From Rhodothermia bacterium (GTDB lineage: Bacteria; Bacteroidota; Rhodothermia; Rhodothermales; UBA2364), in the NCBI GenBank assembly GCA_017303715.1, contig JAFLBZ010000027.1, forward strand, positions 1 to 61,254: a DNA stretch of 61,254 bases. Reading direction: 5' to 3'. Shown piece after piece: positions 1 through 61,254 of the stretch. A model generated the notes under the pieces. That model saw only the letters and a program-made list of their open reading frames with translations. It ran no database searches and was not told where the DNA came from. Both the position numbers and the translations under genes were made by a program. How positions within the stretch are numbered: the stretch's first letter is position 1; each line of letters starts with the position of its first letter.

Positions 1-363
1 AAACACCTTCCCTTAAAAGGCTGGTCATAGCATGGCAATCATTTTCGGTTATGCCTATTTCTTGAGCTATTTGTGCATTTGACAAGTTTAAACTCATCAA
101 ATACAAGCAAATAATCCATATTTTTAAGGGCTGATGATGCCCTTGAAATATTGTATTGGTCAAATCATCAAAGTATTTTGAGCAAGTTTTACACTGGTAG
201 CGATAACGGTGTTCGCAATTGTTGTGATGTCCATGACGTTTATGCTCTTTACTTTGACAAAATGGGCAGTTTACACCCTCTGACCATCTAAGTTCTCGAA
301 CTTTTTCGTAACATAACGGTCATCTACTATATCTTTTATTCTAAATAAATCTTGTAGTTGCAT
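1..363 (-). pseudogene. IS1595-family transposase N-terminus, frameshifted and partial
   Basis: Reading from an ATG at 363, about 21 codons run in one frame. The frame must then shift by -1 at the run complementary to 301-306 (AAAAAG on the minus strand) to enter the zinc-ribbon frame. That frame shows CPFC, an H/C-rich linker, CKTC and then TIFQGHHQPLKIW, the usual zinc ribbon followed by the GT-F-x-PL-x-W pattern of IS1595 transposases, and an HTH-like stretch with NAQIAQEIGIT. The DDE domain would lie beyond position 1. Both sides of the shift resemble the family, so the break is inside a once-intact gene. It could be an indel, an assembly error or, less likely, programmed slippage. Confidence 0.65.
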
Positions 364-413
364 CTCTTTTTTTTTACAAAGATACGGCAGCAACTTGAAA
401 TCATAATTGAGCC
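1..413 (-). mobile_element. IS1595-like insertion sequence, partial (cut by left window edge)
   Basis: The minus strand encodes the N-terminal zinc-ribbon part of an IS1595-type transposase and then runs off the left edge. The probable outer end is near 413: on the minus strand the element would begin GGCTCAATTATG, and plus-strand coding similarity to a DNA methylase resumes at about 414-420. The true terminal repeat and target duplication cannot be checked because the other end is outside the window. Confidence 0.6.
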
Positions 414-419
414 TTTTTT

Positions 420-1037
420 TTGACAGCACAACAAGTTAAAGACTTTGGTATTCCCAAAGAATTTCTAAAACGTGCCGTTGGTAGAACAAAAGATGCAACG
501 GAAAGTATTTTGACATTGAAAGATGTTGAAGCATTGGAAAAAGAAAACCGCCCGACATTTTTACTCTCAATAAACGGACAAGAAAGTTACCCAAAGTCAA
601 TAACTGACTATTTGAAAGTCGGAGAAGAAATGGGACTTCCTTCACGTTCACTAATTCAGCAAAGAAAACCTTGGTATAAAATGGAACAACGTAAAGTTCC
701 ACCATTGTTGTTTGCTTACCTCGGCAGACGAAATACACGCTTTATTAAAAACGAAGCAGGTGTATTACCATTGACAGGTTTTCTTTGTGTTTACCCAATC
801 TATGACGACCAAGAATATATTGACAATCTTTGGACAGCATTAAATCATCCAGACACGTTAGAGAACTTAAAACTCGTTGGTAAAAGCTACGGTTTAAAAG
901 CAATAAAAGTTGAGCCGGGCAATCTCAACAAACTTTCAATCCCCGAACACATTGTTGCACAGTTTAACTTGAAACGACCATACAAAAACGCTAACGGGCA
1001 GTTTGATTTTTTTCGTGAACCAAAGACAAGAATATAG
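420..1037 (+). pseudogene. 3' fragment of a DNA adenine methyltransferase (TaqI/Eco57I-like), truncated by the IS
   Basis: The 205 codons resemble the C-terminal, target-recognition part of N6-adenine methylases of restriction-modification systems. Visible hallmarks are IPKEFLKRAVGRT near the beginning, the QQRKPWYKME segment and LLFAYLGRRNTRFIKN followed by LPLTGFL. The SAM-binding and NPPY-type catalytic motifs, which lie upstream in this family, are absent. The frame is open only back to a stop at 408, and similarity appears to continue through the T-run at 414-419, so the only start is an improbable TTG at 420. I read this as the tail of a longer gene separated from its 5' part by the insertion sequence. 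No partner endonuclease is visible. The function is probably lost unless the rest lies beyond the element. Confidence 0.65.
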
Positions 1038-1052
1038 GGCGTCAAAAATATA

Positions 1053-1163
1053 AGCGGCAGGTAACAGCGGTTTGGTGTATTGGTGCGCACGGTGTTTTCT
1101 TGTGACCGTTTTTCTCCAAACTTGGGTAGTCACGAAACATCTATCCGCGCACGTTCTGCCGGA
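1053..1163. repeat. Inverted-repeat-rich segment after the methylase fragment
   Basis: CGGCAG (1055-1060) pairs with CTGCCG (1156-1161), and GTTTGG (1070-1075) pairs with CCAAAC (1117-1122), giving a nested imperfect hairpin of about 110 bases. It lies just after the stop codon of the methylase remnant. It could be a terminator relic or the border of a mobile cassette. There is no T-run and I could not fit the integron attC consensus. Confidence 0.35.
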
Positions 1164-1222
1164 CATTGTGGAGGCTGTTTGATGAACCCGAAAGCCTTAT
1201 GTTTGCGGGCTGCACAAGGTGA

Positions 1223-2359
1223 TTATTGGGTCGTATTATTATCGCCAGCGTTTTGTACTTGTTCTGCTTCTCTTCTTTGTTCCGCCCGGCGAACCCGCAT
1301 CAATGCCTGATATTCGGCAGCGCGTGCATTATGCTCGCCGAGGGTTCTGCTAAAAAGGTGTCCGCCGGTTCCATCTGCTACAAAGTAATAAAAATCGTGT
1401 TTTTCGGGGTTAATGGCGGCTTTCACGGCATTAAAGGAGGGGTTTGTGATGGCACCCGGTGGGAGTCCGGGATGGATGTAGGTGTTGTATGGGTGAGGAA
1501 AGGCATAGTCTCGGTAGAGCAAGCGGCGCATGATCCCACCGTCGGTCTCCATAAGGGCAAATTGCACGGTCGGATCTGCTTGTAACAACATGCCATCACG
1601 CAATCGGTTTGAGTAAACACCTGCAATTCGTGGTTTTTCGACATCCTTTCGGGCTTCCCATTCCACAATACCTGCTAAGGAAACCACTTGATCCATCGTC
1701 AGGTTTCTATCCTTCATTTTGGCCTTCATGTCTTCGGTGATGCGTGCGGCAAATTCGGCTTTAATCCGGCGAAGGAGCGGTCGTACTTTGGTTCCCCAGA
1801 AAACATTATACGTTTCAGGCATGAGGTAGCCAAACAAGTAAGAAGGTGTTGTGTTGAGTTGCGCCGCAAAGGCTTCGTCTTTCAATGCCGCAAAGAACTC
1901 GGCTTGTGGAATCTCTAATTTTTTTTCTAAGACCTCCGCTACTTTTTTGGGGCGCCATCCGGGCAATAAGGTAACTTTAATGGGGGTTTGATCACCATTT
2001 TTGATTCGGGAAATCATCGTCCAATTCGATACGCCAGATTTAAACTCGTAGTATCCCCCTTTGAAGGAGCGTCGTGCGCCCGTCATGGTGGCCAAGACTT
2101 TAAAAGACATTTCGTTTTGGATAATTCCTGCATCGCGTAGGCCACGCAAAACACCATCAAAGCCACTGCCGGGTTTGATTTTGGCGCCACGAACCCCTTG
2201 ATAGGATTGCGTATTGTCACTAAACATAAAATACCCAACGATTAGCACGAAAACGCCCAAGCCAATTCCGAATGGTTTGGCAAGTTTTTTGAGTAAGGAA
2301 GGCTGTGCAGGTTGAGGGTTTTGGATGAAAGGCGGGGTTGGTGTGGGGGTATCAGACAT
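1223..2359 (-). CDS. mltG: Endolytic murein transglycosylase MltG
   Basis: A membrane-anchored lytic transglycosylase that cuts nascent glycan strands and so terminates peptidoglycan chains. The 378-residue protein has a short Pro-rich cytoplasmic N-terminus, one membrane segment at about residues 30-47, a LysM-like region, and the YceG catalytic domain. The catalytic Glu is probably E233 in the GIVEWEA motif (family consensus IVEKE), followed by YSNRL (249-253), LQADPTVQ, the NTYIHPGLPPGAITNP signature and the C-terminal FVADGTGGHLFS. The length is normal for the family. Its ATGTCTGA start overlaps the end of the chorismate mutase gene by 8 bases, so translation of the two is likely coupled. 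It is the last gene of the minus-strand tsaD cluster. Confidence 0.93.
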   Translation of the reverse strand: MSDTPTPTPPFIQNPQPAQPSLLKKLAKPFGIGLGVFVLIVGYFMFSDNTQSYQGVRGAKIKPGSGFDGVLRGLRDAGIIQNEMSFKVLATMTGARRSFKGGYYEFKSGVSNWTMISRIKNGDQTPIKVTLLPGWRPKKVAEVLEKKLEIPQAEFFAALKDEAFAAQLNTTPSYLFGYLMPETYNVFWGTKVRPLLRRIKAEFAARITEDMKAKMKDRNLTMDQVVSLAGIVEWEARKDVEKPRIAGVYSNRLRDGMLLQADPTVQFALMETDGGIMRRLLYRDYAFPHPYNTYIHPGLPPGAITNPSFNAVKAAINPEKHDFYYFVADGTGGHLFSRTLGEHNARAAEYQALMRVRRAEQRREAEQVQNAGDNNTTQ

Positions 2360-2699
2360 TGTTTTCGCTTAGTTGTCGTTCAAGGGAGCGTGTTTCATCA
2401 ATAATCCGTTCATACAAACGCCGAACGGCTTGGTTGGAAAGAGGGCCTGGGTTGGCAGCTGTTACATTGTTCAAGACATCTTCCTCTCTTGCGGGTACAT
2501 AAACCGGAAGTCCTACCTTGCGTTTGATGTGTCCAATGGCCACCGCACAATTTGCGCGTTCATTCAGCAAGTTAATCATCAAACGATCTATGGCGTCTAT
2601 TCGGTCTCGCCAAGGGATCAAATCTTCTTGGGTAGGATGCTCCGGTGTGATTGGCGTTACCGCATCTAAACGCAAAAGTAGGTTGGAAGCGTCGGACAT
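2352..2699 (-). CDS. Chorismate mutase, AroQ (all-helical) class
   Basis: A stand-alone monofunctional chorismate mutase, converting chorismate to prephenate for Phe/Tyr synthesis. The 115 residues fit one AroQ domain. Aligned by spacing to the E. coli P-protein domain, R31, R48, K59 and the R71-E72 pair fall at the positions of catalytic R11, R28, K39 and E52. The C-terminal helix carries E107/Q109 near the position of Q88. There is no signal peptide, so it is cytoplasmic. No prephenate dehydratase or DAHP synthase is fused or adjacent. It overlaps mltG by 8 bases and is probably co-transcribed with it. Confidence 0.88.
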   Translation of the reverse strand: MSDASNLLLRLDAVTPITPEHPTQEDLIPWRDRIDAIDRLMINLLNERANCAVAIGHIKRKVGLPVYVPAREEDVLNNVTAANPGPLSNQAVRRLYERIIDETRSLERQLSENNV

Positions 2700-2781
2700 T
2701 TTATAACGGGGTTATGAATAAAGTTGAAATTACGACCATTACCGAGGCATCCCACATCAAAAATAGATGGATGAGGTTTTT

Positions 2782-3291
2782 TTAAGGTTGCACCACTACT
2801 TCTGTTGGATGCAAAAGTTTCTCCATTCTGAAGTTATCCATCCCCACGCCGCGCACCAGAACAGTCTGGCGGGACACCACTTCAAAGCCAAACGTATTGA
2901 AAAAGGGCTGCGCTGTAAGGCTAACATCAGCATACAAGCGATTTAATTGCCAGACGTGCGCCTGTTCCAATAGACGCTTCATGAGTCGGCTTCCAACCCC
3001 TTGTCGTTGGAAATTGGCATGTACATAAAAACAATTTAGATAGCCATCAGGTGCAATTTGGCCAAAACCAGCCATTTTATTGGCAATTTCTACAATATAC
3101 GTTTGTACGGGCGGCTGAAAAACCATTTTCCAGCGTTCAAGGTCGGGCGGGTCGGGCGCCCATGCTGTAATTTGTTCGGGGGTATAGTCTATTGCGTTTA
3201 TCCGTCGAACGGTCTGTGTGAACAGTCGGATGAGTGCATTTTCGTCCTCCGACTGCATGGGACGAACCTTGACTGGTGTTTTTGGCGTCAT
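2782..3291 (-). CDS. GNAT-family N-acetyltransferase
   Basis: A 169-residue single-domain acetyltransferase of the GNAT fold. The acetyl-CoA pyrophosphate-binding motif is R96-Q-G-V-G100-S, preceded by the beta-4 strand with LNCFYVH. The C-terminal FFNTFGFEVV is the typical beta-6/alpha-4 end. The substrate cannot be deduced; the closest layout is that of small YafP/ElaA-like proteins. The start follows the tsaD stop by 23 bases on the same strand, and a 20-base near-perfect tandem repeat fills that gap. Confidence 0.85.
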   Translation of the reverse strand: MTPKTPVKVRPMQSEDENALIRLFTQTVRRINAIDYTPEQITAWAPDPPDLERWKMVFQPPVQTYIVEIANKMAGFGQIAPDGYLNCFYVHANFQRQGVGSRLMKRLLEQAHVWQLNRLYADVSLTAQPFFNTFGFEVVSRQTVLVRGVGMDNFRMEKLLHPTEVVVQP

Positions 3292-3331
3292 TGATCAAAC
3301 AGATAAATTATTGATCAAACGGATAAATTGG
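3292..3331. repeat. 20-base tandem duplication between tsaD and the acetyltransferase
   Basis: Two adjacent copies of TTGATCAAAC(A/G)GATAAATT(A/G), one base-pair change apart from the last position. The right copy contains the last codons and stop of tsaD and the left copy contains the start region of the downstream acetyltransferase. It looks like a slippage duplication that lengthened the intergenic spacer. Confidence 0.7.
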
Positions 3332-4328
3332 GCTGTGCATTGAGGGATAATGGACTTGTGATCCCCGCACGGAGTTTGAACAATCCGGTAATACCAATCA
3401 TGGCGGCATTGTCCATACAATATTTCAGGGCTGGAATATGGACGGAAAAGCCATGTTTAAGCCCAGCCTCGGTAATTGCTGTACGCAGTGCTGAGTTTGC
3501 CGAGACGCCCCCAACGACCGCCACGTGTTGCAAGCCCGTTTCAGCAATGGCACGTAAGGTAGGAGCCAATAACATATCAATAATGGCGGCTTGGAACGAG
3601 GCACACAAATCTGGTAAATGATGGGTCGTTTCATGGTTGCGTTCTTCGTCGGTCATGCGGCCCAGATGATATAATGTGGCGGTTTTGATGCCGCTAAAAG
3701 AAAAATCGTAGCCCGGTAAGTTGGTGCGCGGAAATCGGATGTACTTGGGATTCCCTTCACGGGCCAATTTGTCAATTTTGGGGCCACCGGGATAGCCTAA
3801 TTCCAATAATTTGGCCACTTTATCGAAGGCTTCTCCGGCTGCATCGTCACGGGTTTTGCCAATTTTGGTGTGCCGGAAACCTTCCTCAACTACGGTCAAC
3901 TCGGTGTGTCCGCCCGAAACGGTGAGGCACAAAAACGGAAACTTGGGCGGATTGTCTTCCAGAAAGACGGAATACATGTGCCCTTCCATGTGGTTTACCC
4001 CAACAAAAGGCACGTTTTTAGCCATTGCAAAGGCTTTCGTAAAGCTAAGCCCGACCAATAAAGAACCCGCCAATCCGGGACCATAGGTTACGGCAAGGGC
4101 GTCTATCTCGTGCCGAGAGACCCCCGCTTGCGCCAAAGCTTTTTCTACCACGGGAACAATGCGGCGCTGATGGTCGCGGGAGGCCAGTTCCGGAACAACG
4201 CCGCCAAAACTGCTGTGAATTTCCTGAGAGGAGAGGATAGAGGATCGAAGGTGTCCGTCCAAAAAAACGGCGGCGGCAGTATCGTCGCAGGAAGACTCGA
4301 TGGCCAAAAGTACACGAGGATTGTTCAT
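3315..4328 (-). CDS. tsaD: tRNA N6-adenosine threonylcarbamoyltransferase TsaD
   Basis: Transfers the threonylcarbamoyl group to A37 of ANN-decoding tRNAs, with TsaB and TsaE, in the cytoplasm. The start at 4328 gives 337 residues and places the family-typical LAIESSCDDTAAAV immediately after a short MNNPRV; an in-frame extension to 4403 has no family similarity. Metal ligands H113 and H117 are visible in VNHMEGH, with GGVVPELASR (42-51), TYGPGLAGSL, the GGHTEL loop, FSFSGIKT and the C-terminal CMDNAAMIG (third metal ligand Asp). It heads a minus-strand cluster with the acetyltransferase, chorismate mutase and mltG. Confidence 0.95.
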   Translation of the reverse strand: MNNPRVLLAIESSCDDTAAAVFLDGHLRSSILSSQEIHSSFGGVVPELASRDHQRRIVPVVEKALAQAGVSRHEIDALAVTYGPGLAGSLLVGLSFTKAFAMAKNVPFVGVNHMEGHMYSVFLEDNPPKFPFLCLTVSGGHTELTVVEEGFRHTKIGKTRDDAAGEAFDKVAKLLELGYPGGPKIDKLAREGNPKYIRFPRTNLPGYDFSFSGIKTATLYHLGRMTDEERNHETTHHLPDLCASFQAAIIDMLLAPTLRAIAETGLQHVAVVGGVSANSALRTAITEAGLKHGFSVHIPALKYCMDNAAMIGITGLFKLRAGITSPLSLNAQPNLSV

Positions 4329-4593
4329 GCTAAGTGGATGCAATGCTGAAGAAAGGTGGCTTCTTGGGGATAAAGCATAAAATACAATGCCATTTTGTGC
4401 CATACCAAACGAAATTCTTTTCAGGAGCCTTTAAATAATAGGCATTTTTACCCACAAAGCGAAGGTGACTTGGGTTACTTTATTTTAGAGGATGAAAAAA
4501 AAGATTAATGGATACAATAAGCAAACACGTTAAGCCGTTTTTGTTAAAAAGCAGGTAACTGCATAGCGACCAACCCTTAGAACATCGTAGCAC

Positions 4594-5196
4594 ATGACTT
4601 GGTCGGACGAAGATTTAATTACCGCATACCTCGAAAAAGGAGACGAGCGGGCCTTCGGTTTGCTTCTTAGCCGCCATCAAGAGCGTGTTTTTAGCTATTT
4701 GATGGGTATGGTGAAGGATGTGAACATCGCCAACGACTTATTTCAAGACACTTTTCTGCGCGTCATTTCCGCGTTGCAGGAGCGTCGTGGGTCGTATCAG
4801 CAACAAGGCCGTTTTATCTATTGGGTTATTCGGATAGCCCGAAACACCACCTTAGACTACCTACGCACACGCAAAAAGTGGAAAGATGTGGCGGATGCCG
4901 AGGACGACGAAAACAGCTTCTGGGATCGCCTCTCCGACGATGCCCCCAATGCTGCCGATCTGATGATGAGTTTGGAGCAACGGGAATGGTTGGAGGCTTG
5001 CATTGCGCAATTATCGCCCGAACAACGCGAGGTTTTGCTTATGCGTCACGATGCCGGCCTAAGTTTTAAAGAAATTGCGGTACTCACAAACTGCTCCATT
5101 AATACAGCGTTGGGAAGAATGCGTTATGCACTACTCAACCTGCAAAAAATAATGGCACGAATGGGAAAGCCAGAATTGGTGGATTTAAACGAATAA
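4594..5196 (+). CDS. ECF-type RNA polymerase sigma factor
   Basis: A 200-residue group 4 sigma-70 factor. Region 2 covers about residues 24-95, with FQDTFLRVI (core binding and -10 melting) and WVIRIARNTTLDYLR. Region 4 covers about 139-190, with LSPEQREVLLMRHDAGLSFKEIA followed by an HTH (NCSINTALGRMRYAL) for -35 recognition. No region 1 or 3 is present. The next gene, 19 bases downstream, encodes a membrane protein in the place where an anti-sigma factor is expected, so the sigma factor is probably released by an envelope signal. The regulon probably includes its own operon, but no ECF promoter could be assigned with confidence. Confidence 0.92.
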   Translation: MTWSDEDLITAYLEKGDERAFGLLLSRHQERVFSYLMGMVKDVNIANDLFQDTFLRVISALQERRGSYQQQGRFIYWVIRIARNTTLDYLRTRKKWKDVADAEDDENSFWDRLSDDAPNAADLMMSLEQREWLEACIAQLSPEQREVLLMRHDAGLSFKEIAVLTNCSINTALGRMRYALLNLQKIMARMGKPELVDLNE

Positions 5197-5215
5197 CGTA
5201 GGGAAACAAAACCCA

Positions 5216-6028
5216 ATGCGCGCTACTCACCCAAATATTACAACAATGACTATGGACAAACGGTTACAATTGGTACAACACCTTTATGGTGAAGCGGATT
5301 CTTCCGAGCCGTTGACCGAGGACCGTAAACTACGTTCAGAGTTTGAGGATCTCTTGGCTGTAAAAACGGTTTTGGATAACTTGCCCATTAGCGCTGCCCC
5401 TAATCCAGCCTTGTTGGCAAACATCATGGCACACGCCAAAGAAGCTGCCCAAAGCACTTCTGGCCTTTCACCGGAAGCTGCCTTGCCCGTTATCACCTTA
5501 CTTTATGGGCAAAACCATCTTCCGGCAGATGTCATTCTTAAAGACGAGGCGCACCGCAAAGAATATGCACAACTTTCGGTAGCTAAGGCAGTATTGGAAA
5601 ATCCTCGTGAGCGGCAACAGCCCAAGCCGGAGGTGCTTCAGAATATTCTTCAGGCGGCGAAAACCGCACAACCGCGCCCACATCTGCGCCTTTTAAGCTT
5701 GGAAAACCGCCTTATCCATCAACCTATAGCCCGTTGGGTGGTGGCGGCCAGTGTGGTTTTGGTGGTCATTGGCGGCTTTTTTACCCTTCGTCCATTTATG
5801 GGGATACAAGAAGGACTGGCCGGCTTGGATGGGCAAACGATGGAAATCTATGAACCACCGGTCTCCGAAAGGGTTTTTTCGTGGGATGAGCGTCCGGTGT
5901 ATAGTACCATTTCGCAACGGATGGAACACCTCGAAGCCCGTGTCGAGGATGAGTGGGGAAATACGCCCGTTCCTTTAGAATATACCCGAAACCATTCCGG
6001 AAATATCCGAAATGGAAGTTCTAGATAA
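5216..6028 (+). CDS. Single-pass membrane protein, probable anti-sigma factor
   Basis: A 270-residue protein just downstream of the ECF sigma gene. About 180 cytoplasmic residues precede one membrane segment at about 182-202 (WVVAASVVLVVIGGFF), with a short extracytoplasmic tail. The N-terminal part contains two related copies of one module: LYGEADSSEPLTEDRKLRSE...PNPALLANIMAHAKEA and LYGQNHLPADVILKDEAHRKE...PKPEVLQNILQAAKTA. There is no zinc-binding HxxxCxxC, so it is not a classic ZAS anti-sigma factor. The function is inferred from position and topology only. Alternative starts are at 5246 and 5252, and the long N-terminal dozen residues look less structured. Confidence 0.6.
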   Translation: MRATHPNITTMTMDKRLQLVQHLYGEADSSEPLTEDRKLRSEFEDLLAVKTVLDNLPISAAPNPALLANIMAHAKEAAQSTSGLSPEAALPVITLLYGQNHLPADVILKDEAHRKEYAQLSVAKAVLENPRERQQPKPEVLQNILQAAKTAQPRPHLRLLSLENRLIHQPIARWVVAASVVLVVIGGFFTLRPFMGIQEGLAGLDGQTMEIYEPPVSERVFSWDERPVYSTISQRMEHLEARVEDEWGNTPVPLEYTRNHSGNIRNGSSR

Positions 6029-6073
6029 AAAATAACCAAGACGATAACCACCTTTTATATGGTTTTTAACCCT

Positions 6074-6826
6074 ATGAAAAGATTATTTAAGACGAACTAT
6101 TTGCTTCAGGTTTCTTTGTTGCTGATGTTCCTGCCTTTTGCTTCTTTGGCACAACGTGCGCCAACGTCGGTTGCGCGCCCTGCTCGGCAAGCAACAACAC
6201 ACCTTAATCCTGCCCAGATGCAAACCTTTGTCATTCGTGACGGGAAGGCGTATTTGAATGGTAAACAACTCACGGGATCACAACTGCCCACCGATTTAGA
6301 CCTGCGTGGATTAGACGTAGAATACATGTTCTCGGTTGGGGTTGCGCCTGTCATCCAGATCAACAATAAAATGTTTACGGTTGAAGGTGGAAGCCTCTTG
6401 GCGATGACGCGACAGTTTAAAAACGAGGCCGAATTTGGCTTGTTTATGGATCAGCAAACCGAGCAGTTCGGGCAATTACAGCCCATGATGACGCCTTTGG
6501 AGAGTACCAAGCAAATGTATTTTCTCCGAAACGAGGCGCCAGAGCTATACCAACGCTTCCAACGCGAACAGTGGTTGGAGTTGCAATCGCAGCGCTTGGC
6601 CGTAAAAATTAGGGTCTCTGCCGAGAGTGAACAGCGGTCTCAGATGATGAGTGAGTTGCGCAAAACATTGGGGAACATCTTTGACCTACGACTCGAAAAC
6701 CAGCGCGAAGAAATCCAACAAATGAACAACCAACTCATCATTTTGCGTGCCCGTCTTCGCGACAAGGAAATGGCCCGCGAACGCATTATTCAACAACGAT
6801 TAGAAGAGTTGTTGCAAGACCAATAA
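6074..6826 (+). CDS. Exported coiled-coil protein of the sigma-factor operon
   Basis: A 250-residue secreted protein of no recognised family. The signal peptide covers about residues 1-25 (LLQVSLLLMFLPFASLAQ), a start at 6074 being preferred to 6059. A short module follows with DGKAYLNGKQLTGSQLP and the acidic DLDLRGLDVEYMF, and the C-terminal half is charged and helical, with a heptad-like stretch rich in Q/R/E (NQREEIQQMNNQLIILRARLRDKEMARERI). A similar DGK-x-x-LNGK motif is present in the next gene, so the two are probably paralogous in their N-terminal halves. The position suggests that this is an envelope effector or sensor for the sigma/anti-sigma pair. Confidence 0.6.
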   Translation: MKRLFKTNYLLQVSLLLMFLPFASLAQRAPTSVARPARQATTHLNPAQMQTFVIRDGKAYLNGKQLTGSQLPTDLDLRGLDVEYMFSVGVAPVIQINNKMFTVEGGSLLAMTRQFKNEAEFGLFMDQQTEQFGQLQPMMTPLESTKQMYFLRNEAPELYQRFQREQWLELQSQRLAVKIRVSAESEQRSQMMSELRKTLGNIFDLRLENQREEIQQMNNQLIILRARLRDKEMARERIIQQRLEELLQDQ

Positions 6827-7070
6827 TGATAATGATGAACCAAGTGCTTGTATTCCTTTGATAACTTCCTTTGTTTAAGTTCATATATTTTAGAAACATA
6901 ACCAAGGTGATAAACTTTTTTATGTCGGGAACGTGTTTTAGAAAAACGGCTCCATAAAAGAATATCACTCGTCTTGGTGTTTTTGCTACTTCCCACCCAT
7001 TAACATGCAGAAACATCACTGTTTACCCTTTCCACCCTTTTTTTTAATCAAAACGGAGGTTAATAACCCC

Positions 7071-8099
7071 ATGAAGTACCCTTTTTTGATACGTAGTCTT
7101 GGCGTGGTTTTGGTTGCAGCCGGACTATTTGCATTGCCCGTATCGGCTCAAAATCCGGCTCCCAAAGAACACAAAGAGAAACGGAGCACAATCCGAGTGG
7201 TGGATAATGGTGTCGAGCGGAGGTTGGAGGTTGTAGAAAAGGATGGCAAGGTTTTGTTGAATGGCAAACCCATTGAGCAAGCAAATCCCGAAGACAAAGA
7301 ACTTTACCACCAATTTAAGGTGGAGGACACATTGGACGGCGAACGGGTAGATCGTACCATTACCTTTAATCCCAAAGAAAAAGAGAATGGTCAAGAAGAA
7401 AAAACCGTCGAGGTCACCATCGGTGAAGATGGTAGCGTCACAACCTCGGATAACAGAGAAAGACAAAGAAATACGACCGTGAAAGGACGTAAGAAAGGTG
7501 GGAAAGAGGTGAAAGAAGAGAAGAGGGTCACGGTGACGATTGGAGACGATGGGGTAGGTTCTGTTCTCGTGACGCCTGAAGAAGAGGAAAATAATGAGCA
7601 TGTCTATCGGTGGAAGCGTAAATCCGCAGATGGAAAGGAAGAAGACGTTTTTGAAGAATTTCCGCGTATGAGGACTTTCCGGTGGGAAGGTGGCGAGCCT
7701 TTTCGTCAATTCAGAATGGCTTTGCCCAAAGGGGGAGCATTCCTACGCGAAGGCCACCCATTTGGTGAAGTGATGGACGAGGTACGGGTAAATATAGAGG
7801 AGTTGCGAGGTAGCGAATTTGCAGAGGTTGCACGTTTAGAGCGGGAAGCGCGTGATTTGTCGCGCCAGATCAAACTTGCAAAAGATGCCGAAAAAGCAAT
7901 GTTGGAACGCGAATTGGACGCTAAACTAAACGAGATCTTCGATAAAAAAACTGAAGCACGCCGTAAAAAAGTGAGCCGATTGGAAGAAGAATTAAATGCC
8001 GAACGCGACCAATTACGTGCCCGCGAACGCGCCCGCCGCGAGATGATCGAAAGACGGAAACAGGAACTCCTGCGTGGTAGCGATCCACTTTCGTGGTAG
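7071..8099 (+). CDS. Exported charged coiled-coil protein, sigma-factor operon
   Basis: 342 residues, with a signal peptide ending at VSAQ (about residue 26). An upstream in-frame start at 7005 is less likely because GGAGG at 7056-7060 precedes the ATG at 7071. The mature protein starts with VDNGVERRLEVVEKDGKVLLNGK, continues with acidic beta-rich repeats in which VTIGEDGS and VTIGDDGV recur (about 115-175), and ends in a long basic/acidic helix (about 245-335). Like its neighbour at 6074-6826 it carries the DGKxxLNGK motif and a coiled-coil C-terminus. Its function is unknown. The spacing of 244 bases may contain its own promoter. Confidence 0.6.
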   Translation: MKYPFLIRSLGVVLVAAGLFALPVSAQNPAPKEHKEKRSTIRVVDNGVERRLEVVEKDGKVLLNGKPIEQANPEDKELYHQFKVEDTLDGERVDRTITFNPKEKENGQEEKTVEVTIGEDGSVTTSDNRERQRNTTVKGRKKGGKEVKEEKRVTVTIGDDGVGSVLVTPEEEENNEHVYRWKRKSADGKEEDVFEEFPRMRTFRWEGGEPFRQFRMALPKGGAFLREGHPFGEVMDEVRVNIEELRGSEFAEVARLEREARDLSRQIKLAKDAEKAMLERELDAKLNEIFDKKTEARRKKVSRLEEELNAERDQLRARERARREMIERRKQELLRGSDPLSW

Positions 8100-8125
8100 T
8101 TTAAGGACTATGCTGTCTTAAGATT

Positions 8126-8160
8126 ATAGCCGGAGTTTTTAAAAGCTCCGGCTATTTTGT
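8126..8160 (+). terminator. Intrinsic terminator after the sigma-factor operon
   Basis: ATAGCCGGAG (8126-8135) pairs perfectly with CTCCGGCTAT (8146-8155) across a 10-base T/A loop and is followed by TTTT. It lies between convergent genes and probably also stops minus-strand transcripts. Confidence 0.85.
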
Positions 8161-8174
8161 AGCCTCCGTAGCCG

Positions 8175-8777
8175 TTAGAGCCATCTTCGGGTTTGGCGAC
8201 AATAGTGGGCGTATGACGTTTGATGTTGTGTGCGGAGCCATGCTTCCTCTAACCGTACCTGAACTTGGATCATCACAAAGCTCATGCTTAATATCGCAAG
8301 TGAGACGGCATTGGGTAAAACCAAAAAGATTCCGAGCATTGTGACCAACATGCCAAGAAAAATAGGGTTTCTTGAATATGTAAAAACACCTGTTGTTACC
8401 AAGTCCGTCACGTTTTTCTCATCAATACCAATCCGCCAAGACAGCCCCATTTGGTACTGCGCCACCACCAGCCAGATCAGGGCGAGAAACAAAAGTGCCA
8501 CTCCCGTTAATTGCACCGAGGGATGCCGGATATACCAAACGGGCAACAAATAATCAATGGCTTTGGGCCAAAACGCATAGACCGCCCCCATTCCTAAAAG
8601 CAGTATTAACAGCATCTTAAAGACGTTTCCTGTGAAATCATGTGCGTTACCGGTTTTACCGAAGGTAATGGGAAAAATGCCTGTTTTTTTCCAAACGCGC
8701 CAAGTCGGCAGAAAGAACGTTAATCCAAAAACAAGGATCATGTACAAGAAAAGGCTATACCGGAGGAGGTCTTTCAT
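8175..8777 (-). CDS. Integral-membrane methyltransferase (isoprenylcysteine/phospholipid methyltransferase family)
   Basis: A 200-residue protein with about five membrane segments. The C-terminal half has the family signature: TTGVFTYSRNPIFLGM, then a hydrophobic hairpin and a closing EEAWL with a Y-x-x-Y/C-R region. These form the SAM-binding and catalytic part of ICMT/PEMT-like enzymes. Bacterial members methylate unknown small molecules or lipids, so the substrate is not assignable. It converges on the sigma operon, sharing the terminator at 8126-8160. Confidence 0.8.
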   Translation of the reverse strand: MKDLLRYSLFLYMILVFGLTFFLPTWRVWKKTGIFPITFGKTGNAHDFTGNVFKMLLILLLGMGAVYAFWPKAIDYLLPVWYIRHPSVQLTGVALLFLALIWLVVAQYQMGLSWRIGIDEKNVTDLVTTGVFTYSRNPIFLGMLVTMLGIFLVLPNAVSLAILSMSFVMIQVQVRLEEAWLRTQHQTSYAHYCRQTRRWL

Positions 8778-9103
8778 GGTATCTTGGCTTAGCGGTTTGT
8801 GGTACAGTGAAAATGGGATAACGACAAGGGGCAGAAGTAGGTTTCACAGGTTAGATAAAGCAATTTTTCGGCGTCTTGCCACGCAGGAAAGTTTTTATTT
8901 TGATTGTGCGAACTGTTTTTAAACCCAAGGGCGTATCTTTTTAGACGTGAAGGTGCGTCAGGAGGACATTAACTAACCTATACCCTTTTGACGGGCTGAT
9001 GATGCGGCAAAAGTGGCTTTGTAAAGAGGCCATTCTTTGTAAATTGTTGATAAAATGGCATTGATTAAGTCTTTGTATTTCAATCCTTTAGAAAATATAG
9101 TAT
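8778..9103. other. Intergenic region between divergent genes, nothing recognised
   Basis: The 326 bases separate the minus-strand methyltransferase and the plus-strand membrane-protein gene. No RNA gene, repeat or clear promoter was found. It must hold the promoters of both flanking genes. Confidence 0.5.
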
Positions 9104-9931
9104 ATGGGTGTTCAAGAAGTTCGGGCGCGATTGGTGGAACAGGCTACAAAACGATTGGCTCCCCATTTGCCTCGTTTGCAAATGTTTGGTATGGTTTTGA
9201 TTACCGCATTGGCCGGATTTTTAGCTTCCTTTACGCTTTATCGTGGCTTAGATGTAGTACATATGGGGATTCGCTACCCGATTGCTATGTTGGTGGCCTA
9301 CGGCGTTTTCCTGTTTTGTCTATGGCGATGGGTTAAATACCAACGTCGGAAGGCCGGTATCGAAGAAGCAAAAAGCAATAAGGGACATTCTGGCGATTGG
9401 TCGTTTGACTTGCCGAGGTTCGGTGGGACGGGTAGTGGTGGTGGTGATTTTAGACCCGGTGGTGGCGCCTTCGGTGGTGCAGGTGCGGGAAGTTCGTGGT
9501 CTTCCGCTGGAACTGGAATTACACAAGCGGAGGCATATTCTTATGTGTCTCCAGCGGCCAATGCACCGACGTCTGGTGGGGGATGGTTTGGTGGTGGGAA
9601 AAGTGGCGGCGGTTTTGATCTGGATTTGGATGATGGGGTTGCTATTCTGATCGTCGTCCTGATTGTTGGGGCAATTTTGGCAGCTCTCACGTATGTGGTT
9701 TGGGCTGCACCGAGCATTTTGGGCGAGGTTTTTGTGGATGGCGTTTTGGCCTCTACGTTGGCGCGTGGTGTTCGGGATGCACAAACCGGACATTGGTTTT
9801 GGACTGTTTTACGCAAAACGTGGTGGATGCTCTTGTTGCTCTTGGTAATTTTAGGTTGGGGCGGTTTTGCATTGCAAGAGGCTTTTCCGCAAGCACATAC
9901 GCTGTCCGAGGTTCTGATAATTCTTAAGTAG
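9104..9931 (+). CDS. Multi-pass membrane protein with Gly-rich central linker, unknown function
   Basis: 275 residues. Two N-terminal membrane segments (about 27-47 and 57-76) are followed by a basic stretch, a long Gly/Ser-rich low-complexity linker (about 105-170, with GGTGSGGGD and GGGWFGGGKSGGG), and two further membrane segments (about 178-200 and 243-262). The layout of hydrophobic hairpin, glycine linker and hydrophobic hairpin is not one I can name. The next gene starts 8 bases downstream, so the two probably form an operon and may act together in the envelope. Confidence 0.65.
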   Translation: MGVQEVRARLVEQATKRLAPHLPRLQMFGMVLITALAGFLASFTLYRGLDVVHMGIRYPIAMLVAYGVFLFCLWRWVKYQRRKAGIEEAKSNKGHSGDWSFDLPRFGGTGSGGGDFRPGGGAFGGAGAGSSWSSAGTGITQAEAYSYVSPAANAPTSGGGWFGGGKSGGGFDLDLDDGVAILIVVLIVGAILAALTYVVWAAPSILGEVFVDGVLASTLARGVRDAQTGHWFWTVLRKTWWMLLLLLVILGWGGFALQEAFPQAHTLSEVLIILK

Positions 9932-9938
9932 TATAGAC

Positions 9939-10379
9939 ATGGGAAAGTATGTATTCTTGATTTGTTTGGGTTTAGCCTTGAGCAATTCTTTGGCTGCTCA
10001 AGCACTCCTCAATGGTTTTTATTATGTTGATGTGCCCTCCGATTCAACCCTTAACCGAACGAATACAGCGGGTACATGGTGGTTACGTCCCACCCCTGCG
10101 GTCAAGGGCCGCCATATAACATCTTCAAAAGTAAAGCAGGTTTTTGGGCAATGGGTTCTTGAAATTTCCCTAAACGAGGCTGGACGGAAGGCACTTTTTA
10201 TGGCCACAAAAGCTTGGGAAGGCAAACAGATGGCCATTGTCGTCGGTGATGGTGTGGTAAGTGCACCATTTGTGCAAGAAGCCATATCCGGTGGAAGGGT
10301 GCAAATATCGGGTGCTTACACCAAGTCTGAATTGGGTGCGATGCGCCGTGCCCTTTTGCTGCGTCAAAAAAGGGATTAG
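9939..10379 (+). CDS. Exported stand-alone SecDF P1-head-like protein
   Basis: 146 residues, with a signal peptide ending near SLAAQ (20). The mature part matches the head of the large periplasmic loop of SecD: GRHITSSKV, LEISLNEAGRKALFMAT, KQMAIVVGDGVVSAPFVQE, then ISGGRVQISGAYTKSELG and a closing helix. None of the membrane segments of SecD is present, so it cannot be a translocase subunit by itself. Such orphan P1-head proteins occur in Bacteroidota, and their role is unclear to me. It probably sits in the periplasm. It overlaps the convergent phosphodiesterase gene by 4 bases. Confidence 0.75.
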   Translation: MGKYVFLICLGLALSNSLAAQALLNGFYYVDVPSDSTLNRTNTAGTWWLRPTPAVKGRHITSSKVKQVFGQWVLEISLNEAGRKALFMATKAWEGKQMAIVVGDGVVSAPFVQEAISGGRVQISGAYTKSELGAMRRALLLRQKRD

Positions 10380-11251
10380 CGCTGTGGGATGCGGTTTGGG
10401 TAATCGGTAATTATACCGTCAACGCCCATTTGTATTAATTTTTCCATGCGTTTAGGGTCGTTTACTGTCCATGGGATGACTTTAACCCGATCCCGTTTAG
10501 CACTTCGGATGCTGCATGTGCGCAATGATTGGTGATACGGACTAAAGGCATATGGCCGGAAGCCCAGTCGCCAACGATGAATACGGTATCCCCAAATATC
10601 CGCTGTTAGCATGGCCAGTCGTAGGTTTGGTTCGTGGCGATGCAGCACCCGCAAGGTACGAAAATCGAAGGATTGGACGATGGTGCGGTTTATGATGCCC
10701 AAATCGGAGATGGTTTTATAGACCACCATAGCAAAGGTTTTGGGATCTGGTTGGAATATTCCGTCGCCATTGGGTTCGGTCTTGGTCTCAATATTATACT
10801 GCGGCAGTGCCCGTCCGGTACGGCGGGCGTGTGCTTCTGCGGCGAGAATCACATCGGAAAGCAAGGGTTTATAGGCCGGAATTGGGATTTGTTCTGGAAA
10901 ACGGGGGTGTTTCTTTTGCCCACAGTCATAGGTGCGAATATCCGCATATGCCATATTGAAAAGCCGGAGTTGTCGTGCTTCTTGTTGCGTGATGGGCATA
11001 CCATCCGGTTTGGTACAGATTTCTGGATTCATCCATGCCTCGTGCGAGACAACCGCGAGACCATCACTCGAAATCACCACATCCATCTCGAGTGTGGTCA
11101 CACCCAGATCAAGGGCTTTTAAAAATGCGGGGATGGTATTCTCTGGCAATAAACCCCGCGCTCCGCGATGGCCTTGCCAATCAAATTCTTGTGCAAAGAG
11201 GTGGGGCATGGTACTCCAGAGCAAGACGATAGGATAAATAAAATACGCCAT
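10376..11251 (-). CDS. Exported glycerophosphodiester phosphodiesterase
   Basis: Hydrolyses glycerophosphodiesters to glycerol-3-phosphate and an alcohol. It has 291 residues with an N-terminal signal peptide (cleavage near FAQ, residue 21) and a GDPD TIM barrel. The catalytic pair is H28 and H70 (GHRGARG and VVSHEAW), and metal/substrate ligands are E55 and D57 in TLEMDV, with R29 and E37 in the ARGLLPENT segment. The C-terminal VIPWTVND and VDGIITDYP are standard. It probably acts in the periplasm, close to GlpQ. It overlaps the preceding plus-strand gene tail to tail by 4 bases. Confidence 0.92.
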   Translation of the reverse strand: MAYFIYPIVLLWSTMPHLFAQEFDWQGHRGARGLLPENTIPAFLKALDLGVTTLEMDVVISSDGLAVVSHEAWMNPEICTKPDGMPITQQEARQLRLFNMAYADIRTYDCGQKKHPRFPEQIPIPAYKPLLSDVILAAEAHARRTGRALPQYNIETKTEPNGDGIFQPDPKTFAMVVYKTISDLGIINRTIVQSFDFRTLRVLHRHEPNLRLAMLTADIWGYRIHRWRLGFRPYAFSPYHQSLRTCSIRSAKRDRVKVIPWTVNDPKRMEKLIQMGVDGIITDYPNRIPQR

Positions 11252-11296
11252 TTTCAGGTTGTCTAAGTCCTAAAATACAAACGGGATGGCTACGGA

Positions 11297-11872
11297 TTAA
11301 TAATATTTATCAATTCCACCGTATCCAGCTATTCGTTTTCCGGCCAGTGTTTTGGCGATAAAGTTGTTTAAGCGCCTCAGGAACTCCTCCGGTCTTGGTC
11401 GGGCATCTTCAATATAGGCGATTCTAATCCGTTTGTATCCTTCCGAAAACCTTTGGTAATGCGCCCATGCTTCGGGAAGTTGCTTAATGGCTTCCAGAAT
11501 ATCAGCGGGGTAATGGAACGGCTTGTCAACCACCGCCAGAGCCGATGTCACGATATGAGGGTGTACCATATTATGTTCTAAAAGCCACTTTAGACGCTCA
11601 ATATTAGGTTGCGAGTAGGTACTTTTGGGCCTGCGGGGGGTAAAGCGTTGTATTTTCCGAAAATCGTCGAGTTTCCGAACAGTGCTATCTATCCAGCCAA
11701 AACAAAGGGCTTCTTCTACGGCATCGTTATACGATACTGCCTTGAGACCTGCATGTTTATGGGGGAAAACAAACCAAACCTCTTTTTTGTACCTAAAATT
11801 TAGGTGCAGCCACTCCCGCCAATCGGATCTATGGGGAAAGTAAACGACTTCGATTGTTTCGGGTGATTGCAT
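11297..11872 (-). CDS. YdeI/OmpD-associated family protein
   Basis: A 191-residue cytoplasmic protein with the family signature W(L/I)xxNxxxxxEVW in its first third, ALCFGWIDS (about 74-82) and FTPRRPKSTYSQPN, and the C-terminal region with PADILEAIKQLPEAWAHYQ-type helices. Members have been linked to bacteriocin resistance in low-GC bacteria, but no biochemical activity is known, so the name is only a family label. It has its own promoter region and no functional neighbours. Confidence 0.8.
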   Translation of the reverse strand: MQSPETIEVVYFPHRSDWREWLHLNFRYKKEVWFVFPHKHAGLKAVSYNDAVEEALCFGWIDSTVRKLDDFRKIQRFTPRRPKSTYSQPNIERLKWLLEHNMVHPHIVTSALAVVDKPFHYPADILEAIKQLPEAWAHYQRFSEGYKRIRIAYIEDARPRPEEFLRRLNNFIAKTLAGKRIAGYGGIDKYY

Positions 11873-11946
11873 AAAGGGGTGCTGTTTTAAGGCTATTTGT
11901 AAATCAATACCGCTTACCGAGCCATCGGCACCTCAAGATATGATTT

Positions 11947-13110
11947 TTATTGCGCATCTAAGGCTTGTTTTAAGTCCGTCCAAAGGTCATCGGGATGTTC
12001 AAGACCAACGGATATCCGCAACAGTCCTTCCGAAATATGTCCCGCTTTTTTTCCTTCTTCAGAAACCACGCGGTGTGTTAGCCCTGCCGGATGCTGGATT
12101 AAAGTGTCGGTGGAACCCAAGCTCACAGCGGGGGTAATGTGTTTCACCAAACGGAGTACCTGAGCAGCGGCCTTATAATCTCCCACCTCGAAGGAGATAA
12201 TGCTCCCCGGCCCCATCATTTGTTTTCCGATCAATCCATTTGGGTCGCCACCTGCATTGCCCGGATAATATACCTTTTTTACGGTCTCATGCGTTTTTAG
12301 CCGCTCGGCAAGGATTTTGGCATTTTCTTGGGCCTTTAAGACCCTAATCGGCAGTGTGGGCAGGCCACGATGCAAAAGATATGCCGCCATCGGATGTAAA
12401 AGCCCACCCGTCATGATGCGTACTTGACGCAGTTTACCCGCCCAAGCCTCGGTTGTAGAAAGGACGCCGGCCATCACATCGCCATGGCCGCCAATAAATT
12501 TTGTGGCAGAATGAAGGACAAATGTTGCCCCAAAGTCCATCGGCTTTAGGAGAATGGGCGTTGCAAAAGTGGCATCCACCAAGACGGGTACCCCCTTCGC
12601 TTGTGCAACCACATCTGCCACATCTACGAGCGAGACTGTCGGATTGGCTGGCGTTTCGATCACCACCAAACTTGTATCAGGCCGGAGGGCTTCTTGGACG
12701 GCATCGGGTGTTGTAAACGTGACACGCATCCCCAGAAGATCGGAGCCGAGGAGGTGATCCGAGGAGCCATACAGTGGGCGCACGGCCACCACATGGGTTC
12801 CGTTGGTTCGTACAGCCAATAAACAAGCGGTGAGGGCAGCCATTCCCGACCCAAATGCAACCGATGCCGCCGCTCCTTCAAGTTGGGCCATTGCGGCCTC
12901 GAATCGTGCCACCGTTGGGTTATAGAGTCTTGCGTAAATGGGTTCTTCTGGGATTTGGCTACCTTGTATGAAGGCATCTAAACTGGCCGTTGCCCCCTCC
13001 AAATCATGAATAGGGTAAGTGGTCGAGAAGTCTAAAGGAGGCGCATGTACGCCCAAATTACGGAAGTCCTCACGGCCAGCGTGTACAGACAATGTTTCGG
13101 TATGTTGCAT
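11947..13110 (-). CDS. Trans-sulfuration PLP enzyme (methionine gamma-lyase/cystathionine gamma-synthase type)
   Basis: 387 residues of the Cys/Met-metabolism PLP family. PLP forms its Schiff base with K204 in HSATKFIGGHGD. Y114 (PLYGSS) stacks on the ring, R61-Y63 (ARLYNPT) belongs to the neighbouring subunit, and DATFATP follows D179. Sequence alone does not settle lyase against synthase. An Lrp-type regulator is encoded divergently 93 bases away, the same arrangement as mdeA/mdeR in Pseudomonas, which favours amino-acid-induced methionine gamma-lyase. Cystathionine gamma-synthase remains possible. Confidence 0.85.
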   Translation of the reverse strand: MQHTETLSVHAGREDFRNLGVHAPPLDFSTTYPIHDLEGATASLDAFIQGSQIPEEPIYARLYNPTVARFEAAMAQLEGAAASVAFGSGMAALTACLLAVRTNGTHVVAVRPLYGSSDHLLGSDLLGMRVTFTTPDAVQEALRPDTSLVVIETPANPTVSLVDVADVVAQAKGVPVLVDATFATPILLKPMDFGATFVLHSATKFIGGHGDVMAGVLSTTEAWAGKLRQVRIMTGGLLHPMAAYLLHRGLPTLPIRVLKAQENAKILAERLKTHETVKKVYYPGNAGGDPNGLIGKQMMGPGSIISFEVGDYKAAAQVLRLVKHITPAVSLGSTDTLIQHPAGLTHRVVSEEGKKAGHISEGLLRISVGLEHPDDLWTDLKQALDAQ

Positions 13111-13151
13111 GTTTTATTGGATACAATTTGGTAAATGATGTCCAAAATTAT

Positions 13152-13165
13152 TACCTTAAAAGGTA
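13152..13165. promoter_or_regulatory. Palindromic operator candidate between the PLP enzyme and the Lrp-type regulator
   Basis: TACCTT-AA-AAGGTA is a perfect inverted repeat in the centre of the 93-base divergent promoter region. ATTTGGTAA is also repeated directly on either side (about 13126 and 13187). The site is well placed for autoregulation and control of the divergent enzyme gene by the Lrp/AsnC protein. Confidence 0.45.
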
Positions 13166-13203
13166 TTTATCCTAATTCTCCGAAGACTATTTGGTAAGAG
13201 GTT

Positions 13204-13683
13204 ATGAACTATCTTTTGGACAAAACGGACTGCGAAATTGTGCGCATTTTACAGAAGAATGCACGGTTGTCTAACAAAGAATTGGCCTATGAAATTGGCC
13301 TTTCTCCTTCGTCTTGTTTGGAACGAGTGCGACGTTTGCAGGATCAAGGGATTTTTGAAGGCTTCCATGCAGAGCTTCATCCGCCCGCTGTGGGGATTGG
13401 TATGCAGGCCATGATTGCTGTACGGCTTACCCATCACGCCCTAAATACGGTAGAGGCTTTTCGGGAATACATCCTGACAAATTCGGCGGTCATCGGGCTG
13501 TTTCACGTTACAGGAGCAAATGATTTTCTGATTCATGTTGCCGTGACAGATGCCAACCACCTGCGTTCGCTTTTATTAAGTGCTTTTTCCACACGTCCTG
13601 AAGTGACCCATATAGAAACCTCTATTATTTTTGAATATACCCGACGATTCCAAATGCCCGTTTATACCAAAAAAGAAGTGTAG
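13204..13683 (+). CDS. Lrp/AsnC-family transcriptional regulator
   Basis: 159 residues: an N-terminal winged HTH (about 6-60, with LDKTDCEIVRILQKNARLSNKELA and GLSPSSCLERVRRL) followed by a RAM ligand-binding domain (about 65-150). Lrp-type proteins form dimers and octamers and respond to amino acids. The gene faces the PLP enzyme gene, which is the most likely target, and probably also regulates itself through the palindrome at 13152-13165. Confidence 0.92.
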   Translation: MNYLLDKTDCEIVRILQKNARLSNKELAYEIGLSPSSCLERVRRLQDQGIFEGFHAELHPPAVGIGMQAMIAVRLTHHALNTVEAFREYILTNSAVIGLFHVTGANDFLIHVAVTDANHLRSLLLSAFSTRPEVTHIETSIIFEYTRRFQMPVYTKKEV

Positions 13684-13762
13684 CCCTTCCAACGCCTTTA
13701 ATTCGTATTTTTATAGGCTATAATGACCTTCTTTCACCCTAAGAAACTCCTTTTATAGTTGC

Positions 13763-14893
13763 ATGAAATTTACCCTGCTCCATACAGACAATCAATCAAA
13801 TGCCCGTGCAGGCCTCCTCGAAACCGATCATGGAACCATTGAAACGCCCATTTTTATGCCGGTTGGCACAGTTGGTAGCGTAAAAGCTGTTCCACCGCGT
13901 GACCTTTTGGATGAGGTTAAGGCACAAATTATTCTCGGAAATACATACCATCTTTATCTAAGGCCGGGTACGAATTTATTACAAGAAGCGGGCGGACTGC
14001 ATAAGTTTGCCTCTTGGCCCAAGCCCATGCTCACGGATTCGGGTGGCTTTCAGGTGTATTCGCTGGCTGATAACCGTAAACTATCGGAAGAGGGTGTGCG
14101 TTTCCAAAGTCATATAGACGGCTCTACCCACTTTTTTACGCCAGAATCCGTGATGGACATCGAGCGTACTATTGGGGCTGATATTATGATGGTGCTTGAT
14201 GAGTGCCCGCCCGGAGATGCGCCGTATGAGTATGCCAAAAAGTCGCTTGCATTGACATTACGGTGGGCAAAACGTTGCCGCGACCGTTTTGAGACCACCG
14301 AGCCTTTGTATGGGTATCAACAAACGCTTTTTCCGATTGTGCAAGGGGTGGTTTATCCCGACCTCCGGCGGGAATCCGCGCAGGCAGTGGTGGATATGGG
14401 GTTTGAGGGCTATGCCATTGGCGGACTTTCGGTGGGGGAACCAGCCCCATTGATGTACGAAATGGTGGAAGTGGTGAACCAAATTTTGCCTGCTGATAAG
14501 CCGCGTTATTTGATGGGCGTAGGAACACCGGAAAACCTGATCGAGAATGTAGCACGGGGTGTGGACATGTTCGACTGTGTAATGCCTACCCGAAATGGCC
14601 GTAATGGGATGCTTTTTACCACCGAAGGTATTGTGAACATCAAAAACAAAAAGTGGGAAGCAGACTTTTCGTCTATTGATCCGGGCTTGGAGGGTTATAT
14701 CCATCGTACTTTTAGCAAGGCATACCTCCGTCACTTGTTTAAAGCGGGTGAAATTCTGGGTCTTTGGATTGCCTCGGTTCAGAACCTAACATTCTACCTT
14801 TGGTTGATGCGTCAAATGAGAACGGCCATTTTGGAAGGGCGGTTTGATACGTGGCGGCGCGAGTGGCTCCCAAAAGTTTCCCGCCGATTGTAA
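13763..14893 (+). CDS. tgt: tRNA-guanine transglycosylase, lacking the usual zinc ligands
   Basis: Exchanges guanine 34 of GUN-anticodon tRNAs for the queuosine precursor preQ1. The 376 residues show TDSGGFQVYSL with D92 (general acid/base), IVQGVVYPDLR, GGLSVGEP for base recognition and DCVMPTRNGR with the nucleophile D271. The C-terminal zinc site of the family (CxCxxC...H) is not present: at the same place the protein reads DPGLEGYIHRTFSKAYLRH (307-324), and the distal His is Gln (SVQNL, 338-342). The fold is otherwise complete and of normal length, so it is probably active with a zinc-free subdomain. It stands alone in its transcription unit. Confidence 0.93.
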   Translation: MKFTLLHTDNQSNARAGLLETDHGTIETPIFMPVGTVGSVKAVPPRDLLDEVKAQIILGNTYHLYLRPGTNLLQEAGGLHKFASWPKPMLTDSGGFQVYSLADNRKLSEEGVRFQSHIDGSTHFFTPESVMDIERTIGADIMMVLDECPPGDAPYEYAKKSLALTLRWAKRCRDRFETTEPLYGYQQTLFPIVQGVVYPDLRRESAQAVVDMGFEGYAIGGLSVGEPAPLMYEMVEVVNQILPADKPRYLMGVGTPENLIENVARGVDMFDCVMPTRNGRNGMLFTTEGIVNIKNKKWEADFSSIDPGLEGYIHRTFSKAYLRHLFKAGEILGLWIASVQNLTFYLWLMRQMRTAILEGRFDTWRREWLPKVSRRL

Positions 14894-14940
14894 CCAAATG
14901 TGTGTTATGGGTTTTATAACATTGTTGCTAAAAACAACCT

Positions 14941-15222
14941 CACGCTGAAGCATGGGGTTAAATTCAAGTCAAAAAAGTAGGTCAGAGACCTCAAGCCAAC
15001 ATAGCACCGTTCGTCTGAATGAATGTATAAAGCACGTAAGAACAAGGCTCAATGCAATATTAACCCTGTCCTTTAAGGGTACGCAGAAAACTGGGGCTTT
15101 AAGTCCTGAACAACACCACAATGTGGGTAAGAAACGGGCTTTCGGCTATGTTCAACTTGTTTCTTCTCATCGTAGGAAGATGCTCCACCCCGATTGGGTT
15201 AAGTTACACCTCTTCGATGAAG
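14941..15222 (+). repeat. Dispersed intergenic repeat, copy A (degenerate)
   Basis: This fills most of the 405-base gap between tgt and the next gene. It shares blocks in the same order with copy B: GCTGAAGCATGGGGTTAA, then ATTAACCC/TGTCCTTTAAGGG, then GGGCTTTAAGTCCTGAAC, then CACCCCGATTGGG. No coding similarity was seen. The small open frames inside it differ between copies. Confidence 0.65.
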
Positions 15223-15298
15223 TACATTGGAAAATCACCCCCGTGTAAGGGTAGCAGTCCATCATGGCGAAAGTTTGATTTACCTATAAGGCATATTC

Positions 15299-16135
15299 CT
15301 ACTGACGATCTACATGCCCCATTTGGCGGAGGATCTCCGGCGGAACTTTCCACTTCGCCACATACCGATTTTGAGAACCCCAGAAGCCTAAGCCTTGGTG
15401 TACATTTTGGAGAGGGGTATTGGGCTTGTGCAAGAGCTGCTCCCATTGGGCGTCTAACCTCACCCCTTCCACCGAGATGTCATAAAGACGTACTCCCGAA
15501 GGGGTCTTGAGCATATCCGCCATTAGAAAGAAGTCATTTTGGAGCTTTACGGGCACATTCCACTGTCCGGATGTTAGTTCTCCAGCCGTGTGATAATCGA
15601 ACCGGAAGGCAATTGGTGGCGTAACGTCATCTTTTGCAGCTTTGTACCAGACTTTTGCGCGATACGGCAGGACGGGCGTTTGTACCAACATGCGTTGAAT
15701 CCAGCCTTGTCCTGCATCCCGAATAGGCGCTTGAAGGGTAACGATGGGCGTAGGCGGAACCGTAGTGGTGGCGGTGGCTTCGTACCCTGTTGCATCTGTC
15801 ACGCGCAAGGTATAGGTCTCATTTGCCATTGGGCGGAACATCGCATAAAATAAATGGGCCGTTTGGCCGTCGGTAGTACTGACCGAAGAATCTCGCCAAG
15901 CGATCGCCGTACCGGTGCTTTTCGCTTCGGTTTGTACGTTTCCAATAAGGTACAAGCCACTTCCGTCAGCCCGTTGCAAAGGCGTTATCCGCACAAATTG
16001 CGTATCTCTTGCGGTATCCAAATATCCATAGACCGAGAGCCTTACCGGAGCATTCTGTATATAAGGCTGAATGGTATTGTCGCATCCAACCAAGACAAAG
16101 AGTAAAACACTTAATCCATACAAAAAAGGGCGCAT
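15299..16135 (-). CDS. Outer-membrane lipoprotein, DUF4249-like
   Basis: 278 residues counted from the ATG at 16135. The lipobox LFVLVGC places the lipid on C18; a start 14 codons upstream would only add a polar segment before the signal peptide. The mature protein has beta-rich Ig-like segments with NETYTLRVTDATGYEATATTTVP, a pattern typical of DUF4249 lipoproteins, though it is shorter than most. Its function is unknown. Genes of this family are often next to TonB-dependent receptors, but none is present here. Confidence 0.65.
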   Translation of the reverse strand: MRPFLYGLSVLLFVLVGCDNTIQPYIQNAPVRLSVYGYLDTARDTQFVRITPLQRADGSGLYLIGNVQTEAKSTGTAIAWRDSSVSTTDGQTAHLFYAMFRPMANETYTLRVTDATGYEATATTTVPPTPIVTLQAPIRDAGQGWIQRMLVQTPVLPYRAKVWYKAAKDDVTPPIAFRFDYHTAGELTSGQWNVPVKLQNDFFLMADMLKTPSGVRLYDISVEGVRLDAQWEQLLHKPNTPLQNVHQGLGFWGSQNRYVAKWKVPPEILRQMGHVDRQ

Positions 16136-16241
16136 GTTGGAGGAGGTTGATTGACGTTGACGCCGCAAAAGGTACAAAAAACGAGGGCATTACCCAAGTT
16201 CAAAAGCAATGACTACCCTCCTTATGCGCCCCCATATCCGT

Positions 16242-18455
16242 TTAATACGTGAAGGCCAGCCCGATACCCCAGCCCATTTCATTGTGGTAATTAGAAGAAA
16301 GAGCGAGGTACTTTGTAAGGATATAATGAATGCTGATTTGGTATTCCCGTTCGGAGTTAATCCCAAAACCCAATCGGCCTCGGCTCGAAAAGGCGATATC
16401 CTCGCGGTTTAGGCTTATTTTTGCACGTCCGGTATGGTCTATTCGCGCATCTAATTCCCAAAACCACGGCATTGTGTACTGGAATCCTGCCATAAACCGT
16501 ACTTTTTCATGCGAATGTTCTTGGCCTAACCAGTCTTCCGTATGAGTTGTATGGGCGCTGTTTCGGTAGCCCAATCCCAGATATGGCATAAAAAACTGGT
16601 TGCGCCCAATGTACCTGCCTACGTGGGCTTGTGCATCCATCTTTTTGTGGTTTTGCCAACCCATATGCCAATGTGCCCCCACTGACCATCTGGTATTTTC
16701 TGCGCCAATCATGCCCTCGCTGCCATTTGTTTGTAGTGTACCATGCGCCATGGTATGAAACATCCGGTCGTCCCGATAAACCATGCGTAATGCCTTTTTG
16801 GGATCCGTAATCTCTGGATTCGGGGGCGAATTTTCGTAGCTAAAAATCCGGCCCATGCCTGCCATCATATGGTAAAGGATGTGGCAATGGAAGAACCAAT
16901 CGCCGCCGCTCTTCTCATTCGCCGCAAACTCTATTGTATTGGTCTCCATCGGCATAATGTCCAAAACATTTTTGAGCGGTGCAAATTCCCCTTGACCATT
17001 TATAACGCGGAAAAAATGGCCATGTAAGTGAATGGGATGCCGCATCATGGAGCCATTATATAAGACAATCCGAAGGTTTTCGCCTTGTTTAATTCGGATT
17101 TTGTCTGCCTCCGAAACGGTTTTATTGTTCAACGTCCAGACATATCGGTTCATGTTACCCGTCAGTTCAAAGCTCAGCGTTCGGGTAGGCCCTTCGGGCA
17201 AGGTGGTCTTTTCGGTGGCCCGCAGCATGGCGTAGTTCAGTACCGTAAAATCATCGGGGGTGGAGTAGCGGCTCGAATCCGCCTTTCCGTCTTCGTAACC
17301 CGTCACCTCCGGATACATCACGGCATTCATGTCCATTTGTTGAAGCGACATATTCATGCCCATATCGTCCATCGAGCCATCGAGCCGCATCATATCGTTC
17401 ATCATCTTCATGCCCTCAAAGTACTTTAGTTTGGGTAAGACGGGGCGCAAAACGGGTTCTCCTTGCCCAAAAAAGACAGATGCAAAGCCGGATCGGTCTT
17501 CGGCTGTGGCCTTTAGTTCGTAGCGTTTGTTATCTGGAATGGTTAACACCACATCATACGTTTCTGCGACGGCCACCATCATTCTATCCACTACCACTGG
17601 CTCCACATCTTTACCATCACTGGCAATTACGTTCATCTTTCCGCCGGCATACTCCAACCAGAAGTATGTGGAGGCACTGCCATTAATGATGCGAACCCGA
17701 ATTTCGTCCCCAGCCTTGAATGTTGAGACGTTTTGCTCCGGCTGACCATTAGCCAAAAACCGTTCATAATACACGTCCGAGACATCCATAGCGTGCATTC
17801 GTTTCCATTCATTCACCAATTTGGTTTTGAAATGGCCTTTCAGGAGCGCCTCGCCATAGTTCTGGGTTGCTCCTTTTTTGATGCCGTACCAATCGGTGGC
17901 GTGATGTAGGCTACGGTGGATTTGGTTTGGGTTCTCGTTCGTCCAATCACTGAGCAGCAAGACATATTCAGGCAGTTTGTCTTGTGCTCTAATCGCAGGA
18001 TCACTTGGTTTTTTATGGACAATCAAGGCTCCGTATAAGCCCCGCTGTTCCTGCATTCCGGTATGGCTGTGATACCAATACGTCCCATTTTGTACCAAGG
18101 GGAAGGTAAATAATTTGGTTTCTCCGGGCTTTATAGGGGCTGTTGTTAAATAGGGAACACCGTCGTAACGATTGGGCAGGAGCAGACCATGCCAGTGCAG
18201 CATGGTTTCTTCGCGGAGGTTGTTGTGGACGTAGATCTCGGCGATGTCGCCCTCGGTAAACGTTAGTGTAGGTGCGGGCAATTGGTTGTTAATGACAATA
18301 GCGGTTACATTTTTTTCGGTATAACGTACTGTTTTTTCGCTCACATATAAGTCGTACCGGACAATATTTTGCGCCCAAACGCCTATGTTTAAGTGTATAA
18401 TAAACAATACTACAAACATCGCTGGCAGGCGAATATTTTTAAGGAAATGCGTCAT
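16242..18455 (-). CDS. CopA-like multicopper oxidase with C-terminal barrel-like extension
   Basis: 737 residues from the ATG at 18455 (an upstream ATG at 18488 lies inside a terminator stem). A signal peptide ends near VWAQ. Three cupredoxin domains hold the copper ligands HWHG, YWYHSHTG, HPIHLHGHFF and the last block HCHILYHMMAGM, with Met for the axial position. A Met-rich segment (KMMNDMMRLDGSMDDMGMNM) resembles those of Cu(I) oxidases and CopA. After about residue 600 a region of amphipathic strands with HWHMGWQNHKK, FFMPYLGLGYRN and a terminal LAFTY looks like part of a CopB-type outer-membrane barrel. The likely role is periplasmic or outer-membrane oxidation and sequestration of copper. 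A terminator separates it from the Cys-rich gene upstream. Confidence 0.88.
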   Translation of the reverse strand: MTHFLKNIRLPAMFVVLFIIHLNIGVWAQNIVRYDLYVSEKTVRYTEKNVTAIVINNQLPAPTLTFTEGDIAEIYVHNNLREETMLHWHGLLLPNRYDGVPYLTTAPIKPGETKLFTFPLVQNGTYWYHSHTGMQEQRGLYGALIVHKKPSDPAIRAQDKLPEYVLLLSDWTNENPNQIHRSLHHATDWYGIKKGATQNYGEALLKGHFKTKLVNEWKRMHAMDVSDVYYERFLANGQPEQNVSTFKAGDEIRVRIINGSASTYFWLEYAGGKMNVIASDGKDVEPVVVDRMMVAVAETYDVVLTIPDNKRYELKATAEDRSGFASVFFGQGEPVLRPVLPKLKYFEGMKMMNDMMRLDGSMDDMGMNMSLQQMDMNAVMYPEVTGYEDGKADSSRYSTPDDFTVLNYAMLRATEKTTLPEGPTRTLSFELTGNMNRYVWTLNNKTVSEADKIRIKQGENLRIVLYNGSMMRHPIHLHGHFFRVINGQGEFAPLKNVLDIMPMETNTIEFAANEKSGGDWFFHCHILYHMMAGMGRIFSYENSPPNPEITDPKKALRMVYRDDRMFHTMAHGTLQTNGSEGMIGAENTRWSVGAHWHMGWQNHKKMDAQAHVGRYIGRNQFFMPYLGLGYRNSAHTTHTEDWLGQEHSHEKVRFMAGFQYTMPWFWELDARIDHTGRAKISLNREDIAFSSRGRLGFGINSEREYQISIHYILTKYLALSSNYHNEMGWGIGLAFTY

Positions 18456-18474
18456 GGTTGGATAAAAGAAATAC

Positions 18475-18511
18475 AAAAGGGAAGGCATTGTCTTGAAATT
18501 CCTTCCCTTTT
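18475..18511 (-). terminator. Terminator between the Cys-rich copper gene and the multicopper oxidase gene
   Basis: AAAAGGGAAGG (18475-18485) pairs with CCTTCCCTTTT (18501-18511). On the minus strand it ends with a T-run, so it probably terminates or attenuates transcription coming from the Cys-rich gene. The oxidase gene then needs its own promoter or read-through. Confidence 0.7.
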
Positions 18512-18524
18512 TGTTTTGGAGAAA

Positions 18525-19502
18525 TCAGTTAAAGGTTGCCTTCACTTCGCCACAAGTGAGCATACTTTTTCCGAAGTAAGGGTTTTTAATGCCTTTTTCG
18601 GAACTCAACCAAGAGGCTCCTTTTCCATTGTTTGCCATAGGACAAAACTGCTGGTAAAGGGCGGAATCATTGATCTTAAACGCCTTAACGAGTGCTAAGA
18701 CTGCTTCAGAAAGGCCCATAAAAGCGGTTCGTTGGTCTTTGATCGCTTGGGTATTTGCCAGCGTACGTGTATGTGTTGCCATTTTCTGGGCAATGGGTAT
18801 GTACAAATCAAGCTCTTCTACCGCAAACTTTGCTTGCCCTACCATGTTCAAAACCCGTTCCAAATCCTTTGCTTTCTCTTCGGTCTCTTTGGCATTATCT
18901 GCTACTAACGCATTTTTTACCGTTAAATATGCCCTGAGTACGATTCCCAATTCGTTGCGGAGATTGGCATCTAAGATAGGCCGTGGAGCGGTGGAATCGG
19001 CTGATGCACCATCTGGTGCTTGTGCTCCAGATGCGCTGGAATGCCCCTTTTTGCAATGTTCGCAGGTTTCACCAGCATTGTGCCCGTCTCCCTTTTTACA
19101 ATGTTCGCAGGCGCATTTGTCTTTATCGCAGGTACATTTTCCGTCCGTGCAGGTGCATTTTGATTTGCAATGTTCGCAGGTTTCACCAGCATTGTGCCCG
19201 TCTCCCTTTTTACAATGTTGGCAGGTTTCTCCGGCTTTTTCGCCTTTGCAATGTTCGCAGGCGCATTTGTCTTTATCGCAGGTACATTTTCCGTCCGTGC
19301 AAGTGCATTTTGATTTGCAATGTTCGCAGGTTTCGCCAGCATTATGCCCGTCTCCCTTTTTGCAATGTTCGCAGGTTTTTCCGGCTTTGTGCTCTTTACA
19401 ACATTCGCAGGTACAGTTTTGTGTAGTCAGAGAATCTGACGATTGGACTTGTGTATAAGCAAATGGTACGAGTAGGAATAAGAAAAATAAGAAGTATTTC
19501 AT
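18525..19502 (-). CDS. Exported Cys-rich repeat protein with DUF3347 domain (copper binding)
   Basis: 325 residues. The signal peptide is about 1-17. Residues 30-153 form a metallothionein-like region with 28 cysteines in CxC and CxxC pairs, built from two almost identical 50-residue units (41-90 and 91-140) and part of a third. The units contain TCEHCKKGDGHNAG, then KCTCTDGKCTCDKDKC. A Ser/Ala linker follows, and from about residue 178 a DUF3347 domain ends in FCPMANNGKGASWLSS and NPYFGKSMLTCGE, the Cys/Met copper-site motifs of that family. It probably binds many copper ions outside the cytoplasm. It is next to the multicopper oxidase, supporting a copper-resistance role. Confidence 0.85.
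   Translation of the reverse strand: MKYFLFFLFLLVPFAYTQVQSSDSLTTQNCTCECCKEHKAGKTCEHCKKGDGHNAGETCEHCKSKCTCTDGKCTCDKDKCACEHCKGEKAGETCQHCKKGDGHNAGETCEHCKSKCTCTDGKCTCDKDKCACEHCKKGDGHNAGETCEHCKKGHSSASGAQAPDGASADSTAPRPILDANLRNELGIVLRAYLTVKNALVADNAKETEEKAKDLERVLNMVGQAKFAVEELDLYIPIAQKMATHTRTLANTQAIKDQRTAFMGLSEAVLALVKAFKINDSALYQQFCPMANNGKGASWLSSEKGIKNPYFGKSMLTCGEVKATFN
19083..19382 (-). repeat. Tandem 150-bp repeat inside the Cys-rich gene (two units)
   Basis: Units 19233-19382 and 19083-19232 are near-identical at DNA level and encode residues 41-90 and 91-140. A partial third unit follows. The low divergence shows recent expansion by recombination or slippage. Confidence 0.85.
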
Positions 19503-19600
19503 GATTGGACTAAGGTTAAGTTCAATAAAATGAGTGCTGAAGTTCCGTTGACCTTCCCTTGTTTATTTGTTTTAAAGGGGCCAACAAAACAGATAACCAT

Positions 19601-19634
19601 ACAAAGCCTTATACCACTTGGTACAGCGCTTTGT
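19601..19634 (-). terminator. Hairpin between two copper-cluster genes, possible terminator
   Basis: ACAAAGC (19601-19607) pairs with GCTTTGT (19628-19634), enclosing a second small stem TACC/GGTA. It lies just after the minus-strand gene at 19659-20129. There is no long T-run, so termination is uncertain. Confidence 0.35.
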
Positions 19635-19658
19635 CTTGAAGGATATTGAACGTAAAAC

Positions 19659-20129
19659 CTAATTCCGGAAAGTACAGAGAAGGGCTTGCCGATTATCCGG
19701 CGGCGGACGTGCCGCGATAAAGAAGAATGGCTTGTCTTGGGGTAAAACAGGATTATAGGTTAGGAATGCAGCCGTAGCCATCGTTCCTGTTATCTCTTTG
19801 GCGGAGGTTTGTGTAAAAATACCCGCATCGGTATCGGTTTGCGGAAGTTCCACTTTACAACAAGTGGCGCGTTTTAGATTTAGCCCCTTTTGATTTGCCG
19901 AAGGTGCGTGTTTATGGACTACTACCGGACGATGGCAACTTTTTTGCGGGGTCTTAGACGAACTGCGAGACGGAGATGCCTTGTTCATCATGCTGCAACA
20001 GGCCATGTTCCCGGCCACTTGCTTTTTGCCCGAAAGCGAGCAAGCATGAACAACCACAGGTGCATGGAGTAAAAACAGCCAGACGAGTAGGAAATGGGCA
20101 ATAAAGCGATATAAATGCTTTTGGTGCAT
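19659..20129 (-). CDS. Small exported Cys-rich protein of the copper cluster
   Basis: 156 residues from the ATG at 20129, no recognised family. The signal peptide covers about 1-29 (FIAHFLLVWLFLLHAPVVVHA). The mature protein begins CSLSGKKQ and has a MACCSMM motif, a Lys/His segment (CHRPVVVHKHAP), then TCCKVE. The CC pairs with nearby Met and His could bind soft metals. Its position upstream of the Cys-rich DUF3347 gene on the same strand suggests a copper role, but this is inference. The C-terminal 50 residues are hydrophobic and Pro-rich. Confidence 0.55.
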   Translation of the reverse strand: MHQKHLYRFIAHFLLVWLFLLHAPVVVHACSLSGKKQVAGNMACCSMMNKASPSRSSSKTPQKSCHRPVVVHKHAPSANQKGLNLKRATCCKVELPQTDTDAGIFTQTSAKEITGTMATAAFLTYNPVLPQDKPFFFIAARPPPDNRQALLCTFRN

Positions 20130-20370
20130 CAAAACAGTTCTGTGTTTCAGAATTAACAAGCACTTTTTACACCTTTAGGTGGTTTAGGGGTTCCCTATTG
20201 CTCATATCTTCTCGAAAACCTACGGATAGAGCAATCTTAATGCTTAACGCGACCAAGCCTCCGAAGGCGTCTAAGGTAGAAATTTAACATTCAAAATTTG
20301 GTGACCATGTTCTAATACCCGTATTATCCACCCGCCTTGTTCTTTTTTTTAATCCAAAAACACATCAACC

Positions 20371-21006
20371 ATGAAAAGAATTTTGATGTTGGGTCTAGGG
20401 CTAATGCTTTTCACCCATGGCGTACAAGCACAATTTATGAGCAGTAATGTGGAATTGGGGGTACAAACCGCCGAAGTGAATGGCGATCAAACCACCGCCT
20501 TACGTTTGGGCCTGCGGAACTTCTATTTGCATGTGGCCAATACCGAACTTGCAAATGGCCAACAGGCTGCATCTATCGGTCCAGAACTCTATATTCCGAT
20601 TATTGGGCGTAGAATCCGTGCCCGTCACCCCGAAAGATTGGGGCTTACCTTACAAGGGTATGCGCGGGCTGGCAGTTTCTATGACGATGACGCCAATCCA
20701 TTAGAACCTTATGTAGTTCGTTATGGTGGCAACCTACACCTGCATAAGGGTGTCGCTTTGGGACGTCTGATGGTTATTCCGCGCGGTACATGGGGCTACT
20801 ACCGCAACAATAATTATGACGAGGATGCCAATTTGTTGGCGAAATCCAGCTACCGGAATGTACAATTTGCCGTAAAAGGAGGCTTCCGGATTGGACGTAA
20901 GGCCACCTTAGCTGCGGAGTGGTCCACCGCAAAAACCAAAAATCGGGATACCGACCAAACAACAGCTGCTTCAGCTTGGATGTTCTCTTTGCTTTTCCGG
21001 CGTTAA
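20371..21006 (+). CDS. Predicted outer-membrane beta-barrel protein
   Basis: 211 residues, with a signal peptide ending at VQAQ (21). The rest consists of alternating hydrophobic/polar strands such as ALRLGLRNFYLHVANT, RLGLTLQGYARAGSFY and a final AWMFSLLFRR, as in small eight-strand outer-membrane barrels. No domain name could be assigned. It is divergent from the copper genes, separated by 241 bases without other features, so it may or may not belong to that response. Confidence 0.6.
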   Translation: MKRILMLGLGLMLFTHGVQAQFMSSNVELGVQTAEVNGDQTTALRLGLRNFYLHVANTELANGQQAASIGPELYIPIIGRRIRARHPERLGLTLQGYARAGSFYDDDANPLEPYVVRYGGNLHLHKGVALGRLMVIPRGTWGYYRNNNYDEDANLLAKSSYRNVQFAVKGGFRIGRKATLAAEWSTAKTKNRDTDQTTAASAWMFSLLFRR

Positions 21007-21106
21007 GGCCCTTCTGAGGCTTTGTATGCAGGGAAAACTTTATCCTTTGGGTGGCACAGTTTGCTACCCTTTTTTGTTCATTCTACATCATCATTGGAAC
21101 TACGAC

Positions 21107-22120
21107 ATGAAAAAAAATATGGTCTTCGTGCTATACTTTTTAGCCTCGACCTCTGGCTTGGCACAAAACCCCACAGAAGAAAGTATAGCGCTTTATTATC
21201 AAGGACAAATCAATGGAAAATGGAACATTGAGATGCACCTCTCGCTCGTGGAAGATGTCTTGAGTGGTTCTTACGCCTATACTTCACAAAATAAATCCAT
21301 TCCTATACGCGGTAGCTTATTGGAAAACCGGTTTACTGCGTCGGAGTATGATGCTGCTGGGCGGATAATTGGAACGTTCAAAGGTGAGTTGGACGAGTTT
21401 GATCATATTCAAGGCATTTGGCGTAGTGCAGATGGCCGCAAAGAATATGCGTTTTCCTTGGAAAGAATGGGGCCAAAAAACCGCTTGACCACAACGTATC
21501 CGCATCAGTTCATCCTAAAAAAAGATCCATTCCCCTATGAGGCACGGTTTAGTGTAGCCACCTGTGAGGAAGATATTTGTAGCGGATTGGCCACCATTAA
21601 CTTGTATGATATAAGTGGCAAACTTGTGCAAACCTTCTTCTCGGACGATTTGTATATGACCCTTGATGAAAACCAAAAGCCTTCCGTAAACGTAATCTTG
21701 GGCTATGATGAACAAAGCGCCCTTATTTTTGACGACTTTAACTTCGATGGAAAAGCCGATATCGCCATCCGAAATGGGAACATGGGCGGATATGGTAGCC
21801 CTACCTACGATGTATATCTTTATTCCCAAAACCGCTTCGTCTTTCATATCCCGCTTTCGTTGCTGGTGATGGAAAACTTGGGAATGTTCCAAACTGATGC
21901 TAAGCGTAGAATCCTGACGACCTTCACCAAAAGTGGCTGTTGTTGGCACCAAACCAGCGAAAATGGCTGGCAGAACAACAAAATCATCCCGCTTAAAAGG
22001 ATCACCGAAGACGCCACTGGTTCCAATGAAAAAGTGGTGGTGACCACCGAGATATGGACGGGTAAGATGTGGAAAAAAAGTGTAAAGACGTACCTACAAT
22101 CGGCGTATTATAAAGAATAA
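21107..22120 (+). CDS. Exported protein with XAC2610-like domain
   Basis: 337 residues from the ATG at 21107, where MKKNMVFVLYFLASTSGLAQ forms a normal signal peptide; an in-frame ATG at 21026 would add a poor leader. The N-terminal half is beta-rich (YYQGQINGKWNIEMHLSL, GSYAYTSQ). The C-terminal half has FDDFNFDGKADIAIRNG, GGYGSPTYDVYLY and SGCCWH, the pattern of XAC2610-like proteins (the prototype is an immunity-type inhibitor of a type IV-delivered lysozyme; most members are uncharacterised). No toxin or secretion system is adjacent. The likely location is the periplasm. Confidence 0.65.
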   Translation: MKKNMVFVLYFLASTSGLAQNPTEESIALYYQGQINGKWNIEMHLSLVEDVLSGSYAYTSQNKSIPIRGSLLENRFTASEYDAAGRIIGTFKGELDEFDHIQGIWRSADGRKEYAFSLERMGPKNRLTTTYPHQFILKKDPFPYEARFSVATCEEDICSGLATINLYDISGKLVQTFFSDDLYMTLDENQKPSVNVILGYDEQSALIFDDFNFDGKADIAIRNGNMGGYGSPTYDVYLYSQNRFVFHIPLSLLVMENLGMFQTDAKRRILTTFTKSGCCWHQTSENGWQNNKIIPLKRITEDATGSNEKVVVTTEIWTGKMWKKSVKTYLQSAYYKE

Positions 22121-22253
22121 GGCTGATTTTTTTTGGATAAAGATGCCTCCGACGTAACATCCAAATACCCCGTTGCGTTTTAATCAAACCCGTTTTCGTA
22201 GTGGGTTCTCCAACGCAACCGCAATAATGAGGTATCTTTTCGGTTAGCATTTT

Positions 22254-22261
22254 TATTTTTG
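22254..22261 (+). promoter_or_regulatory. Candidate -7 element (TAnnTTTG) before the TPR lipoprotein gene
   Basis: TATTTTTG fits the Bacteroidota housekeeping -7 consensus and ends 18 bases before the ATG at 22280. A matching -33 TTTG is not obvious, so this remains a weak call. Confidence 0.35.
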
Positions 22262-22279
22262 TATGTAAAACTTATTGCT

Positions 22280-23713
22280 ATGAACAAAATTATTATTCCC
22301 GTTCTACTTTTCATGATGCTTTTTGTATCGGCATGTGATACCACCGGAAAAGTGCTAAAACGGGCGTCCGCTCTTGAAAATAAAGGACGATACGAGGATG
22401 CGGCATTGGCCTATATCCAAGTCCTTCAAAAAAAACATAGTCTATCCGATGCACGGTCTGGCTTGCAAAGTACGGGTGATGCTGCCATTCGTGCGATCCT
22501 TGCTGAAAACACCCGCAACAGTATCGCGGTTGTGGAGAATTATCGGCGGGTGGATGATCTAACCCGTAAAGCGGATGCGGTGAACATTTCCCTCGTCCTT
22601 CCAGCAAATTACCAAAACAACCGCCGAAGAGCTTTTGATGATGTGATCCGTGAATTGGTGACCAAGGCGGAAAACTTGGCCGTCGAGAAAAAATGGGAAC
22701 AAGCCCTGAACAGCTCTAAGGAAGCCTTGAAGTACGAACCCGATGCCGATGCGGAACTCATGATCCGCAACCAACAGTTCGAGATTGCAGACCAATGGGG
22801 CAAAGACTTGGCGAGCATAGGCTATGCTGCCGAGCGCAAACGGGACTGGGCGGCTGCACTCCGTAACTATGAACGGGCTGCCGAAGTCTCGCCCGATGAA
22901 CGCATGAAGGAGGAAATGACCCAAGCACGCGGAAACGTCCTTTTCCAGTGGGCCGAGGATGATATCCGGTACAACAAATTCCGGGCTGCCTATGATAAAT
23001 TGGGGCGGGCAATAGAACTAACCCCCCGAAACGAACGCGCCAAGAGCCTTATGGCGGATGTGATGCAACGCGGTGGCCGGAAAGTGGCCATGTTGCCGCT
23101 CTATCGCACAGCCGCTGCCGTTCAAGAAATGCCGGAAAGTTTTGTGCAAGAACTAAACGATGAACTCCAATTTGGGTATTGGGGCAAACCACCCGCCTTT
23201 ATCATCACCAGCGATCCACGAGACATCCGGCGGGAGATGCGAAAAGACGATTTGGAAGGCCGCGTACTCTCCGATGACAAGGTCTATCTCTTGGGACGTC
23301 GGATAGGTGGGGATTTTATAGTGTTTGGGGAAGTTGATCGCTTCGTAGTGACAGAACGCACCGTTCGGGAACGCGACCGCAATGCAACTACGTTCTCAAA
23401 ACAAAAAGTCACCTATAAGGAAGCCGTTGTCGAGCGGAAAGTAGAGGTTGGGGTTTCTTTCCGGATTTTAGAGTTGAGCAAACGGCGCTTGTTTACTTCC
23501 GGTGGGGTACGCCATACCGAAGTGGTGCAGTATAAAACGGCGAAATATGCCGGAAGTACAAATGACTTAGATCTGAATCGTGATCAACGCAAAATTTTTA
23601 ATGGTGAGGATAAACGCGAAAATCTGAACAATATGATCACAAAAATGGTGCGGGAAATTGGCAAGAAAACGGCCAATGGGGTTTATGCCAAATTATTAGA
23701 GGGCATAGAATGA
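22280..23713 (+). CDS. TPR-containing lipoprotein
   Basis: 477 residues from the ATG at 22280, with lipobox LFVSAC and lipidated C19. The N-terminal 260 residues carry helical TPR-like pairs (RYEDAALAYIQVLQK, WEQALNSSKEALKYEPD, WAAALRNYERAAEVSPDE, FRAAYDKLGRAIELTP). The C-terminal part is alpha/beta with VAMLPLYRTAA and GGDFIVFGEVDRFVV, resembling the fold of penicillin-binding-protein activator or CsgG-like lipoproteins, and ends in a helical MITKMVREIGKKTANGVY. The specific function is unknown. A terminator directly follows. Confidence 0.7.
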   Translation: MNKIIIPVLLFMMLFVSACDTTGKVLKRASALENKGRYEDAALAYIQVLQKKHSLSDARSGLQSTGDAAIRAILAENTRNSIAVVENYRRVDDLTRKADAVNISLVLPANYQNNRRRAFDDVIRELVTKAENLAVEKKWEQALNSSKEALKYEPDADAELMIRNQQFEIADQWGKDLASIGYAAERKRDWAAALRNYERAAEVSPDERMKEEMTQARGNVLFQWAEDDIRYNKFRAAYDKLGRAIELTPRNERAKSLMADVMQRGGRKVAMLPLYRTAAAVQEMPESFVQELNDELQFGYWGKPPAFIITSDPRDIRREMRKDDLEGRVLSDDKVYLLGRRIGGDFIVFGEVDRFVVTERTVRERDRNATTFSKQKVTYKEAVVERKVEVGVSFRILELSKRRLFTSGGVRHTEVVQYKTAKYAGSTNDLDLNRDQRKIFNGEDKRENLNNMITKMVREIGKKTANGVYAKLLEGIE

Positions 23714-23734
23714 GCAAATAGGCTTCTATTTGGA

Positions 23735-23766
23735 AACGGGCTTCTTTATGGATGCCCGTTTTTTTT
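23735..23766 (+). terminator. Intrinsic terminator after the TPR lipoprotein gene
   Basis: AACGGGC (23735-23741) pairs with GCCCGTT (23754-23760), directly followed by a run of T to 23766. Confidence 0.85.
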
Positions 23767-23891
23767 GTCGCACCAAAAAGAGGCGCCAGCAGGCTTCTGT
23801 TACACTCATACCGGCTTGGTTTCGACGACCCTTAGTCAGCTACACCTTCACCGTTTTAAGATGCCACCCCGTTTTGGTGAGGTTCCGTTTG

Positions 23892-24283
23892 TCAGGGCTA
23901 AAGCCGTTTGTGCTGACCGTTCCATGCAACCCCAAGCTGAAGCATGGGGTTAATATGATGCCGGATTGTAGGTGGCAACGCCGTTCATCCCAATAGACAC
24001 GTAAAGCAAGCAAAAACAAGGCCAAATGCTACATTAACCCGTCCTTTTGGGCGTAGGCATCAAGCAAGAACTTACGCATAATGCGATATTAACTCCGTCC
24101 TTTAGGGCGGAGTAGTAGGCTCCGAAATAGCATTGGGCTTTAGCCCTGAACGATCCCCAACGTTTATACCGTGCGTTGGGAACGGGTTTCTACGATGACG
24201 TCACCCCGATGGGGCAAAATATCGTCTAATAATCTAAGTAGCGTAAAAGATTTGTAGCCCATCAATAACCCATAACTTGCGTT
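23892..24283 (+). repeat. Dispersed intergenic repeat, copy B (longest)
   Basis: Occupies most of the 634-base gap before the DinB-like gene. It contains several hairpins: AACCCCA/TGGGGTT (23928-23951), CCGTCC/GGGCGG near 24090-24107, CCCAACG/CGTTGGG (24156-24180), and a perfect 12-base inverted pair TCAGGGCTAAAG (23892-23903) with CTTTAGCCCTGA (24138-24149). Shared blocks link it to copies A and C. No protein is encoded. Confidence 0.7.
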
Positions 24284-24347
24284 GAATAGGCCTGATTAAC
24301 CCCGCTATAGGTTTAGCCTCGGTTCGTTTTGAGAGTTGGGGCTTTTT

Positions 24348-24914
24348 TTATGCTCCTGGAAAGGTTGACGCCTCCGAAACACGGGTGGCTTGGAGCAAAT
24401 GGCGTTGCTCGTGGCGTGCCAATAAGGTCACACAAGACGCCAAGGGATAGGTGATTATGGACAGCAAAGGCGAAGTCACAATGGTATTTGGATGGGCATT
24501 CTGCAACCCTACAAGTGCTTGTATAAACCGACTTTGGTGTTCCTCGAATCGGGCGACAACATCACCAGACACTTGGCTGGGTGGCGTTGTTTCCTGAATT
24601 GGGGTTTTCATTTTCCGTTTCATGTCCGGTCCCAGTGAATCCACCATAAAACTTCCCATCCAGTTGCTCAAGGGGCTGATTATTGCCCAAAGTGACGGTT
24701 TGTAGCTTCCTGCTTTTAGTGCAGCAAATAGTGGGAAGTACATGCTGTTTCCTTGGATCAGGTGCTCCAAACACTGTGCTATGCTCCATTTTTCGGGTGA
24801 GGGCTTCCAATTGAGTTGGCTGGGGGTTAGGTGTCCAAAAAGGCGTTTCGCCTCGGAAGTCACCTCCTTGCAGATAGCAACTTGCGTATCTAAGGAGAAG
24901 GGGGCGTCTGGCAT
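24348..24914 (-). CDS. DinB-family protein
   Basis: A 188-residue four-helix-bundle protein of the DinB/YfiT group. The expected metal-binding His are in CLEHLIQGN (about residue 51) and in the C-terminal ARHEQRHLLQ (about 167-171); WKPSPEKWSIAQ is the usual segment before the first His. Such proteins are metal-dependent thiol transferases or of unknown function. Cytoplasmic. The downstream side faces the repeat region; 14 bases upstream ends the frameshifted TM2/SHOCT gene on the same strand. Confidence 0.85.
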   Translation of the reverse strand: MPDAPFSLDTQVAICKEVTSEAKRLFGHLTPSQLNWKPSPEKWSIAQCLEHLIQGNSMYFPLFAALKAGSYKPSLWAIISPLSNWMGSFMVDSLGPDMKRKMKTPIQETTPPSQVSGDVVARFEEHQSRFIQALVGLQNAHPNTIVTSPLLSIITYPLASCVTLLARHEQRHLLQATRVSEASTFPGA

Positions 24915-24928
24915 GGTATTTTTCTGGG

Positions 24929-25445
24929 TTATCGTGCAGGAGAAAGTGCCAACTTAATGGCCTCTATGTCCTGCGGTGTAACGATATTCTCTTGTTTTAA
25001 CCGGATGAAAGAAGCCAATAGGTCGTGTGGGTCGTCAATAATGGCGTTGTTCAGGTCACTGATCACTTTTTGTTTCTCTGTTTGGTATTCCGTTTCGTTG
25101 ATCATTTCGTTTTTCCAGAGCTCGTACAACTTCCTAAAGCGATCTGCAAAGGCATCTGGTGACATTTTACGGGTATTTCTGGGTGGTAGGGCTTGCGCAA
25201 TTTGTGCCTGCAATGCCGCTTCCTCGCGTTTGGCGATGCGGTTGTTGCGCCGCTTTGCCTCGTTCCGAGCCATGAAAATCCCTGCAATCCACATGCCTAA
25301 ACCCGGTAGAATAAGCAAACTTCCCAAGGAGGTCAGGAAAAACCACATAATACCAAATCCAATACGTCCCAAATAGATTATGTCCTGCTCCGGGGAAAAT
25401 CAAGGAGAGCAAGGCCGCCAATGTAGGATCTTTTTTAACTTCCAT
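24929..25445 (-). pseudogene. TM2-like/SHOCT membrane protein gene, frameshifted
   Basis: From the ATG at 25445 the reading gives MEVKKDPTLAALLSLIFPGAGH, a standard start of small TM2-like proteins, and then goes out of frame. In another frame from about 25378 the expected continuation appears (LGRIGFGIMWFFLTSLG, a second hydrophobic segment, then a basic stretch) and runs on to a C-terminal helical-hairpin SHOCT-like domain (FADRFRKLYELWKNEMINETEYQTEK) ending at 24929. A 2-base loss or 1-base gain at about 25374-25380 explains this. It may be a real pseudogene or a sequence error. The intact product would be about 170 residues and membrane bound. Confidence 0.7.
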
Positions 25446-25599
25446 GGTTCAGTCATGTTTTATCGTGAGGGGTGAACTTCGGAACGCTCTACGCAAGATA
25501 CAGAAATTAAGATGCAGATCGTAACCGTATTTGCGGCCAAAATACAATGGTTTCTTCAAAAACTCACTGCTTTAGGCGTATGTTTTTTGAGGTTCGTCT

Positions 25600-25765
25600 G
25601 GACGGGAAACACATGATCCTAACCTTGGCAATTCTCCAATATAGGGAAGATGCCACTACCATGGGGCTAAATGTCGTCTAACCTCTTGGAACATCTTGGT
25701 AGCCGTGCATTATTTGTAGTCCATCATTAACCTCCATAACGCACGTAGCAAACGGCTTATAAGCG
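25600..25765 (+). repeat. Dispersed intergenic repeat, copy C (tail part)
   Basis: Lies in the 381-base gap before the GlmU-like gene. CATGGGGCTAAATGTCGTC and TTTGTAGTCCATCATTAACC match the tail of copy B (24207-24275) in order and spacing. Nothing else was recognised in this gap. Confidence 0.55.
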
Positions 25766-25826
25766 GGAGCCTTTACTCAACAAATTAGGACATCAATATA
25801 AGCGGTATAAACCAAATAAAAACAGC

Positions 25827-27074
25827 CTATCCATCCATATCCATTGCGAGGTCGTGGTACATCCGATAAATAGTTTCTAACATCTGCAAATCACTTTCCG
25901 ACATACGTTTGTTGCGGCGTGAAAAAACGGCTTCAGCCACACGTAACGCCTTTTCCAATTTATAGGGCATATACATTTCTGCGGGGCTTCCCCAAGAGAA
26001 CGAAGACACGTAATTGCGCTGATACCCGCCCCCGTAGAGGTTACAGAATGTACCGATAACGGTTCCTGTATTAAACATGGTATTGATCCCGCACTTGGTA
26101 TGATCCCCCATGATGGTTCCAAGAAATTGCTGACCGGAGAGTTCGTAGCGTTGCAAGGCAACATTGTATAATCGGATATTTCCGTAATCATTTTTAAGGT
26201 TAGACGTGTTCGAGTCTGCGCCCAAATTACACCATTGCCCGATGTAGCTATTACCCACGTAGCCGTCGTGTGCTTTGTTAGAATTTGCCTGAAACGTGGA
26301 AGCATGGACTTCGCCGCCAATTTTACAGCCCGGCCCTATTGCGGTCGTATCAATCCGTGCGGTCATATTAATGCGGGAATTTTGTCCGATGTAACAAGGG
26401 CCTTTAACCACCGCACCTTCGCAAATTTCTGCTCCGCGATCCAGAATAATGGGGCCAGTGTCCGCCGCAAGAATTGCTCCAGCATGAACAATAGCACCCT
26501 CGGCCACAAAAATGCGGTTAGGTTCTACCAAAATGGCAGATGGATGAATTTTTCCAAAGTTGCCCGATTGTCCAAAACCGCGCGAGATAAAATCTGGCAA
26601 TTCTACCAGCATATGCCACAGACGATTTAGAAAATGTACGCCTTCTACGGCTTCGAGCGGTGCATCATTAAAATCAGAGGGGGATAAAGCCTGTTTATGT
26701 AACGAGATGTGAGTGGGATCGGGGATCCAAGCCGCCACCACAAACCCATCCTGCATAAAAAGGCGTTTCGGCTCATCCGTTTGTGCGGCTTTTCTCAAAC
26801 GAAGGATCACCTCAGCGGGTAAGAAAGAGATTCGCCCATTCAGGAAAAGGGTTCCTGTCGAGGGTGTTTCGTTCACCAATACGCCTGCGTGTGCCTCGGC
26901 GAGTGTGCCGGCAAGGTAGGGCCTCACCTGAAAAGCGGGATGCAAGTCGGGAAACTGGCGGCGGAGGTATTGGGCAATGGTACTACTCCCCAGCCGAATG
27001 TCAAACACTGCCCGTGCTTCTACTACAGGGCGAAGGTGATCGCAAAAAGCATCTTCAAAGAGGCAAAGAAACAT
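25827..27074 (-). CDS. GlmU-like putative sugar nucleotidyltransferase/acyltransferase
   Basis: 415 residues. The N-terminal ~150 residues resemble a degenerate nucleotidyltransferase domain without a visible GxGTRM-type loop. From about 170 a left-handed beta-helix of hexapeptide repeats begins (IHPSAILVEPNRIFVAEGAIVHAGAIL, then GAVVKGPCYIGQNSRI, YIGQWCNLGADSNTSNLKNDYG). This arrangement is that of the GlmU-related family common in Bacteroidota. The reaction is probably on a UDP- or dTDP-sugar, but the missing loop makes the first activity doubtful. It lies 22 bases after the drug-efflux gene on the same strand. Confidence 0.8.
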   Translation of the reverse strand: MFLCLFEDAFCDHLRPVVEARAVFDIRLGSSTIAQYLRRQFPDLHPAFQVRPYLAGTLAEAHAGVLVNETPSTGTLFLNGRISFLPAEVILRLRKAAQTDEPKRLFMQDGFVVAAWIPDPTHISLHKQALSPSDFNDAPLEAVEGVHFLNRLWHMLVELPDFISRGFGQSGNFGKIHPSAILVEPNRIFVAEGAIVHAGAILAADTGPIILDRGAEICEGAVVKGPCYIGQNSRINMTARIDTTAIGPGCKIGGEVHASTFQANSNKAHDGYVGNSYIGQWCNLGADSNTSNLKNDYGNIRLYNVALQRYELSGQQFLGTIMGDHTKCGINTMFNTGTVIGTFCNLYGGGYQRNYVSSFSWGSPAEMYMPYKLEKALRVAEAVFSRRNKRMSESDLQMLETIYRMYHDLAMDMDG

Positions 27075-27096
27075 TGGTATTTTTTATGAAAAAGGA

Positions 27097-28716
27097 TTAA
27101 TGGGCCGCTGGCATTGGCTGCCTAAGTCCTTCGCGCCCGCTCCATTTCCCCGGCCAACCGGGTAAGAACAGTCCCAGAACAAAGGCCAATATGGAGAAGT
27201 AGAAAGTCAGTAGGTAGGCATCACTCAAGCCCTTTAAATTCTCGGTACAGGCTTGTTTGCGGATGTCACGCATTTTTTTACCGAGTCCAGAGGCGAACGG
27301 ACTGGCGAAGGGGTCATCAAAACTACCAGCGGCGGGCATTTCGCTGCAAACCCCGCCTTTAAACGTTTCGTCCTTGTGTTCGGTGGGCGCGCCGTGCATG
27401 AGTTGGTCTTGCAGATTTTTTATTTTGGGCGATACCGCACTGACCAAAATGGTGGCCAGAATAGCAACTGCAATGGCTTGGATGGCATTTCGGGTGGCAT
27501 TGATCAGTGATGAAGCCCGTGAAACCTTGTCTAATGGTGCAACTCCAAGTGCTGCTGTAAAGGTAGCCTGAACAGTTAGACCAATCCCAATTCCCCGCTC
27601 GGCGAGTAACCACATGATGTGCTCGATACTGGTATCTGCCTGAATATGCGACAAATGCCATGTATTGAGCATGATAACGGCGTATCCTACTACAATCAAT
27701 GGGCGAGGTCCAATGTAGTCGTAAATCCGTCCCGAAGCCGCTGTTACCAGTCCAGCGGTTAAAGCAAGAGGCAAAAGGTAAATGCCTGTATCGAGCGCCG
27801 AATAGCCGCGGAGCGCCTGTAAATAAATCGGCATCAAAAATTCTGCACCAAAAAGTGCAACTGTCGCCACATAACCAATGATGGTGGCTTTGAGGAAAAC
27901 GGGGTTTTTGAACAACCGCAAATCCAATAAAGGCTCCTTGGCCAACTTCAATTCGATATAAGACAACGCCACCAAGCCCAGTATCCCCACAACCAGCCAA
28001 GACAGCACTGGCGTGGAAGTCCAACCTTTATCGGCGGCAATAGATGCGGCATAAAGTATCGCCCCAAAACCAATGGTGGATGCCACCAAACTGGGCATAT
28101 TTAACTTCGGAGCATTTTCTTGAATGGTTTCCTTGAGCCATCGTGAAGCAATAAGGACGCCCAGAACCCCAATCGGGACATTAAGGTAAAAGATCCATCG
28201 CCACATATCGTGCGTAACCAACCAACCGCCAACAATAGGTCCCAAAGCAGGCGCCATCGTAAGCGCAATCCCAAAAAGCCCCAATGCCAAACCCTGTTCA
28301 TGAGGTGGGAATGCCCTAAACAATTGTGCCGAACCAAGCGGGAGTGCCAAACCGCCTCCGATTCCTTGCAACGCTCTTGCAAGAATGAGCAGGGGCAAAG
28401 AATCTGATAGGCCACATAGGAGCGAGCTAACCACAAACAGCGAAATCCCTAAAATGTATATTCGCTTCATGCCAAATCGGTCGCCAAGAAAACCGGCCAA
28501 AGGCGTGCTAATCCCCATCGCCATCACATAAATACTCAGCACCCATTGGGTATCATCCAACGGGGCATTAAATTCATTTCGCAGTGTAGGGAAGGCCACA
28601 TTAACCACCGTTTGGTCTAAAATGACCAAGAACAGGCCAAAAATGACCGACCAGAGTACTTTCCACTTATATGCCAGTCCTTTTTCGGACGGGGCAACAT
28701 CGGTTGAAGCAAGCAT
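27097..28716 (-). CDS. MFS drug efflux transporter, DHA2 (EmrB/QacA) family
   Basis: 539 residues with 14 predicted membrane segments, an inner-membrane proton-coupled exporter. Motifs include LDQTVVNVAFP in helix 1 (motif D1), GFLGDRFGMKRIY (motif A) in loop 2-3, RALQGIGGGLALPLG (motif B) and APALGPIVGGWLV (motif C of antiporters). A long non-membrane loop of about 60 residues precedes the last helix. No HlyD partner or outer-membrane factor is adjacent. The GlmU-like gene follows after 22 bases, probably in the same transcript. Confidence 0.92.
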   Translation of the reverse strand: MLASTDVAPSEKGLAYKWKVLWSVIFGLFLVILDQTVVNVAFPTLRNEFNAPLDDTQWVLSIYVMAMGISTPLAGFLGDRFGMKRIYILGISLFVVSSLLCGLSDSLPLLILARALQGIGGGLALPLGSAQLFRAFPPHEQGLALGLFGIALTMAPALGPIVGGWLVTHDMWRWIFYLNVPIGVLGVLIASRWLKETIQENAPKLNMPSLVASTIGFGAILYAASIAADKGWTSTPVLSWLVVGILGLVALSYIELKLAKEPLLDLRLFKNPVFLKATIIGYVATVALFGAEFLMPIYLQALRGYSALDTGIYLLPLALTAGLVTAASGRIYDYIGPRPLIVVGYAVIMLNTWHLSHIQADTSIEHIMWLLAERGIGIGLTVQATFTAALGVAPLDKVSRASSLINATRNAIQAIAVAILATILVSAVSPKIKNLQDQLMHGAPTEHKDETFKGGVCSEMPAAGSFDDPFASPFASGLGKKMRDIRKQACTENLKGLSDAYLLTFYFSILAFVLGLFLPGWPGKWSGREGLRQPMPAAH

Positions 28717-29043
28717 TTCGTGTATTATTTTGGTTTAATCATGCAAGATACAACTGTAATGAGCGATCATGTTTCATGTCAAGCACTTTTCGTTTTTTTG
28801 TTGTGGAACAAAGCCCTACTCCTCCGGTGAAAGGATGGCAAGCGTTAATATGGTGCATTTCGGGTTCATGAAGTTGTTGTCATGATGGACAACCAGACTT
28901 TACACGGGGTAACTTCCCGATCTTTAAGCGTATTATGTAGCCTCTGGAAGGCCGATGACTTGAAGTGTTGCTGGTGGAAATTACACCAATTAGAAAGATT
29001 TAATTCGTTTAAGAACAAGACTTTTAAACCTACAAATCGCCTT
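28717..29043. other. Intergenic region between divergent genes, nothing recognised
   Basis: The 327 bases separate the efflux gene and the Uma2 gene. The frame of the Uma2 gene is open further upstream (to 28882), but that stretch has no family similarity. No repeats or hairpins stand out. Confidence 0.5.
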
Positions 29044-29667
29044 ATGCTGACGGACATCAACCAATTAGACCTTTCACGGCAATACACCTATGCCGATTAC
29101 CTGAAGTGGGCTTTCCAAGAACGGGTGGAATTGCTGCGGGGGTATGTCTCTCAGATGTCGCCTTCGCCAAGCCGGATACACCAAGATATTTCGTGGCAAC
29201 TCCAGAAAATAATTGCATTTTATATTGACGGCAAAGCCTGCCGTGCATACACCGCACCATTCGACGTCCGGCTTTTGCTACCAGCAGATTTCCGCCTTTC
29301 TAAACGAGTGCGTCGCCAAGCCGTTAGCGATCACGAAATAATGACGGTCTTGCAACCAGATTTGTGTGTGATTTGCGATCTTGAGAAATTGGATGAACGG
29401 GGATGTTTGGGGGCACCGGATTTGGTGATCGAGATTTTGTCGCCGGGGAATACGCGCTCCGAGATGAAGGAGAAATTTTCGATTTATGAAGAAACGGGCG
29501 TGCGGGAATATTGGGTCGTACAACCCGAATACCGCAATGTGTTGGTCTATGACCGCAACCGAAAAGGGTTTTTTGTGGCACGGGATGTCTATTCGGAGGA
29601 AGACCGAATGGTGTCTTCCGTCTTTCCAGATTTGGGGATTGAACTTGGGGAGGTTTTCAGAACTTAA
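29044..29667 (+). CDS. Uma2-family (DUF820) predicted endonuclease
   Basis: 207 residues from the ATG at 29044, which puts the family start (YTYADYLKW) 14 residues in; an open frame to 28882 is not conserved. The PD-(D/E)XK-like core is visible: ELLRGYVSQMSPSPSRIHQ, PFDVRLL, LQPDLCVICD, APDLVIEILSPGNTRSEMKEK and YWVVQP. The D/E-x-K residues are D in QPD, E in VIEIL and K in the EKFSIY segment. Families like this are abundant in cyanobacteria and Chloroflexi and their role is unknown. It overlaps the convergent HlyD gene by 4 bases. Confidence 0.85.
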   Translation: MLTDINQLDLSRQYTYADYLKWAFQERVELLRGYVSQMSPSPSRIHQDISWQLQKIIAFYIDGKACRAYTAPFDVRLLLPADFRLSKRVRRQAVSDHEIMTVLQPDLCVICDLEKLDERGCLGAPDLVIEILSPGNTRSEMKEKFSIYEETGVREYWVVQPEYRNVLVYDRNRKGFFVARDVYSEEDRMVSSVFPDLGIELGEVFRT

Positions 29668-30983
29668 CGTTGCTCGATCCAGAGTTTACGGAGTTGTACA
29701 AATAAACGTTCTAAAAGCCGGAGGTCTTCGGTTATGATCTCGGCAGTTCCCGTCATTTCTGGTTTGTATTGTAAGGTCTTGCGTGTTGTTGTGATCAATT
29801 CTTGAGGCAATCCTATGTGGACAATGTACCTGCCGGTGGTTTCTTGTGCCGAGCCAACACGGGCCAAGGGCGATACCTGCTGAACCGTCCCCATGAGGTA
29901 GCCAAATTCATAGGCCGGATAAGCATCCATTTGAATACGTACCGATTGCCCCGTTTTGATTTTTCCGGTGTTTCCTGCCGGAATAAAGGCCCTGCCTATT
30001 AGAACACTGTGTTGGGTTCGCTGCGGAACAATGGTCATCACTTCCTCGCCTGCTTGGGCAAATTGTTCACTGTTTGTAAACTTGAAAAAGGCCACATCTC
30101 CCGTGGCGGGTGCTTTAAGCAGATAATTCAACTCCCATTCTTCTATGCTCCCTTTTAATAGCCGGAACGCATCGCGGAGGCCATTCACATATTGTTGCTC
30201 TTCCCGCGTTCTTTGCTGGTTTAACTCCAGAATACCTTGCCTATACTGTTGGGTTTGTGTGGCAAGTGCCGAGATTTGGGCTTTTTGATTTTCGACACTC
30301 CGCCTTGCCTGCAAAAGGGCCAATTCTTGGTCTTGGAGGGAGAGGCGCGGGATCGCCCCTGCACTATACAATTGCTTGTGGGTATTGTAGCGGCTTTGGG
30401 CAAGATTAAGTTCGCGCTCGGCCAAATTTAACTGACGGGTATAATCATTCCGAACAAGGGCTTGTTGGTTCATTTGTTGCTCAAACGCTGCAATCCGTGG
30501 CTCATAAGACCGAGACGAGTGGAAAAACCGCAATTCGTTCAGGCGCTGGAGGAATGTGGAATAATAAGGTTGTATCGGCCCAAGTTGTGGATTGGGGTTC
30601 AAAAAAGGCATTTCAACCAAGTTTAAGGCATTAACGGCATCTTCTATCGTTGGTAAAACACCCTTCAAGTCTAATACATCATTTGTTTTTGCCGGATTCT
30701 GAATAACCCCCAAAGGGGTGTCTTTTGCAACCGCTTTCCCTGCTTCCACCCAAAATTGTACGCGCCCACTACTACGCGAAATGACCGAAAACGGTGGATC
30801 GGCAGTGGTAATAACCACTTGGGCCGGGAGTACATCGGGATACCGGATGTACCAAAGTGCTACTACAATGCCCAAAATGATCAGAAACAAGACCGTCATC
30901 CCCCAGCGAATAATCCAGTGGGGTGGTTTGCCGATGATTTCCTGTACGGCTTCGCTACTACGATCGGTCTCTAATAAGGGCAT
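29664..30983 (-). CDS. HlyD-type membrane fusion protein of the C39-ABC exporter
   Basis: 439 residues from the ATG at 30983, 7 bases after the ABC gene ends; an in-frame start at 31049 would overlap that gene deeply. One N-terminal membrane segment (about 27-46) is followed by a biotinyl-lipoyl half motif (SRSSGRVQFWVEAGKAVAKDTPLG), a long coiled-coil hairpin (about 130-270, Q/R/L rich), the second lipoyl half (LLKAPATGDVAFFKF) and a beta-barrel domain. It links the inner-membrane exporter to the outer membrane. No TolC gene is nearby, so a distant one must serve. Confidence 0.88.
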   Translation of the reverse strand: MPLLETDRSSEAVQEIIGKPPHWIIRWGMTVLFLIILGIVVALWYIRYPDVLPAQVVITTADPPFSVISRSSGRVQFWVEAGKAVAKDTPLGVIQNPAKTNDVLDLKGVLPTIEDAVNALNLVEMPFLNPNPQLGPIQPYYSTFLQRLNELRFFHSSRSYEPRIAAFEQQMNQQALVRNDYTRQLNLAERELNLAQSRYNTHKQLYSAGAIPRLSLQDQELALLQARRSVENQKAQISALATQTQQYRQGILELNQQRTREEQQYVNGLRDAFRLLKGSIEEWELNYLLKAPATGDVAFFKFTNSEQFAQAGEEVMTIVPQRTQHSVLIGRAFIPAGNTGKIKTGQSVRIQMDAYPAYEFGYLMGTVQQVSPLARVGSAQETTGRYIVHIGLPQELITTTRKTLQYKPEMTGTAEIITEDLRLLERLFVQLRKLWIEQR

Positions 30984-30990
30984 TTTGGTC

Positions 30991-33525
30991 TTAGTCTCCC
31001 AATTCCAATTGGTTGCGAACAAGGTTAAAATAGATGCCGCCGCGTGCAACCAACGCCTCGTGGTTCCCCAATTCTACAATCCTACCTTGTTCCAAAACCA
31101 CAATCTGATCCGCATTCCGGACGGTACTCAAACGGTGTGCAATCACCACCACCGTCCTCCCTTTGAAGAAACGGTTCAGGTTCTGCATGATAATCGCTTC
31201 GTTCTCGGCATCCAGCGCACTGGTCGCCTCGTCGAAAAACAGGTATGCGGGGTTTTTATACAATACACGGGCAATGAGCAAGCGCTGTTGTTGTCCTTTG
31301 GAGAGACCACGCCCATCGTCCCCAATCTTGGTGTTAAATCCACTGGGTAGCGTCTCAATTAAAGGCAAAATATTGGCCATCATGGCCGCATACAACAACC
31401 GTTCTGGATCAACATTTTCTTCGCCCAAGGCAATATTGCGTGCAATGGTATCCGAGAAAATAAAGCCATCTTGCATGACGGTTCCACAATAGCGCCGCCA
31501 AACGCGGTTATCCAACGTATTCAATCCCACCGAACCCACATAAAGTTTACCACCTGAAGGTTCATAGAGCTTAAGTAGAAGTTTGAGCAAGGTCGTTTTA
31601 CCGCTCCCACTCGTTCCGACAACGGCAGTCACTTTTCCACTTGGAATCACCAAATTAATGTCATCCAGCGTTGGTTCCGTAAATGGGCCGCCATACCGAA
31701 AGGTGACGTGGTCAAGGCGAATGTCTCCGAAAGCGGGTAATTGTGTTAGGAGTGGTTCCTCTGCCGGTTGTTCGTCTGGCATGTCATAGATTTCTGCGAT
31801 GCGCTCTACCGCCATTTTGGCATCTTGTGCGGTGTGCATAAACCCAACCAACTGCCCCAAAGGTCCCGAAACTTGCCCTATGATGTATTGGATAGCAACC
31901 AATGCCCCCAAGGTGAGGTCTCCTTTGATGACCGCACTGGCCGTTAGATACGTTACCACAATGTTACTGAGTTGGCTCATGGCCATTAACCCAATGGTTT
32001 GGTATTGTTCCAAGGCAAGCCCGTTGGTACTTAGCCTAAACAAACGCGCCTGAATACGCTCCCAAGCCCATCGTTTTTGATGCTCAGCATTGTTGAGCTT
32101 AAGTTCTGAATAACCGGAAACAATCTGTACCAATTGGTTTTGGGTTCCGGCTTGTTCGGAGAATGCCCGATAATCCAGCTCCCTGCGTTTTTTAAGGAAG
32201 AGAGCCAACCAAGCAACCGAAACCAAAGAGGTGGCGATAAAGACCAAAAATATTTGCACATTATAGAACGCCAATACCGTTCCAAAAACAAATACATTCA
32301 CCAAAGAGAAGACCACCGAAAGCGTATTGGTGGTAAGAAAGGCTTCGATGCGTTGGTGATCGCCCATGCGTTGAAGCACATCACCAATCGTTCTCTGGTC
32401 AAAAAACGTAAGTGGTAACTTGGTCAATTTGATCAAGAAATCCGTCAATAACGCCAAATTTAAGCGGACTCCCAGATGTAGTAAAATCCATCGCTCAATA
32501 AATCCCAATGCCGTTTGCCCCAAAAAGAGGGCGACTTGTGCAATGATCATGAGCACCACAAAACTTAGGTTTTGCCGTTGAATCCCTTGATCTACAACAG
32601 CTTGAGCCACAAAAGGTGCTAATAGACTCAGGAAACTTCCTGCCAACATCCCAAAGAACAACTGTAGCAAGTAGCTTTTATATGACCGGAGATAACCAAA
32701 TAGAAAGCTCCATTTTCGGTTCCGTTCTTTTGGGACTTCATGTTCCCCAAAGTGCGGTGTTGGCTCCATGAGGAGCAAAATCCCCGCCAATTCATCGCCA
32801 TGATGGCCACTTGCCCATGCCTTTTCAAACTCACTGATGGTATAAGAAATGAGGCCATGTGCGGGGTCAGCCACATAGACATGCTTGCGGGTCACTTTAT
32901 AGATCACTACAAAGTGGTTGTCGCGCCAATGTGCGATACAGGGTACGGGCACTTCAAGCAGGCGCGAGACAGGCAGCCGAACGGCCAAGGTGCGCATCCC
33001 CACACTTTCGGCGCAATGTGCCATTCCCAATAGCGATACCCCAGATTTTTCGATATAACAACGCTCTCGTAGAAAGGGCAATGGATACGTTTTTCCATAG
33101 AACCGAAATATCATCTTAAGACAGGTTGGCCCGCAGTCCATCTCGTCTAACTGACGATAAAAGGGAAATTTGCCTTTTTTGGTACGAGGCTTCCACTTAG
33201 ACTCCTCTTCGATAACGTGCTCTTCGGTCTGAGGCTCCGGTTCTGGCTCCGGAAAACTGGGGGGCGTCGGTTCCGATAAATCTTTTCTTGGCGGGTTGGA
33301 GGGCTCGCCGTCAGATGCGGCAAAAGACTCAAAAACCTCTTCCCAAACGGTGTCTGGGGGAGGTAATGCGGTATTAAGTTCTTCTTTAACGGAGGTATTA
33401 AGGTCTTGTTCGTGTTGGCTTGTTAGCGAAAGACCAGAAACGATTACATTCTCCGCCTCCGGCATTTGGTCGCCAGAAGCCTTCTGTTTTGCTGCGTTTA
33501 AAAAGTCAAGTACGTAAACCTTCAC
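30991..33525 (-). CDS. Peptidase-containing ABC exporter (C39 family) with acidic N-terminal extension
   Basis: 844 residues from a GTG at 33525 (AAAGG about 9 bases before); an ATG at 33465 is an alternative. Residues 1-118 are an unusual acidic, Pro-rich extension. The C39 peptidase follows, with C131 (DEMDCGPTCL), H204 and D220 as the triad. Six membrane helices and the ABC domain come next: Walker A GTSGSGKTTLLKLL, signature LSKGQQQRLLIARVL, Walker B YLFFDEATSALD and the H-loop VIAHRLST. Such proteins cut double-glycine leader peptides and export the product. The HlyD partner follows. No leader-peptide gene was found nearby. Confidence 0.93.
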   Translation of the reverse strand: MKVYVLDFLNAAKQKASGDQMPEAENVIVSGLSLTSQHEQDLNTSVKEELNTALPPPDTVWEEVFESFAASDGEPSNPPRKDLSEPTPPSFPEPEPEPQTEEHVIEEESKWKPRTKKGKFPFYRQLDEMDCGPTCLKMIFRFYGKTYPLPFLRERCYIEKSGVSLLGMAHCAESVGMRTLAVRLPVSRLLEVPVPCIAHWRDNHFVVIYKVTRKHVYVADPAHGLISYTISEFEKAWASGHHGDELAGILLLMEPTPHFGEHEVPKERNRKWSFLFGYLRSYKSYLLQLFFGMLAGSFLSLLAPFVAQAVVDQGIQRQNLSFVVLMIIAQVALFLGQTALGFIERWILLHLGVRLNLALLTDFLIKLTKLPLTFFDQRTIGDVLQRMGDHQRIEAFLTTNTLSVVFSLVNVFVFGTVLAFYNVQIFLVFIATSLVSVAWLALFLKKRRELDYRAFSEQAGTQNQLVQIVSGYSELKLNNAEHQKRWAWERIQARLFRLSTNGLALEQYQTIGLMAMSQLSNIVVTYLTASAVIKGDLTLGALVAIQYIIGQVSGPLGQLVGFMHTAQDAKMAVERIAEIYDMPDEQPAEEPLLTQLPAFGDIRLDHVTFRYGGPFTEPTLDDINLVIPSGKVTAVVGTSGSGKTTLLKLLLKLYEPSGGKLYVGSVGLNTLDNRVWRRYCGTVMQDGFIFSDTIARNIALGEENVDPERLLYAAMMANILPLIETLPSGFNTKIGDDGRGLSKGQQQRLLIARVLYKNPAYLFFDEATSALDAENEAIIMQNLNRFFKGRTVVVIAHRLSTVRNADQIVVLEQGRIVELGNHEALVARGGIYFNLVRNQLELGD

Positions 33526-33620
33526 AAAGCAATACCTTTAACGTTCATACAAGAATAATCCCAATCTGTAAATTCCTTGCATAAACTGTACCAAAACAAA
33601 ACGATGACGTACAGGATAGT

Positions 33621-33646
33621 CTTCGGGAAACAAAAAACCCCCGAAG
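33621..33646. terminator. Hairpin upstream of the exporter gene, doubtful terminator
   Basis: CTTCGGG (33621-33627) pairs with CCCGAAG (33640-33646). The A/T run is in the loop and not after the stem, so a terminator role is weak. It lies between the DUF3299 gene and the exporter gene within a 257-base gap that otherwise shows nothing. Confidence 0.3.
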
Positions 33647-33782
33647 TATATGTAAACGTCGAGGGCTGGCAAGGTGCTTTTTGGGCATGTTTTGAATCCT
33701 TAAGATGTTTCAAGTGCCCAAATAGCTTAATGAACAAGCCTTATTTGGTATTTAAAAAGGCCAAAGGTAGTGCTAAAGGGTT

Positions 33783-34196
33783 TTATCCACCCACCTTGGC
33801 GTTTTTAATCCGGTAGTACATCCCAAATTTGTCGTTCTCCAAAACCTCGATGGTTCCGGTGACGGTAATAGGCGTAAACTCATAGTCGGCGGCGGCGGGT
33901 GTAAATATTTCGATCATCTCTTTACCACCCGGCGCTTCAAAATAACAGTGTGCAGGACGCGCAGCAATAATGAAGTGCTTGTGTTTTTCTCCCATTTCTA
34001 AGGGAATCATAAAGCCTTGAATTTTAATCCGCTTGCCATTGAGTGCTTTCACCTCTGGCTTAAAGACCGTGACATATTTGTTGTTTTGCCACTTAGACTC
34101 CACCTTTGCAAGGGTATCCCACGAGAGGGCTTGTTGGGCATTGGATACCAAAGGCAGGACGAAGAAAGCGGCTAAGAAAATAAAAAGTTTACGCAT
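33783..34196 (-). CDS. Exported DUF3299-like protein
   Basis: 137 residues, with a signal peptide ending at SNAQ (21). The mature part has the family pattern: W..L..V, a gap, ALNGKRIKIQGFMIPLEMGEKHKHFIIAARPAHCYFE with a single Cys-containing motif, then a beta-rich end with ITVTGTIEVL. Members are small periplasmic proteins of unknown function, often near transporters for metals or heme in proteobacteria. Here the C39 exporter genes follow 257 bases downstream. Confidence 0.75.
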   Translation of the reverse strand: MRKLFIFLAAFFVLPLVSNAQQALSWDTLAKVESKWQNNKYVTVFKPEVKALNGKRIKIQGFMIPLEMGEKHKHFIIAARPAHCYFEAPGGKEMIEIFTPAAADYEFTPITVTGTIEVLENDKFGMYYRIKNAKVGG

Positions 34197-34278
34197 GAAT
34201 TCTTGCGTTTTAGGTTAATTGGGATTGTGATGAAGGGGCAACACAGGCGTTATCAGAGACAAGGCGCGCGCGGTATGC

Positions 34279-34803
34279 TTATACCAAGACGGCAGGAACG
34301 GCTTTAGGTTTCCGCCAGATCGGTACGGCGGAGCATGGTTCTCCGTACATGATTTTTTTTGCAAAAGGTTGTAAATATTGGGTAGCAAGCAAATACGCAT
34401 CTAACGGTACAATGGGACTATTGCAGCCCTTTAAGACCACTGGAAGACCCGCAAAACGAGACCAGTCTTCCAGCGCCAAAGCCCGTACATAATGATCCCG
34501 GACCAAGTCTTTTTCGTCCCCAAAGGCCACCGATGTTGCGTGGCCGTGCAGTAAAGAGGCAATCAACATATAGGTCCAACGGGGCACGATGGCATTGGTT
34601 GTACATCCAATGGCGACATGCTTGTGGTCATAGGTCGTCCAATCTATTTCGGCCATCGCCTGACGAAAGGGGATCTCGCGTAGCATGAGACCTTTATGCA
34701 GAAAGGCCGCTACATCAAACGTTACAAGGGGTTTACCGTCCCACAACGCTTCTAAATTATAGACTTCGATGGCACTTTGCGCCACTTTATTGGTTAGTTC
34801 CAT
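34279..34803 (-). CDS. DUF2480-family protein
   Basis: 174 residues from the ATG at 34803. The family is almost confined to Bacteroidota and relatives. Its conserved features are all visible: the V-F-D segment before LHKGLMLREIPFR, CTTNAIVPRWTYMLIAS, the central VVLKGCNSPIVPLDAYL, and YGEPCSAVPIWRKPK at the end. Two Cys sit in conserved places (CTT and GEPCS). The function is unknown; a cytoplasmic location is likely because there is no signal peptide. Confidence 0.88.
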   Translation of the reverse strand: MELTNKVAQSAIEVYNLEALWDGKPLVTFDVAAFLHKGLMLREIPFRQAMAEIDWTTYDHKHVAIGCTTNAIVPRWTYMLIASLLHGHATSVAFGDEKDLVRDHYVRALALEDWSRFAGLPVVLKGCNSPIVPLDAYLLATQYLQPFAKKIMYGEPCSAVPIWRKPKAVPAVLV

Positions 34804-34974
34804 TTTTACGAGCCTCAATTTGGAAAGTGGTATTCACACGCCAAAACCTCTTTTTGGTTTCCAGTGGCGTTTTATTCCATATTTGCGGCTTCCTGTTTGT
34901 GGTTTATGGATAGGAAGAGGTTCTCTTTCTTAGTATCTTGCTTGTACCTCGATAACACATAAAAGCAAAATGAG

Positions 34975-37431
34975 ATGATAAAAAATGTAATACTTATTTC
35001 CTTTTTGTTTTTGGGCTTAGGCAGGACATTATTGGCCCAAGAAAGACAACTTACCCTCGGTAGTTCATCTGTTGGATTACAGAATAAAACGGAAACAATT
35101 TCGAGATCAGTTCAAAAAGTGCCTCATCTCCATGTTACAGATCAGTTGATGCAAAGTAGCGAAGGGTTAAGAGCGCTTACGGGCTTTAAGGACTGGAAAC
35201 GCAGTGGCGGCGCTATGCTGCTCAAGAAAGAAGCCACCTCAAAATTAGGGGATACGCTTGCCTTTCGCGTACGGGATTTTAAGGCTTCAAAAAACATTAC
35301 CTTGAAGTTTCGGCTCGAACGCATCCACGATCTGGCCAATTTTTGGGTAGAGTTAGGGGAGATTTCCCTGAAACGCATCCGAAATACCGCCTTAGATTCC
35401 GTTGTGGTCTATATGACCGCCAAAACACCAGCTTTCCCAGACAAAGGCATCCTGCAAGTAGATCAGGAGTTATTTGGCCAACCACCCAATAGCGACGGCG
35501 ATGGCAAATTAGATGTGCTATTATATAATATTATTGATACTTATGATGGGGAAAGCAATACAAGTGCTATTGCGGGCTATATCACCCCACAAGATTTACC
35601 CGGTACGGGCGGGAATGGCAATAACCGCGATATTATCCATATAGACACCTATCCAAGTATGAATCAGGGCGTCACCGAACTTATGGGAACCGCAGCACAC
35701 GAGTACCAGCACCTGATTCGGATCAACTACGACAATTCCGAGTTAACATTTGTGGATGAAGGACTTTCCGAATGGGCCGAGTTATACAATGGGTTTTCGG
35801 GGAGACTTATTTACTATCTGAGTACGTTTACCATTCCTGCTTTAGATTTTTCGCATACCGCCGAGAACAATATCTTTTTATTGGACTGGCGCACCCTTTC
35901 TTCTGGTAACGACAACCTCACGGAAAACGACTACCAACGGGCGGGGCTGTTTACGACGTATCTCGCCGAACAAATTGGCCATGCCTCGGTTGGGAGTATT
36001 ACCAAAGATACCGCTGTCGGGCTAAATGGCTACCGAAATGCCATCACACAATCACAATCATCCTTTAGCTTGGAAGACCTTGTGCAAAATTGGCACACCG
36101 CAAATGCCATCAATAGCTATACACTCGACCCTCGGTTTGGGTATCAAAATCGGTATCGGAGGAGTTTTTTTCGAAGCCTTACCTATGACGGAGAGTTTGA
36201 TGGCGCTACCGCAACCGAAAAAACCTTTACAACTGCTAAAATACAGCCCGGAGGTGTTCTCTATTATCGTTGGAATACAGTGAAGGATTTTTCAATCCAA
36301 ATAGACCCCATTGCAGACGCCGGAGGGTCACTTGCCAATTACCGGAGCGTTACCCGTGCTCGCCTTATCCTGAAACCCGTAGGTGGAACCATCCAAGTGA
36401 AAGACCTTACGCTGGGTACTACGCCTGAAACCATCACCGGAGAGTTTGCCTCTGTCGCAATAGTCCTCAGCAATGTAAACCCAAGCCGTGGATCGGGCTA
36501 TACGCCCTCCGTCCGGTTTGTAACCTCTTGGTCGGCAGACTTGGCAACGAGTTCTAACGAACTTAAATACGGCGAAAATGCCTTGGTTCACCAAGACCCT
36601 GCGTCCGGATCCTACTACTTCTTTTCTTTGGGTGGAAACGAAAGCAATGCTTTAGCAACCCGATTTGTCACGCCCGCCAATACGGTGCGTTTACAGAAGG
36701 TGGCCATTGCGCCATATTATAGAAGCCAAGACAGTAGCTTTGGTCTTGCTACGGATGCACCACGCGATGTAAAACTGACGGTTTGGAAAAGCAATGGTAA
36801 GGGATTTCCGGGTGAGGTCTTGTTTGAATTGGACGTCACTGACCCCCGCGCCTACGATGTGCCACGAGTGGGCTTTAACTTTTTTGAAATAGACCTCGCG
36901 GCTCATGAGTCCAAATTAAATGCGCTCCCAGATACGGTTTTTGTAGGCTATCGTGAGACCGGAAGTGACCAAAACTACATGCTGGTGGCTGCATCATATT
37001 TTTCAGGGGAAAATTCGAGCTTCTTTATGGGCAGTTCTAAAGCATGGCGTCAACTCAACAATACGCCACTTTCGGGTACGGTAACAGTCAATAATGCAAC
37101 CTTGCCCATCCGCGCCACTTTCTTAACCCGAAAAATTGTAGCGGTGGAGGAAGAAACCACCTTACCCGATCAAATTACGCTTTCTCAAAACTATCCCAAT
37201 CCGTTTAATCCGGAAACCACGATAAAATACAATCTGCCCAAAGCGGCACATGTTCGCCTGTCGGTGTACGACACATTGGGACGATTGGTGGAAAAGGTTG
37301 TGGATCAGCAACAGGTTTCCGGAACGTATGCCGTCCAAATCCAAGCCCAAAACTGGCCCAGTGGTCTGTATTTCTACACCTTAGAATCGAATCAACAACG
37401 GGTCTCTAAACGGATGATCCTCATTAAATAA
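34975..37431 (+). CDS. Secreted zinc metalloprotease-like protein with T9SS sorting domain
   Basis: 818 residues. A signal peptide ends near LLAQ (22). The zinc motif H242-E243-Y-Q-H246 lies in GTAAHEYQHLIRIN, with E262 in VDEGLSEWAE as probable third ligand, as in gluzincin-type families. The middle part is beta-rich. The C-terminus (about 738-818) is a type A sorting domain with YPNPFNPETTIKYNLP and a final SGLYFYTLES...SKRMILIK, so export by a type IX system and surface attachment are expected. The enzyme class is M6- or M43-like, not certain. A terminator follows. Confidence 0.85.
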   Translation: MIKNVILISFLFLGLGRTLLAQERQLTLGSSSVGLQNKTETISRSVQKVPHLHVTDQLMQSSEGLRALTGFKDWKRSGGAMLLKKEATSKLGDTLAFRVRDFKASKNITLKFRLERIHDLANFWVELGEISLKRIRNTALDSVVVYMTAKTPAFPDKGILQVDQELFGQPPNSDGDGKLDVLLYNIIDTYDGESNTSAIAGYITPQDLPGTGGNGNNRDIIHIDTYPSMNQGVTELMGTAAHEYQHLIRINYDNSELTFVDEGLSEWAELYNGFSGRLIYYLSTFTIPALDFSHTAENNIFLLDWRTLSSGNDNLTENDYQRAGLFTTYLAEQIGHASVGSITKDTAVGLNGYRNAITQSQSSFSLEDLVQNWHTANAINSYTLDPRFGYQNRYRRSFFRSLTYDGEFDGATATEKTFTTAKIQPGGVLYYRWNTVKDFSIQIDPIADAGGSLANYRSVTRARLILKPVGGTIQVKDLTLGTTPETITGEFASVAIVLSNVNPSRGSGYTPSVRFVTSWSADLATSSNELKYGENALVHQDPASGSYYFFSLGGNESNALATRFVTPANTVRLQKVAIAPYYRSQDSSFGLATDAPRDVKLTVWKSNGKGFPGEVLFELDVTDPRAYDVPRVGFNFFEIDLAAHESKLNALPDTVFVGYRETGSDQNYMLVAASYFSGENSSFFMGSSKAWRQLNNTPLSGTVTVNNATLPIRATFLTRKIVAVEEETTLPDQITLSQNYPNPFNPETTIKYNLPKAAHVRLSVYDTLGRLVEKVVDQQQVSGTYAVQIQAQNWPSGLYFYTLESNQQRVSKRMILIK

Positions 37432-37448
37432 GGCAAAGATGATGTTTC

Positions 37449-37484
37449 AACGGTCTATTCTTACCCATGAGTAGGCCGTTTTTT
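37449..37484 (+). terminator. Intrinsic terminator after the metalloprotease gene
   Basis: AACGGTCTA (37449-37457) pairs with TAGGCCGTT (37472-37480) with one wobble pair and is followed by TTTT. Confidence 0.75.
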
Positions 37485-37559
37485 GTTTTTATACCAGATA
37501 ATTTGGTATGATTTTTGAAAGTATAATTCCTGACCCACTTATATACTTGCCCTATACCT

Positions 37560-37931
37560 ATGAAAATCTTGGCTGTAGATGACGATGCCGCTCTTCGTCG
37601 TTTGTTGTATTTTTTCTTAAAAGATCGGTACGAAGTCGTAACCTTAGCTACTGCCGAAGAAGCGATTAGGTACATCCGTTCTAACCCGTTGGATGCCGTA
37701 ATCATGGACGTAAGTTTGGAGGGCGAAATGGATGGCGACGAAGCAGTCTTGGAACTCCGTCGTACACATCCAAACCTTCCCATTATTGCACTTACGGGCT
37801 ATGTGTTTAAACAACATCGAGAAATGTGTAGCAATGCAGGCTATACCGACTTTGTGCCCAAACCTTTTTCACAGGAACAAATCATCTCCTCGCTCGAAAA
37901 GTGGTTATCTTATAATTCTGCCCGCGCTTAA
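37560..37931 (+). CDS. Stand-alone response regulator receiver protein
   Basis: 123 residues, a single REC domain with no output domain. The acidic pocket is D7/D8, the phosphorylated Asp is D50 (VIMDVSLEG), the switch Thr is T79 (ALTGY) and the conserved Lys is K101 (VPKPF). Proteins of this type act as phosphorelay intermediates or by protein contacts. No histidine kinase is adjacent. Confidence 0.92.
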   Translation: MKILAVDDDAALRRLLYFFLKDRYEVVTLATAEEAIRYIRSNPLDAVIMDVSLEGEMDGDEAVLELRRTHPNLPIIALTGYVFKQHREMCSNAGYTDFVPKPFSQEQIISSLEKWLSYNSARA

Positions 37932-38040
37932 TCAATCCCGATCCCCATCGTTTTTGTTTTCCGGGTTTGCTGTCCATTGTCCGGGATAAAGTCATTTTTG
38001 AATCTCGGTGTACACCCAACTCCTTCAAGTAAAATAGATT

Positions 38041-38883
38041 ATGAGTTACGGACTCTTAAAAGGAAAAAAAGGCGTCATTTTTGGCGCAATGATCGAAACG
38101 TCCATTGCTTGGGCTATCGCCGAGGCCGCGCACCGCGAAGGCGCACAATTCATTCTTTCTAATGCGCCCGTTACCAAGCGCTTTGGGAATCTGTCCAAAT
38201 TATCCGAATTAACGGGCAATAGCCCCGTTATTTATGCCGACGCAACAAGTGACGAAGACCTGCAGGCACTCTTCGAGGAGGCAAAACGCCACTTTGGTGG
38301 TCAAATTGACTTTATTGTCCATGCCATTGGGCAAAGCATCAACATCCGGAAAGGTCTAACTTATACCGAGTTGGATTATGAAAACCTGCACAGAACCTTA
38401 GACATCTCTGCGATCAGCCTTCACCGGGTTATTCGGGCTTCTTTAGATACCGACACCCTGGCCGATGGCGCCTCGGTGGTGGCACTTAGCTACATCGGCG
38501 CGCAACGCACGTTCTCGAAATACTCCGAGATGAACGACGCCAAAGCCTTGTTGGAGTCTATCGCACGCACGTATGGCTATAATTTGGGCAAACGTAAAAT
38601 CCGTGTAAATACGATTTCCCAAAGCCCTACTAAAACGGTTGCAGGACAAGGACTTAAAGGCTTTGATGCCATGTTCGAGTTTGCAGACCGTGTTTCGCCA
38701 TTGGGCAATGCCGATGCTGCCTCTTGTGCAGATTATACCGTTACCCTGCTTTCCGATTTTTCGCGCATGGTGACCATGCAAAACCTCTTCCACGACGGTG
38801 GATTTAGTTCTACGGGCATGTCGGACGAGCTTATCCTGATGTTGGCCGAGGTTTTAACCAAAGATGAGGCCAATCAAGGCTAA
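38041..38883 (+). CDS. fabI: Enoyl-[acyl-carrier-protein] reductase FabI
   Basis: Last reduction of each fatty-acid elongation cycle, using NADH. The 280-residue SDR-type protein has the Gly-rich/SIAWAIA dinucleotide segment (11-27), Y151, Y161 and K168 with the same spacing as E. coli FabI Y146/Y156/K163, and the VNTISQSPTKTVAGQGL substrate-loop region. The C-terminal HDGGFSSTGMS is typical. It is the target family of triclosan. The HAD gene follows after 7 bases, so they are probably co-transcribed. Confidence 0.92.
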   Translation: MSYGLLKGKKGVIFGAMIETSIAWAIAEAAHREGAQFILSNAPVTKRFGNLSKLSELTGNSPVIYADATSDEDLQALFEEAKRHFGGQIDFIVHAIGQSINIRKGLTYTELDYENLHRTLDISAISLHRVIRASLDTDTLADGASVVALSYIGAQRTFSKYSEMNDAKALLESIARTYGYNLGKRKIRVNTISQSPTKTVAGQGLKGFDAMFEFADRVSPLGNADAASCADYTVTLLSDFSRMVTMQNLFHDGGFSSTGMSDELILMLAEVLTKDEANQG

Positions 38884-38890
38884 TGGGTGC

Positions 38891-39661
38891 ATGATCGCGT
38901 TGTTTGTCTCGGACATAGATGGCTGCTTGTCGGAGGTTTATGAACCACATAACCTGCCTACATTCCAACGTATTTCGGGTTTTGTAGGAAAAAAAGAACC
39001 TTGCTTTCCAGAATGGTCGCTCTGTTCGGGCAGGTCGGGGCCATACGTCGAGGCCATGACACAGATTTTGGGCATTACCCGGTCGGTTTTATTCGAAGCT
39101 GGCGCGGGTATGTTCAACCTTAACACGGGTGTCGTAAAATGGCATCCCGCCTATGACGAACGAGTAGAACAAGCCATCCAAGAGGTGCAAAAATGGTTAC
39201 AACTTGCCATACGTGGAACCAACTTGGTGTATGACTACGGCAAGCGTACACAAGCTGGAGTGGTCTGCCCAAGTCGAGATGAACTTGCCGCCTTTTTTCC
39301 GGTGGTTGAACGGTATATAGACCAACATTATCCGGAATTGGTGGCTTTTTTTACGCCCTATTCCATTGATGTTGTGCCCAAAGAAACCACCAAGGCCGAT
39401 GGATTAAGGTGGCTTTCAAAAGAAACGGGTATTCCTTTGCATAAGATGGCCTATATCGGGGATGCAGGTATGGATATTGGCGCACTTAAGTTGGTTGGTT
39501 TTCCTTTTGCGCCGGCCAATGCCCATTCTTCCGTAAAAGCCTTAGGTATTCCTATAACCACCGGAAGTTTTGTTGAAGGCGTTTTAGAGGCATACAATTG
39601 GTGTGTCTCGTGGAATCATATGAAGTCTAAAGGCCGCGATACCGTACCAGAGGGTCTTTAA
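38891..39661 (+). CDS. HAD-superfamily phosphatase (Cof-like)
   Basis: 256 residues from the ATG at 38891; an in-frame ATG at 38864 would overlap fabI. HAD motif I is VSDIDGCLSE with D8 (nucleophile) and D10. A C2-type cap covers about 85-180, and motif IV is GDAGMDIGALKLVGF, with PKETTKADGLRWL carrying the motif III Lys. It resembles sugar- or glycolate-phosphate phosphatases; the substrate is not readable. Confidence 0.85.
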   Translation: MIALFVSDIDGCLSEVYEPHNLPTFQRISGFVGKKEPCFPEWSLCSGRSGPYVEAMTQILGITRSVLFEAGAGMFNLNTGVVKWHPAYDERVEQAIQEVQKWLQLAIRGTNLVYDYGKRTQAGVVCPSRDELAAFFPVVERYIDQHYPELVAFFTPYSIDVVPKETTKADGLRWLSKETGIPLHKMAYIGDAGMDIGALKLVGFPFAPANAHSSVKALGIPITTGSFVEGVLEAYNWCVSWNHMKSKGRDTVPEGL

Positions 39662-39738
39662 TCACGCATATTGGGCAACATTCCTTCCTACGGGGTAGTT
39701 ACATGGTCTGTTGCCATTTATCAATACGGAGGATCAAC

Positions 39739-40248
39739 ATGAAGCGGTTTCTGTTGCTGTTTTTATCAGCCTACTCTTTTATGGCCTGCGATCACTTTGT
39801 CCCGATTTGCATGGGAGCAAAAGAATGTTCGCCAGTAGAAAAAGAGCCATTCCGAATTTCAGACCGGAGTATGCAGGTGTCCTCCCAAATACAAATTTAT
39901 GACCACCTGAATCCGCATGACTTTCCGAAAGACCAAGCTAATCTTCAAGAAGCATCGTTGGCCGGCCATCTTCTGAAACTGAAAGTATCCAGTAGCGGCG
40001 GATGTAGAACCCATGTTTGGGGGCTGGTTGGGAGTCCGGCCATCGCTAAATCGCTCCCGCCACAAAACAATATCTATTTAACGCATAACGCCAATGGCGA
40101 CTTCTGCGAAGCGATGATCCACGAAACATTAACGTTTGACCTAAGCCCGCTTGCCGAAGTGTTAAAACCCAATCAGGAAGTGGTGATCCACGTTTTTGAA
40201 CCCAATACTTCCCAACCGTTTGGAAAATCGCTCTTGTTTAAACCATAA
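39739..40248 (+). CDS. Lipoprotein of unknown function
   Basis: 169 residues from the ATG at 39739, preceded by GGAGG at 39728-39732. Lipobox SFMAC, lipidated C17. Conserved-looking motifs in the mature protein are KVSSSGGCRTHVWGL and LTHNANGDFCEAMIHETLTFDLSPL, a pattern I have seen in uncharacterised Bacteroidota lipoproteins. The two Cys could form a disulfide. Riboflavin synthase starts 8 bases after the stop. Confidence 0.65.
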   Translation: MKRFLLLFLSAYSFMACDHFVPICMGAKECSPVEKEPFRISDRSMQVSSQIQIYDHLNPHDFPKDQANLQEASLAGHLLKLKVSSSGGCRTHVWGLVGSPAIAKSLPPQNNIYLTHNANGDFCEAMIHETLTFDLSPLAEVLKPNQEVVIHVFEPNTSQPFGKSLLFKP

Positions 40249-40256
40249 CGTACCAC

Positions 40257-40847
40257 ATGTTTACTGGCATCATCGAATCCGTCGGAAAGGTTCAAAAAAT
40301 AACCCATTTGGGTGGAGGTCGCCGCTTTGGTATCCAATCCGAGTTGGCCTCGTCCCTTAAAATAGACCAAAGCATCGCCTGTAACGGGGTCTGCCTTACC
40401 GTAGTGGCCTTAGAAGAACAACTATTTTATGTGGAAGCCATCGAGGAAACCCTCCGCAAGACGTCTTTAGGTACATGGATCACGGGCCAGCGGATCAATT
40501 TAGAACGGGCGATGTTGCTCTCGGCTCGATTGGATGGCCACATTGTACAAGGACATGTGGACGCCACTGGAACCATCGAAAGCGTGGTTTCGGAAGAAAC
40601 AGGTTGGCTCTATACCATTCAGTTTGGTCAAGAAAATAAAGTCTTGGTCATTCCACGAGGTTCCATTGCCATTGATGGTACAAGCCTCACGGTTGCACGC
40701 ATCAAAGACGATGTTTTAACCATCGGTATTATCCCTTATACCTATCAAAATACGGTCGTCTCCGATTGGCAGGTTGGTACGGTCGTTAATTTAGAGTTTG
40801 ATTTGCTAGGGAAATATGTGGTTGGATGGTTAGCCCAGAGAGGCTAA
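40257..40847 (+). CDS. ribE: Riboflavin synthase (alpha subunit)
   Basis: Dismutation of two 6,7-dimethyl-8-ribityllumazine molecules to riboflavin. The 196 residues contain the two lumazine-binding beta-barrels: MFTGIIESVGKV with CNGVCLTVV, then LDGHIVQGHVDATG and the second-repeat IAIDGTSLTVA, and a C-terminal helix of the trimer interface (VVNLEFDLLGKYV). No other rib genes are near. Confidence 0.95.
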   Translation: MFTGIIESVGKVQKITHLGGGRRFGIQSELASSLKIDQSIACNGVCLTVVALEEQLFYVEAIEETLRKTSLGTWITGQRINLERAMLLSARLDGHIVQGHVDATGTIESVVSEETGWLYTIQFGQENKVLVIPRGSIAIDGTSLTVARIKDDVLTIGIIPYTYQNTVVSDWQVGTVVNLEFDLLGKYVVGWLAQRG

Positions 40848-40965
40848 TATGCTCTTGGGAAGCACTGCTAGTACGCCAAAAGATACGTTTATCAGCAGGG
40901 GAAATTGGCTTATACCGTTCTAACACCGTCCGTAAGGTGTGCGGAGTCTCCTGAATTCAACTAAA

Positions 40966-40998
40966 AGCCCGTCTGTTAGCTATCAAAACAGACGGGCT
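40966..40998. terminator. Bidirectional terminator between riboflavin synthase and a T9SS protein
   Basis: AGCCCGTCTGTT (40966-40977) pairs perfectly with AACAGACGGGCT (40987-40998). On the minus strand it is followed by TTTTAG, so it mainly serves the gene at 41029-41994. Confidence 0.85.
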
Positions 40999-41028
40999 GA
41001 GTTTCTCAACTTGAGTTAAGTTAAAACC

Positions 41029-41994
41029 TTATTTCATTAAAATAACTTGTTTAGAAGCAACGAAAGAAGAGCCGGTGGCACGATAGACATAAATCCCACT
41101 TGGTAAATTACCAGCATCGAATGTAATCATGTTGACTTCATTGGCAACCACTTGCCCTTCAAAAAGGGTAGCAACTTTTTGCCCCATTGTGTTAAACACT
41201 TCCACTTGAACGTTTTGCGTTTGGCCTACCGTTAGTGAAAATTTTGTCATGGGGTTAAATGGATTCGGATAGGCGTTTGTAAGCTCAAAATTACCCGGAA
41301 GCTCAACGTTTACGTCTATGGCAGCACTCATGCTTTTGCTGCCATCCTTGCCTAAACTGACAATCCGGAAGGTGTGCTTTCCGGCAGGAAGGTTGTTTAG
41401 TGTTGTGGAAAATATCGCTGCGTCTTGGATCGTTGCAATGGTCTGGAAATCATCCTTCAACCATTTTTGAATTTCATATCGCTCAATATCTGTAGAAGAA
41501 GTTACCTTCCAAGACAAGTTCACATCTTTCCCTTGTACCATTGCCGTTGCATCTGTCTTGTTGATTGGCAAAGGAACCGTACAAGATGCCGTTATGGTGG
41601 TTGGGCCACCTACGGGGGTTGGGCTGGGGTGAGTTGTGGTTGCACTGGCAGAGTATGTACCATTAGCACCACCGCAAACAGCACTCCAAGAAAGGTTAAT
41701 ATTTGCAACTGGGCAGGTATAAGTACGTGTTAGACCTGTACCTGTTTTTACACAAGTTACCGCGCTTGACGATACCCCATTTACTGTATATGTTGCTGTG
41801 ACCGCAGCCCCTACGTTAGAACCTGTAAACGTCCAGTTCACGGAGACAGACTGCGTACCGGTAGCTGTTGAACCAGATACCCCTGTTGTGGTAATAGTAG
41901 TTGGACTTACCACAAATTGTGCATAAACGGGAAGTGTGCTCGCAATGAATAGGAGCAAGAGCGCATTAATAAAGTGCGTAAACTTTGTTTTCAT
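41029..41994 (-). CDS. Secreted protein with T9SS type A sorting domain
   Basis: 321 residues, with a signal peptide ending at VYAQ (26). The Ser/Thr/Val-rich Ig-like part (about 30-140) has four Cys, an FnIII-like domain follows (about 150-230), and the C-terminal sorting domain (about 240-321) has AYPNPFNPMTKFSLTV, GQKVATLFEGQVV and a closing SGIYVYRATGSS. It is exported to the surface by a type IX system. No catalytic motif was seen. It is divergent from the glucan operon, 1064 bases apart. Confidence 0.8.
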   Translation of the reverse strand: MKTKFTHFINALLLLFIASTLPVYAQFVVSPTTITTTGVSGSTATGTQSVSVNWTFTGSNVGAAVTATYTVNGVSSSAVTCVKTGTGLTRTYTCPVANINLSWSAVCGGANGTYSASATTTHPSPTPVGGPTTITASCTVPLPINKTDATAMVQGKDVNLSWKVTSSTDIERYEIQKWLKDDFQTIATIQDAAIFSTTLNNLPAGKHTFRIVSLGKDGSKSMSAAIDVNVELPGNFELTNAYPNPFNPMTKFSLTVGQTQNVQVEVFNTMGQKVATLFEGQVVANEVNMITFDAGNLPSGIYVYRATGSSFVASKQVILMK

Positions 41995-43057
41995 GGTTTT
42001 AATATGTTTTAAAAGATTGAAAAGGGTGAAATTGTGATTGGTTTACGAATAATTTGAGCAGGATATCTACTGCTTGCTATATTCATATTTAAGAGATAAC
42101 TGCCTAAGCGGACATGACTTTGTGAAGTGTGGCTTAGTGAAAAGACTTATTGTCGCATAACTTAAGATAGTTTACGCTTAAACTAAAAAAAAACAATCCG
42201 AATAGCAATACCTACCTAATTGCCTTACGTTGATGTAGCCAACAGATCAATGGTTTAATCGCCTAGCTTACTTTCTTTAAATCTTTTCCGGAGTGTGTAA
42301 GGTTGATTGTTTTTTGTAATTTGAATCACAATAAATGATTATATATAGTTATAATTAATTTATTTTTTTGAATATATTTTATAATTTTAATGATATTTAC
42401 AATTTTGCGTACATCAAATGAATTTGGATATCTTATGGTTTTTACAGCAAATAAAACGTCATATGTCTAATATAAATAAGATTCGGTGAACGGTACTTGG
42501 GCTAATCCAAAATCGCAACTAAAAAAATCGGACGGTACTTGAACCTGTCTAAAACTCGTGCTTTCGGCACGAAATTATAGCTCGGGTGTAGCCGGAGCCA
42601 CAATTGTTTACACCTTGTCGCCCGTTTTATCCTTCACACCTGGTTTCTTTCCCGGTTTTCAGCGCAAGATCAACCACATGAAACGCAAGCCTCTCTGGTT
42701 TGGTGTCTGGCTTAAAAAAATGTAATGGCCTTATAAAATGCCCATATAAGCTGTAAAAAAGCACTTTCTGGCTTCTCCAGCACCCCAAAAATGATTTGTC
42801 GGCCGCCTGTCTGGAATATGTCTGGTGAATTGGTGGGCTTGCTCAACAAGAATAGGTGGCCTACCCGCTTGGAATGTGCTACATTCGCAACCAAGTAACG
42901 AAAGCGCTTTTAGGTGAAGATTGGGTATCTGCTCAAATCATAAAATGCGAGCCGATAATACCGACTGCAGAAGCCAATTGTGGCTCAAGGCAACTTTTGG
43001 TATTGCCCGCAAATCCATTTAAACGCAACGGTCAACGCAATCAAAAAAAATATAGGT
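41995..43057. other. Long intergenic region upstream of the glucan operon
   Basis: About 1060 bases without a convincing gene. 42280-42480 is extremely AT-rich. A 10-base direct repeat ACGGTACTTG occurs twice (about 42490 and 42533), a hairpin TCGTGC/GCACGA is at 42556-42572, and a perfect palindrome is at 42901-42910. The segment 42600-42720 has a balanced composition and may be a remnant of a lost gene, but no similarity could be named. Confidence 0.5.
42901..42910. promoter_or_regulatory. LacI/cre-like palindromic operator
   Basis: AAAGCGCTTT is a perfect palindrome set in CGAAAGCGCTTTTA, close to the core of LacI-family sites. It lies 148 bases before the first gene of the glucan operon. 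It suggests sugar-responsive control by a LacI-type regulator encoded elsewhere. Confidence 0.4.
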
Positions 43058-46000
43058 ATGAAGCAGTTTTTAAGGGTCTTATCCCTCCTCGCGCTACCGG
43101 TTATTGCATCTGCACAGCCCGCTAAAACCACGTTGCAGCACGATGCAGCAGGTTATAGGCTTCTTGTAGATGGAAAGCCATTTATGATGAATGGCATGAA
43201 TTGGGACTATTTCCCCGTCGGGACAAACTACAACTATAGCCTGTGGAAGCAGTCAGATGATTTTATTCGGAGAGCCTTAGACTACGAAATGACGCTTCTC
43301 AAAAATATGGGGGTAAACACCATTCGGCAATACTATGGGGTTCCGGCCAAATGGATTCAATACATCTACGAGAAGCATGGTATTTATACGGTACTCAACC
43401 ATTCTTACGGGAGATATGGTCTAAATGTAGATGGCGCTTGGATGGCCAATACCGACTATTCCAACCCAAGGGTTCAAGAAATTTTGATTTCGGAAGTCGT
43501 TAAGATGGTGGAGGAAACCCAAAATACACCCGGCGTGCTGCTTTATCTATTAGGAAACGAGAATAACTATGGGCTTTTCTGGGAAGGCGCGGAAACCGAA
43601 GATATCCCGATGGAAGACCGGAAAAGCACCAAAAAAGCAATCCATTTATATAAGGCATTTAATCAGGGTGCGCTTGCTATGAAGAGCAAGAACAAAGACC
43701 TTTTGGTATCCTTATGCAACGGGGATTTGTTGTTTTTAGACCTGATTGTAGAAGAGGCAAAAGATGTGGATATTTTAGGCGTTAACATGTACCGTGGCAC
43801 TTCGTTCACTGGTGCTTTTGAGGACGTAAAAAATAAGTTAAACAAACCCCTATATTTCACCGAGTTTGGCTCGGATGCCTTTAATGCCATTACCCATAAA
43901 GAAGACCAAGAAGCGCAAGCGGGCTTTTTGTTGAGCAACTGGAAAGAAATTTATGAACATGCCTATGGTATGGGGAAAACAGGTATTTCTTTGGGCGGGT
44001 TGACCTTCCAATTTAGTGATGGCTGGTGGAAATATGGCCAGACCCTTAATTTAGATGTGCATGATCCCAATGCTTCATGGGCGAACGGTGGTTATAGCTT
44101 TGACTATGTGAAAGGCGAAAACAACATGAACGAAGAATGGTTTGGAGTATGCGCAAAAGGGAAAACAGACGAACAAGGCTTCTATCAACTTTACCCCAGA
44201 ACCGGATATTTCATTCTTCAACAAATTCATAAATTCGACCCTTATAAATCGGGCAGTAAAAACGAAATTGACCGCTTTTTTAGCAATATATCGTTCGTAG
44301 AGGCCACACAAAAAGCAAAGGCGGAGCGTGCCATTGCACAGAGCGAAAATGCAAACACCATTCGGCTGAGTCGTCTAACCGCAGATTTCTCGACCTTTCA
44401 TACGGGCGGGAAACTGATTACCACGCCAGCTACACCGATTGCCAATAGCACCTCATACCCAAACCGCTTAGGTTTTGACCATTTACAATCATTTTATGTG
44501 GGCGTAGAGGTTAATCCGACCAGTACCGTGTCTGCAAATGTGGAGTTTAATGTTTTGGGTCATGTTCCCACCAATCCAATAGACGAGGTGTTTTATGAAA
44601 ATCGTGGGCGCGATGTGGTGGTAGAAACCACAGATGGGCCTTTGACGCTGCGCTCAAATGATCGAATTCAGCTTTATCGCTCCAAATTTAATTGGAAACA
44701 AAAATATTTTGACCTCACCGGATTTTATCGCACGGGCCACTACCATTGGGGCTACGAAGGCGACTTCTTCGGCCTATATCCTGAAGCCAACTATGGCCCC
44801 AATATTGATCTATACAATGGCGAAGCGCCTGCCGGTTTTGAGGTTGAAGGCCGCAAATTCTTAAACGGGCTGAAAATGGCTTATGGCCCCGAATTGTGGT
44901 GGGGCGCTAACCCAGCTATTTTACTCAAATACAGTAAAACCTTAAAGAAGGCCACTTGGACGGGGATTTTCCATGAGGACTTGGGCGAATCCGGCAATAT
45001 CAACAGTTCTTTTGCCATCCCGCAACCTAAGACAAGGAGGCTCACCTTGCACATGAACCGAGCATTCGAGAAATTGAAAGTGGATTTGGGGGGCATCTGG
45101 GCAGGTAAACCCCTCGAAGGCCGCACGTTCCAACTGGCACGAGAAGTAAACGGCCAAACCAAAGTGTTTCAGGACAAAATCAAACCCGATGATATGTGGG
45201 GCGGTAAACTTAAATTAATGTACCAATCCGGTAAAATCGGCTGGTACGGACAAGGAGCCGTTATGGGATTGGTCGCAAACGGAGGTGCAGATTACACCAA
45301 AACATTTACCGGATGGACGCTAAAAGACAGCGGGAGCGGCAACCAATACAATGTCTTAAGCGGTTTGATTTATAACGTCGGCCATTTTCAGATTGCCCCC
45401 AATTTCCTTTGGCAAAAACCCATCGAAGGGCCAATCACCAAAGGTGTTCCTGCGCCGGGAAGGCCACGAAATATCTTAGACGACCCCTTTGTTGTGCGGG
45501 CAAACCGTGAGCAAATGGCTGGCGAAATCTTGGTTACCTACGATCCAACGCCAGCCACTTGGATGTATGAGTGGGACAACGATAATGCAGAGGATGCCGC
45601 GCTTGCCCTAAGTGCCGGATTTGTGTACCGACATTTACCTACCTCCCAAGATGCTGCTATCGGTATCCAACAAGATGGGCGTTCTGTCTATGCCTTTGAT
45701 GGTGCAGCGCCGGCAAAAGACCTCTGGGAAGCACGTGCCAGAATTGTCTCCAGGCCTGTTCCACATTTTGGCTTGATTGCCAACCTCTATGGCGGAACGG
45801 CACAAGCCAATGGGAGCGACCCCAGAACCGTAAACCGTGCAGGAATTGACCTACGCATGATCTACAAAAAAATGAAACTCAACTACTTCTTCAAACTCAA
45901 TGACTGGGGGCCTTTCGACTATCATCGGGACTTTAACCTTACCTATCCGATGCAACAAATGTTAGACGTCTCCACCGAATTAGGCAGGCTGAATTTCATT

Positions 46001-46183
46001 ATGCTTCCCACGACCAAAGTCGGAATAAGAGGCACGTACAGAACCTTAGACCGATATTCCCCGCGATATAGCCCCGTGCTTGTAATTGATCCTGATGGCA
46101 ATTTTATTCCAAATCCAAATGCCATTGGTTTTAGCAACGGTAAAGAATGGGAAATCAGAACCTATATCCAATTTAATCTCTAA
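43058..46183 (+). CDS. Clan GH-A-like glycosidase fused to a predicted outer-membrane beta-barrel
   Basis: 1041 residues from the ATG at 43058, the start that gives a normal signal peptide (VIASAQ, 20). Residues about 25-430 form a TIM-barrel glycosidase. E168 in LLGNENNYG is the probable acid/base and E269 in YFTEFGSDA the nucleophile, the layout of clan GH-A families such as GH2, GH5 and GH158. From about 440 to the end there are repeated amphipathic strands with aromatic girdles (YFDLTGFYRTGHYHWGYEG, KATWTGIFHEDLG, LNYFFKLNDWG) and a terminal YIQFNL, as in outer-membrane barrels. I know no standard architecture with this order. It would tether the enzyme at the membrane or supply a pore. 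First gene of the glucan operon; the next starts 5 bases on. Confidence 0.8.
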   Translation: MKQFLRVLSLLALPVIASAQPAKTTLQHDAAGYRLLVDGKPFMMNGMNWDYFPVGTNYNYSLWKQSDDFIRRALDYEMTLLKNMGVNTIRQYYGVPAKWIQYIYEKHGIYTVLNHSYGRYGLNVDGAWMANTDYSNPRVQEILISEVVKMVEETQNTPGVLLYLLGNENNYGLFWEGAETEDIPMEDRKSTKKAIHLYKAFNQGALAMKSKNKDLLVSLCNGDLLFLDLIVEEAKDVDILGVNMYRGTSFTGAFEDVKNKLNKPLYFTEFGSDAFNAITHKEDQEAQAGFLLSNWKEIYEHAYGMGKTGISLGGLTFQFSDGWWKYGQTLNLDVHDPNASWANGGYSFDYVKGENNMNEEWFGVCAKGKTDEQGFYQLYPRTGYFILQQIHKFDPYKSGSKNEIDRFFSNISFVEATQKAKAERAIAQSENANTIRLSRLTADFSTFHTGGKLITTPATPIANSTSYPNRLGFDHLQSFYVGVEVNPTSTVSANVEFNVLGHVPTNPIDEVFYENRGRDVVVETTDGPLTLRSNDRIQLYRSKFNWKQKYFDLTGFYRTGHYHWGYEGDFFGLYPEANYGPNIDLYNGEAPAGFEVEGRKFLNGLKMAYGPELWWGANPAILLKYSKTLKKATWTGIFHEDLGESGNINSSFAIPQPKTRRLTLHMNRAFEKLKVDLGGIWAGKPLEGRTFQLAREVNGQTKVFQDKIKPDDMWGGKLKLMYQSGKIGWYGQGAVMGLVANGGADYTKTFTGWTLKDSGSGNQYNVLSGLIYNVGHFQIAPNFLWQKPIEGPITKGVPAPGRPRNILDDPFVVRANREQMAGEILVTYDPTPATWMYEWDNDNAEDAALALSAGFVYRHLPTSQDAAIGIQQDGRSVYAFDGAAPAKDLWEARARIVSRPVPHFGLIANLYGGTAQANGSDPRTVNRAGIDLRMIYKKMKLNYFFKLNDWGPFDYHRDFNLTYPMQQMLDVSTELGRLNFIMLPTTKVGIRGTYRTLDRYSPRYSPVLVIDPDGNFIPNPNAIGFSNGKEWEIRTYIQFNL

Positions 46184-46187
46184 TGCA

Positions 46188-48059
46188 ATGAAAAAAAATT
46201 CTTTAACGGCTCGCATAAATAGTTGGTCGGTAATGCTCTCTTTGCTGTTTTTTACAGCTTGCGAAACGGATATTACCGGATTAGAAGAGGCCGCCTATCC
46301 CACAAATGGAGATGTATTTTTGGATACCTTCAGCAGTGGGTTAAATTACGCTGCCTTTGGTGGCTCCGTGCCTACGGCTTTCCAAGTAGATAAAAAAGTA
46401 AGCTATAACAACTCGCTCGCTTCCATGCGGGTGGACGTTCCGAACACCAATGATCCAAATGGCGCATATGCAGGTGGGTCTTATTTTACCTCCATGCCTC
46501 GGAATTTGTCGTCTTTTGATGCCCTTACGTTTTGGGCAAAGTCCTCCCAAGCTGCTACAATAGACGTTGTCGGCATTGGAAATGACTTAGGGGAAAACAA
46601 GTATCAGGCTTCCATATCAGGTCTGCAAGTAAACACAACTTGGAAAAAATATATTATTCCGATCCCTGATCCTTCTAAATTAACGGCTGAAAAAGGCATG
46701 TTTTTCTTCTCAGAAGGCCCCGAAAATGAAAAGGGATACTCCTTCTGGATAGATGAGGTTAAATTTGAAAAATTAGGAACGGTTGCACACGCACAAGCCA
46801 AAATATTAGACGGGCAAACCCAGAGTATTACGTCATTTATTGGTGTAAGCAATATAATTGGTGGCTTGGCTTCTGTTTTTAATTTACCGAATGGAGTCAA
46901 CCAAGCCGTTAATGCTTCTCCGCATTATTTTACATTTTCTTCTTCCAATAATACCGTCGCAACTGTAAACCAACAAGGCGCTATTAATATTATTGGAACT
47001 GGCTCAAGCACCATAACAGCCACTCTTGGTAATACGCCAGCAACGGGTTCAATGGTGATTACTTCACGCGGGAATTACATCGCAGCACCAACACCAATAC
47101 GGGCTGCAAAAGATGTAATATCACTCTTTAGTGAGGCGTATTCTAATGCCCCTGTTGATTATTATAATGGCTATTGGGCGCCTTATCAAACCACACAATC
47201 TTCCGATTTTATTGTAAATGGAGATCGGGTTCTAAACTATACCAATTTCAATTTTGTGGGTATCCAATTTAGTTCACCTACCATAAATGCTTCGGCAATG
47301 TCGCACCTACATTTGGATATTTATTTGCCTAATAATATTGCGGCTGGAACAGCCCTGAAAGTGCAGTTGGTGGACTTTGGCGCAGACAATGCTTTTGGTG
47401 GTAATAACGATGTTAGTGCTACTATGACCTTCACAATGCCAGCCTTACAAAGCCAAAAGTGGGTAAGTTTAGACATCCCATTCCGGGATCTCCCAACCCT
47501 AACCTCGCGCAAAAACCTTGGCCAAATCATTTTTGAAGGCACCAATATCTCAAGTTTTTACATGGATAATGTGTACTTTTATAATGATGGGAGTGTGATT
47601 TCCTTGGAGCCATCAACCGCTGCACCAACCCCTGCTAGGCCCGCCGCCAATGTGATTTCCATCTTTAGCGATGCCTACGCAAACGTGGCCGGTACAGACC
47701 TGAATCCCGGCTGGGGACAAAGTACCCAAACTTCGGTAGTAAAAATCGCAGGCAATGACACTTATAAAATGTCTGGACTTAACTACCAAGGAATTCAATT
47801 TGGCAGCAATCAAAATGTGGCTGGAAAAACCAACTTCCATATTGATTATTACACGGCAAATTCAACCTTACTGAATGTGTATCTCATTAGCCCTGGCCCT
47901 GTGGAGAAAGCCTATAAACTGACCGTTCCGTCAACTGGTGGATGGAGAAGTATTGACATTCCGCTCTCTACTTTTGCTCCAGTAAATATGTCCAATATCT
48001 TTCAAATAAAATTTGATGGGAATGGAGATGTTTATGTGGATAATATCTACTTTTATTAA
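46188..48059 (+). CDS. Multi-module glycan-binding lipoprotein
   Basis: 623 residues from the ATG at 46188, with lipobox LFFTAC and C25. Module 1 (about 35-195) is a beta-sandwich with SFDALTFWAKSS and WIDEVKFEK. A bacterial Ig-like (Big_2-type) domain follows (about 205-295). Two homologous modules come next (about 300-463 and 480-623), both with APTP, (D/N)VIS(L/I)FS-x-AY, GIQF, a WxSxDIP strand and a closing DNxYFY. This last module type recurs in laminarin-degrading proteins of Bacteroidota. No catalytic residues are evident, so it is probably a surface glucan-binding protein in place of SusD/SusE. It starts 5 bases after the fused glycosidase gene. Confidence 0.75.
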   Translation: MKKNSLTARINSWSVMLSLLFFTACETDITGLEEAAYPTNGDVFLDTFSSGLNYAAFGGSVPTAFQVDKKVSYNNSLASMRVDVPNTNDPNGAYAGGSYFTSMPRNLSSFDALTFWAKSSQAATIDVVGIGNDLGENKYQASISGLQVNTTWKKYIIPIPDPSKLTAEKGMFFFSEGPENEKGYSFWIDEVKFEKLGTVAHAQAKILDGQTQSITSFIGVSNIIGGLASVFNLPNGVNQAVNASPHYFTFSSSNNTVATVNQQGAINIIGTGSSTITATLGNTPATGSMVITSRGNYIAAPTPIRAAKDVISLFSEAYSNAPVDYYNGYWAPYQTTQSSDFIVNGDRVLNYTNFNFVGIQFSSPTINASAMSHLHLDIYLPNNIAAGTALKVQLVDFGADNAFGGNNDVSATMTFTMPALQSQKWVSLDIPFRDLPTLTSRKNLGQIIFEGTNISSFYMDNVYFYNDGSVISLEPSTAAPTPARPAANVISIFSDAYANVAGTDLNPGWGQSTQTSVVKIAGNDTYKMSGLNYQGIQFGSNQNVAGKTNFHIDYYTANSTLLNVYLISPGPVEKAYKLTVPSTGGWRSIDIPLSTFAPVNMSNIFQIKFDGNGDVYVDNIYFY

Positions 48060-48077
48060 TCTGTAAAATCCAAAGAA

Positions 48078-48902
48078 ATGAAAAATCACATGCATACAGT
48101 ACGTTTTTTCGTTCTCAGTTTCCTTCTGCTCTCATTCACTTCTTGTGATGTTGATACAACACAAAAAACTGGGAAGAGGAACTGGCAATTGGTTTGGTCA
48201 GATGATTTCGATGGGGTCGTAAGTACTCTACCAGATGCCAAAAAATGGGCATTTGATATTGGTAATAGTGGCTGGGGTAATAGTGAATTACAATACTATA
48301 CCAATAAACCGGAAAATGTCGCTCTTGACGGCAGTGGAAATCTGGTCATTACAGCCCGAAAAGAGTCGTTTGGTGGTGCCGCTTTTACCTCGGCGAGAAT
48401 TAAAACACAGGGGCTTTTTGCTCAAAAATATGGACGCTTTGAGGCGCGTCTTAAAACACCCTATGGACCGGGAATCTGGCCAGCATTTTGGTTGTTGGGA
48501 GACAATATTAACGAAGTCGGTTGGCCTCAATGTGGCGAAATTGACATCATGGAACTTAGGGGACAACAACCCAACGTCATACACGGCTCTGTACACGGCC
48601 CCGGGTATTCCGGCGGGAATGCCATTACCGCCCCTCATGGCCTGATGAATAGTCGTTATGATTCAGACTTTCATGTGTTTGCAATAGAATGGAATGAAGA
48701 CAGCATAGACTATTATGTGGATGATTATTTATACCATAGACTTAAAAAGTCAGAGGTCAAAGGTACATGGGTATATGATCATCCATTTTTTATCATCTTA
48801 AACGTTGCTGTTGGGGGAAATTATGTAGGATTCCCTACTGATCAGACCCCATTCCCACAAAAAATGATCATTGATTACGTAAAAGTATATCAGGAAAATT
48901 AA
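48078..48902 (+). CDS. GH16 endo-beta-1,3-glucanase (laminarinase) lipoprotein
   Basis: 274 residues, with lipobox LLSFTSC and C23 (an alternative start at Met5 does not change this). The GH16 catalytic motif is GEIDIMELRG with E154 nucleophile, D156 and E159 acid/base, the extra Met being the beta-bulge form typical of laminarinases. WGNSELQYYT, GRFEARLKTPYGPGIWPAFWLLG and ILNVAVGGN are the usual cleft segments. It probably acts on the outer surface on laminarin-type or mixed-linkage glucan. It is third in the operon. Confidence 0.93.
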   Translation: MKNHMHTVRFFVLSFLLLSFTSCDVDTTQKTGKRNWQLVWSDDFDGVVSTLPDAKKWAFDIGNSGWGNSELQYYTNKPENVALDGSGNLVITARKESFGGAAFTSARIKTQGLFAQKYGRFEARLKTPYGPGIWPAFWLLGDNINEVGWPQCGEIDIMELRGQQPNVIHGSVHGPGYSGGNAITAPHGLMNSRYDSDFHVFAIEWNEDSIDYYVDDYLYHRLKKSEVKGTWVYDHPFFIILNVAVGGNYVGFPTDQTPFPQKMIIDYVKVYQEN

Positions 48903-48933
48903 ACAAATATTTCGGTATAATATTCACAAGGGT

Positions 48934-51900
48934 ATGAAACAAGTTTTAATGGACAATACCCCATTTTATCAAATTGAATATTTTGATAAAATGAGGCCAT
49001 TTTTCATGACTATTCTAAGTTCCTCCAATCATTGGATGTTCATTTCGAGTAATGGTGGACTTACTACTGGAAGAACCAGTTCAGACTTTTCGCTTTTTCC
49101 GTATTATACCGAAGATAAAATTACAGATGCGCACGAGCATACAGGCCCTAAAACCATCTTGAAAGGTCATGATAGATTAGATGGATGGATATGGGAGCCA
49201 TTCTCGGAAAAAAAACAGTCTCATTTTGACATAAAGCGTAACCTTTACAAAAGTATTTATGGAAATCAGATTGTTTTTGAAGAGGTAAACAAAACGCTTG
49301 GACTTGTTTTTAAATATCAATGGTCTAATTCTGAAGAATATGGATTTATTAGAACTTCTACAATCCATAATATTGGTGATATAGACCATAAAATTGAAGT
49401 CTTGGATGGTTTGCAAAATGTGCTTCCAGCAGGTGTTGGAAGTGATTTGCAAAATCATTATAGCAATCTGGTGGATGCCTACAAGCAAACTGAGCTAATC
49501 GAAAATGGAAGACTTGGAATTTATGCTTTATCCGCCATTATTGTGGATCGTGCAGAGCCAAGCGAAGCACTAAAAGCCAATATCATTTGGGCTTATGGTT
49601 TAGAAAATGCCCAAGTTTTGTTGTCTAATTTTCAGCTTCAGTCATTCAGAAATGGCCTTGAGATTCAACCAGAAATCGAAAATAAGGGAGAGAAAGGTGC
49701 TTTCTTCTTGGTTGATACCGTAGAGGTTAAAAAAAATAAAACAGCGACTTGGTACATCGTAGCAGATGTAAACAAAAGTCATGCGCAGGTGGTCACATTG
49801 TGTGAGAAACTCGAAAATCCGATGCAACTCATGGTAGAAGTACAAAAAGATGTTGATCAAGGAACGAGCAACTTAATTCAATTGGCTGCTGCGGCTGATG
49901 GCCTTCAAATGACTTCAGATACCTTAAAGGATACCCGACATTTCTCGAATGTCATGTTTAACATTATGCGAGGAGGGGTTTTTGAAGACCATTATCAAGT
50001 CCAAAAATCAGATTTTATTTCGTATTTAAAAAAAGCAAATATAAAAATTTATAATGAATCTTTAGTGGAATTAAGTTCTTTACCAGATAAATTCCCATCT
50101 CAATTATTGGAAAAACTTCCTGCTACAAAACAAAAAATAGATTTTAAGCGGCTGTGTAGGGAATACTTACCGCTATATTTTAGTCGCCGCCATGGAGACC
50201 CATCGCGACCTTGGAATAAATTTTTTGTAAACACTAAAAATGAGCTTAGTGGTGCAAAAACTTTAGATTATCAAGGTAATTGGCGCGATATATTTCAGAA
50301 TTGGGAAGCACTTGGTAGGTCTTTTCCTGATTTCGTTGAAGGTATGGTGTATAAATTTCTGAACGCATCTACTTTTGAGGGCTATAATCCATATCGCATT
50401 AGTAAAGATGGCTTCGATTGGGAAGTAATTGAGCCAGATGACCCTTGGGCTTATATTGGCTACTGGGGCGATCATCAGGTTATTTATTTGCTAAAATTTT
50501 TAGAATTTCTTGAGCAATACCAGCCTGAATCCCTAAAGAATCTATTGGATAAAGAAGAATTTGTTTATGCAAATGTGCCTTATAAAATAAAAAAATATAC
50601 TGACATTCTTCAAAATCCAAAAGATACCATCACATTCGATCATAAATTAGATGTACAAATCAAAGAAGAAAAATCGAGAATAGGGGCTGACGCATGTCTT
50701 TTGTACAACGAAAGTCATCAAATACATCATGTGAATTTTTTTGAGAAAGTATTGGCCGTTGTCCTCTCTAAAATCTCTAACTTTATTCCAGAAGCTGGAA
50801 TTTGGATGAATACGCAGCGCCCAGAGTGGAATGATGCCAATAATGCTTTGGTTGGGAATGGGGTCTCGATGGTTACGTTGTGTTATTTGCGAAGATTCTT
50901 GGCTTTTTTCCAAGAAATAATCCATAAAACTGAACTAAGTGAAATAAAAATCTCGCAAGAATTGGTGGATTATTATAAGAATACCAGAAATATTTTGGAA
51001 GAAAATGTCTCACTTCTTGCATCAAAAATAAAAGACAGCGATCGGAAAATAATCGTAGATCAATTAGGCGAAGTGGCCAGTTCGTATCGGTGGCACATCT
51101 ACCAACATGGGTTTTGGGGCAAAAAACGTAGCATCTCCCTTGATGGGATCAAGAAGTTTATCAACCTCAGTTTACAGTATGTAGATCATTCCATTCGTGC
51201 AAATGAAAGGCAAGACGGCTTATATCATGCTTATAACATTATGTCGGTTGAGGAAGAAAGCGTCTCTATTTCTAGATTACCGGTAATGTTAGAAGGTCAG
51301 GTAGCTGCTTTGAGTGCAGGCATTTTATCTGGAAAACAAGCCGTTCAACTCTTGGTTGCGTTAAAAAATAGTCCACTCTATGTTACAAACCGGAATAGTT
51401 ATCTTTTATACCCTAATAAAAGACTACCGAGTTTTATTGAAAAAAATACATTTGGAGAAGATAAATTAAAAGAAATGAACTTTCTCCAAGAATTGTTAGA
51501 AAAGAAAAACTGTGACATCATAGAGAAAGACATTAAAGGAAAATATCATTTCAATAAAAATTTCAAAAATATTTATGATTTAAAAACTGCTTTATCCGAA
51601 GCGGAATTTGCAAGCTATATTCACTATTCCAATTCTGAATTGGAAAAAGTATATGCGCTATATGAAAAAATATTTAACCATAAGTCATTTATGGGACGTT
51701 CCGGCACTTTCTATGCTTTTGAGGGCTTAGGCTCCATTTATTGGCACATGGTTTCGAAATTATTACTTGCCGTAAACGAAAATATTTTAAAAGCGCATCA
51801 GGAAGGTGAAGATGAAACCTTAATACTTGCATTGGTCGAACGTTATTACGACATTTATGAAGGGATTGGAACACATAAAAAACCACAAGATTACGGCGCA

Positions 51901-52341
51901 TTTCCTACGGATGCTTATTCACATACACCCATGAGGCGTGGGGCGCAGCAGCCGGGTATGACGGGCCAGGTTAAAGAAGACATTATTTGTCGTTGGGGCG
52001 AACTTGGTATTGGTATAAACCACGGTCAGCTATCTTTTAGTCCCAAGTTCTTAAAACACAAAGAGTTTAAAGGTGAGCCTTTTGTTTTTTCTTATTATGA
52101 TTTAGATAATAAGTTTAATACGTTAGAAGTAAAACCCAACAGTTTGGTGTTTACATATTGCCAAATTCCCATTGTTTATCAAGTTGGAGATGAAAATAAA
52201 ATACTCGTTTCTATGGCCGCAGGAGAAAGTCATACTTTTGAAGGGAATGAATTGCCCCTTTCGTTAAGTAAAGCCATTTTCCTTCGTGAAAAAAAAATAA
52301 AGTATATTCGGGTTATCGTCAAGTCTGAACAACTTATTTGA
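48934..52341 (+). CDS. Large inverting beta-glucan phosphorylase, GH149/GH161-like
   Basis: 1135 residues, no signal peptide, so cytoplasmic. The size and motifs fit the GH94-related beta-1,3-oligoglucan phosphorylases: an N-terminal beta-sandwich with DGLQNVLPAGVGSDLQN and IVDRAEPSEA, then an (alpha/alpha)6 barrel with FSRRHGDPSRPWNKF, GNWRDIFQNWEAL with D452 as likely general acid, EPDDPWAYIGYWGDHQ, and RPEWNDANNALVGNG. The C-terminal domain has PTDAYSHTPMRRGAQQPGMTG, probably phosphate binding. It would release glucose-1-phosphate from imported oligosaccharides. The gene is clearly AT-richer than the genes before 48000. Confidence 0.8.
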   Translation: MKQVLMDNTPFYQIEYFDKMRPFFMTILSSSNHWMFISSNGGLTTGRTSSDFSLFPYYTEDKITDAHEHTGPKTILKGHDRLDGWIWEPFSEKKQSHFDIKRNLYKSIYGNQIVFEEVNKTLGLVFKYQWSNSEEYGFIRTSTIHNIGDIDHKIEVLDGLQNVLPAGVGSDLQNHYSNLVDAYKQTELIENGRLGIYALSAIIVDRAEPSEALKANIIWAYGLENAQVLLSNFQLQSFRNGLEIQPEIENKGEKGAFFLVDTVEVKKNKTATWYIVADVNKSHAQVVTLCEKLENPMQLMVEVQKDVDQGTSNLIQLAAAADGLQMTSDTLKDTRHFSNVMFNIMRGGVFEDHYQVQKSDFISYLKKANIKIYNESLVELSSLPDKFPSQLLEKLPATKQKIDFKRLCREYLPLYFSRRHGDPSRPWNKFFVNTKNELSGAKTLDYQGNWRDIFQNWEALGRSFPDFVEGMVYKFLNASTFEGYNPYRISKDGFDWEVIEPDDPWAYIGYWGDHQVIYLLKFLEFLEQYQPESLKNLLDKEEFVYANVPYKIKKYTDILQNPKDTITFDHKLDVQIKEEKSRIGADACLLYNESHQIHHVNFFEKVLAVVLSKISNFIPEAGIWMNTQRPEWNDANNALVGNGVSMVTLCYLRRFLAFFQEIIHKTELSEIKISQELVDYYKNTRNILEENVSLLASKIKDSDRKIIVDQLGEVASSYRWHIYQHGFWGKKRSISLDGIKKFINLSLQYVDHSIRANERQDGLYHAYNIMSVEEESVSISRLPVMLEGQVAALSAGILSGKQAVQLLVALKNSPLYVTNRNSYLLYPNKRLPSFIEKNTFGEDKLKEMNFLQELLEKKNCDIIEKDIKGKYHFNKNFKNIYDLKTALSEAEFASYIHYSNSELEKVYALYEKIFNHKSFMGRSGTFYAFEGLGSIYWHMVSKLLLAVNENILKAHQEGEDETLILALVERYYDIYEGIGTHKKPQDYGAFPTDAYSHTPMRRGAQQPGMTGQVKEDIICRWGELGIGINHGQLSFSPKFLKHKEFKGEPFVFSYYDLDNKFNTLEVKPNSLVFTYCQIPIVYQVGDENKILVSMAAGESHTFEGNELPLSLSKAIFLREKKIKYIRVIVKSEQLI

Positions 52342-52350
52342 GTTTACGTC

Positions 52351-53844
52351 ATGAAAAAGTTTATTTTTATAATTTTATTACTTATTGTCTCACAAATGGC
52401 TTATTCGCAAAGCAAAAAATGGCAGGTAAATATTTGGGAAACCTCTGCAACTGGTAACGCAATGGTGGAATTAAATGTGGGGAATAAATCGCAATCCCCA
52501 GATGCTGTAATTCGAATTCAACCAGAGCTGAAGTTCCAAAAAATCTTAGGCTTTGGAGGTGCATTTACAGAAGCAACAACTTACCTATTATACAAACTTA
52601 GCAAAGTAAATCGCGACAAAATCTTACAGGCTTATTTTGGAGATGCTGGTGCAAAATATTCTCTTTGTCGAACACCAATAAATTCTACAGATTTTTCATT
52701 GGATCACTATGCGTATGCAATGGTTCCGGGTGATAAAAAACTAAAACATTTTGATATTAGGAAAGACGAAAAGCACCTAATCCCCACGATAAAAGAGGCT
52801 CAGAAAATTTCTACAGAAGGATTTAAATTAATAGCTTCTCCTTGGACTGCACCACCTTGGATGAAAGACAACAGCCATTGGGTGGGTGGAAAGCTAAAGC
52901 CGGAGTATTATCCCACTTGGGCTTTGTATTTTTCTAAATATTTGGATGCTTATAAGAAGCATCAGATACACTTCTGGGGTGTTACAGTCGAGAATGAGCC
53001 GAATGGTAATGGTAATAATTGGGAAAGTATGCTTTTTTCGCCTCAAGAAATGACCCAATTTGTACAATATCATTTAGGGCCTCACCTTAAAAAAAATGGG
53101 TATAAAGACATAAAAATTCTGGGGTACGATCAAAATAGAGCCGATTTAAAAAGCTGGGTGGATGAAATGTATCGGACGCCAGAAAGCAGTCAATATTTTC
53201 ACGGAACTGCCATTCATTGGTATGAAAGCACCTATGATTATTTTCCAGATGCATTAGATTATGCACACTATAAAGCACCAAATAAACATTTAATCCAAAC
53301 AGAAGCATGTATTGATGCAGAAGTTCCTGTTTGGCAAAATGACCAATGGTATTGGCAACCAAATGCAACTGATTGGGGATATGATTGGGCGCCAGACCAC
53401 GAAAAATATTTACATCCAAAATATGTACCCGTTTATCGTTATGCGGAAGATATAATCGGTGGATTAAACCATTGGGTTGAAGGGTGGATAGACTGGAATA
53501 TGGTTTTGGATAAACAGGGTGGGCCGAATTGGTTTAAAAATTGGTGTATAGCGCCGATTATTGTTGATCCGGAAAAAGATGAAGTCTATTTCACCCCATT
53601 GTACCACGTTATGGCACATTTCAGTCGCTTTATAAGGCCCGGTGCGCATCGGATTGGTTTTTCAAATATAAACAGCACACTCGTTGCAACGGCTGTCGAG
53701 AACCCAGATAAATCAATCATTCTTATACTGCTGAATAAGGATAAAAATGCCAAAAATATAGCGTTACACTTAAATGGTTTTTCTCAGGTTTTAACAATAA
53801 ATCAAGAAAGTTTGCAAACCATAATCCTTAAACCCTCTAATTAA
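52351..53844 (+). CDS. GH30 exported glucanase/glucosidase
   Basis: 497 residues, with a signal peptide ending at MAYSQ (20) and no lipobox, so probably periplasmic. GH30 features: FGGAFTEATTYLL, SPWTAPPWMK, acid/base E216 in VTVENEPNGN, and nucleophile E318 in LIQTEACID. W-rich GLNHWVEGWIDWNMVLD and a C-terminal beta-sandwich (about 420-497) follow. The best guess is a beta-1,6-glucanase or beta-glucosidase removing side chains of laminarin. It lies 9 bases after the phosphorylase gene and shares its AT-rich composition. Confidence 0.9.
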   Translation: MKKFIFIILLLIVSQMAYSQSKKWQVNIWETSATGNAMVELNVGNKSQSPDAVIRIQPELKFQKILGFGGAFTEATTYLLYKLSKVNRDKILQAYFGDAGAKYSLCRTPINSTDFSLDHYAYAMVPGDKKLKHFDIRKDEKHLIPTIKEAQKISTEGFKLIASPWTAPPWMKDNSHWVGGKLKPEYYPTWALYFSKYLDAYKKHQIHFWGVTVENEPNGNGNNWESMLFSPQEMTQFVQYHLGPHLKKNGYKDIKILGYDQNRADLKSWVDEMYRTPESSQYFHGTAIHWYESTYDYFPDALDYAHYKAPNKHLIQTEACIDAEVPVWQNDQWYWQPNATDWGYDWAPDHEKYLHPKYVPVYRYAEDIIGGLNHWVEGWIDWNMVLDKQGGPNWFKNWCIAPIIVDPEKDEVYFTPLYHVMAHFSRFIRPGAHRIGFSNINSTLVATAVENPDKSIILILLNKDKNAKNIALHLNGFSQVLTINQESLQTIILKPSN

Positions 53845-53846
53845 TC

Positions 53847-55268
53847 ATGAGTAACCAGACAAATCAGGGTGTACCAACCATCGAAAAATTAGCATTTGGT
53901 GCTGGCCATTTGGTGAATAACCTTTTTCCGGGCGCATTGGGTGTTTTTTCTTTTTTCTTGCTAACAGGCTTCGGAATTGATCCCGTTTATGCAGGGATGC
54001 TGTCTGCCATTCCGCGCTTTTTCGATGCCCTATCGGATCCTATTATGGGATTTGTTTCTGACAATACAAAGTCTAAATGGGGCAGGAGAAGACCTTATAT
54101 TTTTGCGGGAGCTATTTTGGCTGGTATTTTCTTTTTTATTCAATGGCAAATGGACGAAGCCAATGGAACTGTTTTTAATTTTTGGTACTTCTTGATTATG
54201 TCCATTATTTTCATTTTGTTTAATACCATGTTTTCTACCCCACTCATTGGTTTAGGCTATGAAATGACCAGTGATTATAAAGAAAGAACAAGGCTAATGG
54301 GTTTTTCCCAAACGGTTAGTCAGTTGGCGTGGATGATTGTTCCGTGGTTTTGGGTGTTGGTTGCTGATCCAAATTTATTTTCTTCGCAAGCTGAGGGGGT
54401 TAGGGTTTTATCTATTATTGTAGGGATTGCATGTGCCGTTCTGGGTATTTTACCTGCCATATTTTGTAAGGAAGTAGCTGCCGCGCATATTGAAAATCAA
54501 GCCGAACTCACATGGAAAAATACGTTTAATAACCTTACAAAATTGTTCAAAGATGTTAAGAATATGACCAAGAATGTTCCTTTTATGCGGCTGTGTGGGG
54601 CTACCTTCTTGGTCTTTAATGGTTTCCAAATGGTGGCTTCTTTTAGCATTTTTATTATTGTTTTTTACATGTATAATGGTAGTTATGAGGCTGCAGGAAC
54701 GCTACCCGCTTGGTTTTCGACCATTAGTGCCTTAGCAACTGCTTTTTTGGTTATCCCAATCGTTACATTTTTAGCCAATAAGTATGGCAAACGTAATGCT
54801 TTTGTGATTTCTACGGCCATTTCTATTGTGGGCTATTTGCTCAAGTGGTGGGGTTTTAACCCAACAAATCCTTGGATGATCTTTATGCCCGTACCATTCA
54901 TTGCATTTGGATTGGGGGGACTTTTCACGTTGATGATGAGCATGACGGCAGACGTTTGTGATCTGGATGAATTGGAGAATGGGATGCCTCGCAAAGAAGG
55001 CACTTTTGGGGCAATCTATTGGTGGATGGTGAAATTAGGACAAGCGTTGGCGTTGTTTTTGGGTGGTATTGTGCTAAAAGTGGTTGGATTTGACCAAAAT
55101 GCGGCAGTACAGGCAGCTGAAACCATGACCCTCTTGCGGATGTGCGACATTGCCCTACCCGCGATAACAGCGGCTCTGGCCATTTGGGTAATGTGGAATT
55201 ATGACCTTAGCGAAGAGCGAGCACATGAAATTAAAGCGGAATTGGTGCGTCGGAGAGGTGAGTTATAA
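53847..55268 (+). CDS. GPH-family sugar:cation symporter (MFS)
   Basis: 473 residues with about 12 membrane segments. The glycoside-pentoside-hexuronide signature is present: ALSDPIMGFVSDNTKSKWGRRRPYI (written in part), with the Asp of the cation site, and GMPRKEGTFGAIYWWMVKLGQA in the second half. It would take up gluco-oligosaccharides across the inner membrane to feed the cytoplasmic phosphorylase. It begins 3 bases after the GH30 stop and closes the operon at a bidirectional terminator. Confidence 0.88.
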   Translation: MSNQTNQGVPTIEKLAFGAGHLVNNLFPGALGVFSFFLLTGFGIDPVYAGMLSAIPRFFDALSDPIMGFVSDNTKSKWGRRRPYIFAGAILAGIFFFIQWQMDEANGTVFNFWYFLIMSIIFILFNTMFSTPLIGLGYEMTSDYKERTRLMGFSQTVSQLAWMIVPWFWVLVADPNLFSSQAEGVRVLSIIVGIACAVLGILPAIFCKEVAAAHIENQAELTWKNTFNNLTKLFKDVKNMTKNVPFMRLCGATFLVFNGFQMVASFSIFIIVFYMYNGSYEAAGTLPAWFSTISALATAFLVIPIVTFLANKYGKRNAFVISTAISIVGYLLKWWGFNPTNPWMIFMPVPFIAFGLGGLFTLMMSMTADVCDLDELENGMPRKEGTFGAIYWWMVKLGQALALFLGGIVLKVVGFDQNAAVQAAETMTLLRMCDIALPAITAALAIWVMWNYDLSEERAHEIKAELVRRRGEL

Positions 55269-55300
55269 AATCGGTATGTTGACTGTTTGATGAAGGGTAA

Positions 55301-55335
55301 AAAAAGGAAGTCTTGCAAAAGCAGGCTTCCTTTTT
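55301..55335. terminator. Bidirectional terminator at the end of the glucan operon
   Basis: AAAAAGGAAG (55301-55310) pairs with CTTCCTTTTT (55326-55335), with an inner TTGC/GCA. It serves both the symporter gene and the convergent proS. Confidence 0.85.
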
Positions 55336-55361
55336 CGTTAAACGCATCCCCAGCCTCAAAA

Positions 55362-56831
55362 TTAATAGGCCCGCGCAAACAAGACGCGGCCTGTGGAGGG
55401 TTTTCCAGAGCGAGGATCGGTTCCGGATTCGGGTTGTTGATCCAAAGGAATACACCGTATGGTAGCCTTTGTTTCCTCTTTGATCACCGCTTCTGTCTCG
55501 GCGGTTCCGTCCCAATGTGCCGAAATGAAGCCGCCTTTCGTGTCCAATACGTGTAAGAACTCGTCCCAAGTTTCTACGGCGGTAATCATGTTATCGCGGT
55601 AGGTTTTGGCACGGTCGAAGAGATTTTGTTGAATATCCTCCAGCGTGTCGAGGATGGTTTGTGTCAAATTTTCTTGCGAGATGGATGTTTTGGAGCGCAA
55701 GTCGCGGCGAGCCATTTCGATGGTGCCATTTTGCAAATCTCGCCCGCCGAGTGCCAACCGGATGGGCACGCCTTGAACTTCGTACTCGTTGAACTTCCAT
55801 CCCGGACGTTGATCTGAAGCATCTAACTTCACCGAAATGCCGGCCAACTTTAGGTCGCGTGCTATGGTTTCTGCCCGCTCGATCACCACACCGGCGTTGT
55901 CTTTGCCTGTGATGGGAACGATTACCACCTGCGTCGGTGCGATTCTGGGCGGTAAGACCAAGCCTTGATCATCAGAGTGGGTCATGATCAGGCCGCCAAT
56001 CAGTCGGGTAGATACTCCCCAAGAAGTCGCCCAGACATATTCCAACGCATTGGATTTGTTTTGGAATTGAACATTAAAGGCTTTTGCGAAGTTCTGTCCG
56101 AGGAAGTGGCTTGTTCCGGCTTGTAAGGCTTTTCCGTCCTGCATCAAAGCCTCGATGCAATAGGTTTTGTCTGCGCCGGCAAACTTCTCGCTCTCGGTTT
56201 TTACGCCTTTGACTACGGGCATGGCCATAAAATGCTCTGCAAAATGGGCGTAAATATCCAAAATCTTTTCGGTTTCTGCTATGGCCTCTTCCGCCGAGGC
56301 ATGTGCGGTGTGCCCTTCTTGCCACAAAAATTCCATCGTTCTCAAAAAGAGCCTTGTACGCATTTCCCACCGAACCACATTCGCCCATTGGTTAATCAGG
56401 ATGGGCAGATCACGCCAAGACTGAATCCAGGTGCGATAGGTATCCCAAATAATGGTCTCGGAGGTAGGGCGGACGATGAGGTTCTCCTCCAACTTGGAGT
56501 CAGGATCTGGCTCCACGCCCGATTTATCGTCCTTCATACGCAGTCGCGAATGCGTAACAATCGCACATTCTTTTGCAAAGCCTTCTACGTGATCGGCTTC
56601 TTTAGACAAGAAGGATTCCGGAATAAAAATTGGAAAATAGGCGTTTACGTGCCCTGTTTCCTTAAACATCCGGTCTAATTCGTCCTTCATGTTTTCCCAG
56701 AGGGCAAATCCATTTGGCCGAATCACCATACATCCCCGTACTGGCGAGTGTTCGGCAAGTTTGGCGTTCTTTACCACATCCAGATACCATTGCGAATAAT
56801 CGGTCTCGCGCTTTGTTATTACGTCTGCCAT
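55362..56831 (-). CDS. proS: Prolyl-tRNA synthetase, archaeal/eukaryal (ProS type 3) form
   Basis: 489 residues, class II synthetase without the large editing insertion of the bacterial form. Motif 2 region ([24 protein letters not shown]), [33 protein letters not shown] and motif 3 ([17 protein letters not shown]) are all present, followed by the anticodon-binding domain and a C-terminal zinc-like/extra domain ending RVLFARAY with the family Tyr. It is of normal length. It is monocistronic, with a double direct repeat 58 bases upstream of the start codon. Confidence 0.94.
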
Positions 56832-56888
56832 TCTATACAGTATTGACTAATATGATAGACACTTCCGCATGATAAGACCTTCTTAAAA

Positions 56889-56929
56889 GTCACAAAATTA
56901 CGGCGTAGATGTCACAAAATTGTTACGGC
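56889..56929 (-). promoter_or_regulatory. Paired direct repeat upstream of proS
   Basis: GTCACAAAATT occurs at 56889-56899 and 56911-56921, exactly 22 bases (two helical turns) apart, each followed within three bases by TACGGC. The site is 58-98 bases before the proS start and may bind a regulator. It could also serve the lipoprotein gene at 57096. Confidence 0.4.
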
Positions 56930-57095
56930 ACAGGTATTGTACCTTGGTTCATTAGGATTGTGTTTAGCGTTCAATCCCTACTGTCATAATAATATACATG
57001 CTCAAGGGGCCGGATTACCAAGGGGGGAGGCGTGAGATTTAGAATAAAAACACCATAAACCCTGATTTGAAAGGGATATAAAAAGGAGAAGTGCC

Positions 57096-57674
57096 ATGAA
57101 AAAACATGTATTCTTGCTTTTCTTGCTGGTTCAGGCGGGCTGCATGAGCACAAAAACCCAATACGAGGCAGGCAAAAATGCGATTCGTCTTTCAGAACGG
57201 AAGTTTTTGGTCTCATACGCAAATGCCACCTTCCCACCCTCTTTGGTACAAACGTATCTGTTGCGAAATTGTGGCGAAACAGCTCTGAAGAACGGGTTTT
57301 CACATTTTGTATTATTGGGTAACGACCATGCACAAACCGTCGAAGTCCTAAAGGGCGAGCGTTATCCAGTTAGGAGTGCCGTCTCCCTTATGGCTGATGG
57401 GCAAGACCATCACGTTATAGAGTACAAAAATGGAACAAAAGAGGTCATTTCGTCTAACTATCGGACTTCGATCAGCGTGGAGATGATTGGACTGTATGCT
57501 GATGAGGTGCAAGGAAACAACATCCCTTTTGCAAACGATGCTGCTTTAACCGCTGCGTACCTGCTAAAACGTCCGGTTGAGCAAGAAATGTATGTTCGAT
57601 CGTGGAAGGTGATGGGAGGAATCACTGGCGGAGCTTTGGTATTGTTCTTACTAACCATCATTTCGACTATGTAG
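57096..57674 (+). CDS. Lipoprotein with C-terminal membrane segment, unknown function
   Basis: 192 residues. An AAGGAG ribosome-binding site is at 57083-57088. Lipobox LLVQAGC, lipidated C16. The middle part has SERKFLVSYANATFPPS and LLRNCGETALKNGFSHFVLL, the pattern of CC0125/CC1285-type lipoproteins (small alpha/beta domain with one Cys). A hydrophobic helix (about 171-190) ends the protein. Both ends are therefore membrane attached, which is unusual. No partner is evident. Confidence 0.65.
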   Translation: MKKHVFLLFLLVQAGCMSTKTQYEAGKNAIRLSERKFLVSYANATFPPSLVQTYLLRNCGETALKNGFSHFVLLGNDHAQTVEVLKGERYPVRSAVSLMADGQDHHVIEYKNGTKEVISSNYRTSISVEMIGLYADEVQGNNIPFANDAALTAAYLLKRPVEQEMYVRSWKVMGGITGGALVLFLLTIISTM

Positions 57675-57890
57675 TTAGCCACTAAACAATATTCTGCAAA
57701 AAGCCATCCTAACGTTTAGGGTAATTGCTTTCGGCACAACACTTGCTTGTAAATTCCCATAGGGAACCATTCTTCCCCTAAACAGATTTAATAGAAACAA
57801 TTTGCGGCTTTTTTGCGGCTACCCTCTTAGGACAAGACCTCACCATAAACTGGCGTTCCAATAACGTTCATAAACTTTACCAATACGGCT

Positions 57891-59312
57891 ATGAAAAGTT
57901 CGATGCTCCGTCCAATTCTTTCTACCCTTGCCTTCTTTACCGTAATGGTAGGGTTAAGTGGTTGTTATACCCGCATGGTGGTGGTGGAACGCCGCCCGGC
58001 GGAAGATCGCTACTATGACGACCGTGCAGAAGACGTGCGTTATAGTGATGAAGGCGCGGTTGATGTAAACCGTTATTATTACGACGACAATGATTATGCT
58101 TATTATGATCGTTACGATTATTATGAGCCATACAACTACTCATTCTACTTCGACGCCTTTTATGGCCCCTATTCGTGGTATCGTCCATCGTATTACAACT
58201 CTTATTACGGGTACAACTATTACGACCATTACTACTACGATAGCTACTGGAGTCCTTGGCGTCCAGCAAGTTGGTATAGTTCCTATTGGAGTCCACCCGG
58301 CTACAACTACTACGGATATTCGGGTAGTTATTATGGTAATGGTTACTATGCGGGTTGGTATAATGGTTTCCACTCTGGCAGCCGCTATAACGGCAATGGA
58401 AATACAGGCACTTATGCCCCACGGGGTCGCTACAACAGTGGCCTTGCTGCTGTTGGAACAACCTCTACTTCTCGCACAAGAGGTGCATTAAATCCGGGTT
58501 TGGCAACAGGTTCTCGCGGTATTGCTTCGGGCACGTCGCGCACCTCCCGTGGAACCTTGGGTGAGGCACCACAAAATGTTCAAGGACGCCGTACACGTGG
58601 CTCGGATGTTTATGGAACCACCTCAAATGGTAGTATTTACAATGGCAGTTCTCGTTCTGGACGTGATGGCGGCTATGGGTCTCAAAGCTCTGGGAATACA
58701 GCCCGTCGTCCGGCACGCGGGGAAGACACCTACTCGACGGGTAGCCGAGGAACACGTGGCTCGGATGCAAACAGTGGTAGCACCGGACGCGGAAGTTCTA
58801 CGCCCAATGCTACAGGTCGTGGCTCACGGGGAAGTACAAACAACAGTGAATTAGGTGCAGGCTCTCGTCCGGTAGATCGTCCCACAGCACCTGCGGCCAC
58901 TACCCGTCGTCCAGATAGCCGTCCGGCAGATCGTCCTTCAGCACCTGCGGCCACCACCCGTCGTCCAGATAGCCGTCCGGTAGATCGTCCTTCAGCACCT
59001 GCGGCCACTACCCGTCGTCCAGATAGCCGTCCGGCAGATCGTGGCCCTGCATATCGTCCAGAACGTCGCCCCTCCACCGAAAGTAGTGACTCCGGTAGCC
59101 GCCGTAACTCCGAGGCTTCGCGTCCCAGTTCTTCCGGATCCGGTGACTCCGGTAGCCGTCGTAGCTCCGAGGCTTCGCGTCCCAGTTCTTCGGGATCGTC
59201 TTCCGGTGGCTCTTCTTCTGGTTCATCAGGAAGTCGTTCATCGGGCAGTTCTTCCAGTTCTGGTAGTAGTTCCTCTGGTGGTGGCGAATCTCGTGGCCGA
59301 AGAGGAAACTAA
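57891..59312 (+). CDS. Tyr-rich, low-complexity surface lipoprotein
   Basis: 473 residues of no recognised family. Lipobox GLSGC, lipidated C25. Residues about 40-165 are extraordinarily rich in Tyr, Asp, Ser, Asn and Trp (YYYDDNDYAYYDRYDYYEPY and like runs). The rest is an Arg/Ser/Gly/Thr-rich disordered chain with a 18-residue repeat SRP(V/A)DRPxAPAATTRRPD (325-378, three units) and a shorter DSGSRRxSEASRPSSSGS repeat, ending in a Ser/Gly tail. It could be a structural, adhesive or glycan/metal-interacting coat protein. The composition alone does not define the role. Confidence 0.65.
   Translation: MKSSMLRPILSTLAFFTVMVGLSGCYTRMVVVERRPAEDRYYDDRAEDVRYSDEGAVDVNRYYYDDNDYAYYDRYDYYEPYNYSFYFDAFYGPYSWYRPSYYNSYYGYNYYDHYYYDSYWSPWRPASWYSSYWSPPGYNYYGYSGSYYGNGYYAGWYNGFHSGSRYNGNGNTGTYAPRGRYNSGLAAVGTTSTSRTRGALNPGLATGSRGIASGTSRTSRGTLGEAPQNVQGRRTRGSDVYGTTSNGSIYNGSSRSGRDGGYGSQSSGNTARRPARGEDTYSTGSRGTRGSDANSGSTGRGSSTPNATGRGSRGSTNNSELGAGSRPVDRPTAPAATTRRPDSRPADRPSAPAATTRRPDSRPVDRPSAPAATTRRPDSRPADRGPAYRPERRPSTESSDSGSRRNSEASRPSSSGSGDSGSRRSSEASRPSSSGSSSGGSSSGSSGSRSSGSSSSSGSSSSGGGESRGRRGN
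58863..59024 (+). repeat. Three tandem 54-bp units in the Tyr-rich lipoprotein gene
   Basis: Units start at 58863, 58917 and 58971 with a partial fourth at 59025. They differ at few positions, mostly Val/Ala and Thr/Ser codons, so they are recent in-frame expansions. Confidence 0.85.
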
Positions 59313-59388
59313 GCCTGTACGCTAACAGACCTGCGCGCGTTTATATTGGGCCTGTGCAATCAAAGACATGGCAGTACAGGCTCTTTTT
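59312..59388 (+). terminator. Terminator after the Tyr-rich lipoprotein gene, two alternative left arms
   Basis: GCCTGT (59350-59355) pairs with ACAGGC (59376-59381), followed by a T-run. An alternative arm AGCCTGTAC (59312-59320), starting at the last base of the stop codon, pairs perfectly with GTACAGGCT (59374-59382) over a longer loop. Confidence 0.6.
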
Positions 59389-59465
59389 GTATCCATTAAA
59401 CCTGTTTTACCGTCATTTAATGGGCTGCACTGCACTATATATCAACTTAAATTTTCCTGAATAAA

Positions 59466-61055
59466 ATGAACTTCAATTTTCTTAAAACTGCTCTTTTGGG
59501 TGGTCTCCTTTTCGTAGGAAGCCTTCACGTATCTGCACAGAGCGCCGAGGATGCCATTCGATATACGCAGCGGATGCTCAATGCGGGCGCACGGTCAATG
59601 GGTATTGGGATGACCGGACGTGCGGGCATTGGCGATTGGTCAGCCACCGCACTCAATCCTGCTGGATTGGGGTGGTCTAAATATTCGTCTTTTCAGGGCG
59701 GCTTGCAAATGCTCAGTGGCGAGGACGAGTCGTCTTTTGTGCTGCCACAGACTGCCACACAGACCAATAAAGAAACCTTTAACACCTCTGCCATTTCCAA
59801 CTTGGGCTATCTGAAAAAAGCAGAAGTTGCGCGTGGCTCCTTGGCTTTTGGCATTGGTGTAAATAAAGTGACACAATATGATCGTACAAGCCGTTTTTCG
59901 GGCGAGAATGGTGAAAACTCCATTACCGATTATTTCTTGCCAGCAGATGATGCTTATACGGTGAATGCCGGAACGGATGGCGTTATTGGAACGAATGACG
60001 ACCGCTTTTCGTTTACTTCGCCCATCTCAACCATTGCGTTCGAGACATATGCCATAGATTTTGACAAAGCATTTTATACCGCCAACAAGTATCCGTTTTT
60101 TGCGGGGATTCAAACCGGAACCGTATCGCAGGAAGGCAGTGTGCGCGAAAGTGGTGATGTGAACGAACTGAGTTTTGCAGGTGCATGGGAGGCTGCACGA
60201 AATGTGATGGTTGGGGCTTCGGTGAACATCCTGTTTGGGAACTACAAATACCGTAGGAGTTTCACGGAAAACGATAAATACAATGACAACGATGGAACAT
60301 ATCCGAACGATGGAACATATCAGACGGTTAACTTCAATAGCCTAACATTAACCGAAAACCTTGATACAGGTGTGAGTGGTGCAAACCTCCGCCTTGGTCT
60401 TTCTACTAAACTTACGGAAAACCTGAAAATTGGCGTAGTAGCGGAAACACCCACTCAATACAGCATCGCCGAGGACTATGCAACTATTCTGGCAACAAAA
60501 TACGATGACGGCGGAACATATGAGTATGGTGGGCTTTCCTACGATGTAGGAACAGGCGCTTTCGATTATCGGATTGCAACACCTTGGCGGCTTGGGGCTG
60601 GGGTACAGTTCTCATCAAGCCATGTAAATTTATTTGGTGATGTGGAATTTACCGATTGGTCAAAAATGAAGTTGAGTGCGGAATCGGATCGTGATTACTT
60701 CAATCACTTGAACGACAATATCGCTGACAACTATCAATCCTCCGTACAAGTAGCCCTTGGTGGTGAATTTATCTGGCGTAACTTTTCGGTTAGGTTGGGA
60801 GCAGGGAGAAACCCCGATGCGCGTAAAAATCCAGAGGTGAGTCGCGAAAAAACGTATGCTTCCTTGGGCGCAGGTGTGAAATTTGGCAATAGATTTGAGT
60901 TGAACGCTGCTGTGATGACGGAAATGTATGATGATCTATACTTGCCATATACTGATCTCTCCACCTTTAGTCCATTACGTCTTAATGTTTATCCGATGGT
61001 CAACCGGAAAGTAATCCGTCAGTTTGGAACACTCGAACTCAAAGTGACGCTCTAA
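59466..61055 (+). CDS. OmpP1/FadL-family outer-membrane transport protein
   Basis: 529 residues, with a signal peptide ending at VSAQ (25). The N-terminal ARSMGIGMTGRAGIGDWSATALNPAGLGW matches the FadL hatch-domain signature (A-R...G..GA..A...D.SA...NPAGL). The body consists of amphipathic strands with GVVAETPTQYSI and WRLGAGVQF, and the C-terminus ends in LELKVTL. FadL-type barrels let hydrophobic compounds such as fatty acids or aromatics diffuse in; the ligand is unknown here. A terminator follows. Confidence 0.9.
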   Translation: MNFNFLKTALLGGLLFVGSLHVSAQSAEDAIRYTQRMLNAGARSMGIGMTGRAGIGDWSATALNPAGLGWSKYSSFQGGLQMLSGEDESSFVLPQTATQTNKETFNTSAISNLGYLKKAEVARGSLAFGIGVNKVTQYDRTSRFSGENGENSITDYFLPADDAYTVNAGTDGVIGTNDDRFSFTSPISTIAFETYAIDFDKAFYTANKYPFFAGIQTGTVSQEGSVRESGDVNELSFAGAWEAARNVMVGASVNILFGNYKYRRSFTENDKYNDNDGTYPNDGTYQTVNFNSLTLTENLDTGVSGANLRLGLSTKLTENLKIGVVAETPTQYSIAEDYATILATKYDDGGTYEYGGLSYDVGTGAFDYRIATPWRLGAGVQFSSSHVNLFGDVEFTDWSKMKLSAESDRDYFNHLNDNIADNYQSSVQVALGGEFIWRNFSVRLGAGRNPDARKNPEVSREKTYASLGAGVKFGNRFELNAAVMTEMYDDLYLPYTDLSTFSPLRLNVYPMVNRKVIRQFGTLELKVTL

Positions 61056-61087
61056 GTCGGTGTTGGATCGTCCTTCGAGGTGTAAAA

Positions 61088-61124
61088 AAACGCCCTTTGG
61101 TATTACCGAGGGGCGTTTCCTTTT
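61088..61124 (+). terminator. Intrinsic terminator after the FadL-family gene
   Basis: AAACGCCC (61088-61095) pairs with GGGCGTTT (61111-61118), followed by CCTTTT. Confidence 0.85.
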
Positions 61125-61145
61125 ATTAAACTGGTTGCGAGTGAA

Positions 61146-61252
61146 TAAATTAGTTTAAGTTAAACAAAAACTGGCACATAGAAAGATTAAATTTGGTTTG
61201 AACGTTCAAACTTTCATCCTTCCAGTGCCAGATTATGATTCCGACTAATTTA
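61146..61252. repeat. Nested inverted repeat, MITE-like element or large operator
   Basis: Four inverted pairs are nested around about 61200: TAAATTAGT (61146-61154)/ACTAATTTA (61244-61252), CTGGCAC (61171-61177)/GTGCCAG (61225-61231), GAAAG (61181-61185)/CTTTC (61211-61215), and the central perfect palindrome TTTGAACGTTCAAA (61197-61210). The whole is about 107 bases, without coding capacity, and reaches the right edge of the window. Confidence 0.55.
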
Positions 61253-61254
61253 AG

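Follow-up and report, generated by a model that had tools for sequence, protein, structure and literature searches.

We analyzed a 61,254-nucleotide stretch of DNA from a Rhodothermia bacterium (the window) and found a six-gene operon whose sequence supported a SusCD-less phosphorolytic route for the utilization of a putative beta-1,3(1,6)-glucan substrate. The first gene of the operon encodes a glycoside hydrolase domain fused to a predicted 26-strand outer-membrane barrel, and on balance we favor the reading that entry across the outer membrane most likely occurs through this self-contained enzyme-porin. A wider proposal is more tentative: such fusions may constitute a phylum-wide, TonB-independent beta-1,3-glucan importer, in which one polypeptide would combine a substrate-specific 26-strand channel with a periplasmic glucanase that traps the incoming chains by cutting them.

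Beta-1,3-glucan is a sugar polymer of algae and fungi. Expression of SusC/SusD serves as an indicator that Bacteroidota are using glycans, and loci without SusCD were counted as incomplete PUL subtypes by Kappelmann and colleagues (PMC6298971). If the proposal is correct, the SusC/SusD marker overlooks a common route of laminarin uptake, which is hidden under a GH2-like beta-glycosidase label, and the fusion would exemplify physical coupling between an outer-membrane channel and a polysaccharide hydrolase.

Gene content of the operon

The six genes span 43058-55268 on the plus strand (Table 1), and the gaps between them are 4, 18, 31, 9 and 2 bases. An earlier note on this DNA had described six same-strand genes with gaps of 3-31 bases; the gene calls and family matches bore out the genes and the upper gap value, while the smallest gap was 2 bases rather than 3. 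Because both flanking genes, encoding a type IX-sorted protein upstream and proS downstream, sit on the opposite strand, we consider the operon complete.

Table 1. Coordinates of the operon genes, the parts of the fusion protein and other features of the window
Feature	Position	Strand	Description or evidence
Enzyme-porin fusion, 1041 aa	43058-46183	+	Signal peptide, GH158-like TIM barrel and predicted 26-strand outer-membrane barrel
Fusion, TIM barrel	residues ~24-412
Fusion, helix	residues ~413-432
Fusion, barrel	residues ~435-1040
Fusion, catalytic residues	Glu168 and Glu269
Predicted surface glycan-binding lipoprotein, 623 aa	46188-48059	+	Lipobox FFTAC; Big_2; repeated beta-sandwich-like modules
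GH16 lipoprotein, 274 aa, predicted surface endo-beta-1,3-glucanase	48078-48902	+	PF00722 7e-28
GH149 beta-1,3-glucan phosphorylase, 1135 aa, no signal peptide (cytoplasmic)	48934-52341	+	NCBIfam NF058639 1658.8 bits; solved relative 6hq6/6hq8
GH30, 497 aa, signal peptide; predicted periplasmic beta-1,6-glucosidase or glucanase (debranching)	52351-53844	+	PF02055 5e-79
GPH-type MFS_2 inner-membrane symporter, 473 aa, predicted for gluco-oligosaccharides	53847-55268	+	PF13347 3e-63
Stretch of ~1 kb lacking a clear gene	42000-43057
Multicopper oxidase	16242-18488	-	C-terminal OMP_b-brl match, E 1.5e-4, below the Pfam gathering score
C39-peptidase ABC exporter adjoining HlyD-type adaptor	29664-33525	-	Peptide/bacteriocin-type export system

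The GH149 protein matched its family model over the full length, with a score to be compared with the curated NCBIfam equivalog cut-off of 1150, and a phmmer match to the solved 6hq6 covered residues 3-1127. This equivalog, together with the GH16, GH30 and GPH genes, agrees with the phosphorolytic beta-glucan route that the note had claimed. Neither SusC nor SusD was found anywhere in the window, and the operon offered no outer-membrane candidate besides the fused barrel, both as claimed earlier. The linked SusC and SusD of a canonical SusCD-defined PUL are absent from the operon, and the co-directional CAZymes and surface binding protein by which a PUL is also recognized are present.

Architecture of the fusion protein

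An AlphaFold2 model of the fusion protein, built on 45 homologues (mean pLDDT, 70.7), contained a TIM barrel, a helix and then strands, in keeping with the earlier claim of a barrel fused to a glycosidase. The TIM domain belongs to clan GH-A, and among solved chains the profile search ranked GH158 first (E 6.5e-4, ~20% identity). The GNE and TEFG motifs of the domain both align with GH158, so that the Asn-Glu acid/base and the Glu nucleophile of that family are present in alignment; E168 and E269 are invariant and correspond to the catalytic residues E137 and E220 of BuGH158 (PMC7157763). In structure comparison GH158 led (Z 26.2; BuGH158, Z 25.0), with a GH2 beta-glucuronidase tied within 1 Z. 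The sequence and the model place the domain closest to GH158 endo-beta-1,3-glucanases; its assignment to that family is tentative, and we refer to it as GH158-like. The Pfam match of the TIM barrel was PF02836 (GH2_C), and no other GH2 domain matched. We rejected a GH2 assignment, since the N-terminal sugar-binding and Ig-like domains are absent and the signal peptide leads directly into the TIM barrel.

When the C-terminal region was modeled alone with AlphaFold2 on 97 homologues, 26 strands formed a barrel without a plug (pLDDT, 82.7; pTM, 0.79). TonB-dependent transporters have a Plug domain and a 22-strand barrel. A Pfam domain search of the fusion found no match to the Plug or TonB_dep_Rec families, and with 26 predicted strands rather than 22, a TonB-dependent transporter identity of the barrel was rejected. 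Structure matches at Z 12-15 included AlgE, Occ/OprD porins, an usher and maltoporin. Because structure comparison found no close solved relative of the barrel (TM ~0.35), a channel function is not backed by homology.

The loops of the modeled barrel alternate, the odd ones being mostly long and the even ones mostly 2-3 residues. From this alternation and the general rule for outer-membrane barrels, the N terminus of the barrel, and hence the TIM domain, is predicted to be periplasmic unless it is threaded through the pore. Conservation on the long-loop side was no lower than in the strands (0.78 versus 0.72; Mann-Whitney p 0.0018, uncorrected for relatedness), and in most strands the lipid-facing positions were less conserved than the lumen-facing ones. 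As modeled, a barrel with conserved long loops and lumen is unlike a passive anchor.

Relatives of the fusion, SusCD and published loci

A protein search of bacterial genomes found at least 585 relatives of the fusion protein; the best 80 of these, mostly from Bacteroidota, align along almost their entire length at 59-72% identity. The fusion was carried by ~35 of the 392 genomes of a phylum sample (about 9% of sampled Bacteroidota genomes), and in each of the 37 genomes with a barrel match, the barrel occurred solely in fusion with the GH domain; two of these genomes hold truncated remnants. In-frame stops or a partial barrel were seen in the fusion genes G166:C314:2205-3626 and G269:C53:1337-3225, and in G166 a GH149 gene comes directly next; the two look like stages in the loss of the barrel, unless they reflect breaks in the assembly.

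The six-gene arrangement is not a matter of chance, and its gene order recurs in dozens of genera. The conserved order is fusion, lipoprotein, GH16, GH149, (GH17), GH30 and symporter, with the lipoprotein gene directly 3' of the fusion in 108/111 loci and a Y_Y_Y/LuxR-type regulator directly upstream of the fusion in many relatives. The window copy has neither GH17 nor the regulator. By sequence it falls beside Flavobacterium croceum (72%), away from two genomes of its own genus (63%), its GC content is 0.36-0.46 compared with 0.47-0.54 for most neighboring genes, and its flanking genes are not common to a same-genus locus. These three features disfavor vertical inheritance within the genus, and because of them a recent horizontal acquisition of the operon is likely. 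The low-GC operon is preceded by the stretch without a clear gene that is listed in Table 1.

SusD was sought within 6.6 kb of the fusion in 81 deduplicated loci whose upstream sequence reached 6.6 kb or more, and it was absent from 75 of them. The six loci with SusD were L090 and L143, L144, L145, L148 and L149, the last five being one family, a Flavobacteriaceae-like clade that carries both SusCD and the fusion; L068 had a TonB-receptor-like gene alone, without SusD. The earlier note had suggested checking whether SusC/D is consistently absent from such loci, which held for most of them and failed in L090 and the five-locus clade, so that the earlier interpretation as a whole was partly supported. 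In the unbiased phylum sample, 23/28 fusion loci were without SusD.

SusCD is also missing from most of the 20 GH149 loci that have no fusion (SusD was present in L197, and a TonB-receptor-like gene in L184, L198 and L199), and such loci are common in the same order. The absence of SusCD is thus not specific to fusion loci, which weakens a strict replacement argument; since GH149 loci with neither SusCD nor fusion are common, the lack of SusCD alone needs no barrel to explain it. Strict complementarity between fusion and SusCD was ruled out by these loci and by the six that have both. In L182-L192, from other families of the same order, a protein of ~450-500 aa usually directly precedes GH149; it is weakly related to the GH domain of the fusion (31-54 bits), is accompanied by neither barrel nor SusCD, and perhaps represents a further GH158-like lineage.

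Nine relatives consist of the GH domain without the barrel (~450 aa), and barrel presence or absence changed at least four times on the tree. Eight of the nine barrel-less loci had enough sequence for comparison of their neighbors with those of 96 fusion loci. The lipoprotein gene was found in 0/8 barrel-less loci and in 95/96 fusion loci, while a same-strand GH16 gene was found in 2/8 and 95/96, respectively. Both barrel-less loci that keep GH16 (L138 and L142) have SusC-SusD just upstream. Presence of the barrel is thus tied to surface capture, and capture without the barrel has SusCD. Since the lipoprotein is lost with the barrel and the loci keeping GH16 have SusC/SusD, the pattern for the barrel is that of an entry module in the outer membrane with a putative role in transport, in a comparison of few and related loci where a block deletion would remove neighbors together.

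The beta(1,3)-glucan utilization locus of Bacteroides uniformis comprises SusC-SusD-SGBP-GH16_3-GH158-GH3 and an HTCS (PMC7157763). It shares with the window locus a surface glycan-binding protein, a GH16 enzyme and a GH158-type clan GH-A domain, and the upstream regulator of many relatives is a further likeness. However, the window locus lacks SusC/SusD, its GH158-like domain is fused to an outer-membrane barrel, and it has phosphorolysis by GH149 and a GPH symporter where B. uniformis has GH3. The laminarin PUL of Muricauda and Formosa (LuxR, 'GH2', GH16, GH149, GH17, GH30_1 and MFS; PMC13188888, PMC6246565) has the same enzyme set in a similar order, and the Muricauda 'GH2' is probably this fusion, judging from its position and the Pfam GH2_C match, although the domains of the fusion do not bear out that published label. 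The barrel goes unmentioned in these papers, the GH17 and regulator are missing from the window locus, and the Formosa clusters, unlike the window locus, were reported beside TonB-dependent receptors and SusD. CAZyme clusters of Bacteroidetes with GH149 but no susCD had been pointed out by 2018 (PMC5827456); the relevant passages of that paper describe GH149 with GH16/GH17/GH30 and no SusCD, and these passages name no outer-membrane component, unlike the fusion of the window. Both these SusCD-less GH149 clusters (PMC5827456) and the Muricauda cluster (PMC13188888) are already in print. Searches of open-licence papers turned up no account of the barrel or of any GH-barrel fusion.

Proposed route and alternative explanations

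In the route that we propose, a laminarin-type glucan would be captured and cut at the cell surface by the glycan-binding lipoprotein and the GH16 lipoprotein, and the resulting oligosaccharides would pass through the 26-strand barrel with its conserved long loops and lumen. The GH158-like domain, predicted by topology to lie in the periplasm beneath the pore, may shorten the incoming chains and so make the flow one-way. Beta-1,6 branches would then be removed by the periplasmic GH30, the linear oligosaccharides imported by the GPH symporter, and phosphorolysis by the cytoplasmic GH149 would yield glucose-1-phosphate and glucose.

The barrel might instead be a mere outer-membrane anchor or display device for the glucanase domain, with oligosaccharides using general porins or other receptors. 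This would fit the lipoprotein signal on the barrel-less relatives L134, L135, L139 and L142, which suggests that membrane attachment of the enzyme matters. However, a barrel of 26 strands with conserved loops and lumen far exceeds the needs of an anchor, its predicted periplasmic N terminus is ill-suited to surface display, and where it has been lost the surface lipoprotein is gone too, usually along with GH16, a pattern that a transport module would be expected to show; we regard the anchor explanation as unlikely. It was also considered that an unlinked SusCD or another TonB-dependent transporter does the uptake, leaving hydrolysis and the cytoplasmic steps to the operon. One genomic SusD adjoins alpha-amylase, SSF symporter and FG-GAP proteins, the other lies in a locus without glucanases, and linked SusCD is missing phylum-wide, all of which make this explanation quite improbable, even though the rest of the genome holds dozens of matches to TonB-dependent receptors and two SusCD pairs, whose SusD genes, on contigs C1 and C22, are the only ones in the genome, SusCD adjoins the fusion in some relatives, and scattered, unlinked SusCD can serve laminarin in Maribacter (PMC11345257).

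There is very little to recommend the idea that the fusion remodels or exports the cell's own beta-glucan, as a transglycosylase with an export pore, rather than importing a foreign one. The top structure match of the barrel by Z is the alginate exporter AlgE (Z 14.9), and weak matches to GH72, a glucanosyltransferase family, occurred in 10/45 fusion members, but the operon consists of a catabolic phosphorylase, a symporter and glucanases, with no glucan synthase, and a Formosa cluster, whose order is largely that of the Muricauda cluster, is laminarin-induced (PMC13188888, PMC6246565). Entry through the enzyme-porin remains the reading that we prefer.

Two further features of the window are listed in Table 1. 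The multicopper oxidase, with its C-terminal OMP_b-brl match, is possibly a second enzyme-barrel fusion, and the exporter with its adaptor makes up an export system of the peptide/bacteriocin type.

Follow-up and report, generated by a model that had tools for sequence, protein, structure and literature searches.

The gene at positions 43,058–46,183 on the forward strand of the window, the whole analysed stretch of 61,254 nucleotides from a Rhodothermia bacterium, encodes in one open frame a protein of 1041 amino acids in which a glycosidase is joined to a predicted outer-membrane β-barrel. This combination of enzyme and predicted barrel in one chain is a conserved architecture, found in full-length homologues. 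The preferred reading, with a probability of about 0.6, is that the protein is a TonB-independent outer-membrane channel with a tethered β-glucanase, probably on the periplasmic side, which would perform the uptake step of a β-1,3-glucan (laminarin-type) pathway and replace SusC/SusD in it.

Laminarin is one of the largest marine carbon flows, and SusC/D is the textbook route of glycan import in Bacteroidota. In clusters that do without it the outer-membrane step was not evident, a gap that the fusion protein would fill; GH149 clusters lacking susCD were noted in 2018 (PMC5827456). Searches for glycan loci that demand SusC/D may overlook a whole class of loci, and it can be tested whether passive uptake is rectified when enzyme and pore share one chain.

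Protein architecture and the catalytic domain

The chain begins with a type-I signal peptide without a lipobox (residues 1–20, 43,058–43,117, read from the sequence, MKQFLRVLSLLALPVIASAQ), continues with the catalytic domain (residues ~25–430, 43,130–44,347) and ends with a part of ~607 residues that forms the predicted barrel (residues ~435–1041, 44,360–46,180), all on the forward strand. A division into a catalytic half and a distinct strand-rich half, proposed in an earlier sequence-only reading, exceeds chance, as the alternation of hydrophobic residues has a z of 4.3 in the C-terminal half and −0.5 in the catalytic half, each against its own shuffles.

Residues 71–280 match the Pfam family Glyco_hydro_2_C with 30.5 bits (cut-off 21), while a profile search with the catalytic half places GH158 structures first (6pal, E 8e-6; 9oro, E 1.1e-5), the best structure match being at 28 bits and of partial length. 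PDB entry 6PAL is presumably the endo-β-1,3-glucanase BuGH158. GH158 is a clan GH-A family of β-1,3-glucanases with catalytic residues E137 and E220, where N136 precedes the acid/base (PMC7157763). Both glutamates of the GH158 chain in 9oro align with E168 and E269, and in 6pal the second one, with E269, is aligned. E168 (43,559–43,561), the predicted acid/base, follows N167 in the motif LGNEN and corresponds to LGNE of the GH158 chain; E269 (43,862–43,864), the predicted nucleophile, lies in FTEFG, which corresponds to TE(F/W)G of GH158 chains. None of the three residues varies among 182 homologues or among nine relatives that lack the barrel.

With an asparagine-preceded first glutamate and a second catalytic glutamate, the domain is a predicted glycosidase of clan GH-A, and the earlier assignment to this clan with E168/E269 as the catalytic pair is borne out by the TIM-barrel match in Pfam, the invariant glutamates and the GH158 alignment. 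The domain probably has β-glucan specificity, and β-glucanase activity is predicted for it. It shares with BuGH158 the clan, the Asn-Glu acid/base motif, the aligned second glutamate and the β-1,3-glucan context, whereas BuGH158 has an Ig-like C-terminal domain and SusC/D alongside, in place of a predicted barrel and no SusC/D.

Membership in family GH2 was rejected: the sugar-binding and immunoglobulin-like domains that precede the TIM barrel are absent, the TIM domain comes directly after the signal peptide, and Glyco_hydro_2_C is the sole Pfam match. Automatic annotation takes account of no more than the first 300 residues and labels the fusion protein a GH2-type enzyme, and a Bacteroides finegoldii record of a homologue reads “glycoside hydrolase family 2 TIM barrel-domain containing protein”. 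The description of a laminarin locus of Muricauda lists a “GH2 β-glycosidase” among a regulator, GH16, GH149, GH17, GH30 and an MFS transporter (PMC13188888), which is the same gene company as in the fusion-gene loci. From gene order alone this enzyme appears to be a homologue of the fusion protein, although that paper treats it as a GH2 β-glycosidase and, in the passages covered here, leaves a barrel half unmentioned (PMC13188888).

Evidence for a barrel in the C-terminal half

Residues ~440–1041 belong to no sequence family of Pfam, NCBIfam or PDB, in agreement with the earlier remark that the architecture has no named family. There was no convincing Pfam or NCBIfam match (DUF6882, at 14.7 bits, fell short of its cut-off), and PDB sequences gave no match to a profile of this half. 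When profiles were compared with those of E. coli barrels and of TonB receptors nothing clear emerged, FepA being the best at 4.6% probability.

The C-terminal half shows 1.27 times the hydrophobic alternation of its own shuffled sequences (21 homologues, none with z under 3.0), similar to 1.22 for E. coli outer-membrane barrels and 1.23 for the barrels of Bacteroidota TonB receptors. The controls are lower: 0.96 for the catalytic half, 1.02 for GH16, 1.09 for the binding lipoprotein, 0.99 for GH149, 0.92 for GH30, 0.94 for SusD and 1.01 for soluble proteins of E. coli. The Cys fraction is 0.0006 in the C-terminal half, 0.0004 in TonB-receptor barrels and 0.0081 in the catalytic half, though it is likewise low (0.0012) in the neighbouring lipoprotein.

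Coevolution was analysed on 182 sequences, with an effective number of 94, by mean-field DCA in place of plain mutual information on 102 sequences, which was apparently dominated by clade effects. An excess of antiparallel over parallel signal is confined to pairs 12–60 residues apart, the two being equal at longer range, and ladders such as 734-763/731-766 and 596-623/602-617 are seen in the C-terminal half. An antiparallel excess limited to short range is as expected of an up-and-down meander. The best score for closure between first and last strands in the same analysis is matched by 41% of random blocks; that the barrel closes is an inference. There are 29 amphipathic segments, compared to 18.0 ± 3.9 in column shuffles, and a crude count from these segments suggests roughly 18–24 strands. 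The protein ends in …WEIRTYIQFNL, where the hydrophobic last strand YIQFNL noticed earlier is indeed present, and this final stretch is conserved.

Judged by its sequence, the C-terminal half would thus be built, as membrane barrels are, of amphipathic strands in antiparallel order. The outer-membrane barrel put forward in the sequence-only reading stands as a predicted fold, backed by the alternation, the near absence of Cys, the short-range antiparallel coevolution and the presence of a lipid anchor in several relatives without the C-terminal half. It is improbable that this half is instead a string of soluble β-sandwich or carbohydrate-binding domains. Such an arrangement would agree with the low to intermediate scores that a composition-based barrel classifier gave for windows starting at 651–801; that classifier was set aside, as it reached an AUC of only 0.77 in leave-one-family-out validation and was weak on TonB receptors. 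Soluble domains are at odds with an alternation above that of β-rich soluble controls, with antiparallel coevolution at short range only, with the absence of any CBM or Ig-type profile match to the C-terminal half in the Pfam, NCBIfam and PDB profile searches, and with the absence of another surface anchor: a lipobox-like motif is found in none of 81 fused proteins, and NCBIfam models, sorting domains included, gave only β-galactosidase matches.

Across 182 homologues, 99 of 610 positions of the predicted barrel reach an identity of 99% or more, and W, D, E and R are frequent among them. Mean column identity is 71% in the predicted barrel as opposed to 68% in the catalytic half, with few indels in the former. 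This conservation, which includes the loops, is odd for an outer-membrane protein and unusual for a porin, and a fixed partner, for example the downstream lipoprotein, could explain it.

The same conservation bears on the possibility that the barrel is an autotransporter-like translocator, which brings the enzyme at its N-terminus to the outside of the cell. Type Va autotransporters have an N-terminal enzyme, a linker and a C-terminal barrel, and the order of parts here is the same. This explanation is nevertheless hardly probable: a type V assignment was rejected because no translocator or other autotransporter domain was matched in Pfam up to E = 1, the ~600 residues are twice the length of the classical translocator, and the whole barrel is conserved to the same degree as the enzyme. 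BamA and LptD also combine a soluble N-terminal domain with a large barrel, and a maltoporin of the LamB type resembles the predicted barrel in its proposed role as a sugar channel, but no sequence relationship of these proteins to the fusion protein was found, and the N-terminal domain of the latter is an enzyme.

Gene neighbourhood, SusC/SusD and loss of the barrel

Five genes follow the fusion gene on the same strand with short gaps, and their relatives were counted over 80 loci, the counts being lower bounds as contig ends cut some loci. The first (46,188–48,059) encodes a lipoprotein with a Pfam Big_2 domain and the lipobox LFFTAC, a probable glucan-binding partner or lid, and a relative is found directly downstream in all 80 loci. 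The next (48,078–48,902) is a GH16 lipoprotein (Pfam, 97.7 bits; lipobox FTSC; 71/80 loci), probably a surface endo-β-1,3-glucanase, followed by a GH149 1,3-β-glucan phosphorylase in which no signal peptide was seen (48,934–52,341; NF058639, 1659 bits, cut-off 1150; 56/80). A GH30 enzyme with a type-I signal peptide (52,351–53,844; Pfam, 266 bits; 37/80) is probably a β-1,6-glucosidase or glucanase, and the last gene (53,847–55,268; Pfam, 214 bits; 46/80) encodes a GPH-family (MFS_2) inner-membrane sugar symporter. A GH17-like gene, whose Pfam match is just under the cut-off, is present in 54 of the 80 loci and GH3 in nine, and in 36 a regulator of the Reg_prop/Y_Y_Y/LuxR type lies immediately upstream. 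The glucan context is supported by the recurrence of GH16, GH17-like, GH149 and GH30 genes, and the neighbourhood is, as predicted from these matches, a complete gene set for a β-1,3-glucan pathway without another recurrent outer-membrane transporter.

Two further genes of the window may be mentioned. A 529-residue protein encoded at 59,466–61,055 (+) has a weak match to the BamG family (39 bits, cut-off 250), and a 321-residue secreted protein encoded at 41,029–41,994 (−) has a C-terminus (YPNPFNP…) which by eye resembles a type IX secretion sorting domain.

The fusion protein contains no Pfam Plug domain, and its identity as SusC or another TonB-dependent receptor was rejected on this ground. 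A SusC/SusD locus was likewise rejected in the absence of an adjacent SusD: neither Plug nor SusD is found on the window's contig, while the genome has 43 Plug and 2 SusD matches elsewhere, and SusD/TonB-receptor models match only one of 80 neighbourhoods of fused genes (L072), 7–10 kb away. Like the SusC/SusD importer, the predicted barrel has a surface lipoprotein as its invariant neighbour within a glycan locus, but it has neither Plug nor SusD, bears an enzyme domain and is probably not driven by TonB.

Nine relatives lack the C-terminal half, and four of them (L135, L136, L138, L141) have a lipobox, as read by eye. The tree places the fused form at the root, with five changes that correspond to five independent losses of the C-terminal half. 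SusC/SusD stands beside two of the nine barrel-less genes (L138, L140) and was found at none of the other seven loci in the sequence stretch examined, so that a strict swap, in which a missing barrel always means SusC/D, was rejected. In one genome (G115) a decayed remnant of the barrel start is still present beyond the stop codon of the barrel-less gene (L144:2025-3700), which points to recent truncation. In another (G231) the gene (L143:1271-4176) is broken into two pieces, followed by an open reading frame that by eye resembles an IS110-type transposase.

The losses are relevant to a simpler explanation, in which the barrel is a mere membrane anchor for the glycosidase and the oligosaccharides enter via SusC/D or general porins encoded elsewhere. 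A lipobox is often present where the barrel was lost, as if anchoring alone needed keeping, SusD is present elsewhere in 41 of 42 genomes tested, which makes uptake in trans possible, and laminarin genes can be scattered, as in Maribacter, where they are dispersed (PMC11345257). On the other hand, a barrel of 600 residues is costly compared to a lipid, its conservation equals that of the enzyme and it has many invariant W, D, E and R residues, 79 of 80 loci have no linked transporter, and SusC/D is linked to the gene in two relatives without the barrel. A role as a mere anchor is therefore considered unlikely, although less so than an autotransporter or a string of soluble domains.

Proposed route of glucan uptake and its distribution

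In the preferred reading of a channel with a tethered β-glucanase, the surface GH16 enzyme and the neighbouring lipoprotein would cut and hold the glucan, and laminari-oligosaccharides would cross the C-terminal barrel, of which the lipoprotein may be the lid, as SusD is for SusC. Tethered at the mouth of the barrel, probably the periplasmic one, the N-terminal GH-A domain would trim the incoming oligosaccharides, and consumption of the product, not TonB energy, would make uptake one-way. Inside the cell, the GPH symporter and the GH149 phosphorylase would complete the pathway. In a barrel of even strand number the N-terminus lies on the periplasmic side, and a domain that precedes such a barrel is normally periplasmic; the enzyme is thus more likely to be at the inner than at the outer mouth. 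The earlier proposal that glucan is cut at the mouth of the protein's own pore is plausible in this form, the position of the N-terminal domain favouring the periplasmic mouth.

A parallel is an MFS-GH17 fusion of the inner membrane in Formosa; the paper that describes it was aware of no other bacteria in which a transporter and a CAZyme are fused in this way (PMC6246565). It likewise combines a transporter and a β-glucanase in one chain within a laminarin locus, but the transporter is helical and located in the inner membrane, and the enzyme is C-terminal (PMC6246565). No description of an outer-membrane transporter-enzyme fusion was found in a literature search of partial coverage.

The broader proposition, that a single chain of channel and hydrolase with a lipoprotein lid, driven by cutting at the inner mouth, replaces SusC/SusD as a TonB-independent route of polysaccharide uptake throughout the phylum, is more tentative and has slightly less than an even chance of being correct. 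The fusion protein itself is widespread in Bacteroidota: at E ≤ 1e-5 it is matched in 51 of 394 genomes searched in the phylum, in about 31 of these over the full length, and in one family it is present in 87 of 397 genomes. At least 556 stretches of the GTDB collection encode a relative, and the 80 that were retained are all full length, with 58–65% identity, and come from Flavobacteriales, Bacteroidales, Chitinophagales, Cytophagales, Balneolaceae and Kapaibacterium. With a profile built from the barrel alone, matches were obtained in 23 of 198 genomes; in 22 the barrel is fused, and the remaining match is the decayed remnant in G115. No relative was found on viral contigs.

A homologue also occurs on a PLSDB record (L111, NZ_OY725931.1, “plasmid 29” of B. 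finegoldii), in a cluster without SusC/D that consists of DUF6377, the fusion gene, a hypothetical gene, GH16, fimbrillin, a second hypothetical gene and bglX. The same record carries valS, rpsA and glutamine synthetase, and on this account it looks like a chromosomal contig mislabelled as a plasmid.
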